DNA of 35,498 bases, taken from assembly GCA_937921995.1 (NCBI GenBank), contig CAKZVF010000102.1:1-35498 (forward strand), given 5' to 3'. Below are positions 1-35,498 of the stretch, piece after piece (position 1 is the stretch's first letter; each line of letters begins with the position of its first letter). Origin of the DNA: an uncultured Pirellulaceae bacterium (GTDB lineage Bacteria; Planctomycetota; Planctomycetia; Pirellulales; Pirellulaceae). The notes below the pieces were generated by a model, which made no database searches, was not told the origin of the DNA, and saw only the letters and a list, made by a program, of their open reading frames with translations. The translations under genes were made by a program, and so were the position numbers.

Positions 1-73
1 CCAGCTTGACCTCACGAACCGACCACGGTGTGTTCAAACCAAGAATGTGCTGATAAAGCTCTTTGTCTTCCAT
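1..73 (-). CDS. ISL3-family transposase, N-terminal fragment (runs off window)
   Basis: Only the first 24 codons lie inside the window, starting at an ATG at 71-73. They read MEDKELYQHILGL then NTPWSVREVKL, which resembles the opening of ISL3-family transposases (an ELYxxLLGL segment followed by PW.V..V.L). The rest lies beyond position 1, so whether the gene is intact cannot be judged. Its neighbours are a broken Fic gene and a second insertion-sequence stub, which fits a patch hit repeatedly by mobile elements. I could not define the terminal inverted repeat. The family call rests on a short match. Confidence 0.55.
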   Translation of the reverse strand, partial: MEDKELYQHILGLNTPWSVREVKL

Positions 74-161
74 CTAATTTCTCCGATGACTGTTTTTCGG
101 AGAATTCTAACAGACCCACTAAATTCCCGGATGGACCAAAAAAAAGGATTCGGGGCTCAAC

Positions 162-228
162 TTTACATCAGGCCACTTCCATGTAAAGAAACGGCCGTGA
201 AATTTACATGAGTCTGGTTCCATGTAGG
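162..228. repeat. Two copies of a 26-bp imperfect palindrome
   Basis: Two direct copies lie at 162-187 and 203-228. Each begins TTTACATSAG and contains TTCCATGTA near its end. In the first copy TTTACAT and ATGTAAA form a perfect 7-bp inverted repeat; in the second the right arm ends GG instead of AA. The pair sits between the ISL3 transposase start and the 3' end of the Fic pseudogene. It could be part of an insertion-sequence end, an operator, or a small dispersed repeat. Confidence 0.55.
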
Positions 229-256
229 CGGAAGCTGACTAGATCAGATTCCGGCA

Positions 257-870
257 TCATGGGCGGAAAAGGTCAACACAGCGTCGAAACACGAACGACT
301 GGCTCCTTTCGATTTGCGGTCCTGCCTCAAGAATATTCCGCGTTTCAAATTCACGAACCGAGGCACTTGCCGTTTGGTGAGTGACGTCAAGCAATTCGGC
401 CACCGTGTTGGGCGTCACTTGAGGTTGGTGATACAAGTGTTCAAGTAGTTTCCTTGCGTTGCCCGATCGCTTTCCAAGTTCGAGCGTTGTTTGCTCGACC
501 TCTGTTCTTAACGTCAGAATATCTTCAAACGTGCCACGCCCTTTTTCTGCTGTCGACAAAACGGCCTGCAAAAAAAACGAGCCCAGTGACCAATGTCATG
601 TGAGTGCCGCACTGTGGTCAGCGCATCGTAGTATTCACCCTTGTGCCTTTCCAGATAGGCCGACAAGTACAAAGTCGGCTTTTTTAAAATGCCCAGACTA
701 CACAAGTAGAGTGTAATCATTAGGCGACCGATGCGATCATTTCCGTCACAGAAGGGGTGAATCGTTTCAAACTGATAGTGGGCGATGGCGATACGAATTA
801 GGTTGGGGACGTTGATCGTTTCATTATGCAGGAATTTTTCCAGATCGCTCATCAGTTCCGGTGTAACGCC
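257..870 (-). pseudogene. Fic-family (AMPylase-like) protein, truncated and frameshifted
   Basis: Fic proteins transfer AMP or related groups to target proteins. The 5' half of this remnant (514-867) carries SDLEKFLHN, the helix before the active site, and an active-site motif reading [12 protein letters not shown]. The family pattern is HPFxxGNGRxxR, so the second glycine is replaced by Asp. The 3' part (257-571) reads [21 protein letters not shown] and ends in a winged-helix-like domain, in a different frame. The frames separate at a run of eight A (T on the coding strand) at 570-577; one extra T would join WARFF to LQAVLS. Upstream, homology stops at about 870 behind an in-frame TGA at 871-873, where the IS3-type fragment begins, so the N-terminal domain is missing. 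A sequencing error in the homopolymer could explain the frameshift but not the missing front. Confidence 0.8.
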
Positions 871-933
871 TCAGTCGGAACTGGAGTTTCTGCCACGATA
901 AGTTAATCTCTTTGGTAACCTCAAGGAGAGTTT

Positions 934-1038
934 ATGAGTAGTCGATCACGACGGCAATTCACCGGCCAACAGAAAGTGGAAATCGTCAAACGTCATTTAC
1001 TTGACGGAATCACGGTTTCTGAACTTTGCGAAGAATAG
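934..1038 (+). pseudogene. IS3-family transposase OrfA, N-terminal stub
   Basis: This 34-residue reading frame begins MSSRSRRQFTGQQKVEIVKR and continues HLLDGITVSELCEE before a TAG. That is the start of the helix-turn-helix OrfA protein of IS3-type elements, in which SELC(D/E)E is normally followed by a QFYRWQ segment; here it stops. A good Shine-Dalgarno sequence (AAGGAGA, about 924-930) precedes the ATG. The left end of the element probably lies near 871, where Fic homology ends. No OrfB follows, so this is a dead remnant, probably cut by a later deletion that joined it to the restriction-methylation remnant. Confidence 0.7.
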
Positions 1039-1074
1039 GCTTCGGCCAACTACAAGTTGACCTCACCGTTTGTT

Positions 1075-1098
1075 GCTTGTTGGCTTTCGCCAACAAGC
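1075..1098. other. Perfect 10-bp stem-loop
   Basis: GCTTGTTGGC (1075-1084), a TTTC loop and GCCAACAAGC (1089-1098) form a perfect hairpin. No T-run follows on either strand, so it is not a typical intrinsic terminator. It lies between the IS3 stub and the truncated end of the MmeI-like gene and may be an IS end or a dispersed palindrome. Confidence 0.5.
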
Positions 1099-1122
1099 GA
1101 CTAAGTTCGTGAACCCTGCGGC

Positions 1123-1848
1123 TCACGCGAGAGCTGAGCGACTTTGACGCTGTTTCGGAGATGTGTTCATCGCCCGGAACAACTCGGTCAAGATCTCATG
1201 AGCGTTCGTGCCGTCGCTCATTTGTTCAACGGTCTTCGTGAACAGGTTGTTTCCGTTAAAGATCCCAGTATCTTCGGCAAAGAAACAGAAAATCAGCCGA
1301 GCAAAGAAGTGGTTCATTTCTTCACGTCGCTCTGCCGTATCCCATTCGGGGTTATGCTGAAGCAATTCAACATACAGCCGGTTCAGCCGCGATGTCGCCT
1401 TGATATCGAAAGCATTGTTGCGAATCTCCTTGACCGTCGTGATGCCAGCCAACGTCAAGAAGAAACCAAAGTTGTCGGCAAGCTTTTCGTAGTCGCAGAC
1501 AAGTGTCGCGCCCTCGACGATGTTCTCTGCTTCGATCGTCTTGCCATCGGTCGCCAGAACGTATTTGCATTTTCACTTGGCCGTTTCAGGGCTCTCGACC
1601 AGAGCCTTCAGTGACTGCGTAACGGTGCCTTCATCGCAGACCAGCAAGTGAATGTTTTTGGTCTGAAGTATTCCACCTTCAAGATCGCTTTTGTTTGCCG
1701 CCCCTTTCTTCGAACGATCAGTCTTCAGCTTTCTGATCGTTGTCGCTTTGTTTCCAAACGCTTCAAGGAACGAAAAAGCAAAAGACTCCCGATCAAAGGG
1801 AGCCTCTATCAAATCAGAGACAGCTTGTTCAATTTCAACAGCGTTCAA
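1123..1848 (-). pseudogene. MmeI-like type IIG restriction/DNA methyltransferase, N-terminal remnant
   Basis: The family combines DNA cleavage and adenine methylation in one large protein of roughly 900 or more residues. Here only about 240 codons remain, matching the N-terminal region: MNAVEIEQAVSDLIEAPFD, then FLEAFGNKATTIRKL, LQTKNIHLLVCDEG, YVLATDGKTIEAENI, and further on LNRLYVELLQHNPEWDTAE followed by FFARLIFCFFAEDTGIF. The start is a TTG at 1846-1848. An in-frame TGA at 1573-1575 interrupts the reading frame after SPETAK; homology resumes in the same frame directly afterwards, so this is a nonsense mutation. The gene is also cut off after FRAMNT, near 1140, well before the methyltransferase catalytic motifs. 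It was probably an active defence gene before the insertions on its 3' side. Confidence 0.8.
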
Positions 1849-2125
1849 GGGTCGCAGTCTTCAGTGAATGGGAGTGGAAAGTCAAATTATAAAGTGTGGC
1901 AGGTCGAGTGAGGAGGCGAGCTCCAGAGATTTTGGCATGCAGAATGACCGACAATGACTAGTAATTGGAAGACCTTGCACGCTAACGCCAACCATCGGGT
2001 GGGGTGGGGCCGGTAGCATTAGGTTGGGATGGGCTTGGCCGGTGGGAATTGGCGGTGCGGTCTTTGTGGACGTTGATGCGGGTGCGGGTAAGGTATCGGC
2101 GGGACTCCTGGCGTCGCCCACTACG
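1849..2125. other. Gene-free stretch
   Basis: No convincing coding region is present. The stretch from about 1980 to 2100 is rich in G on the plus strand and includes GGCTTGGCCGGTGGGAA at 2032-2048, a near copy of a sequence at 29063-29079. This suggests a degenerate dispersed repeat. Otherwise it is the space between the divergent start of the MmeI-like remnant and the terminator of frr. Confidence 0.5.
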
Positions 2126-2165
2126 AAAAAAAGCACTCGCTCGAAAAAGATCGAGCGAGTGCTTT
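2126..2165 (-). terminator. Intrinsic terminator of frr
   Basis: A perfect 14-bp stem (2130-2143 with 2152-2165, core GCACTCGCTCG) encloses an 8-base loop. Read on the minus strand it is followed directly by seven T (2126-2132). It begins about 30 bases after the frr stop codon and fits factor-independent termination of frr. Confidence 0.9.
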
Positions 2166-2193
2166 AGAAAACTGTTGCCAGTGGCGACGAAGC

Positions 2194-2757
2194 CTATGCG
2201 TCTTCCATTACTTCCTTCTCACGACCTTTGGAGATCGCTTCGGCTTGGTCTTCAAACTTCTTGGTCAGCGTCTGAACTTCGTCTTTGATGTCGTCGCGCT
2301 GATCTTCGGAGATCACCTTGTCCTTGGCTTCGTTGTCGGCCGCTTTGTTTCCGTCGCGGCGGACATTGCGAATTGAGATTTTGGCTTCTTCAGTCAGTTC
2401 CTTGATGCGGCTGACCATCTTCTTCCGCACATCGGTCGACAGCGCCGGAATATTAATCCTGACCACCCGTCCGTCGCTTTGCGGATTGAAGCCAAGGTCG
2501 CTTGAGACGATTGCTTTTTCGATTTCCTTGATGATGCCGGTGTCGTAGGGCCGGATCACGATCTGCGTCGGTTCAGGCGCTCCTACGGAAGCCACTTGCT
2601 TCAGCGGCGTTGGCGAACCATAAACGTCCACTCGAACCGAATCCACCAAACCGGGATTCGCGCGACCGGTGCGGATTCCGCTCAAGTTCTTCTTTAAAAC
2701 TTCGATTGCTTTGTCCATCCGCTCTTCAGCGTCGGCAAGTATTTCATTCGCAGGCAT
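2194..2757 (-). CDS. frr: Ribosome recycling factor
   Basis: This cytoplasmic protein, with elongation factor G, splits the post-termination ribosome so that subunits can be reused. The 187 residues equal the usual family length of about 185. Family hallmarks are visible: the N-terminal helix MDKAIEVLKKNLSGIRTGRA, the central domain segment DVYGSPTPLKQVASV, and the C-terminal helix with KISIRNVRRDGNK. An AGGAGAGG Shine-Dalgarno sequence lies just upstream of the ATG. In many bacteria frr follows rpsB, tsf and pyrH; here it instead follows a CNNM-type membrane protein gene on the same strand, 111 bases away, so the usual translation cluster is broken up. A strong terminator follows. Confidence 0.97.
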   Translation of the reverse strand: MPANEILADAEERMDKAIEVLKKNLSGIRTGRANPGLVDSVRVDVYGSPTPLKQVASVGAPEPTQIVIRPYDTGIIKEIEKAIVSSDLGFNPQSDGRVVRINIPALSTDVRKKMVSRIKELTEEAKISIRNVRRDGNKAADNEAKDKVISEDQRDDIKDEVQTLTKKFEDQAEAISKGREKEVMEDA

Positions 2758-2868
2758 CAGCCTCTCCTATATTCTGTGATTTTGTGCGATTTTTTCGCCG
2801 CACAACGGTGGCGTTACTAATATTTTACCGAATCCAAAGCTTGATCACAAACTCCGGACGGCGGATTT

Positions 2869-4371
2869 TTAATGTCCTGAATTATTGGCGGCGGCTTCTT
2901 CGGCGTCGGGAACCTCTTTGATCGAAAATCGAATCAGTTCGGCATGATCATTTTTCACTTCTAAAATCTCAGCCTCGGCTCCGACGAATTCAACGATATC
3001 GCCTTTCTCCGGCAGCTTACCCGACCGCGACATCAGCACGCCGGCGACAGTATCAACGTCTTTTTGGTCGAGGTCCAGTCCCAGTACTTTTTCCACGTCA
3101 ATGATGTGAGTTCGGCCTTGGATGATGAACACGCCTTCGCTGACAGTGCGGATCTTGGGTTGGTGTAGCGCGTCAAACTCATCGTCAACGGGACCAACAA
3201 TTTTCTCCAGCACATTCTCCAGAGTCATAATTCCGATGATCGCTCCGTATTCGTCGATTACAAAGGTCAGCAGCTGATGAGTGGTTTGAAAGTGCTTCAG
3301 CGCGTCACTGATGGGCATGTTCTCCGGGACTTTGGTAGGTTCCCGCATCAAGGTCTTGATATCGAAGTCAGCGTCGGGAGGGATGCCTAAAAAGTCTTTC
3401 GTGTGCACCACGCCCAACAGTGCATCCAGCGACGCATCACAGACTGGGTAACGCGTGAACTTAGAGTTCTTTGCCTTTTCCAACAGCTTTGGGAACGGAT
3501 CATTCACGTCCAAAATTTCAACTTCGGTTCTTGGTACCATCACGTATCGACAGACCATGTCATCGAATTCAAAAACTTCGTTGATTAAACGATGCTCGAA
3601 TTGAGTCAGGTGACCGAAGATATGCGATTCTTTCATGATCGCGCGTATGTCTTCTTCGCTGTGCGGAGCCCCATGTCCCGTTTCCCCGTGCACGCCCAAT
3701 TTGGCAAGGATTAACGAAGTTATCCAATTGAGGGCGTACATCGGAAGGTACAGAATGTAATATGAAATTTTCATCGGCAACGCACACCAACGAACCATCT
3801 TCTCGGGCTCGCGAATCGCATAGATTTTTGGAGCTTGCTCACCGACGACTAAGTGAAGCGCTGTGATGATTGAAAACGCGATGATGAATGCGACGATGTG
3901 CAACGCAGTATCGCCCATTCCGGTAAACTCGAACAACGGCTTGATCAGGCTGAAGAACGCAGGTTCACCAACATAACCCAGTGCCAGGGAAGCCATCGTG
4001 ATCCCCAATTGGCACGCCGCCAAAGCGTTGTCCAGTCGTTCGGTCAGCCAATGAGCTGTTTTGGCGAACGCGAGATTGTCTCGAACCATTTTATTGATTT
4101 GAGTCGGGCGGACTTTCACCAGCGCGAATTCCGCCGCAACGAAAAATCCATTAAGCACGACCAGCACCGCGGCGATTAGTAGAAAGATAAGGTTCTTCGT
4201 CAGGCTGGAATCGCCGTGACCGTCGCTCGCGTGGGAGGCCGTGTCGACGGCAGAATCAGCGGCCGTCGCCAGCAACGTTGGCACATCAATGTCCAGAATT
4301 AGGTTTGCGATTGGGGGGATGGAAGGGAATCCGCCAACTAAAGAACAGATCGTTTCATAGATCCCGATCAT
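2869..4371 (-). CDS. CNNM/CorC-type membrane protein (hemolysin family, DUF21-CBS)
   Basis: This family of integral membrane proteins is linked to magnesium or cobalt export; the old name hemolysin C is misleading. Domain order in the 500 residues: a non-conserved N-terminal extension (1-58), a DUF21/CNNM transmembrane domain (about 60-245) with first helix LIFLLIAAVLVVLNGFFVAAEF and the conserved LGYVGEPAF and GEQAPK segments, two CBS domains (about 275-332, beginning YVMVPRTEV, and 340-393), and a CorC/HlyC C-terminal domain (about 408-487). The charged tail is Ala/Asn-rich. A weak GAGAGA Shine-Dalgarno precedes the ATG. It is probably co-transcribed with frr. The transported ion cannot be read from sequence. 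Confidence 0.9.
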   Translation of the reverse strand: MIGIYETICSLVGGFPSIPPIANLILDIDVPTLLATAADSAVDTASHASDGHGDSSLTKNLIFLLIAAVLVVLNGFFVAAEFALVKVRPTQINKMVRDNLAFAKTAHWLTERLDNALAACQLGITMASLALGYVGEPAFFSLIKPLFEFTGMGDTALHIVAFIIAFSIITALHLVVGEQAPKIYAIREPEKMVRWCALPMKISYYILYLPMYALNWITSLILAKLGVHGETGHGAPHSEEDIRAIMKESHIFGHLTQFEHRLINEVFEFDDMVCRYVMVPRTEVEILDVNDPFPKLLEKAKNSKFTRYPVCDASLDALLGVVHTKDFLGIPPDADFDIKTLMREPTKVPENMPISDALKHFQTTHQLLTFVIDEYGAIIGIMTLENVLEKIVGPVDDEFDALHQPKIRTVSEGVFIIQGRTHIIDVEKVLGLDLDQKDVDTVAGVLMSRSGKLPEKGDIVEFVGAEAEILEVKNDHAELIRFSIKEVPDAEEAAANNSGH

Positions 4372-4439
4372 GGGTCTCTCTCAAGAGGAATTGGATAATA
4401 CCGTATTGTAGAGCCATGTTCGAAAAGTTGCACCGGGGC

Positions 4440-4572
4440 CCTAGTGGTCTGTCAACATTTAATTTTAGTGTAGCTGGATTCGCCAGAATTCAGTTCAGCA
4501 GTATAAAACCGAAGTCTGGCGACTCCGGCTACGACGACACACTCTAACTTCCATCCCTGACAAACCACTAGG
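4440..4572. repeat. MITE-like palindromic element, 133 bp
   Basis: The ends are 15-bp inverted repeats, CCTAGTGGTYTGTCA (4440-4454 and the complement of 4558-4572), with one mismatch. Inside lies a second inverted pair, GTAGCYGGAKTCGCCAGA (4470-4487 and the complement of 4515-4532), with 16 of 18 positions matching. It has no coding capacity. The nested arms would fold into a long hairpin. No clear target-site duplication was seen. The inner motif resembles short repeats common in planctomycete intergenic DNA. It sits in the 299-base gap between the CNNM gene and the acyltransferase gene. Confidence 0.75.
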
Positions 4573-4670
4573 CGAAAATAGGGTCTTCGATGGAACAGGC
4601 TCAACATTAGCGAGGCCCCTTAAAACGAAGGGCGGGACGTGGGAAGTCCTTTGCATCGGCATTTTTTTGG

Positions 4671-5576
4671 CTACGCCGCTCGTTTGGCGGCAAGGGCAGG
4701 AGTTTTGCGTCTGCGATTGCGGCGGCGTTGCTGTTCTAGTTCCTCGCGCTGGCGTTTCTTGTCGGCCAGCTTCACGCGAATTTCTTCCTTTTGCAGCTCT
4801 GTCAGCGGCTCGAGCGTATTTTGATCAACGCCGGCCATGTCTGCCAATTCCTTGGCCACTGCCGTTGCCAACATGCGTTGGCCTAGCATTAACGTTTCGG
4901 TGGCGGGAACCCCGTCCATAATTTGGTGATCGAAGGTCAGCAGCATTTTTGCGACGCCATTACGCGGGTTTGGGTCGACGCCAAGAATCGTTGTGTTGGT
5001 TCCGAGATGGCCGGATCCGAACGCACCGCGATGCCCGGAGATGCTCATGCCAAAGGTCCCCATGTGCGAGGCTCTTTTCTGCGGCCACAGGTTGAACAAT
5101 GCCCACCAAGCAAATCGGCGAACGGGGGCCGGAAATTTGGCGAACGTGATCTGGTGACGAAATTGCTTTATCTCTTCCACCGGGGCCTTGCGATAGGTGT
5201 CGTACAGTTCTTGCAATTCGATCAACGTGTAATTGTCGGGTTCATTAAACCGCGCAAAGAACAATCGCTCTTCGCCATCGTGTTTACGGCCAATGGTCAT
5301 CATGCAAACGCTTTGATGATGTTCGTAGAGATGAGCGTAGGGGACTTTGACGTGGACGCGGCGGAGCATCGCATTTTTTTGGCACACCATCGCGTGGGCC
5401 TTCATCATCAACACGTTCCACGCAATCCTGGGCTTGGCCATCCGTCGTAATTTCGCGATTTGCGCCACATCCCACTCTGAGGAAAACGCGGCCATCGGCA
5501 TCTTGTTCGAGACGCGAATAACATCGTCGACCAATCGACGGCCGTTGGAAAAGGAGAGTCGCCTGCCCATGTTCAT
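4671..5576 (-). CDS. Stand-alone 2-oxoacid dehydrogenase E2-type acyltransferase domain protein
   Basis: The 301 residues resemble the catalytic domain of dihydrolipoamide acyltransferases (E2), which moves acyl groups between lipoyl arms and CoA. The C-terminal active-site pattern HxxxDG is present as FDHQIMDG (H217, D221, G222), and the preceding FGMSISG and GVDPNPRNG segments fit the fold. There is no lipoyl domain and no E1/E3-binding domain, and no dehydrogenase genes lie nearby, so it is unlikely to work in a classical 2-oxoacid dehydrogenase complex. The C-terminus (262-301) is strongly basic, rich in Lys, Arg and Gln. Overall it resembles chloramphenicol-acetyltransferase-fold enzymes of unknown substrate. 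The start is supported by an AGGGAAG sequence before the ATG; a second ATG two codons later is possible. Confidence 0.7.
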   Translation of the reverse strand: MNMGRRLSFSNGRRLVDDVIRVSNKMPMAAFSSEWDVAQIAKLRRMAKPRIAWNVLMMKAHAMVCQKNAMLRRVHVKVPYAHLYEHHQSVCMMTIGRKHDGEERLFFARFNEPDNYTLIELQELYDTYRKAPVEEIKQFRHQITFAKFPAPVRRFAWWALFNLWPQKRASHMGTFGMSISGHRGAFGSGHLGTNTTILGVDPNPRNGVAKMLLTFDHQIMDGVPATETLMLGQRMLATAVAKELADMAGVDQNTLEPLTELQKEEIRVKLADKKRQREELEQQRRRNRRRKTPALAAKRAA

Positions 5577-5705
5577 CTTCCCTGATGACGTGACGGAATT
5601 AGAAACTACTTGGCAAAAACTACGTAGCGGAGTTATAAATTGCCGCTTAGATTTTGGCAGGCTAACGTGAATGCATCAAGCTAAATCAGTTTTCGCTAGC
5701 AATTG

Positions 5706-6200
5706 TTACCGGCGTCTACTACTGCTGCCTCTACTTCGACTCCTGCTTCGGCGTCGCCCCGTTTTGCTAAGCCGTCGTTCGGAGGCCATTCGCCAGTGGT
5801 AAGAAAGACTGCAGAAGTCCGCGAACATCGCTCTCTTCTTTCCGCAGCATGTGCACCGATAGGGGCCGAAAATACGTGCAAGTCCGAACGACATCCCGAC
5901 AAGAAAAGAGTGAAGCATGGTCCCCTTGTAGGCCATGATGTGAAATTCTTGCCGGTTGCAATTGAAGCAGTAAATCTTACGCTTCTTCGACCGCTTGTAC
6001 GACGAGCTAGAATTTTCTTTGTAAGGCTCTTCCTCAATGTATTCCACTTCAACCCTCTCTGAGACGATCGGTACAACGACCGCATCTGCTGCGTCACGAT
6101 CGAGATCAACTGAAAGCACAGAAGAACAGCGCCCTAGTAAAATTCGAAATCGCTGAAACAAGCTGTCGCTTAACTCAGGTATTGAGAGTGGATGTTCCAT
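5706..6200 (-). CDS. Zinc-ribbon protein with Arg/Ser-rich tail, unknown function
   Basis: I do not recognise a named family. The 164 residues contain two cysteine pairs, C78-x2-C81 (CFNCNRQEF) and C116-x2-C119 (CTCCGKKR), spaced as in a zinc ribbon. Between them is a hydrophobic segment, HSFLVGMSFGLARIFGPY, which might be a short membrane helix or the ribbon core. An acidic/serine stretch (EYIEEEPYKENSSSS) and a basic stretch (KRSKKRK) come before the ribbon. The C-terminus is a low-complexity Arg/Ser tail (RRRSRSRSRGSSSRRR), a composition suited to nucleic-acid binding or phosphorylation. No clear Shine-Dalgarno precedes the ATG. A second open frame at 5696-6109 on the same strand overlaps it but lacks any pattern; the cysteine pairs favour this one. 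Confidence 0.6.
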   Translation of the reverse strand: MEHPLSIPELSDSLFQRFRILLGRCSSVLSVDLDRDAADAVVVPIVSERVEVEYIEEEPYKENSSSSYKRSKKRKIYCFNCNRQEFHIMAYKGTMLHSFLVGMSFGLARIFGPYRCTCCGKKRAMFADFCSLSYHWRMASERRLSKTGRRRSRSRSRGSSSRRR

Positions 6201-6802
6201 TATTGAATGCCAGAGTAGGGGGTACTCGAGATTAAGTTCTACGACGCATTAAAAAAGTAATTGCAAGCTCCGCCGTCGAGCAACATGAGGGATCGTGCTG
6301 CAAACGGAAAAAAGGTTCTGCGTCGTTTTTTGAGGTGGAAGGAGAAGAGGACACAGATTGGAAGCTTCATTCTACAAAAAACGTGCGAGGCTCAAAGATC
6401 GGTTCATTTAAGAGACGATCATGTTATTACACCTCACGCATCTATATTAGTAGTGGTTATCCACTTCTTCAAATGCTACAAACTGCAAAAAAGACAAGTC
6501 GGTTCGAAAGACCGTTGGTTTTATGAGAGAAGGACCGGTTATAAAGGGCGATTTATCAAGCTTTTCCCGTGTTTACACCAATTGGGGCCGGGGGATTTAA
6601 TTCTGCAAGTCAAACAGACACCTAAAAAAAATACCCTCTCCATCGTGCAACACTCGTACGGGGATTTTAGATCCGCCGAAGCTAGATCCGCCGAAGCCTT
6701 TGGAATGAGCTGGACGAACGCAAGATAACAAGGTCGCCGCGGAATAAGAGTTGTGCGGGAGATGAGTGGGTATGACGTGGGTAGGTTACTGAAGTGGGTA
6801 GG
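6201..6802. other. Long intergenic region with short tandem repeats
   Basis: No convincing gene lies in these 602 bases. The left two thirds are relatively A/T-rich. Two short direct repeats occur: TAGATCCGCCGAAGC twice in tandem (6668-6682 and 6683-6697), and GTGGGTAGGTTAC twice with a 17-base period (6777-6789 and 6794-6806, the second overlapping the 3' end of the thioredoxin-like gene). The region must hold the promoter of the zinc-ribbon gene, but no clear -35/-10 pair was found. Confidence 0.5.
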
Positions 6803-7411
6803 TTACGAAGTTGACGAGAAGTATTCGGGCTCGTTGCCGGGTGTCCACTTAATGTTGCATCCCATTGCCGGGTACTGTTTTTCCGACGGTTGCCCGCCCG
6901 CCAATACCGCGTCAATCGCGGCACGAATTTCAATGCCGGTGGCAGGATTTTGCGTTGAATCGTAGACACCGGATTCAATCCGGGTTGGACGCGTTTCATC
7001 AAAACGTCCTCGGTACGCCAACGCATGTTCGGAATCAAAGAGGAAGAAGTCGGGCGTGCAAGCGGCCGTGAATGCTTTGGCGGCGGATTGATCGGCGTCC
7101 AACAAATACGGAAATGCGTAGCCTCTGGATTCCACTTCCTCTTTCATCTTTTCAAAAGAATCATCTGGATAGGCCGCGGTGTCATTGCTCTGAATGCCAA
7201 CGACGCCAAGGCGATCCATATAGTCATCGGCAACGGATTTCAATTGCTCGGCCAAGTGTTTGACGAAGGGGCAATGATTGCAGATAAACATTACCAAGAG
7301 CGGTTTTCCAGCAAAATCACCCTTGGTCACGGTGCTGCCGTCGGTCGCCGTCAGAGAAAAATCGGGGGCGGGAGATCCAAGTTTAAGCATCGTTGATTCG
7401 GTCAGTGCCAT
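6803..7411 (-). CDS. Thioredoxin-fold peroxiredoxin-like protein (AhpC/TSA family)
   Basis: The 202 residues have the thioredoxin-fold layout of redoxin proteins: LGSPAPDFSLTATDG at 11-25, strand KPLLVMFICNHCPFV with the redox motif C44-N-H-C47, VVGIQSND, and a cis-proline loop ACTPDFFLF around residue 119. It probably reduces disulfides or peroxides. The CNHCPFV motif is typical of a bacterial subgroup annotated simply as thioredoxin family protein, whose substrate is unknown. No signal peptide is present, so it should act in the cytoplasm. An AAAGGA Shine-Dalgarno lies about 8 bases before the ATG; a second ATG at codon 8 is a weaker choice. It is monocistronic as far as can be seen. Confidence 0.88.
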   Translation of the reverse strand: MALTESTMLKLGSPAPDFSLTATDGSTVTKGDFAGKPLLVMFICNHCPFVKHLAEQLKSVADDYMDRLGVVGIQSNDTAAYPDDSFEKMKEEVESRGYAFPYLLDADQSAAKAFTAACTPDFFLFDSEHALAYRGRFDETRPTRIESGVYDSTQNPATGIEIRAAIDAVLAGGQPSEKQYPAMGCNIKWTPGNEPEYFSSTS

Positions 7412-7532
7412 CGGGGAAGGTCCTTTGGTTAAAGAAATGAAGATTGCAATTGATAAAACGCTATCGCCGAAAGGACCGTATCTTAATCCGCGTTTTAACT
7501 CTCGCCAATCCTCGCCCGAGTCAGAGGAAGCA

Positions 7533-8540
7533 TTACTCAGCCCGCTCCAGCCAAACCTCGCGCCAGAAGTGGAGCATGCCGCGTCCGCAAAACCTTCGAC
7601 TCAATCCGGAGCACTGCGTCTCATTGAGCACGACCGATGGTACTTGCAGATTTAATAGCTGGCCGGTCCCTTCGTTGATAATGCGTGTGATTCGTCGCGA
7701 CACGGTTAAGGTTTGCCCACAAAAGCGCCGCATCTCCGCTTCATCGAACCACAAGCCACGATTGCAACCTTGGGCGTCAAGCGTTTTGAGGATCTCTTCA
7801 AAAGTTTTGACACGAACTCTTTCGCCGACGGACAGCCCTAGGTGGGAAGCGGGCGTCCGGCGGCAAGGCCCTTCGCAGTTTCCGTTTTGCTTTGTGATTT
7901 TTCTCAACAACGTGGAAGCCAGAAAGGTACCGATGCGACCGATGGACGTGCCGTTGGTGGTGTGTTCGACACGGTATTGCTGGAGATTGAACGCCGATGT
8001 TTGACGCGACGCTGCCCCGAGCTCTGTCGCTTGGCAACGAAAACATGGAGCGACTTTTTCAGCCTCATCATCCTGGGCGACGGTTGCCAGTTGGACCAAG
8101 GACGCTTGAAACCCTTGGTTGACATGGTCCGCACGGTGCGCGACAGAGGTTTCACACGCTTCTTCTGTTGGCTGAACCGTTTCATCGTCATCCACCAGCC
8201 ACTGCGTTTTCCAAAGGATGTCGCAGCCCATTTCACAACCACCGTGGAACTGACCATCGCAGCGACCAACCTCTAAGACGACGACGTTGTCGAGCTTCCG
8301 GATTTTGACCGTGCCCACGTTAGCACAAACTTGATTTGCAAATCTGTCGATTTTAAGTCGCTGTCCGCAGAGTTTCACCATTTCTGGCATGAACGGCAGG
8401 CCTTGCAAGCTCCCCTCAAGATCCAGCGTCAACTGTATTTGGTGCCATGGTCTTACCCGCACCCACTGGCCACGCGTAAACGTCGGCGGCGACTGAGCGG
8501 CTTCAAGGTGCGGTGCGGTCTGAGGCTGTGGATTTAACAT
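7533..8540 (-). CDS. Cys-rich protein with an internally duplicated domain, unknown function
   Basis: The 335 residues contain two copies of a domain of about 95 residues. Copy 1 (about 23-115) begins GQWVRVRPWHQI and includes GLPFMPEMVKLCGQRLKI and, near its end, GCDILWKTQWL. Copy 2 (about 238-333) begins GERVRVKTFEEI and includes GLWFDEAEMRRFCGQTLTV and FWREVWLERA. Copy 1 has cysteines at 58, 72, 94, 102 and 106; copy 2 keeps only those aligned with 58, 94 and 102 (C274, C310, C318). A linker holds C166-x2-C169 in PCFRCQATELG followed by a QYRVEHTTNG segment. From general knowledge, similar two-domain proteins occur as hypothetical proteins near polysaccharide or natural-product genes. A metal or Fe-S site is possible but unproven. 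Confidence 0.72.
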   Translation of the reverse strand: MLNPQPQTAPHLEAAQSPPTFTRGQWVRVRPWHQIQLTLDLEGSLQGLPFMPEMVKLCGQRLKIDRFANQVCANVGTVKIRKLDNVVVLEVGRCDGQFHGGCEMGCDILWKTQWLVDDDETVQPTEEACETSVAHRADHVNQGFQASLVQLATVAQDDEAEKVAPCFRCQATELGAASRQTSAFNLQQYRVEHTTNGTSIGRIGTFLASTLLRKITKQNGNCEGPCRRTPASHLGLSVGERVRVKTFEEILKTLDAQGCNRGLWFDEAEMRRFCGQTLTVSRRITRIINEGTGQLLNLQVPSVVLNETQCSGLSRRFCGRGMLHFWREVWLERAE

Positions 8541-8644
8541 GGTTCAACAAGGTGGGTTGCCAAAGGGGGGCTCTGAGTTCTTTCGGCTGGGTTTGCAGCT
8601 GGCTACACGGTCGGCTTTGAACCTAGAGAAAGCAGGAATATTTA

Positions 8645-8673
8645 TTGACATTCTAGTCACTTCCTTAGACTAT
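8645..8673 (+). promoter_or_regulatory. Possible promoter of rsmH
   Basis: A perfect TTGACA lies at 8645-8650. At 17-base spacing the -10 position would be GACTAT (8668-8673), a poor match; TATGTT at 8671-8676 is a better hexamer but 20 bases away. It would give an rsmH leader of about 75 bases. This is the best candidate in the 215-base gap between the divergent genes, and it is weak. Confidence 0.2.
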
Positions 8674-8755
8674 GTTTGTAAGTTAGTTCACTCAAGGGTT
8701 GAGAATGTCTTTTTTTTGGCTCAGTAAAACACCTTTTTGAAGAAGCGGACTTCGT

Positions 8756-9625
8756 TTGACCATTCACATTCCCGTCCTGATGGACGAAGTTCTCGACGGA
8801 CTTAACTTATCGCCCGATTCGGTCATCGTCGACGGAACGTTGGGCGGGGCCGGTCATGCGACTGCCATTTTGGAACGACTGGGGCCCAAGGGGCGTTTGG
8901 TTGCGTTTGACCGTGATCCGCTTCCTGTCGAATTGGCGATTGAAAAGATCGACGATCCGCGCGCGACCTTTATTCATTCCAACTACGCCGATGTCCCGGA
9001 GTATTTGAATCAGTTAGAAATCGAAAGCGTCGATGGGGTGCTGTTGGACCTTGGGCTTTCGAGTGATCAGTTGGCCGATCGCGATCGCGGGTTTAGTTTC
9101 CAAAGCGACGGAGATTTAGATCTCCGGTTCGATCCACTCCAAGGCGATGCGGCTTGGCGAATTATCAATCGGCTGAACGAAAAACATTTGGCGGATATTA
9201 TTTACCAGTATGGCGAAGAGCGACTGAGCCGGCGGATCGCACGGAAGATCTGCCTTGTGCGCAAAGACACGACCATCAGATCCGCCAGTGCGTTGGCAAA
9301 AATTGTTCGCAGTTGTGTGCCCCGATCAAAAAATCACTCGATCGACCCCGCCACGCGCACGTTTCAGGCGTTGCGGATTGCCGTCAATGAAGAATTGAAA
9401 TGGGTGCAAGTTGCGATGAATCGAATGCCGGATGTTCTCAGTTCCGACGGCCGTTTGGCCGTGATCAGCTTTCATTCGCTAGAAGATAGGATCGTGAAAC
9501 AATCGATCGTAAAAGATGATCGGCTGGAGAACCTGACCAAAAAACCAATCACAGCCTCCGAAGGCGAGCTGATGGAGAATCCGCGTGCACGCAGCGCGAA
9601 GCTGCGGGTGGCAAGACGAATTTAG
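8756..9625 (+). CDS. rsmH: 16S rRNA (cytosine1402-N4)-methyltransferase RsmH
   Basis: RsmH uses S-adenosylmethionine to methylate N4 of C1402 in the ribosomal decoding centre. The 289 residues show the family signature: HIPVLMDEVL at the N-terminus, the SAM-binding loop DGTLGGAGHATAILE, FDRDPLPV, DLGLSSDQL followed by DRGFSFQSDGDLDLR, TFQALRIAVNEEL, and ISFHSLEDRIVK near the end. The start is a TTG at 8756; the next ATG, nine codons on, would lose the conserved HIPVL segment. The protein is slightly short at its C-terminus relative to usual lengths of about 300-310. In many bacteria rsmH (mraW) heads the cell-wall and division cluster with mraZ and ftsL; none of those genes is here, in line with the reduced division machinery of planctomycetes. 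Confidence 0.95.
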   Translation: MTIHIPVLMDEVLDGLNLSPDSVIVDGTLGGAGHATAILERLGPKGRLVAFDRDPLPVELAIEKIDDPRATFIHSNYADVPEYLNQLEIESVDGVLLDLGLSSDQLADRDRGFSFQSDGDLDLRFDPLQGDAAWRIINRLNEKHLADIIYQYGEERLSRRIARKICLVRKDTTIRSASALAKIVRSCVPRSKNHSIDPATRTFQALRIAVNEELKWVQVAMNRMPDVLSSDGRLAVISFHSLEDRIVKQSIVKDDRLENLTKKPITASEGELMENPRARSAKLRVARRI

Positions 9626-9939
9626 TGGTAGAGTAAATTCGTTTTTGATTTCCCGAATTGGATTTGATAGCAAGCGAATTTTTTTTCAAACTGGCCTTTG
9701 GGTAGATTGAGTGATTTACGTGTCGCAAAAATGCTGGTTTTTGTCTCCGATGCTTTATCTATTTTTCCATGTGCCGATGTCAAAAAGTTTTTCAGATTGA
9801 TTCAAGAAACCAGCCTTGACCGGTCTTCAGCATTTCAATAACTTGCCCCTCGTCGAAAGCAACTTGATTTCAGTTTGCCTTCGAACAGAACAAATGGAGT
9901 TGTTTTGCGTTTTGCTGAAGATTACTTATTCTAGTCATC

Positions 9940-10118
9940 CAAGCACGGTCCAATGTGGGTAGCACGGAAGCTTACGCCGTTGGACCTCTAAATCGCTAAA
10001 CACTTAACTCGACTCCGACTTTGCAAGGATGCCAAGTCGGGATCAGACCAATCGCCTTCGGATCAACTTTGGTGTTTTTAGCCCCCCTGAAACCCAAGGT
10101 TGCCGAGGGTGTTTTTTT
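9940..10118 (+). ncRNA. Candidate structured non-coding RNA with intrinsic terminator
   Basis: Four hairpins follow each other in a gap with no gene. Hairpin 1 pairs GGTCCAA (9947-9953) with TTGGACC (9980-9986) and continues inward with GTAGC/GC(U)UAC. Hairpin 2 pairs CCGACTT (10015-10021) with AAGTCGG (10034-10040), then GCA/TGC closing an AGGA loop. Hairpin 3 pairs ACCAA (10047-10051) with TTGGT (10069-10073). Hairpin 4 pairs ACCC/GGGT with inner GG/CC (10092-10110) and is followed by seven T (10112-10118), a terminator. A weak promoter, TTGCGT (9905-9910) and TATTCT (9927-9932), would start transcription near 9940. It does not match what I know of SRP RNA, tmRNA or RNase P RNA. It could instead be a leader or attenuator of the downstream dehydrogenase gene. 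Confidence 0.4.
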
Positions 10119-10184
10119 GCGCTGATTTATAGGATGATGAATTGCTCAGTTTTTCACATCCCCACATAATGCCACGCAAAAATC

Positions 10185-11147
10185 ATGAAAATCGTTGTCC
10201 TCGACGGCCATACGCTCAACCCCGGCGATAACCCTTGGAGCCCCGTAGAAGCTCACGGCGACGTCGTCACTTACGATCGGACCTCGGCTGAGCAAACCGT
10301 CGCGCGGTGTGAATCAGCGCCCATCGTGTTGACAAACAAGGTACCTCTAGATGCCGATACGATGGATCAGTTGCCTCAATTGAAACTGATCGCGGTGACG
10401 GCAACGGGATATAACGTCGTCGATGTTGCGGCGGCAGAAGCGCGTGGGATTACGGTGTGCAACGTGCCGGTCTACAGCACGCAATCGGTAGCGCAACATG
10501 TTTTCGCGATGCTGCTATCGTTCATACATCGGTCCGAAGCGCATCATGAAGCGATTGGTGAGGGGCAATGGCAAAAGCGCAATAATTTTTCGTTTTGGCT
10601 TTCCCCTATCAACGAACTGACCGGAAAAACGTTTGGCGTGATCGGATTTGGTCGGATCGGGCAAGCCACCGCTAAATTGGCTCAAGCGTTTGGTTTGAAG
10701 ATCATGATTCACAGCCGAACACAAAAAGACGTTCCCGGTTTTGAGTCATCGCGTTGGGGTTCGATAGAAGAAGTCGTTGCCGAATCAGATTACCTCAGTT
10801 TGCACTGCCCTTTGACCGAAACGAATAATCAGTTCATCAATAGTGAATTGATAGGGCAAATGCAACCGACGGCGATCTTGGTTAACACGGCGCGCGGCGG
10901 TTTGATCCACGAACAAGATCTTGCTGATGCGTTGTCAAAACAGCAGATCGGTGGCGCTTGTTTGGATGTTTTATCGTCCGAACCGCCCGAGCCCAGCAAC
11001 CCACTTCTATCGGCGCCAAACTGTTTGCTGACCCCGCATGTTGCTTGGACCGCCATCGAGGCCAGAAAACGATTGATGCAAATCACCGCCGACAACATCG
11101 CCGCCTTTCAAAACGGCCAACCGATCAATGTCGTGAAGGCCGGTTAG
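10185..11147 (+). CDS. D-2-hydroxyacid dehydrogenase (glycerate/hydroxypyruvate reductase-like)
   Basis: This NAD(P)-dependent enzyme interconverts D-2-hydroxy acids and 2-oxo acids; the nearest well-known group is glycerate dehydrogenase (hydroxypyruvate reductase). The 320 residues fit the usual length. Visible features are the Rossmann motif GFGRIG (154-159), the basic residue of HSRTQ after the second strand, and the catalytic triad R237 (NTARGG), E266 (SSEPPEP) and H285 (TPHVAW). ATG at 10185 begins directly with the first strand MKIVVLDG. It is 37 bases from the next ATG-like alternative and has only a weak Shine-Dalgarno. Its substrate cannot be fixed from sequence. It stands alone between the candidate RNA and the polysaccharide locus. 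Confidence 0.88.
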   Translation: MKIVVLDGHTLNPGDNPWSPVEAHGDVVTYDRTSAEQTVARCESAPIVLTNKVPLDADTMDQLPQLKLIAVTATGYNVVDVAAAEARGITVCNVPVYSTQSVAQHVFAMLLSFIHRSEAHHEAIGEGQWQKRNNFSFWLSPINELTGKTFGVIGFGRIGQATAKLAQAFGLKIMIHSRTQKDVPGFESSRWGSIEEVVAESDYLSLHCPLTETNNQFINSELIGQMQPTAILVNTARGGLIHEQDLADALSKQQIGGACLDVLSSEPPEPSNPLLSAPNCLLTPHVAWTAIEARKRLMQITADNIAAFQNGQPINVVKAG

Positions 11148-11221
11148 AGCGCATAGTCTGGTTATTCGGGTTTGTGTTTTGTGTCAGCCCCGAGCAAATG
11201 GAGCAAATGGCAAATGAATCT

Positions 11222-11242
11222 GGGATTCTTTTAAGGAATCCC
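11222..11242 (+). terminator. Possible terminator after the hydroxyacid dehydrogenase gene
   Basis: GGGATTC (11222-11228) and GAATCCC (11236-11242) form a perfect 7-bp stem with a 7-base loop, 75 bases after the stop codon. Only GTTTG follows, so the T-run is poor. It separates the dehydrogenase from the polysaccharide locus. Confidence 0.45.
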
Positions 11243-11393
11243 GTTTGAGGGAAATAAAAAGCTACCGTTACATCGTTGTGAAGTCACGTTTGAAATTCTG
11301 AACCCAGATTTTGCGGTTCGGTTTAGAGCGTTGCCAATCTTCGCAAGTAAATTTCCAGCACTTATTTCTCTTCTCCTCCCTATCTGAATTGCC

Positions 11394-12626
11394 ATGAACC
11401 GAATTGCACTGGTCCACGATTGGTTTGATTGTGTTGCCGGATCCGAAAAAGTGGTGCGCGAAATGGTCAAGTGCTTTCCGGATCCTACGGTCTATTCGAT
11501 CATTGATCATCTCGATGACCAGCAAAAGCAATACGTTGGCGTTAACGAAATTGAAACCTCTTTCATTCAACGATTGCCATTTCAAAAGAAGAGATTCCGT
11601 AACTACCTTCCGTTGATGCCTTTTGCGATCGAGCAGTTTGACGTTAGCGATGCCGAGGTTGTGTTGTCGTCAAGCCATGCTTTCGCCAAAAGCGTCATCA
11701 CAAGCTGTGAACAACTGCATGTCTCCTACGTTCATACGCCGATTCGGTACGCGTGGGATCTCCAACATGAATATCTGCAACAGCAAAATTTGAAATGGGG
11801 CCCCAAGGCGTGGTTTGTTCGTGCCGCGCTGCACTACATTCGCATGTGGGATCGCGGAACTGCAGATCGCCCCGATGTATACGTCGCCAATTCCCATTTT
11901 GTTGCGCAGCGGATTTGGAAAACGTATCGTCGAAAAGCGCATGTCGTTTATCCACCGGTGGACGTGAACAGGTTCACGCCCGAACATCGCAAAGAAAATT
12001 TTTATCTGGCTGCCGGACGGCTGGTTCCTTATAAACGATTTGATTTGGTCGTCGAAGCGTTCTCCAAATTCAAGGATGCGCAACTGGTCGTGATCGGCGA
12101 TGGCACCGAAATGGCGAAGTTGAAATCAATTGCTGGTCCTAACGTTAAATTGATGGGATATCAATCCGACGAAGTCTTGGTCGATCACATGCGTCGGGCC
12201 AAAGGTTTCGTATTTGGAGCGCTTGAAGATTTTGGAATTATGCCTGTCGAAGCGATGGCGTGCGGCACGCCCGTGATTGGGCTTGGTCGCGGCGGCACGC
12301 GCGAAACAATCTTGCACGGAAAAACGGGCCTGCATTTTGAAGAACAAACCTGCGATGCGCTGTTAGAGGCGATTGCTACTTTCGAAGAACTGCCAGAAGA
12401 CTATTTTGATGCCGATGAGATTCGCGAACACGCCGAATCCTTCAGTGAGGAACGCTTTCGCGCTGAATTCAAAACGCTGGTGGACGAATGTTGGAAACAA
12501 CATCAGCAGCGGCGGAATCAGTTTGGAAACGACTGCGTGTTGGATTTGGGCGCGCTAAATACAGAATCGACTGCAACCTCCTCAAGCGATACAACCAAGA
12601 CGTTTTCTGAAGTGGCGGGGAAATAG
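11394..12626 (+). CDS. GT4-family glycosyltransferase (mannosyltransferase-like)
   Basis: A cytoplasmic or membrane-associated enzyme that transfers a sugar from a nucleotide-sugar to a growing lipid-linked oligosaccharide. The 410 residues have the GT-B layout: an N-terminal half beginning MNRIALVHDWF with AGSEKV, the inter-domain VANSHFVAQRI, and a C-terminal donor-binding half (from about 203) with AAGRLVPYKRFDLVVEAF, VVIGDGTEM and the E-x7-E motif E278-E286 (EDFGIMPVEAMACGTPVI). The pattern is closest to WbaZ-like mannosyltransferases, though the sugar is not certain. The last 25 residues are a Ser/Thr-rich low-complexity tail. It is followed after 4 bases by the chain-length protein gene, so the two form an operon. 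Confidence 0.88.
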   Translation: MNRIALVHDWFDCVAGSEKVVREMVKCFPDPTVYSIIDHLDDQQKQYVGVNEIETSFIQRLPFQKKRFRNYLPLMPFAIEQFDVSDAEVVLSSSHAFAKSVITSCEQLHVSYVHTPIRYAWDLQHEYLQQQNLKWGPKAWFVRAALHYIRMWDRGTADRPDVYVANSHFVAQRIWKTYRRKAHVVYPPVDVNRFTPEHRKENFYLAAGRLVPYKRFDLVVEAFSKFKDAQLVVIGDGTEMAKLKSIAGPNVKLMGYQSDEVLVDHMRRAKGFVFGALEDFGIMPVEAMACGTPVIGLGRGGTRETILHGKTGLHFEEQTCDALLEAIATFEELPEDYFDADEIREHAESFSEERFRAEFKTLVDECWKQHQQRRNQFGNDCVLDLGALNTESTATSSSDTTKTFSEVAGK

Positions 12627-12630
12627 TCTC

Positions 12631-14208
12631 ATGATAGTCAAAAATACTGAACTTCCTGATCCCGATCCCGATCCAACGAACCTAGCCATCGAAGCCGCAG
12701 GTGAAGCGGCGTTCAATCATTACACCGATCCCACTGCGCTCTACGTGACGCTTGCGCGCCGTTGGAAGTTCCTGGTCGTGGGAGGGATCGTTGGCGCTAT
12801 TATTGGCTGCGCCATTATTTTGCTGTCTACGAAATCGTTCGAGGCTTCGGGCCGGATTATGGTGATTCAAAAGACACCTAAATTCATTAACGACGAAACC
12901 AAATCGCCCGACGCAAAAGCATACGACAGTTTCTTTGCGACTCATTTGCAGTTGATCGGCAGTCCTCTCATCGTCGGTCAAGCGGTCCTGCAGGCGGAGT
13001 TGGATCAATTGCCTGAACTAAATCAGTTGATCTCAGAAGACAAAACCGCGGTCGACTACATTAAAAACCACCTCAAGATCACTCGGGCAGGTTCAGGAGA
13101 TTCTGACGGTGCTTTCGTCGTGAAGGTTGCCTTCAACCATGTCAGCGCCAAAGAATCCGCCAAAGTCGTTGACGAAGTTTTGATCGCATATAAGAAGTTC
13201 ATTGAAGATTCCCGTCTGGATGATCAGGAAAAGGCCGTTGAAATCGTCGGTGGGCTTGGGAAAGTTCTGGAGGATGAAGTCGCCGCCAAGGAAACGTTGT
13301 ACCGAGAATTCATTGAACAAGCACCTGGCGTTTGGGACCGCGAATCCTTAGAGAACGCTCATCAAAAACGAATCGTTGAACTCCAGACCGATCTGGCCGA
13401 ATTGCAACTAAAAAAGGTGGCCCTTGAGTCCCGATTAGATATCGTTTCAAGGACCGCCGATCCAATCACCGGACGAGAGTACTCAGACCTGGAAAGGCTG
13501 TCGCAAATCGACGACGTGCATGTGCCACGATTGCAGTTGTTGGTGTCAGTCAAATCAAATCAAATTCATGAGATGTTGCAGACCGTCTATCCCCAGCGGC
13601 AGGAATCCGCCAGTCTTGAGTTTGACAATCTGTACGATTTGATGGTCCAGCGTGAAGACCTTGCCGGTAACTTGGGTGCTGATCATCCGAAAATTAAAGA
13701 CATTGACGCCGGGATCGAGCGGCTGAAATCAATCCTTCAGTCTTCAACAAAGCGCGTTGCCGATGCCGAACTGGGCGTGGACGTGCAACCGGGAGATGTT
13801 CTGCAGGCCTACCGGTTGCTGTTGCAAGAGGACCTGGCCGACGTCAACAGTCGGCTTGGTTTTATGCAACGCACCATACTTACCGAAAACGAATCAGCCA
13901 AAAATTTATTAGCGGTCAGCTTGAAAGCAGAACGACTGCGATCTGACTATGAGCGTAGCTTAGAGATGCACCAAACCATTGTGGAGGAAGCCAAGAAGCA
14001 ATCGTTGGTGGATGATTTTGGCGGGTACGTGGCTGAGATCATCGAGTTTGCCAGAAAAGGCGAACTTGTTTGGCCGAAGAAACCTATCGTTTTAACCATG
14101 TGCGGATTGATGGGCATTTTTCTGGGCATGATGATCGCAGTAACGCTTGACCTGCTGCCGCTGCTTACGATTCCGTTTCGGTCGGAAGAGTCGTTGACGA
14201 GGAGTTAA
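12631..14208 (+). CDS. Wzz/GumC-type polysaccharide chain-length co-polymerase
   Basis: An inner-membrane protein with a large periplasmic coiled coil that sets polysaccharide chain length. Among the 525 residues, transmembrane segment 1 lies at about 46-67 (FLVVGGIVGAIIGCAIILL) and segment 2 at about 485-512 (VLTMCGLMGIFLGMMIAV). Between them are the Wzz-type domain and long helices (for example LQTDLAELQLKKVALESRL, and repeated heptad-like stretches around 200-270 and 330-470). The ADHPKIKDIDAGIERLK segment is typical of the GumC type. There is no C-terminal tyrosine-kinase domain, so any regulating kinase would be elsewhere. The N-terminus contains a PDPDPDP repeat. It lies 4 bases after the glycosyltransferase gene and converges on the export lipoprotein gene. 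Confidence 0.87.
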   Translation: MIVKNTELPDPDPDPTNLAIEAAGEAAFNHYTDPTALYVTLARRWKFLVVGGIVGAIIGCAIILLSTKSFEASGRIMVIQKTPKFINDETKSPDAKAYDSFFATHLQLIGSPLIVGQAVLQAELDQLPELNQLISEDKTAVDYIKNHLKITRAGSGDSDGAFVVKVAFNHVSAKESAKVVDEVLIAYKKFIEDSRLDDQEKAVEIVGGLGKVLEDEVAAKETLYREFIEQAPGVWDRESLENAHQKRIVELQTDLAELQLKKVALESRLDIVSRTADPITGREYSDLERLSQIDDVHVPRLQLLVSVKSNQIHEMLQTVYPQRQESASLEFDNLYDLMVQREDLAGNLGADHPKIKDIDAGIERLKSILQSSTKRVADAELGVDVQPGDVLQAYRLLLQEDLADVNSRLGFMQRTILTENESAKNLLAVSLKAERLRSDYERSLEMHQTIVEEAKKQSLVDDFGGYVAEIIEFARKGELVWPKKPIVLTMCGLMGIFLGMMIAVTLDLLPLLTIPFRSEESLTRS

Positions 14209-14222
14209 GCGACGAAAAGTTG

Positions 14223-14247
14223 AGCGTTTGTGTTTTGATCAAACGCT
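14223..14247. terminator. Shared hairpin between convergent genes
   Basis: AGCGTTTG (14223-14230) and CAAACGCT (14240-14247) form a perfect 8-bp stem with a 9-base loop. It sits 14 bases after the stop of the chain-length gene and overlaps the stop codon of the export lipoprotein gene from the other strand. No T-run follows, so termination would be weak or Rho-dependent. Confidence 0.4.
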
Positions 14248-15571
14248 ACCGAAGCACATTGGTGCCTTGATTAAAATTAAATCCGAAATCAAAGAGGTTC
14301 AACAGAACATTGCCGGCCAGTTCGTGCGGACGGTAACGCAGTACCAATAGATCACCGGGGATGATCCGCAACCTTTCGGACGGATCGTCCATCGCTTTTT
14401 GTAGATCGACCCTGATTTTATATTGCACGTCGGCTTCGGTTCTGCGAACAACGATCAACTCCGTCGGTGCAAACACGTTGCCGGGGCCTCCATTGAACTG
14501 GATTGGTGAACGGAAACCGCCGGGTGCGCCCAGCGTCGAACCGGTTGCTTTCGCGATGGCTTCGATGACGTCGATGTCGCGGTCTCGTTCGAGCGGAATT
14601 CGTCCCGGTGGCAGCAAACCGCCCGTCAGGAAATGATCGCCTTCGCGTTTGGGAAGAAAAACAACGTCGCCATCACCAAGTAGCGCATCTTCGAGATCAA
14701 ACGGCAGTGGCGATCCGGCATTGTGTCTTAGCGGAATGCGAATCAGTTTCGAGTCATGCTTGGCCAACATCATCGGCAAGTTGCCTTTAAGATTGGTTTC
14801 TATCGGCGTTTCATGAATCTCGCTGATTTCGTCTTCGGACAATCCTTTCATCACCCAGATTTCGTTCCGCGCATCGATTCCCGGTAGTCCACCTGTTCGA
14901 AGCAACGCCGAAAGCACACTGGCATCCTTGGGTTCAAGGAACAGCGTCGATCCAGCCCATCGCCGGGAGATCTCAAATTGTGAGGTCTGCTGAAGACCGG
15001 GTACGTTGTAGCGCGTGTCTTGGCGGAAAATGTGAACGCGATGCGACCGAGGCGTAATCAGCGTAACTTGGATGTTCTCTCTGTCTTCAGCGATGAAGGA
15101 TCGTTTCACCGAATACGCCTCGCGGATGGCATCCCTGACTTGGCTTAATGACATATCGCGCACGAATATTTTCTCGACGTAGGGCAGATGAATCGTACCA
15201 TCTGTTTCGACCGTGATCGGATGTCCGACAAAGGGTTCGATCGGAGCCCCTGTTTGGCGAAAGCTGGGATACGCAACACTAGGAAGCGCTTCGCGCTCGC
15301 CGATGATGTCCGCGATATAGATGCCCAAGACGTCTTCTGAATCGACGTAGTGTTCGTCCGGTTGAGGACCCTCGAGATAGCGATAATCGATGGGCACCAT
15401 CAGATCACGTGGCGGAAACAGACATTCCTCGCAGACTTCCTGAGGCGTCACGCTACCCTTGCGCAGAGCGCGACCGCACCCCGAAAAGCTGACCGCAAAT
15501 ACGACGATTGCAGCAAGCCATACGATTCGGCAAAGCCGGTGGCTGAGGTTGTGTGAGGAGAATGTGAACAT
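14246..15571 (-). CDS. Wza-like outer-membrane polysaccharide export lipoprotein
   Basis: Members of this family form the outer-membrane channel through which capsule or exopolysaccharide leaves the cell. The 441 residues start with a signal sequence (IVWLAAIVVFAVSF) ending in a lipobox-like SGC, with C32 as the likely lipidated cysteine. The Poly_export domain starts near DSEDVLGIYIADIIG and continues with VETDGTIHLPYVEKIFVRDMS and LSQVRDAIREAY; SLBB-like parts follow, including DASVLSALLRTGGLPG and DVIEAIAKATGSTLGAPGG. It ends with RIIPGDLLVLRY and an Asn/Phe-rich tail. The gene faces the opposite way to the rest of the locus, converging on the chain-length gene and diverging from the WbaP-like gene; the intervening 261 bases (15572-15832) must hold promoters for both. 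Confidence 0.87.
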   Translation of the reverse strand: MFTFSSHNLSHRLCRIVWLAAIVVFAVSFSGCGRALRKGSVTPQEVCEECLFPPRDLMVPIDYRYLEGPQPDEHYVDSEDVLGIYIADIIGEREALPSVAYPSFRQTGAPIEPFVGHPITVETDGTIHLPYVEKIFVRDMSLSQVRDAIREAYSVKRSFIAEDRENIQVTLITPRSHRVHIFRQDTRYNVPGLQQTSQFEISRRWAGSTLFLEPKDASVLSALLRTGGLPGIDARNEIWVMKGLSEDEISEIHETPIETNLKGNLPMMLAKHDSKLIRIPLRHNAGSPLPFDLEDALLGDGDVVFLPKREGDHFLTGGLLPPGRIPLERDRDIDVIEAIAKATGSTLGAPGGFRSPIQFNGGPGNVFAPTELIVVRRTEADVQYKIRVDLQKAMDDPSERLRIIPGDLLVLRYRPHELAGNVLLNLFDFGFNFNQGTNVLR

Positions 15572-15832
15572 CGATGGACTCTATGCAGAGAAGACTTTCG
15601 ATGTTATCGGCATTTTGGGATCGGATTATGACGGTTAGGGAAGTTTTGCGTATAAGGGCTTAAGACTCGCATTTTGCAAGTTGAAATACTGCATTCTTTC
15701 TGTGCTAGCGACTCTCGGGTGACCTATGTTTCGAATGCAGCGTGCGGAAATCATTCCAATTCGCACGCGTCGACCGGTTTTGCCATGCCCTTGAAACCGC
15801 AAAGCCTCTCCTCTTTTTACGCCGGAAACATA

Positions 15833-17287
15833 ATGTCAGATTCAATCTCCTCAGCGGTCATCAACAACCGCGAGATCAAGTCGCAGGGAATTAACTTTGC
15901 CTACAGTCGTCAGATCTTGCAAACGGTATTCCCGCTGCTCTTGATTGACACCGCCTGTTTAATCTGCTGCTTTAGTATCGCATACTTCACAGGGTCATTC
16001 TTTGATATCTACAGTGCTCAAACATCTTCGTGCCTGTGGTTGTTGCTAGTTCTGTTTGGCGGGATGGCATCGTCGTTCCTTATTTTGGAGCTCTACGATC
16101 CGGTGGGAATGCACCCGGTTTATGAGTTCCGGCAAATGTCGCTGTGCAATGGTGTGCTCTACATCATGACGACGTGGGCGATGTTTTATCATCAGAATCC
16201 GCATTGGGTTATTACCGCACTGATGTTTCCTATGTTGTTGATCTTGACCCCCGTCTGTCGCGCGATCGGCAGGAGCCTGCTGGCCAGGACGAAATGGTGG
16301 GGCGTGCGGTGCCTTGTGTTTTCGGCGGACCGGCGCGTTGATGAACTGTACTACAACCATCTCAACAATTTGTACCTTGGCTTGAGGCCAGTTGGATTTG
16401 TCCAAGATGAAGTCCCTGATGGTTGTTCCGACGATATTCGGCAACATCATTTGGGCAAGGTGTCTGAAGCAAAAGAAATCTCCGAAGCCAACAACGCACA
16501 TGTGTCGCTGGTCCATCGTCGCGGCCGCGCGGAGAACGAACTGGGTACGTTTATCAGAACCAATTTAAAGTCGTTCGTAAGAGTCGTCACGCAGCCGGAT
16601 GATTCGAGGCTGCCGTCGATTCAAGCGATTGGTCGCAACGGCGGTATCTCGTTCGAGGATCGTTTGATGCTTCCTTCGAGTAAATTCACCAAGCGATTGG
16701 TGGACCTTGCAATCTCTTGTTCGGTTCTCTTGTTTGGTCTTCCTTTTTTCACTGCGATTGCAGTGTGGTTGAAAATCGCTGATCCGGGCCCTTTATTTTT
16801 CGGCCATGAGAGAATTTGTAAAAACGGAAAACGTTTCAAGGCGTGGAAATTCCGTACCATGGCGGTCAACTCCGATGAGATCCTGAAAAAGCACTTGGCG
16901 GAAAATCCCGAAGCAAAAGAGGAGTGGGACGCGACTTATAAACTGCAGGATGATCCGCGCGTCTCTTTGCCCGGTCGCATCCTTCGCAAAACGAGCCTTG
17001 ATGAACTTCCGCAGATTTGGAACATCCTGGTAGGCGAAATGTCGCTGGTGGGGCCGCGTCCGATTGTTGTCGGCGAGGTCGAACGTTACGAAGCGATTCT
17101 GGAGAACTACATCCGAGTCCAACCTGGACTGACGGGGCTTTGGCAGGTTTCTGGCCGTAACCTCACGACATACAAACGCCGCGTAGAACTTGATGACTAC
17201 TACGTGCGGAATTGGTCGGTTTGGTTTGACTTCTACATTATCGGCCGCACATTCAAGACGGTACTTCTGCGTGAAGGGGCGTTTTAG
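15833..17287 (+). CDS. WbaP-type undecaprenyl-phosphate sugar-1-phosphate transferase
   Basis: This inner-membrane enzyme starts repeat-unit synthesis by moving a sugar-1-phosphate, often galactose- or glucose-1-phosphate, onto undecaprenyl phosphate. With the ATG at 15833 the protein is 484 residues, the usual size, and GGAAA precedes this ATG; an in-frame extension to a TTG at 15674 adds 53 residues without pattern and is rejected. It has four N-terminal transmembrane segments, a central Rossmann-like domain, then a fifth segment ([19 protein letters not shown]) and the catalytic domain: [53 protein letters not shown] and the final [14 protein letters not shown]. The gene opens an operon with the flippase, sulfotransferase and polymerase genes. 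Confidence 0.92.
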
Positions 17288-17312
17288 GTCTCCTTTAACG
17301 CCGAACAAAGTT

Positions 17313-18716
17313 ATGAATGAATCGCTTGTAAAGAAGTTCGCGTCGAGCGCGCTATTTGTCTTGATATCTCGACTGATGGCGTTTGTCGGCATATTTGGAT
17401 TCAATGCGCTGTTGGCTCGCGCGCTGGCGCCCGAAGCGTTTGGGATGTTTATTCTCCTGTTCAGCTTCCTCGTTCTGATCAGCCTCTTCTCTAACTGCGG
17501 TCTAAATATTGCGGTTGTCAAACTGATTGCTGAAGCGCAGGACAAAGGGAGAAGCTCGACGGAACACGTTTCGACAACAAAACTGTTGAAGGAACTGATT
17601 CCGATCGTGATTGTCGCTAGTATCATGTTCGCGACCTTGGCCTATTTTCTGGCGGGTAACTGGTTAGCAGCGACGGGGCTCGAGAGCCCGAAGCTGATCG
17701 CTTTTTTGTTTGCGCTTTCGGCGCTGTTGCGTTCGCTGCACCTGATGTTGGCGGAGTCGGCCCGTGGGTTTCACGATCGAATTTGGTCGAATCTTTTCGG
17801 TAGCATCACAGGTGGTCCACTGCCCCATCTCTTATTTCTGTTTCTTCTGGGTATCGCCCATTGGAACGGTTGGTTGAATCTTGCGATTGCATTTGGATGC
17901 TACGCGGCGGCGTTTCTTGTTACGCTTCCGATTGTTTGCGTCAAGTTATTTCAACTTAACCGTCGATGCGACTCGAAAAATCTCCAGTCGCTGGATGAGT
18001 CTCCAGAAGCGGATTCCAACGCAGAGAGCAGAGTTTTTCTGTTGGCGTTGGCCGTCCCTTTGATGATGACTCAGGTTTTGGGAGTTGGGATCGCACAAAC
18101 TGATATTTGGTTGGCGGGTGCGTTTGCGGCTCCTGCGGCGCTGGCGATCTATGCCGTTGCTCAACGCATGCTGGCGTTTCTGACCATCCCTTTACAGATC
18201 ACCAATACCGCCATCATCTCCGACGTGCCGCAGCTGTTTCAGCAGCGCGACATGGTGCAGCTACAAAAGTTAGTCAGCCTCGCTGCAAACGTGTCGGCAT
18301 TGCCGGCGCTGATCGTCGGAGCGATCCTGGTTGCGTTCCCCGAAACGATCCTCGGTTTGGCCTTTGGGCAGTATTACAGCTCAGGTGCGATCTTTTTAAA
18401 GATCCTTGTGCTGGGGCAATTGATTTGCGTTGCGACTGGGCCGTGTCAGGTGGTGCTAATGATGACCGGACACGAAAAGACGGCCATGACAGTGAACTTG
18501 GTTACCGCGCTCTTCGCCGTTGCCAGTGGGTCGATAGGAGTCTGCTACTTCGGCATGGTCGGACTCGCGACGTCGGTAAGCCTCACGATCGTGCTGCAGA
18601 ATCTCTGCAATTGGTGGATCGTTAAGAAGCAAGTTGGCGTCGACACAAGGTGCGGGTTGAACTTGGTTGAACTGTCGGCATTGCTCAATCCGTTGAAAGT
18701 GAAAAAGGCATACTAA
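17313..18716 (+). CDS. Wzx-like polysaccharide flippase (MOP superfamily)
   Basis: This integral membrane protein moves lipid-linked repeat units across the inner membrane. The ATG at 17313 gives 467 residues, typical for Wzx; longer frames starting inside the preceding gene are not needed. The sequence is almost entirely hydrophobic helices: FASSALFVLISRLMAFVGIF near the start, GMFILLFSFLVLISLFSNCG next, and later PLMMTQVLGVGIAQTDIWLAGAF, the second half of the inverted fold. The GLNIAVVKLIAEAQD loop fits polysaccharide-synthesis transporters of the oligosaccharide flippase family. It is separated from the sulfotransferase start by a single base, so coupled expression is likely. Confidence 0.87.
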   Translation: MNESLVKKFASSALFVLISRLMAFVGIFGFNALLARALAPEAFGMFILLFSFLVLISLFSNCGLNIAVVKLIAEAQDKGRSSTEHVSTTKLLKELIPIVIVASIMFATLAYFLAGNWLAATGLESPKLIAFLFALSALLRSLHLMLAESARGFHDRIWSNLFGSITGGPLPHLLFLFLLGIAHWNGWLNLAIAFGCYAAAFLVTLPIVCVKLFQLNRRCDSKNLQSLDESPEADSNAESRVFLLALAVPLMMTQVLGVGIAQTDIWLAGAFAAPAALAIYAVAQRMLAFLTIPLQITNTAIISDVPQLFQQRDMVQLQKLVSLAANVSALPALIVGAILVAFPETILGLAFGQYYSSGAIFLKILVLGQLICVATGPCQVVLMMTGHEKTAMTVNLVTALFAVASGSIGVCYFGMVGLATSVSLTIVLQNLCNWWIVKKQVGVDTRCGLNLVELSALLNPLKVKKAY

Positions 18717-18717
18717 A

Positions 18718-19737
18718 GTGAACAAAAATTATCCCAATACATTTATTCTTGGTGCCCCCAAAAGTGGCACGACGTCGCTGGCGGCGTACATCGAAGAACA
18801 CCCCAACGTATTTATTTCAAAGCCCAAAGAACCGTTTTACTGGAGTCATGACTATCCGGGATTGAAACGGCGGCACCAGATGAACTGCTTGGAGAACTAC
18901 CTTGCCCTGTTCGAATCCGCCACGGGGCAGCATCAAGTCATCGGGGAAGGATCGACGAACTATTTGAGGTCGGAAGTCGCGATCGAGGAGATCCTCAAAT
19001 TCAATCCCGATGCCAAATTTATCGCGATGCTGCGCAACCCCGTGGAAGTCGTTCATGCCTTTCATGCGGAAGTTCTGTTCAGCTATATCGAAACAGAGCC
19101 CGATTTTGAGAAGGCTTGGGCGATGCAGGAAGATCGCCACAACGGGAAACTTGTCCCCGACGGCTGTGAAGCACCGCAGTTTCTGCAATATCGCGCGGTG
19201 GCCAGTTACCACCAGCAGGTGAAACGGCTGATGGAATTGGTTCCTGAAGAACAACGCATGATTATTGTCTTCGATGATTTTAAAGCGGATTGCGCGGCGA
19301 CGTTTCAAAACGTACTTCGGTTTCTTGATTTGCCCGCGTTTGCGAAAACCGATTTTCCTAAAGTGAATGCTGCCCACGGCCATCGTTTTCCGGCGCTGAG
19401 TAAATTGGTGCTGGATCCTCCTGCGTGGGCGGCTCCGGCGGTAAATCAAGTTCGGAAGTCTCTGCGTGGAAAAAGCGGTTTCGTGGCGAAACTTAAATCA
19501 AATCTACGCAAGCCACAGCAACGCGCTGAGTTGCGACCTGAGTTTCGCACTCAACTCTGCCAGGAGTTTGCGACTGATGTCAGAAACCTGAGTACGTTGC
19601 TCCAACGCGACTTGGGCCATTGGGTAGACGTTGAAGGACGCGGTGACAAAGTGGACTTAATTGAGGCTGCAACTGCCGGTGTCTTCCTTCCTCCGTTGGT
19701 TGAAACAACATCAGGAGCATCGAAATGCATCAAATGA
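18718..19737 (+). CDS. PAPS-dependent sulfotransferase
   Basis: Sulfotransferases move a sulfate group from PAPS to a hydroxyl or amino group. The 339 residues hold the 5'-phosphosulfate-binding loop GAPKSGTTSL (12-21) at the N-terminus and the 3'-phosphate-binding region LRNPVEVVHAFHAEV (105-119). EGSTNYLR at 77-84 and the VFDDFKADCAATFQNVLRFL segment are also typical of bacterial carbohydrate sulfotransferases. The start is a GTG one base after the flippase stop, with AAAGG upstream; its 3' end overlaps the polymerase-fusion gene by 13 bases. Its place inside a Wzx/Wzy locus implies that it sulfates the sugar repeat unit, making a sulfated exopolysaccharide. The acceptor sugar is not known. 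Confidence 0.9.
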   Translation: MNKNYPNTFILGAPKSGTTSLAAYIEEHPNVFISKPKEPFYWSHDYPGLKRRHQMNCLENYLALFESATGQHQVIGEGSTNYLRSEVAIEEILKFNPDAKFIAMLRNPVEVVHAFHAEVLFSYIETEPDFEKAWAMQEDRHNGKLVPDGCEAPQFLQYRAVASYHQQVKRLMELVPEEQRMIIVFDDFKADCAATFQNVLRFLDLPAFAKTDFPKVNAAHGHRFPALSKLVLDPPAWAAPAVNQVRKSLRGKSGFVAKLKSNLRKPQQRAELRPEFRTQLCQEFATDVRNLSTLLQRDLGHWVDVEGRGDKVDLIEAATAGVFLPPLVETTSGASKCIK

Positions 19738-22223
19738 ATTATGCCGCGGTCTCGAACCAACCGATGTTAAGGAACCGTGTTTGTGCGCTGATTGATTGGG
19801 TACGTGCCCAGCATTGGTCAGTCTTGGTCGCCATTGCGTATGGGGTGCTGATTCCGATCATCGCTGCGCATCTACCGGGCGTTGGAGGCGTTGGTGCTGC
19901 TGATTTTTTGTTGCCGGTGGCGTTCTTCGTTTGTTTCTGTGTGAAGCCCAAAGGACGACTGCAAATATGTCATCTGGCGTTGATGTTCTTTATCACGGCG
20001 GCACTGATATCGCTATTGCAGATCCAAACCGCAAAGGATGCCGTTGACTGCTCGATTCGGTGGGTGCGATTGCTGGGTATTCTATTGCCGTTTTTCTTCG
20101 GGCTGTTTTTCGCGGTCAACCGACATCTGATTGATAAAACGGTCGCTGCTTGGGCAATTGGCGGCGCATTGGCGATTGCGATTGGCATCGTGCTGCATGC
20201 CTTTCAAATCGAAGTTCGTTCAGGACAGCAGAAATTGTGGATGGACGGTGGAGCGCAAATTCGCGCAGGAGGATTGATTGGAAACTCCGGTGCGTTCGGC
20301 CACATGACAGCAACTTGGTGCACGATTTGTGTTGGGTATCTGTTGTCGGTCTCTAGACATCGTTTCAGATTTATTGGAATCGCTGGATGCCTGTTGGTTG
20401 CTGGCTACGTTGTTTACGTGGCGTCAAGTCGCGCTGCGATGATGCATCTGGGCGTGGCTTCGATGGCGTTAGTTGTGCTGACACCGACGGCGCGGAAGTT
20501 TCGTCAATGGCTGATGTTGTTTGGCGTGTTTGGTATAGCGTTGGCCGTTGTCGGCGGAGGTGGTGCGATGGTCTTTGGCGGCGGCGGTGGAGGAAAGCTA
20601 GAGAATAATGCGCTCAAGACGAACCTCGAGAGATTTATTCCAGGGCTGGGGGATGCGAATGAGTTTTCTTCCAACCGCTCCGAGAACTGGCCGGAGTACA
20701 TCGCGATGATGAACGAGTCAGTCATTTCTGGATGGGGGTATAAGATGGGAGTTCGTCTTCATGAAGAATCTCCCGACAACTCCTATATCAGTGTGATGTT
20801 GGAAACGGGGATCTTTGGTTTCGCGTGTATGGCACTATTTGTCAGCGCCGTTCTGGTTCGTCTGGTCGGGCTGTATCTTGTTGGCGATCCCTACGCGGTG
20901 GTGCTGATCGCGACGTGTTTTGGGCAGCTGGCGAACTGCCTTACCTCGGACATCTACACGTTCTGGATCACAATGCCAGTCGTATTTCTTCTGCTGGGCT
21001 TGGTCGTTCAAAATCGGCCTCAAGGAGTCGCTTCGCCAACGGATGCCAAACCGAATCCAGATAAGAAATCTACGAAAATACTTCACTTCGTTTGTGACGG
21101 AGCGCCCGGAGGCGGTACCAATCATGTCGTGCAATTGTTGACGAGGCTGGGCCGCTCGGATCAAGGCAGCGAAGAGACTGAAAACGAACTCTTTCCAGAC
21201 GGCGATGTTGAATGTGCGCTGTTAACCGAGGACGGCACCTATCTGGCTGAAATGGCTGAAGGGCTGGGCGTTCAAACTTTCGTTGGGCGCTTTTTCCGAG
21301 GCCGCACCGACCGAGCGGCTTCCCGGCGTGTCAAAGAAGTGATTGCCGAATTTCAGCCTGATATCGTGCATTGCCACGGTGGACGGGCTGCTTTCTTCTA
21401 CGGTCGGTTGAAGGATCCCACGACCAGTTTTTATACCGTGCATGGTTTTCACTTCAAACGAAAAAGCACTCTATCGCGCTGGCTTGGTTGGGCCGGCGAG
21501 TTCTTTTCTATTCGCCGTGCGGATCACGTCGTGTTCGTATCCCACTACGATAAAAAACTAGCGGTAGACGCGCGATTGTTGCCTAAAAAGAAAAGCCATC
21601 GTGTCATCCACAATGGAATCGCGCAACCCAAAGCAGAAAAAGGCGATCGCAAACTTGGCGTAGGATTCGTTGGGAGGATGGTCTTTCAGAAACATCCCGA
21701 GCTATTCCTTGACGTGCTGGAAAGGCTTCCCAATGTTCATGCGGTCATGGGAGGCGATGGCGAACTTGAGCCAGAAATTCGCAAACAGGTCCAACAGCGC
21801 GGGCTTGATTCCCGTTTGCAATTGCTGGGCGGGCTGCCTCACGTCGAAGCGCTCGACGTAATCGCAAACCTGGATGTTTTAGTGATGACGCCGCGTTGGG
21901 AGGGGCTGCCACTATTGCCTCTGGAGGCGATGTTGCTGGGCGTTCCTGTCGTATCAACGCCTGTCGGTGGTATACCTGAAGTGATCGAACATAAAGTCTC
22001 CGGCTGGTTAGGTGCGACCGCGGACGAGTTAGCTGAAGGTGTTGACAAGATATTAAATGATGTCGCTTTCCGGCAAAATATAATCGAACAAGCGCGCGAC
22101 ACAGCACAATCAAAGTTTGCTCAAGAGGAGATGGTGTCTCAGTTGCGTGTTTTTTACCACCAAAGCTTGATCGGCGTTCAGCGTGAAGTGGTTCAAGAAT
22201 CAAAATTTGTCGCTCCGCAGTAA
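19725..22223 (+). CDS. Wzy-like O-antigen polymerase/ligase fused to a GT4 glycosyltransferase
   Basis: Two activities usually coded separately are joined in 832 residues. Residues 1-428 form a polytopic membrane protein of the Wzy/WaaL class, with many hydrophobic helices, an SSRAAMMHL motif at 234-242 and a periplasmic loop containing GWGYKMG then PDNSYISVMLETGIFG (337-365). A Gly-rich run occurs at 277-290. A linker (429-450, RPQGVASPTDAKPNPDKK) leads to a GT4 domain, 451-832: KILHFVCDGAPGGG, DIVHCHGGRAAFF, FVSHYDKKL, GVGFVGRMVFQKHPELF and the E-x7-E motif E726-E734 (WEGLPLLPLEAMLLGVPVV). AGGAG precedes the ATG, which overlaps the sulfotransferase stop. The last membrane helix ends just before the linker, placing the GT4 domain on the cytoplasmic face if the helix count is even. 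It ends the operon. Confidence 0.88.
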   Translation: MHQMNYAAVSNQPMLRNRVCALIDWVRAQHWSVLVAIAYGVLIPIIAAHLPGVGGVGAADFLLPVAFFVCFCVKPKGRLQICHLALMFFITAALISLLQIQTAKDAVDCSIRWVRLLGILLPFFFGLFFAVNRHLIDKTVAAWAIGGALAIAIGIVLHAFQIEVRSGQQKLWMDGGAQIRAGGLIGNSGAFGHMTATWCTICVGYLLSVSRHRFRFIGIAGCLLVAGYVVYVASSRAAMMHLGVASMALVVLTPTARKFRQWLMLFGVFGIALAVVGGGGAMVFGGGGGGKLENNALKTNLERFIPGLGDANEFSSNRSENWPEYIAMMNESVISGWGYKMGVRLHEESPDNSYISVMLETGIFGFACMALFVSAVLVRLVGLYLVGDPYAVVLIATCFGQLANCLTSDIYTFWITMPVVFLLLGLVVQNRPQGVASPTDAKPNPDKKSTKILHFVCDGAPGGGTNHVVQLLTRLGRSDQGSEETENELFPDGDVECALLTEDGTYLAEMAEGLGVQTFVGRFFRGRTDRAASRRVKEVIAEFQPDIVHCHGGRAAFFYGRLKDPTTSFYTVHGFHFKRKSTLSRWLGWAGEFFSIRRADHVVFVSHYDKKLAVDARLLPKKKSHRVIHNGIAQPKAEKGDRKLGVGFVGRMVFQKHPELFLDVLERLPNVHAVMGGDGELEPEIRKQVQQRGLDSRLQLLGGLPHVEALDVIANLDVLVMTPRWEGLPLLPLEAMLLGVPVVSTPVGGIPEVIEHKVSGWLGATADELAEGVDKILNDVAFRQNIIEQARDTAQSKFAQEEMVSQLRVFYHQSLIGVQREVVQESKFVAPQ

Positions 22224-22236
22224 ACTTGGCAGCGCG

Positions 22237-22264
22237 AGCCAACGTCAGTATGACGCGGTTGGCT
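22237..22264 (+). terminator. Terminator of the polysaccharide operon
   Basis: AGCCAAC (22237-22243) pairs with GTTGGCT (22258-22264), and inside it GTCA pairs with TGAC around a GTA loop, leaving GCG as a bulge. It begins 13 bases after the polymerase-fusion stop codon. Only a short TT follows. The shape and position fit a terminator. Confidence 0.6.
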
Positions 22265-22338
22265 TTGCGTAAGCCCGAAATGAAGCGGCGTTTGATTTTC
22301 TAATGGTGATCGAGTCGAAAAAGATCGACTTTGGTTAG

Positions 22339-22388
22339 AAATATCTCTATCATGGTATGAAACAACTTTTCATTTCACAGAGATATTT
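22339..22388 (+). promoter_or_regulatory. Long leader hairpin directly before the DUF1080 gene
   Basis: AAATATCTCT (22339-22348) and AGAGATATTT (22379-22388) form a perfect 10-bp stem. Inside, ATGAAA (22356-22361) can pair with TTTCAT. The right arm ends only 6 bases before the ATG at 22395 and covers the place where the ribosome-binding site should be. No better Shine-Dalgarno is seen, so the fold could block translation until opened, or the arms could be a regulator's operator. This is a reading of the pairing only. Confidence 0.5.
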
Positions 22389-22394
22389 TTGACT

Positions 22395-25300
22395 ATGAGA
22401 CCGATCGCATCGCTGCGTTGCCGTTTGCTGTTCCGCTGTCTAGTTATCGGGACCATCGCCTTGGCATGTGGTGTCCAAGACAGCCGTCGTTCACAGGCTC
22501 AAGAATCAGAATTTCAAAGCCTGTTCAATGGGAAAGACTTGGAAGGTTGGAAGGGAGCCGAGTCGCTGTGGGCGGTGTCTGAGGGAACCATCGTTGGACA
22601 GACCACCAAGGAAGCTCCGATCACCGCCAATACATTTTTGGTGTGGCAGGGTGGCGAGGTTGCCGATTTTGAGTTTCGCTGCAAGGTTCGGTTCCATGGC
22701 GTGAACTCCGGCGTGCAGTATCGAAGCAGTTTGGCCAAAGAGAAAAATTTCGCACTCAAAGGCTATCAAGCCGACCTGCATCCGCGTCCAGACTATATGG
22801 GGATGCTTTACAGCGAGGGCACCGGGCGCGGCATCATTGCCACCGGTGGTCAGAAGGTCGTCATTCCCAAAAAAGGAAAGAAAGAAGTCGTCGATCAACT
22901 GGTTCCGCTGAAAGATCCCGTCGCCACTGAGTGGAATGATCTTCGCATTGTCGCCGTCGGCAATCGTTTGATCCATTCAGTTAACGGCACCACCGTTGTC
23001 GATGTGACAGACAAACATGCCGATGCGCTCAGTCAGGGATTGTTGGGGTTGCAACTGCATCGGGGCGGTCCAATGAAGGCCGAATTTAAAGATCTGCAGT
23101 TGCGTCGGCTTGCTGGTGAGGAGGCCCAACGGACGTTGGCCGAAGCGGAGGCAGCGACCCAAACCGTTGCTTTAAATAAGAAGGAAGCATACAAAAAGAC
23201 AAAAGCCGAAGCGGATGGTGCGGGCATCGTCGCACTACCCGGATTCGTTGTGGAGAAAGTCTACTCCGTCCCCAAAGAGCAAGGTAGTTGGGTGTCATTA
23301 TGCTCGGACCCGCAAGGACGACTGTACGCGTGCGATCAAGCAGACGCGGGACTGTTTCGACTGACGCTGCGCGATCCGCAACCACCGCTGGTCGAAAAAA
23401 TCTCAACTGGGAAGCTCGCTAAATTTTCTAGCGCCCAAGGACTGCACTGGGCGTTCGACAGTCTGTGGTTCCATCGCAACGGCGGCAACCTATTTCGTCT
23501 GACCGACACCGACGGTGACGATATGCTTGACACCGCGGAGACGATTCCCGGTGGCAAAGGCGGCGGCGAACATGGCAATCATGCGGTGCTCACCACCGAA
23601 GACGGCAAAGCGCTTTATCTTGACGGCGGTAACGCTGCGCCGCTGGCGGAAACGACCGGAGATCGAGTCCCAACCTGGAGCGAGGGATTGCTGTTGCCGC
23701 GGATGTGGGACGCCCGTGGGCACGCGCGTGGGCGGATGGCTCCCGGTGGCTGGATTACACGATTGAATATCGAAACCAAACAACAATCACTCTTTTCCAT
23801 GGGCTATCGAAATCAGTTTGACATTGCACTGAATCGGCATGGAGACCTGTTCACGTACGACGCCGACATGGAGTGGGATATGGGGGTGCCGTGGTATCGT
23901 CCGACCCGCATTTGTTTCGCCGCCAGCGGGTCAGACTACGGGTGGCGGAGCGGTTCGGGCAAGTGGCCCACTTACTACGAGGAATCGTTGCCACCGGTGG
24001 TTGAGATCGGGCCGGGATCGCCGACGGGTTTGATTTCAGGAGCCAAAGCAGCGTTCCCAACGAAATACAAGGACGCAATCTTCGCGCTCGATTGGACCTT
24101 TGGAACGATGTACGCGATTCATCTGGTCCCCGATGGAGCCGGATATCGCGGCGAAGCGGAACAGTTTCTCTACGGTACGCCGCTGCCGTTGGTGGACGCC
24201 GAAATCGGCAAAGATGGAGCGATGTACTTCACTGTCGGAGGACGCAATGCCGAATCGTCGTTGTACCGCGTTCGATACACCGGCACCGAATCGCAAGAAG
24301 CTCCATCGCGTGTGAATGCTGATTATGTTGCCGCGCGAAGCAAACGCAGAATGCTTGAATCGTTTCATGGCGTTGAAGCCCCCGAGGCCATTTCGGCGGC
24401 TTGGCCGTTGCTTTCGAGCAAGGACCGGTTTATGCGTCATGCGGCGCGGATCGCGATCGAAAGTCAGCCGGTCGAATCTTGGGCTGACAAAATTCCAGCC
24501 GAATCCGATCCGCAAACGCGTATTACTGCATCGGTTGCATTGGCACGGATGGGAGAAGCAAAACATCAGCCTCAGTTGATCGATGGGCTGGTGGCGATGG
24601 ACGTGGCGGCGATCGAGGATTCGCAATTGTTGGGATTGCTCCGGGCTTACGCTTTGACGTTTATCGAACTGGAAAAACCAAACGACGACCAACGGGCGAA
24701 AGTAGTAGCTCAGCTGAGCCCGTTGTTGCCCAGTGACAATTTTGACGTCAACACAGAATTGATTCGCGTACTGACCTACCTCCAAGACGAAACGCTCGCC
24801 AATAAAGTCCTTGCCCTGATCGCCAACCGATCCGCACCGGTGCCTCCGCAGTGGTCGGAACTGGCCAAACGCAGCAAGCAATACGGCCCGGAGGTGCAGA
24901 AAATGATCGACAACCACCCTCCGACGCGCGAGCTGATGTATGCGTTCATGTTGCGAAACCTGAATGTGGGCTGGACGTTGGAAGATCGACGATCCTATTT
25001 CGAATTTTTAAATCAAGCGGTTCAGGCGTCCGGCGGATCCAGCTACAGCGGATTCCTATCCAGGATTCGTGACGAAGCGTTGGCGACGATGCCAGATGAC
25101 GCAAGAATCGCGTTAAAGGATGTCACCGGAAAGGACTTCAATCCCGAACCCGATTTTCCCATTGTTGAACCTCAAGGCCCCGGTCAGCAGTGGAGCGTGC
25201 AAACCGCGATGGCCGCCAATGGGAAAAAGGATTTTGAAGTTGGACGTTCTCTGTACTTCAGCGCAAAATGTGCCGCTTGCCATCGTTTGAACGGGCTTGG

Positions 25301-25667
25301 CGGCGGCGTTGGCCCCAACCTAACCAGTGTTCGAAACAAGTTCGACAAAAAGTATTTGGTCGAAGCGATCGTCCATCCCAGTCAGCACATCTCCGACCAA
25401 TACAGTTCTTCGATGGTGCTGACTGATGAAGGAGAAGTCCTGACGGGCTTGGTGATCGAACAAGAGAACGGCGACTTACTGGTGTATCCGGTCGACGAGA
25501 ATGCCGGTTCTGTCGTTGTGCCGGCCGACAGTGTGGAAGAGGTCAAAGAATCAAAGGTATCGCAGATGCCAGAAGGATTGCTTGATAAATTGAACGCATC
25601 GGAGGTCAACAACCTGTTGTCGTACATTTTGGCCGGCGGCGATCCTGAGGATAAGGTTTACAAATAG
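22395..25667 (+). CDS. Secreted DUF1080 / PVC-type dehydrogenase / cytochrome c fusion protein
   Basis: The ATG at 22395 gives 1090 residues. Order of parts: a signal peptide (about 1-38, with hydrophobic LVIGTIALACGV); a DUF1080 (3-keto-disaccharide hydrolase-type) domain, about 40-240, with SLFNGKDLEGWKG, FHGVNSGVQYRSS and WNDLRIVAVGNRL; a short Ala/Lys-rich helix; a beta-propeller of the PVC-type membrane-bound dehydrogenase/sorbosone-dehydrogenase class (about 275-640, with GYRNQFDIALNRHGDLFTYD and YGWRSGSGKWP); a helical, HEAT-like region; and a C-terminal heme c domain with C959-A-A-C-H followed by GGGVGPNLTSV, of the planctomycete heme-binding type. Such proteins are exported and likely oxidise or process sugars at the cell surface, passing electrons to the heme. 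A strong hairpin precedes the gene. Confidence 0.88.
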   Translation: MRPIASLRCRLLFRCLVIGTIALACGVQDSRRSQAQESEFQSLFNGKDLEGWKGAESLWAVSEGTIVGQTTKEAPITANTFLVWQGGEVADFEFRCKVRFHGVNSGVQYRSSLAKEKNFALKGYQADLHPRPDYMGMLYSEGTGRGIIATGGQKVVIPKKGKKEVVDQLVPLKDPVATEWNDLRIVAVGNRLIHSVNGTTVVDVTDKHADALSQGLLGLQLHRGGPMKAEFKDLQLRRLAGEEAQRTLAEAEAATQTVALNKKEAYKKTKAEADGAGIVALPGFVVEKVYSVPKEQGSWVSLCSDPQGRLYACDQADAGLFRLTLRDPQPPLVEKISTGKLAKFSSAQGLHWAFDSLWFHRNGGNLFRLTDTDGDDMLDTAETIPGGKGGGEHGNHAVLTTEDGKALYLDGGNAAPLAETTGDRVPTWSEGLLLPRMWDARGHARGRMAPGGWITRLNIETKQQSLFSMGYRNQFDIALNRHGDLFTYDADMEWDMGVPWYRPTRICFAASGSDYGWRSGSGKWPTYYEESLPPVVEIGPGSPTGLISGAKAAFPTKYKDAIFALDWTFGTMYAIHLVPDGAGYRGEAEQFLYGTPLPLVDAEIGKDGAMYFTVGGRNAESSLYRVRYTGTESQEAPSRVNADYVAARSKRRMLESFHGVEAPEAISAAWPLLSSKDRFMRHAARIAIESQPVESWADKIPAESDPQTRITASVALARMGEAKHQPQLIDGLVAMDVAAIEDSQLLGLLRAYALTFIELEKPNDDQRAKVVAQLSPLLPSDNFDVNTELIRVLTYLQDETLANKVLALIANRSAPVPPQWSELAKRSKQYGPEVQKMIDNHPPTRELMYAFMLRNLNVGWTLEDRRSYFEFLNQAVQASGGSSYSGFLSRIRDEALATMPDDARIALKDVTGKDFNPEPDFPIVEPQGPGQQWSVQTAMAANGKKDFEVGRSLYFSAKCAACHRLNGLGGGVGPNLTSVRNKFDKKYLVEAIVHPSQHISDQYSSSMVLTDEGEVLTGLVIEQENGDLLVYPVDENAGSVVVPADSVEEVKESKVSQMPEGLLDKLNASEVNNLLSYILAGGDPEDKVYK

Positions 25668-25901
25668 GTCTGGTGATCCCGTTGGCAAAGAAGAGCGGCC
25701 CTTCGGTTGATTGAAGAGGCTTGTCGAAACAACCCATTCGACTCCTTCACCTTTTTCCTCTTCTTTTTTTTCCGCTGCACAAATGTAAAGAAATTCACGG
25801 AGCGACTCATCCGTTAAAAGACAATAGAACTGGTGAAACTGACCGTGTCTTCAACAATGACAAGGAGTACAATAGGGTTGTTATCTACAGGAGACATTTA
25901 A

Positions 25902-26141
25902 ATGAATTGGCGCGAACATATCACGGTTGATCCGGCCATCTGCCACGGCAAGGCTTGCATCAAAGGAACCCGAGTCATGGCATCGGTCGTGCTGGACAAC
26001 TTGGCCCAAGGGGCCAGTGTCGAAGACGTACTGGCCAGCTATCCATCACTGACTCGTGAAGGAATTATGGCGGCAATGGGGTACGCGGCCGATCTTTCGC
26101 GCGAACGTACCGTTGATCTGTCGCCGACCGGTCTGGGCTAA
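25902..26141 (+). CDS. DUF433 antitoxin-like protein
   Basis: The 79 residues match DUF433: ITVDPAICHGKACIKGTRV near the N-terminus, then a helix-turn-helix-like part (LDNLAQGASVEDVLASYPSL followed by TREGIMAAMGYAADLSRE). Such proteins are usually the DNA-binding antitoxin of a pair with a DUF5615 protein. A clear AGGAGA lies 8 bases before the ATG. The stop codon overlaps the next start (TAATG), so the two proteins are translated as a coupled pair. Autoregulation of the operon is expected from the family; the operator is not obvious. Confidence 0.85.
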   Translation: MNWREHITVDPAICHGKACIKGTRVMASVVLDNLAQGASVEDVLASYPSLTREGIMAAMGYAADLSRERTVDLSPTGLG

Positions 26142-26494
26142 TGGCAAAGCTCAAGGTTGAGGAGAACTTGGCGGCTGAGGTTACAACGCTGTTGAAGGAT
26201 GCTGGTCACGATGCCATGTCAATCCACGATCAGAACATGGTCGGTTGTACCGATGACCACATCGCTTCTGTCTGTCAAATGGAAGAACGCGCGATTGTGA
26301 CGCTTGACTTGGATTTCTCTGACATTCGATCCTATCCGCCAGAAGATCATTGCGGCATCGTTATGCGTCCTGAAAAACATGATCAAGCAAGCGTACTGGA
26401 GGTTCTGACGAAGCTGATTCCCAAGCTCGATGATGAGCCGCTGGAGGGAAAACTTTGGATCGTCAATCGCCGTACCATTCGCATTCGCAGTTAG
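26141..26494 (+). CDS. DUF5615 PIN-like toxin
   Basis: The 117 residues fit the DUF5615 PIN-like fold. An N-terminal acidic motif, KVEENLAAEV, replaces the usual DENLP. A second acidic part follows: GHDAMSIHDQNMVGCTDDHI, and then AIVTLDLDFSDIRSYPPEDH, where D-D-F supplies metal-binding acids. PIN-like toxins are metal-dependent RNases, but activity of this subfamily is mostly inferred. It starts inside the TAATG overlap with the DUF433 gene. The pair sits alone between the DUF1080 gene and a minus-strand sugar operon. The first acidic residue is Glu rather than Asp, which may or may not keep activity. Confidence 0.82.
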   Translation: MAKLKVEENLAAEVTTLLKDAGHDAMSIHDQNMVGCTDDHIASVCQMEERAIVTLDLDFSDIRSYPPEDHCGIVMRPEKHDQASVLEVLTKLIPKLDDEPLEGKLWIVNRRTIRIRS

Positions 26495-26665
26495 TCTTCA
26501 ATCAAGACAAGGTTCCAAGAAACAAAAAAGCAAGAAAATAGGCTAGGCTTGGTACTGCGTCCCTTTTCGTTGCACATCAGATAGAAGAGATGCGGGCTAA
26601 GCAGCGGAAAAAAAATTCCAAAGCGGTGCAGGAGAACCGCACTCCAAAGTTGGATGCCAGCGAAG

Positions 26666-27670
26666 CTACACCAAACCACGGGCAACCAGATTATTCAACC
26701 GTCGCCCCACGTCGGCCAGTCCATCCAACACCAGTTCGTCGTAGGTTCGGCCGTCGCGCGTGTCGATGCCGTGGTTGGGATCGGCGGTTCTTAGGCCTAC
26801 CAGCGCGTCGTCTTCATGGTGAAAGGCTTCCACGAATACCGTTTCCAAGCTGCCCGTTTTTGCACAGGCGGCCAGTAAAGCGCTGATCCAGCCATCGTCG
26901 GTTGTTAAGCAGCCACGTGTTGTCCTGGCCGAGGCATGGAAGATTCCCAGCTCTCCGGCGTCGGCGATTTGAGCGATCAGTGCTTGGTTTTCAGAGATAG
27001 TCAGACCAGAATCGCCGCAGTGGGCCGCATCGACCAGAACTTTGAATAGGTTCCGGCCAAGGGATCGATTTGCCGCGGCAACAAACTCCCAACAGCGGCC
27101 AATGTCGGTGAAGGTTTGATACTCGATGCCTCGGAGAAATTCGATATGCCATGAAGGGATCTTGGTGACGCCCGATTCGATGAAAGCGCGGGTATGAACT
27201 TTCACATTCTGAGCAATCGCGGCGTCGAAGTCTGCGCCGTCTTTACGTGTGGCTCCCTCCTGCATCCAGACCTCCAGCGACGGGGAAGAGAAGGTTGCGA
27301 TTCCATGTTGCTCAGCAGATCGCAAACCCTCAATCAGGATCGCCACGACGGTGTCTTCATCGTCGGGGTTCATAGGGTCAACGTTGCCGATCATCATGAC
27401 AAAGTGCACCGTTAGGCCAAGTGCCTTCAACCCTTTGACCATTTCGGCGACGTCATTAGGGTCCAGCCCCGGAAAAATGGGGACTTGGACGCAATCAATT
27501 CGCACCAGCGATCTAGAACACAGCCTTTGCATCGCGGCGACGACGATTAAATCTCCGTCGGGATCGCGCGGAAGGCGTCCTTTCTCTGGAACCAATCCGC
27601 CAACGAATTTGATGTGACATGGTACGACGCCCAGCTGGATCTTTGATTTTGATTCGATCGCAAATGTCAT
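26666..27670 (-). CDS. Xylose-isomerase-like TIM-barrel protein, unknown substrate
   Basis: The ATG at 27670 gives 334 residues starting MTFAIESKSKIQLGVVPCHI; a longer in-frame start adds 26 residues that read into a repeat element and are rejected. Segments fit a TIM barrel of the AP-endonuclease-2/xylose-isomerase type: VPCHIKFVGG, CVQVPIFPGLDPNDV, LTVHFVMMIGN, ATFSSPSLEVWM, IPSWHIEFLRG, VLVDAAHCGDSG and VFVEAFHHEDD near the C-terminus. Acids and histidines occur at strand ends as in metal-dependent sugar isomerases, but I cannot align all ligands. Its neighbours on the same strand are a Gfo/Idh/MocA oxidoreductase and a clearer isomerase-like protein, so it likely acts on the same sugar or polyol. 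Family assignment is less certain than for the 29109-30134 protein. Confidence 0.6.
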   Translation of the reverse strand: MTFAIESKSKIQLGVVPCHIKFVGGLVPEKGRLPRDPDGDLIVVAAMQRLCSRSLVRIDCVQVPIFPGLDPNDVAEMVKGLKALGLTVHFVMMIGNVDPMNPDDEDTVVAILIEGLRSAEQHGIATFSSPSLEVWMQEGATRKDGADFDAAIAQNVKVHTRAFIESGVTKIPSWHIEFLRGIEYQTFTDIGRCWEFVAAANRSLGRNLFKVLVDAAHCGDSGLTISENQALIAQIADAGELGIFHASARTTRGCLTTDDGWISALLAACAKTGSLETVFVEAFHHEDDALVGLRTADPNHGIDTRDGRTYDELVLDGLADVGRRLNNLVARGLV

Positions 27671-27713
27671 GATTTCGTTGGGGACTGTTAGGATTGGTTG
27701 TTGGATCGTGGCC

Positions 27714-27804
27714 GGTAGTGGACGAGGCCACGAGTCCGGCGCTTCCATTAACCTTTGATGGATCGGTTAATGCCGCCGCAGGATTCGTTGCCTCATCCAA
27801 TACC
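27714..27804. repeat. Palindromic repeat element, 91 bp
   Basis: The outer arms are 27 bp each (27714-27740, and 27778-27804 in reverse) and match at 22 of 27 positions; both begin with GGTAGTGGACGAGG or a close variant. An inner perfect pair CATTAACC (27746-27753) and GGTTAATG (27765-27772) lies between them. The whole would fold into one long hairpin. A third copy of the arm lies at 30545-30571. It sits between the Gfo/Idh and TIM-barrel genes and might also act as a processing or termination structure. Confidence 0.75.
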
Positions 27805-27826
27805 ATGAAATTGAGGCATAGCCGCA

Positions 27827-28960
27827 CTAGACGTCTTGCCAGGTTTTATCAGCGGCGCTCTTGAGTACCGCATCGCAGACCATTTGGGTTTCCAGTGCCT
27901 CGCGGAAGGTTGGGCTGGCTGGTTTGCCCTCTTCGAGTCCCTTGAGGAAATCGGCCACTTGATGCACAAACGAGTGCTCGTAACCGATGTTCAAACCCGG
28001 CACCCACCAATTGCCCATGTAGGGATGATCACCGTCGGAGACGTGAATGCTCTGCCAGCCCCGCATCGGACCTTCGACCGCATGATCAAAAAATTCAAGC
28101 CGATGAAGATCGTGCAGATCCCACTTCAGCGACCCATGTTCGCCGTTGATCTCAAACGTGTAGAGTGCCTTGTGGCCGCGCGCGTAACGGGTCGATTCAA
28201 ACAATCCCAGCGACCCATTCTCGAAACGACACATAAACGTACAAGCGTCGTCGATGGTGACTTTTTGGACTTGGCCGGTTTCGCTGTGCATGCGTTCTTT
28301 AATAAACGTCTCCGTCATGCCGCTCACGTTGGCAATGCTGCCGTTGAGCCACAGCGCGGTGTCGATGCAGTGGGCCAGCAAGTCTCCCGTCACGCCGCTG
28401 CCGGCAGCATCGGCATCCAATCGCCACAGCGCGGCGCCGCCTTGGGGTAAATCCTCAGAGATCGTCCAGTCCTGCAGGAAATTGGCGCGGTAGTGGAAGA
28501 TCTTGCCAAGCTTCCCGCTGTCGATAATGTTTTTAGCATGCGTCACCGCGGGCACTCGCCGGTAGTTGTACCAAACCATATTCGCGACGCCGGCGGCTTC
28601 GACCGCTTCGCACATTTCTTCGCCCTGGGCGACATCCATGGCGATCGGTTTTTCGCACAAGATCATTTTCCCCGCGGCCGCGGCGGCAATCGAAATCTCT
28701 TTGTGTAAATTATTGGGCACGCAAATATCAACGGCATCAATGTCATCGCGCGCGATCAGTTTCTTCCAGTCCGTTTCGATGGATTCATAGCCCCAGTTGT
28801 CGGCGAACTGCTGAGCCAGCTCCGCGTTGCGACCGCAGACGGCTTTGAGCACCGGTTTGTGCTCAAGGTCAAAGAAGTTGTTCACCGTCACGTAGGCATT
28901 GGTGTGGGCCTTGCCCATGAACCCGTAACCGATGAGGCCAATGTTAAGTGGCTTTTTCAC
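27827..28960 (-). CDS. Gfo/Idh/MocA-family oxidoreductase
   Basis: An NAD(P)-dependent enzyme family acting on sugars, polyols and glycosides. The 377 residues start at a GTG with AAAGGGAT upstream. The Rossmann fold begins [18 protein letters not shown] (Gly-x-Gly-x-x-Gly), the catalytic Lys lies in CEKPIAMD (E103-K104-P105), and the substrate-side acid/His pair lies in [10 protein letters not shown] (D193, H197). The C-terminal beta-sheet half follows, with [18 protein letters not shown]. No signal peptide is present, so it acts in the cytoplasm. It lies between two TIM-barrel isomerase-like genes on the same strand. Known relatives oxidise inositols, glucose derivatives or whole glycosides at C3; the precise substrate is open. 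Confidence 0.9.
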
Positions 28961-29014
28961 TGATGATCCCTTTGTGTTTTTGTCTTTGAAAGTTTTGTTT
29001 TACTTTGCGTCGGT

Positions 29015-29083
29015 CCGGTTCCCACCGGCCGCGCGGGTAATTGAGACGATGGTTTAAGGAGCGGCTTGGCCGGTGGAAACCGG
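29015..29083. repeat. Inverted repeat between two sugar-metabolism genes
   Basis: CCGGTTYCCACCGGCC occurs at 29015-29030 and, reversed, at 29068-29083 with one mismatch. Each arm is itself a small hairpin (for example GGCCGGT-GGAA-ACCGGCC at 29068-29085). The sequence GGCTTGGCCGGTGG at 29063 recurs at 2032. The element follows the stop of the isomerase-like gene and precedes the Gfo/Idh start, so it may weaken or process the shared transcript. Confidence 0.6.
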
Positions 29084-29108
29084 CCCTGCAACTAATACGG
29101 CGCTTGAA

Positions 29109-30134
29109 TTAAACCTGACTGTGCGCATCCCGGACGTGCAGCATCGTGCCAAGGATCGCTTCCCAAGTCGAAGCCTGTTCCAACATTTCATTGGGGAACA
29201 TGCACCCGTCCCAACAAATATGTTCGATACCACGCTCGCTGGCATCTTTGAGCCAGTACTGAGCACACTTCACGATGTCCAGTTTTCCGTTGGGATCATC
29301 CGGCGCACAATGCTTACCCGTTTTGTCGTGGCTGCCCGCACCGAACACGTTTCCATCGTTCTGGGCCACATGGAAGTCGATCGTCCAGGGACGCAGTTTA
29401 TCAGTCATCGACTTATACGCCTCCCAGAATTGTTCTTCGGAATAGCCCTCTTCCAGCAGCGCGTGTTCGGCTGCGTTGTAGCCCATCAGGTAAAGATAGG
29501 TATGAGCAAGGTCGGCTTGAAATCCGACGGTCTCGGGCATGCCGACCTCTTCCAATAGGTCCAACATGTCCTTCCACGAGTGCATGCCCGCCCAACAAAT
29601 CTCGCCCTCGGCTGCCAATCGCTGCCCGTTATCAGCCGCGATCTTGGCCGCCTCACGAAACGTTTTGGCGATTTTTGTCGTGTTGGCTTTCGCATCGGCG
29701 CGCCATTTCTCGACGCCAAACTCGGCGGAATCAATTCGTATGACTCCATACTTCCGGACGCCATGCTCGGACAATACTTTGGCGACACGACACGCCTTTT
29801 CGATGGCCAATAGAAATTTGTCCGTGGCTTCCTTGTCCCCCATCGCACTATCACCGACCGTTCCCGGCCAAACGGGGGCAACCAACGAACCGACCGATAG
29901 ATTCCGGCCGGCGATCGAATCTGCGACAGCCTTAAGTTCGTCATCGGTGGCATCGGGATGCGTGTGCGGTGCAAATAGAAACAGATCGACGCCGTCAAAC
30001 TTGTGCCCGTTGACTTCCGCTGCGGTGGTCAGGTCCAGCATGCGATCCAAACCGATCGGCGGTTCCTGCCCTTCGTCGTCTCCTTTGCCGACGACACCGG
30101 GCCACATCGCGTTGTGAATTTTTAGAGCCGTCAT
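29109..30134 (-). CDS. Sugar phosphate isomerase/epimerase-like TIM-barrel protein
   Basis: With the ATG at 30134 the protein is 341 residues; an in-frame extension adds 34 residues without pattern. It fits the xylose-isomerase-like TIM-barrel family, whose members isomerise or epimerise sugars and polyols with a divalent metal. The opening [18 protein letters not shown] and the likely metal-site segments [41 protein letters not shown] and [12 protein letters not shown] place Glu, Asp and His residues at strand ends. [21 protein letters not shown] fits the loop near the substrate. It precedes the Gfo/Idh gene on the same strand, with an inverted repeat between. No signal peptide is seen, so it is cytoplasmic. 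The substrate is not known. Confidence 0.82.
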
Positions 30135-30544
30135 AAATTGATTATCCCTTTTGTGTTTCTGTTTCGTAGCCGAAGTCGGTTCGGCGTTAGGTATAGTTGA
30201 AGCTTGGCGTGTGATGAAAACCTTGTCTTCGGTCATTTGACTGTTTGACCGTAACCAATGATGACCGCCGTCTTCAAACCAAACGGTCCTAAGCGGGCTT
30301 TTTCAACGTGGTGTCAGCCTTAGGTCAGTGGTCATATCATTTTGTTTTGGTAAATGAATAAATCAGGATGTTGCCGCGGAAGGCTGGGTAACTAACTTTC
30401 AGCTTTTTAACCAACGGCAAATAAAAGAACACATCATGAGTACACATGTTGTAGCAGTTTGTTGAGCCGATTTCACGTGAACCAATAAAAATTTTTTGAA
30501 AGCCAACATTGTCTAAACAAGAGCTGATTGGTCCCAGCGCAGAT
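30135..30544. other. Gene-free stretch upstream of the sugar operon
   Basis: These 410 bases contain no convincing coding sequence. The part from 30135 to about 30340 must hold the promoter of the minus-strand sugar genes, but no clear -35/-10 pair is visible. The part from 30350 to 30540 is A/T-rich and ends in a repeat arm. A small frame on the minus strand (30337-30573) starts inside that repeat and is not believed to be a gene. Confidence 0.5.
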
Positions 30545-30571
30545 GCCGGATTCGTTGCCTCATCCGCTACC
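30545..30571. repeat. Third copy of the 27-bp repeat arm
   Basis: Read on the minus strand this begins GGTAGCGGATGAGG and agrees with the arm at 27714-27740 in 23 of 27 positions. No partner arm is seen nearby. It overlaps the last three codons and the stop of the ankyrin-repeat gene. Confidence 0.75.
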
Positions 30572-31057
30572 ATGAGATTTAAAAGCCAACGTCATCGAAT
30601 CGCTCAGCCGGTAGTCGGTCGGGGCTTTGCCCTTTTTATTTTTGATCGTTGGATCAGCGCCGCGCGAAAGCAGTAGTTTCACAATGGCAACCGCAACGTC
30701 GGCCTTGCCTGCGGTGGCCGGAGCTCCGGAATGGGTAACGGCCCGGTGCAGCGCCGTTGATTGGGTTCGACGGTCAATTGCGTTCACTTGGGCACCGGAA
30801 TTTAGAAGAACTTTGACGGCAGTTAGACTCCGGAACCGAACAGCGCGATGCAAAGGCGTCACGCCGTTTTTGTCCGTTTCATTGACTGACACGCCCGCGC
30901 GGATCAAGTATTTGATGACCGCCGATTGTTTTTTCGCATCGGCATCGTGAGCCGAACATGCCGCCAGCAAGCAGGTTGAAAGTGCTTTTGCATCCAGATC
31001 AAGTCGACGAAGAGCATCTAGGTTTAATTCAAAAGCCAGTCGTAGTGCTTCGTTCAT
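30560..31057 (-). CDS. Ankyrin-repeat protein
   Basis: The 165 residues begin with a helical cap (MNEALRLAFELNLDALRRLD) and hold two or three ankyrin repeats: DKNGVTPLHRAVRFRSLTAV (about 62-81) and the longer STALHRAVTHSG with IVKLLLSRGADPTIKNKKGK. Ankyrin repeats bind other proteins; the partner here is unknown. The final residues GSG and the TGA stop lie inside a dispersed repeat, so the C-terminus was probably altered when the repeat arrived. No signal peptide is seen. The gene lies 45 bases downstream of the secreted glycosidase gene on the same strand. Confidence 0.82.
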   Translation of the reverse strand: MNEALRLAFELNLDALRRLDLDAKALSTCLLAACSAHDADAKKQSAVIKYLIRAGVSVNETDKNGVTPLHRAVRFRSLTAVKVLLNSGAQVNAIDRRTQSTALHRAVTHSGAPATAGKADVAVAIVKLLLSRGADPTIKNKKGKAPTDYRLSDSMTLAFKSHGSG

Positions 31058-31102
31058 TTGATGCAGCTTTTTGAGAAGGTTCTGTGATCAATCGTTCTCA
31101 CA

Positions 31103-32302
31103 TTATTCTTCGGCCCACTGAATCTGAGCTGTACGTTTTTCCAGATCTACGGTGACGTTGGCATGCTGAAAGGACCGGCGGAAGAGCCATCCGTCGCGCT
31201 GGAAATCGCCTTGAGGCGGCCCCAGTTTCTTACCGTATTGCGGGTACTCGATCAGTTGCCCGTCATCAATGTCATAACCCCAGCCATAACAAAAATAGCT
31301 ATTCTCCTGCGCGCCGATCAGATAGCAAGCCAAAGGATAGGTGATCCGCTGCCGCGCGAATGCTTCTTTTTCGGCTTGGGGTTTGCTCATGAACTGTTTA
31401 TTGAGCCAATTGATATCGTGATCTGGCCAAGCTTTAAACAGAACGATTTTGCCTTGGTCGGCCGCTTCAGCCGCCATTTTCCAGTAGGCCAAAACATCTT
31501 CTTTGGCCGTCGAAGAAAACTGATCAAAATGCTCGATCTGTGCCCCGTCTGCAAAACTCAGGAACTCAGTTCCGGCGGCAGCGTTCCCGTCAGGTCCGCC
31601 CGCCTTCGACCGAAAGCCGTTGTAGATCAGCAATCGATCTGTGCCCATGATACGTTTGGCTTGCTGCATTAAGTCGACCGCCGCGGCGTCTAATTCGTCG
31701 GCCTTGTCCAGTCCGAACCCTCTCTTCAGCCACGACGGACGTTTGGCCTGGGAGATGGCATCCATAAAGAAACCGTCGAAGCCATGTTCTTTCACCGCCC
31801 CGCCGATCGTCGTGGCCCACCATTTTCGCAGGTCGGCGTTGAGCAAATTGTATTGGTAGACCTCGGATCGTTTGTGCTTCACCTTCAGCAGTGGATCGCC
31901 GGTTTCCATGTCTCGCAACGTCCAGTCCTCGGGATGCGTTTGAGCGAAGTCAGCATTGTAAGACGTGAACGGCCACGCAATCAAAGTGTTCCAATACATC
32001 AACACTTTGGCTTCGGGGTTAATCGCTTTGATCCGCGCGGCGTCAGACGCGGCGATACGTTCAGGGTGCTTGCGATCGCTGAGCGTGCCGTGGGCTTTTT
32101 CTAGGCAGATGAAATCGGAAAGCCGGGCGGCGATCGCAACCTGCTGGTCGCTCATCGCGGTTCGACTGCCGAAGTGCAAATACACCGGCACCGTGTCCCA
32201 AGAGAAAGGGGGCGCTTGTGCGAGCACGGAAGTCGCGCAAACCCATGTGAAAACCGCCGCGATGCAAGCGGCGATCATGTTTGGCCTTAGTTGTGAATTC
32301 AT
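31103..32302 (-). CDS. Secreted GHL15-like putative glycoside hydrolase
   Basis: The ATG at 32302 gives 399 residues with a clear signal peptide (IAACIAAVFTWVCATSVLAQA). A longer in-frame start at 32527 would run into the FNR gene and bury the signal peptide, so it is rejected. The rest looks like a TIM-barrel glycosidase of the hypothetical glycosyl hydrolase 15 type: VPVYLHFGSRTAMSDQQ near the start, ARIKAINPEAKVLMYWNTL, EVYQYNLLNADLRKWWATTI, HGFDGFFMDAIS (a likely catalytic Asp), LLIYNGFRSKAGG and ENSYFCYGWGYDIDD. The ordered DGFFMD segment is typical of such enzymes. The substrate is unknown. It probably acts in the periplasm or outside the cell on environmental glycans. Confidence 0.72.
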   Translation of the reverse strand: MNSQLRPNMIAACIAAVFTWVCATSVLAQAPPFSWDTVPVYLHFGSRTAMSDQQVAIAARLSDFICLEKAHGTLSDRKHPERIAASDAARIKAINPEAKVLMYWNTLIAWPFTSYNADFAQTHPEDWTLRDMETGDPLLKVKHKRSEVYQYNLLNADLRKWWATTIGGAVKEHGFDGFFMDAISQAKRPSWLKRGFGLDKADELDAAAVDLMQQAKRIMGTDRLLIYNGFRSKAGGPDGNAAAGTEFLSFADGAQIEHFDQFSSTAKEDVLAYWKMAAEAADQGKIVLFKAWPDHDINWLNKQFMSKPQAEKEAFARQRITYPLACYLIGAQENSYFCYGWGYDIDDGQLIEYPQYGKKLGPPQGDFQRDGWLFRRSFQHANVTVDLEKRTAQIQWAEE

Positions 32303-32415
32303 CTCAAAATTATCGTTGAGCCGCTGCAGGTTGCAAGCCGCAGCGTGTGATGGGAACACCGTTTCGCGGCTGCGACGATGCGCGTCGCGTTTGCGAATCG
32401 CTCTTCCTCCACGCC

Positions 32416-33177
32416 TTACCAATAACGTTCCAGCACGATTTGGCCGGGGGATTTGCTGCGATGTTTGACCATGCCGCGGCTGTTGAGCAACTCCTCCATC
32501 GAATCCAGCATCGCCGGATTGCCGCACAGCATCACTGTGGAAGATTCTTTAGACAGTTTGCAATCGGCAGCCTTCTCCAATTGCCCGCTGGCCAACAATG
32601 CTGGAATCCGACCACGCATCGCGATTTCGGATTGTTCGCGGGTGAGCCCTTGAATCAGTTCGAACTGGCCGGGATGGGTTGAGCGATATTGCGATAGTTC
32701 GTCGGTGTAGGCGAGGTCGGCTTCGTGACGCACGCCGTGGACGACGACGATCTTTTTAAAACGCTGCCACGGGTCTTCCGTCCGCAGCATCGCGACATAC
32801 GGAGCCAGTCCGGTACCGGTCGCGAACAACCAAAGATGTTCCGCCTCAGGCGTATGGTCCAAAGAGAATCGGCCGGCGCCTCGATCATTGACCAACAGCG
32901 GATCACCCACTTCTAACGCCCAAAGTTTCGGAGTCAATTCTCCTTCGGGGACCAGGACGATGAAGAATTCCAATTCGTCGCCGTGGGGTGATGCGACCGA
33001 GTAGGGGCGGTTGATGATCGCGTCTTCAACGCCTTGTTGGCCTTCAGGGTACACGCCCAGTTGCAAAAACTGTCCGGGCTTAAAAGGTTTCACACCGTCG
33101 GCTTTGATCGTGATCGTGAACAAGCCGTCGGTCCAAATTTTCTTCTTCGTAATGGTCGCGTCACACCAGGTAGGCAT
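32416..33177 (-). CDS. fpr: Ferredoxin--NADP(+) reductase
   Basis: This flavoprotein passes electrons between NADPH and ferredoxin or flavodoxin. The 253 residues match the bacterial Fpr subclass: FAD-binding RPYS (57-60), VNDRGAGRFSLD, the NADP-binding GTGLAPYVAM (121-130), VVHGVRHEADLAY, MLCGNPAMLD (216-225) and a C-terminal VLERYW ending in an aromatic residue, as in this subclass. The residues from 34 to 40 (KPGQFLQ) are typical. No strong Shine-Dalgarno is visible before the ATG; a short hairpin (GACGAT-CCAAA-ATCGTC, 33210-33226) lies in the promoter region. It could supply reductant for general metabolism; a link to the neighbouring glycosidase genes is not evident. Confidence 0.92.
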   Translation of the reverse strand: MPTWCDATITKKKIWTDGLFTITIKADGVKPFKPGQFLQLGVYPEGQQGVEDAIINRPYSVASPHGDELEFFIVLVPEGELTPKLWALEVGDPLLVNDRGAGRFSLDHTPEAEHLWLFATGTGLAPYVAMLRTEDPWQRFKKIVVVHGVRHEADLAYTDELSQYRSTHPGQFELIQGLTREQSEIAMRGRIPALLASGQLEKAADCKLSKESSTVMLCGNPAMLDSMEELLNSRGMVKHRSKSPGQIVLERYW

Positions 33178-33296
33178 TATTCAGCTTTGCAAAGAGGATG
33201 AATTAATGAGACGATCCAAAATCGTCGGTCCTTATAATCGCTGAATTTTCAGACGAAAGCAAGTAAGGGCACCATGTCGTCAAGCATGTTTGCGGC

Positions 33297-35498
33297 TTAA
33301 CTTGGTGCGGTCACGATGCGGATCTGAAAATAATCAGCGGCGGCGAATGAAAGTTCGATCTTACTTATGGGGCCGCTTTGTGGGCCGCTTTGGGCATCGT
33401 GCAGGGTCTCAACGATGTCCCCATGAAAATTCGTTCGATGTACTTCCGTCACTTTAAAAGGCGTAAACAAGGTAACGGTGCCGCTTCGGCGCTGCGTTTC
33501 CTGCAGGCGGACGTCTATCGCCGGCGCCGCATCGTCGGTCTGGAAAACGGGGCGCATGGACGTCACCAAGATGTTTTTACTATCCAAATGAAACATCTGG
33601 CGTGGTTGGTTGCCGCGAACCGTTGTCGTTAGGGCAGGGCAAGCCCGGTCGATGGCCGATTTGAGCGGGTACTTGAGATCTATGCCGAGCCCAACTTTGA
33701 AAACGCGGGACTTTTCGTTTCCTACGATCAACAGAGTGTCCACCTGGCGGCGGTTGATGCGGTTGTGGTAAGGAAGTCCTCCCGAAAGAAGCGTCAGCGA
33801 GTAGTCCAGATTTTCGATTTCGACAAAATTGGGCGATTGAATCTTGGGCGCGTAAATTTCGCCTCGAACAAATTGATCGGACCCGAAAATTTTGCACGCT
33901 TCGTCTCGCCAAGCCAACCGATGGGCGAAATACTTGGCTGGCGAATTTTCCAATTCAATCGTCGGTTGGATTTCTATCTCTAATTCTAAAACTTGCTGAC
34001 CGCGCCTTAGCCGGAAGACTTGCGTAAAGTTGGCAATTGTCTCTTGCTCGATGACGATTCGGCCGCTGGTTTTAATTTCGCCGCAAAGGATGCTCGCCGC
34101 GCTCGATTCAAAACTGTCGCAGATCATGGTCGAAGCAACGTTATTATTTCGACTGTCATGGAAGACCAGACGTTGGCTGGCTCGGTTGCCCCGTTTGCCG
34201 TGGTAGAGAATGCTGGCTAACGCACCTGTTTTGGGATCAATGGTGGCGACGAAAAATTCGTTTTGCAGTTTCGTACCGTCCAAGACCGCGGGCTGTTTCT
34301 TCAAAGGGGATCGTTTACCGCCGGATCCAATGGGCGTGAAACTGGAACCGGGGCATTGGGCGGTCGCGTGCAAACGACCATCGGTGATGTGCCGCACCGA
34401 GTAAGGATTATCTGTTTTGCTGAACTCATCTTCTGCATCATTGGCGGGCGTCGAAACAGACAGGCGGCGGGTAAAGAACAACGGGTTGACGATGTTGGTC
34501 TGTGACGCGCCGTCTGCGCCGGAGGACGATACCTCTGCGGAGAATTCGACTAAAAGTTCATCCGTGGCGTTGTCAATCTCTTCGTCGATCGCGTCGACGT
34601 TTTGAGCGTCGTCATTCCAGTCGGTCGTGAGTGCTGCGACGCGCTGAAGAAGAGATTCGGACTTTTGCGTCCACGGCAAAATAGTTTGGCGAATGTTATC
34701 TTTGCCGCCGGAAATCAATGCGGCAAACCGCTGGGCGATCAAACAATCAAACTGGTGCAGGCGATAGTATTGCCGCCAGTAATCGACAAAACGCGAAAGC
34801 GGGACTTGGGATGATGCCCGAATCGCCTCGGCAAGAAACGGCGAAGCATATTCTTCGCTGGAGAAATTATCGGCGTAGCCCGGATCGTAAAGCGTCTCGA
34901 AATGATCGTCCAGCGTTGCGAATTCGCCCAGCACCGTCGACCGCGCCGCCACCCCCAGCAGATCGGCGTAGGATTCGTCTGTGCGGCCGGGCCAATGCGC
35001 GAAAGTACAGGTCGCCTCATGGGAGGAATCAATCTGTCGTCCGATTTTCACGCCCAAATCCAACATCGTTGCCGGGTCCGAAGCATCCAACAGCGTTTCG
35101 GCTTTGGAGAGAATCGACGCTTCGGCATCGCCTGCCCAGCGGATTGTGCCGAACGAACCCGAGGGAAACTTGCCGCCGTCCAAAGAGGTGTGCATGGCTC
35201 CGGTGAAGTTCAATTGATCCAAGATGTTGGGCAAGCTGGCCATCAATCCAAACCGGCGACGCATGAAAATGCTGACGTCGTAGTCAAGCGCCTCATTGAT
35301 CTTTGCGAGTCCACTTTTGAGTTTTCGCAGCGTCGTTTCAGGAGCCAGCAGCGTATCAGGAAGTTCAACATCGTTGCCGCCGATGATCGCGGCTTGACTG
35401 TTGGCGAGTTTCGTTTTCAGTTTTTCTTTGGAGGAATCTTGGATGCCGCTGAGTGTTTGGCCGGTCAACAAAAAGTTGACGATGTGTGCGGAGTCGAT
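33297..35498 (-). CDS. GH38-like (alpha-mannosidase-type) glycosidase, 5' end outside the window
   Basis: The frame is open to the window edge (codons reading IDSAHIVNFL before the first in-window start candidate), so the N-terminus is missing and the 724 visible residues are the C-terminal part. RRRFGLMASLPNILDQLNF followed by GAMHTSLDGGKFP and IRWAGDAEA resembles the end of the GH38-type catalytic half. The beta-rich C-terminal half shows LQNEFFVATIDPKTGALASI, as in GH38 enzymes, then VEIENLDYSLTLLSGGLPYH. GH38 enzymes hydrolyse alpha-mannosides using a zinc ion; the metal ligands cannot be assessed from the visible part. It ends just before the FNR gene on the same strand. Confidence 0.65.
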   Translation of the reverse strand: MDSAHIVNFLLTGQTLSGIQDSSKEKLKTKLANSQAAIIGGNDVELPDTLLAPETTLRKLKSGLAKINEALDYDVSIFMRRRFGLMASLPNILDQLNFTGAMHTSLDGGKFPSGSFGTIRWAGDAEASILSKAETLLDASDPATMLDLGVKIGRQIDSSHEATCTFAHWPGRTDESYADLLGVAARSTVLGEFATLDDHFETLYDPGYADNFSSEEYASPFLAEAIRASSQVPLSRFVDYWRQYYRLHQFDCLIAQRFAALISGGKDNIRQTILPWTQKSESLLQRVAALTTDWNDDAQNVDAIDEEIDNATDELLVEFSAEVSSSGADGASQTNIVNPLFFTRRLSVSTPANDAEDEFSKTDNPYSVRHITDGRLHATAQCPGSSFTPIGSGGKRSPLKKQPAVLDGTKLQNEFFVATIDPKTGALASILYHGKRGNRASQRLVFHDSRNNNVASTMICDSFESSAASILCGEIKTSGRIVIEQETIANFTQVFRLRRGQQVLELEIEIQPTIELENSPAKYFAHRLAWRDEACKIFGSDQFVRGEIYAPKIQSPNFVEIENLDYSLTLLSGGLPYHNRINRRQVDTLLIVGNEKSRVFKVGLGIDLKYPLKSAIDRACPALTTTVRGNQPRQMFHLDSKNILVTSMRPVFQTDDAAPAIDVRLQETQRRSGTVTLFTPFKVTEVHRTNFHGDIVETLHDAQSGPQSGPISKIELSFAAADYFQIRIVTAPS

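Follow-up and report, generated by a model that had tools for sequence, protein, structure and literature searches.

Genes and features of the locus

The window, that is the whole stretch of 35,498 nucleotides analyzed here, carries on its plus strand a large gene, P0001 (22389..25667), and on its minus strand a trio of genes in the order P0004-P0003-P0002 (30236-26666). P0001 encodes a protein of 1092 aa in which a DUF1080 domain, a β-propeller, a HEAT-like part and a heme-c domain are fused; an in-frame ATG is also found at 22395. The DUF1080 domain (PF06439, residues 41-239, 22509..23105) reached 115.6 bits for a curated cut-off of 26.8, and the TIGR02603 heme-c domain (25230..25628) reached 92.4 bits for a cut-off of 68.15, with a CxxCH motif present. 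The TIGR02604 propeller model matched residues 347-614 (23427..24230), a partial match of 68.2 bits that stays below the cut-off of 122.2. These results confirm the fusion of DUF1080 to a propeller and a CXXCH heme domain that had been proposed in an earlier, sequence-only reading of this DNA.

When the DUF1080 domain was aligned with 34 others from three genomes (35 rows with P0001), it retained the shared residue at 18 of the 18 positions whose conservation is at least 75%, positions that carry no catalytic assignment. In the heme domain, C961, C964 and H965 of the CAACH motif (25269-25283) and Met1060 (25566-25568) were invariant. A PDB profile search with the propeller gave a sole and weak match (E 0.14), the putative oxidoreductase 2ism, around a conserved G-x-R-N stretch that we take to have a role in cofactor binding; the propeller is at most a candidate for a PQQ-type sugar dehydrogenase with a quinone site. 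The N-terminus of P0001 bears a hydrophobic leader, as judged by eye, and the protein is probably exported.

Two small plus-strand genes lie between P0001 and the trio, one for a DUF433 protein (79 aa, 25902..26141) and one for a DUF5615 protein (117 aa, 26141..26494) that overlaps the DUF433 stop; both are probably outside the route discussed below. Since P0001 is convergent with the trio and probably exported, a single operon is not shown, in agreement with the earlier reading. An imperfect palindromic element of no assigned strand (27714..27804; z -4.64 for 27705-27815) lies in the interval from P0003 to the probable P0002 start. Promoter and terminator scans gave nothing beyond shuffles, and a PHROGs search gave nothing useful.

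Identity of the P0004-P0003-P0002 trio

P0003 (27827..28960) is a Gfo/Idh/MocA dehydrogenase and lies, as previously read, between two TIM-barrel proteins, P0004 (29109..30236, likely start M35 at 30134) and P0002 (26666..27748, likely start M28 at 27667). The best NCBIfam model for P0003 was the levoglucosan dehydrogenase, with 330.9 bits for an equivalog cut-off of 650, and the second match of a PDB search was 6a3f, a levoglucosan dehydrogenase structure; inositol dehydrogenase models and PDB entries were matched as well. P0003 scored 28.1 of 750 bits with the BT_2158 glycoside 3-dehydrogenase model and 33.5 of 650 bits with the BT_2159 disaccharide 3-dehydrogenase model. No leader peptide was seen by eye at its N-terminus, and P0003 is therefore probably a cytoplasmic NAD-type enzyme, outside any extracytoplasmic set. 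This speaks against the previous suggestion of a set acting outside the cytoplasm.

P0004 is a xylose-isomerase-like TIM barrel (PF01261, 47.7 bits for a cut-off of 31.1), whose structure model was too poor for a fold search (pLDDT 56.8). P0002 was matched neither by PF01261 nor by any other Pfam model, and its predicted structure shows a ketose 3-epimerase-like TIM-barrel fold with metal-type residues. Four of these, E203, D240, H271 and E307, did not vary across the 41 sequences compared, P0002 among them, and fall in the model on or close to the ends of strands 5 to 8. Neither P0004, its profile nor P0002 gave a useful match when the PDB was searched by sequence. Known O- and C-glycoside eliminases carry, according to the available part of the source, a catalytic His two residues past the strand-5 metal ligand (PMC10628242). 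The corresponding residue is Leu205 in P0002, two after E203, and Glu212 in P0004, two after E210, on a presumed strand 5 placement in a poor model; therefore, P0002 does not resemble a His-bearing eliminase, nor, if this placement holds, would P0004.

The P0004-P0003 pair and its neighbors in relatives

P0004 was present in 281 of 397 genomes of the class. We examined 82 loci (81 from relatives, plus the window), picked from the matches listed, as a rule but not always a single one for each genus (66 genera across 80 of the genomes), with L180 and L181 near-identical. P0003 came next after P0004 in 65 of them, several of the 17 others stopping at a contig edge (L037, L186). A cupin-like gene was found upstream of P0004 at 48 of the 82 loci, and is absent within the window; a DUF4432 protein was encoded upstream at 21. 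Excluded before counting were L049 and L050, at 28-29% to P0004 yet beside P0003 (with a cupin in L050), as well as G069 and G129, whose match in the latter is split.

A DUF1080 gene lay within 8 kb of P0004 at 10 of the 82 loci against 5.1 expected (Poisson P 0.036, an optimistic value; the expected count rests on a DUF1080 density that is a lower bound), and within 2.5 kb at 4 against 1.7 (P 0.095). A weak DUF1080-like protein in L048 fell under the domain limit of this count. The proximity is weakly above chance. Because DUF1080 proteins occur in all 80 planctomycete genomes searched, with 4 to at least 37 per genome, and the excess is small, we rejected any DUF1080 near P0004 as evidence taken alone. 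TIGR02603-type heme domains were found within 8 kb at 4 of the 82 loci.

More defined arrangements were observed in several relatives. Within the family f83, the genes stand close together: G254 carries on one strand a cupin and homologues of P0004 and P0003, followed by the gene of a DUF1080 protein whose N-terminus shows a leader (by eye). In G266, also on one strand, the cupin, P0004 and P0003 are accompanied by a D-psicose-3-epimerase-like TIM barrel, a leader-bearing DUF1080 and a further Gfo/Idh, and G281 possesses the same set minus the second TIM barrel. The extra Gfo/Idh of G266 and G281 has a Tat-type leader (by eye), and its nearest NCBIfam model is BT_2158_fam, at 118-129 of 750 bits and thus below the cut-off. 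These clusters come from three genera of one family and therefore represent about one event. In G174, of another genus, the genes for a heme-propeller, a DUF1080 and a cupin share one strand, and those for a DeoR regulator (assigned by Pfam), P0004 and P0003 run divergently from them. In G198, P0004 and P0003 are fused and two DUF1080 genes lie 6-7.6 kb off.

P0002 adjoined P0004 or P0003 in 2 of 44 loci, and, in another count, in 0 of 6 loci from planctomycetes. P0004 was present in five of the six other genomes with a strong P0002 match, which is hardly informative since most genomes of the class carry P0004 anyway; a meaningful co-occurrence of the two in planctomycetes was rejected.

Relatives of P0001

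DUF1080 domains of the P0001 subfamily were fused to a heme-c propeller in the window and in four homologues, and adjoined a separate one in G174 and G121; the heme-propeller next door in G097 and G174 is itself without a DUF1080 domain. The nearest orthologues of P0001 (G048, G069 and G181, from a single genus) lie megabases from P0004, with other genes around them and not beside P0003 or P0004. The interpretation given in the sequence-only reading is partly supported: the f83 clusters and the recurrence of DUF1080 with heme-c propellers speak for it, and these unlinked orthologues and the rarely linked P0002 against it.

In a DUF1080 tree, P0001 grouped with its four fused homologues in a clade of 14 rows, whose support of 83/97 falls under the tool's starred level of 95/80. 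This clade holds 7 of the 11 linked DUF1080s, compared to 2 of 34 from the background (mainly 30 DUF1080 loci, the best-scoring ones in three genomes, with one neighbor added). The enrichment gave Fisher values of 0.0002 by row, 0.008 by lineage, and 0.028 when one doubtful row was removed; the f83 loci in the tree are relatives of one another. TIGR02603-type heme domains over the cut-off numbered 26 in G121 and 4 in the genome of the window. In G121, 5 of the 26 had a DUF1080 within 6 kb, against 1.6 at random (P 0.02, with the lengths of four contigs being estimates). A literature search for planctomycete 3-dehydrogenases paired with cytochrome c gave no report. For planctomycete-specific cytochromes of a similar, not identical, class, the available part of a Verrucomicrobia study states that the functions are wholly unexplained and that they seem to mirror glycoside hydrolases (PMC5615132).

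A proposed two-compartment route and its alternatives

We tentatively favor, at somewhat below an even chance, a two-compartment route in which a sugar is oxidized before cleavage and a heme-c propeller replaces the NAD-type exported oxidase. Outside the cytoplasm, the P0001 propeller would oxidize a sugar or glycoside, with the heme c of P0001 itself accepting the electrons, and the DUF1080 domain would cut the oxidized (3-keto) glycoside. The freed keto-sugar may then enter the cell, where P0004 and P0002, putative metal-dependent isomerase/epimerase-type TIM barrels, together with NAD-linked P0003, presumably acting as a reductase, would convert it by rearrangement and reduction into a hexose that the cell can use. 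P0001 would thereby serve the trio at this locus. The earlier idea of an oxidation-cleavage set is consistent with the one-strand f83 clusters and with the recurrence of DUF1080 beside heme-propellers; its parallel with Bacteroides does not extend to P0003. Published work on Lac161_ORF7, on DUF1080 with LacABC and on BT2158, described below, also speaks for the route. Against it stand the convergent orientation, the unlinked nearest orthologues of P0001, the missing cupin, the small excess of DUF1080 and the few heme domains near P0004, the rare linkage of P0002, and the heme-propellers of G097 and G174 that have no DUF1080 of their own.

It is also possible, at a probability clearly short of even, that the locus brings together two independent units, P0001 on the one hand and a self-contained, cytoplasmic, NAD-linked P0004-P0003(-P0002) route on the other. 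The trio would then be of the levoglucosan (LgdA/LgdB) or O-/C-glycoside-eliminase kind, its Gfo/Idh and TIM barrels performing oxidation, elimination and hydration without DUF1080. P0001 would be one of many proteins with DUF1080 or heme c in the genome of the window, which has 17 DUF1080 matches, and its nearest orthologues are unlinked to the pair. The levoglucosan dehydrogenase matches of P0003 point the same way, and the accessible parts of two reports describe operons in which two TIM-barrel proteins accompany a Gfo/Idh enzyme or another oxidoreductase (PMC7676230, PMC10628242). However, P0003 stays below the LgdA cut-off, the eliminase His is replaced in P0002 and, on the presumed placement, in P0004, and DUF1080 genes occur within the clusters of relatives.

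The f83 clusters, with their DUF1080 protein and BT2158-like Gfo/Idh, argue against the reading of P0004-P0003 and the cupin as a module of a dehydrogenase plus isomerases for free-sugar or cyclitol catabolism without glycoside cleavage, to which P0001 would be unrelated. So does the concentration of the linked DUF1080s in a single region of the tree, and we consider this reading rather unlikely. In its favor, the spread of P0004 through the class fits a general function better than a route for a niche glycan, P0003 also matches inositol dehydrogenases, P0002 and the second TIM barrel of G266 are both similar to ketose 3-epimerases, and the DUF4432 neighbor recurs.

A more specific proposal, which we judge unlikely, is that P0001 and the orthologues fused in the same way each cleave glycosides within a single chain coupled to respiration and feed a common cytoplasmic keto-sugar module. 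The propeller would oxidize the ring, heme c would drain the electrons to the respiratory chain, and DUF1080 would cut the weakened bond. P0001-type proteins would take the place of the exported, NAD-type Gfo/Idh encoded next to a related DUF1080 in f83, and the module that they feed would be present in most genomes of the class. The DUF1080 and TIGR02603-type heme proteins of planctomycetes are mostly without an assigned role; oxidation and cleavage in one exported chain, if true, would suggest a function for them and add to the ways in which glycosidic bonds are known to be broken. Concrete targets for testing are offered by the f83 clusters and by the P0004-P0003 pair, which is common.

Comparison with known systems

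The Bacteroides thetaiotaomicron BT2156-BT2159 route, whose primary paper reportedly appeared in Nature in 2024, includes the TIM-barrel protein BT2156. It draws on the same DUF1080 (BT2157), Gfo/Idh (BT2158, BT2159) and TIM-barrel families, as described in the available parts of PMC9007349, PMC11300592 and PMC12385236, and BT2158 is termed there a periplasmic glycoside 3-dehydrogenase (PMC11300592). An enzyme similar to BT2158, bearing a Tat-type leader but scoring under the cut-off of the model, is likewise encoded in f83 relatives. In contrast, P0003 is of neither the BT2158 nor the BT2159 type but LgdA-like, and the DUF1080 of the window shares its chain with a propeller and heme c.

Oxidation outside the cytoplasm together with cleavage by DUF1080 is also proposed for Caulobacter, where, in the accessible text, LacABC and DUF1080 would form a periplasmic 3-keto-lactose route and two sugar epimerases and a reductase are encoded nearby (PMC9007349). 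No homologue of LacABC came to notice in the window, whose candidate oxidase combines propeller and heme and is fused to the cleaver. The levoglucosan operon LgdA/LgdB1/LgdB2/LgdC, compared by description in the available parts of its reports, similarly combines Gfo/Idh with two sugar-isomerase-type TIM barrels (PMC7676230, PMC10066097), whereas P0003 is under the LgdA cut-off and the trio is without a second Gfo/Idh. Finally, Lac161_ORF7 of Verrucomicrobia (GenBank AGW45552; TIGR02604-HEAT-CxxCH) is described, in the part of the report available, without a DUF1080 domain, unlike P0001 (PMC5342196). Compared by that description, its propeller-HEAT-heme order matches the C-terminal 800 residues of P0001, and the purified protein freed glucose from lactose (PMC5342196).

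Conservation of the P0004-P0003 core

The gene set proposed in the sequence-only reading is present: the window encodes a DUF1080-heme c fusion (P0001, 22389-25667, + strand), a Gfo/Idh oxidoreductase (P0003) and two TIM-barrel proteins (P0004, xylose-isomerase-like, and P0002, ketose-3-epimerase-like), the last three forming a trio on the - strand (30236-26666). At E up to 1e-30, 281 of the class's 397 genomes contained a P0004 homologue. A phylum-wide sample of 199 genomes yielded 30 with a match (E up to 0.001), which was strong (E 1e-59 or better) in 21.

Among 82 P0004 loci, the window's own included, 65 had P0003 downstream on the same strand, no more than 2 kb away; 48 had, under the same limits, an upstream protein of about 400 residues; and 43 had both. 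In genome G198, the P0004 and P0003 homologues form a single open frame of 765 aa (L036 7938-10235). The upstream protein matched no Pfam family. Since one member weakly matched a mannose-6-phosphate isomerase model (15.4 of 116.2 bits) and an HHMH motif is present, we consider it a putative isomerase-like cupin; its gene is absent from the window. A DUF4432 protein was found upstream in 21 of the 82 loci (opposite strand in 20), and a second TIM barrel in 6 (downstream on the same strand in 5).

In 29 of the 82 loci the pair is followed, on the same strand, by a GreA-like protein, named by eye, and at L040 the neighbour is GreA by Pfam. Genomes G016 and G030 carry P0003 homologues of 60-61% identity (L050 6604-10046 and L049 8013-9995), alongside a cupin homologue (66%) in L050. 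The adjacent TIM barrel is only 28-29% identical to P0004, and P0004 may have been replaced there by a distant TIM barrel. In the window, P0004 adjoins genes for an ankyrin-repeat protein and a GHL15 (hypothetical glycosyl hydrolase) protein (30560-32527). A polysaccharide synthesis and export set occupies 11394-22223, with a glycosyltransferase, Wzz-like, Poly_export (- strand), sugar transferase, flippase, sulfotransferase and an O-antigen-ligase/glycosyltransferase fusion.

The position of P0002 is comparable to that of the second TIM barrel at other P0004 loci. P0002 is rare in planctomycetes (strong match in 7 of 397 genomes, its own counted) and common in Verrucomicrobia. Going by their titles, 2 of the 44 P0002 loci were Pirellulaceae and the remainder Verrucomicrobia and kin. 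One Verrucomicrobiaceae contig carries P0002, P0004, cupin and P0003 homologues on one strand, and a second carries P0002 and P0004 homologues on one strand. The remaining 42 loci, many of them short, showed neither P0004 nor a close P0003, with distant Gfo/Idh-like matches in 3.

DUF1080 genes near the core

In three genera of one family (f83; genomes G254, G266 and G281), a DUF1080 protein with a leader (by eye) is encoded 3' of P0003 within the cluster. In G266 a second TIM barrel precedes it, for which the nearest model was D-psicose 3-epimerase (165.5 of 300 bits). In G266 and G281 it is followed by a Gfo/Idh with a Tat-type leader (by eye), whose closest model was BT_2158 glycoside 3-dehydrogenase (118-129 of 750 bits). 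One-strand clusters run cupin, P0004, P0003, second TIM barrel, DUF1080 and BT2158-like Gfo/Idh at L246 2309-8994 (equal to L219 from 7409), and in the same order with no second TIM barrel at L247 1933-7530. A HEAT-repeat protein comes after the BT2158-like Gfo/Idh in L246 and L247.

In G174, one strand carries genes for a heme-propeller protein homologous to P0001 (41%), a DUF1080 protein and the cupin; a DeoR regulator, P0004 and P0003 are encoded divergently from them. The congeneric genome G097 has a stop-interrupted heme-propeller gene adjoining P0004-P0003, at a locus with no DUF1080. At L046 (10297-14877), a 1526-aa protein combining ThuA, DUF1080, laminin-G-like, cytochrome c and DUF6797 domains lies directly after P0003 on the opposite strand.

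DUF1080 occurred within 8 kb of P0004 at 10 of 82 loci, where mean density predicts 5.1 (Poisson P 0.036, an optimistic value since per-genome counts are partly lower bounds and the expectation is too low), and within 2.5 kb at 4 loci against 1.7 (P 0.095). Heme domains were found within 8 kb at 4 of 82.

In a maximum-likelihood tree of DUF1080 domains, that of P0001 grouped with three fused homologues with full support. A wider 14-row clade (83/97, below the tool's starred level) holds this group and a fourth fused homologue, and takes in 7 of 11 linked DUF1080s against 2 of 34 background ones (Fisher 0.0002 by row, 0.008 by lineage, 0.028 with one doubtful row removed). Of the two background sequences in this clade, the one from G121 directly precedes a distant heme-propeller gene (25%).

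Is P0001 linked to the trio?

The proposal that the window's genes oxidise a sugar and then cleave the bond is partly supported: some relatives do combine these families (the f83 clusters and G174). An association of P0001 itself with the core was not seen in its nearest orthologues: those of G181, G069 and G048, all in one genus, share the DUF1080 head and 57% identity across the propeller-to-heme part, and are found megabases away from P0004, among other genes. In the window, P0001 and the trio are convergent, with a DUF433-DUF5615 pair and a palindromic element standing in the stretch; promoter and terminator scans were uninformative. The presence of a P0001-like propeller beside P0004 in two lineages, that of the window and the genus of G097 and G174, is suggestive of a link, not proof.

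The DUF433 and DUF5615 genes (25902-26494) overlap by one base and resemble a toxin-antitoxin type pair. The imperfect palindrome of about 90 bases (27714-27804, between P0003 and P0002; z -4.64) has a half copy at 30548-30565 and one further match on another contig of the same genome (L080), and is a dispersed repeat-like element.

A proposed two-compartment model and known routes

The eliminase His is missing from its expected position in P0002, and seemingly in P0004. If a glycosidic bond is cut at all, DUF1080 would therefore be the better candidate. P0003 is probably cytoplasmic, because its sequence opens directly with the Rossmann fold, and LgdA is reported to be faster in the reducing direction (PMC7676230). 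These points led us to a model in which the gene set is probably split between compartments: P0001 would oxidise the sugar and cut the bond outside the cytoplasm, and P0004, P0003 and P0002 would salvage the product inside the cell. For this organism, we infer the export of P0001, each reaction, the substrate and the P0001-trio link. P0003, the window's Gfo/Idh, is not of the Bacteroides type.

In the literature searched, which was limited in scope, we recognised no description of a DUF1080-heme c fusion, and any claim to its novelty is confined to that literature. The propeller-HEAT-heme protein Lac161_ORF7 is reported to free glucose from lactose, though the release was read with a glucose oxidase kit (PMC5342196). 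Known routes proceed from oxidation of the sugar at C3 through β-elimination or hydrolysis to hydration and reduction. Examples are the levoglucosan enzymes (PMC7676230, PMC10066097), the eliminases that act on O- and C-glycosides (PMC10628242), and DUF1080 proteins, either together with LacABC or in Bacteroides (PMC9007349, PMC11300592).
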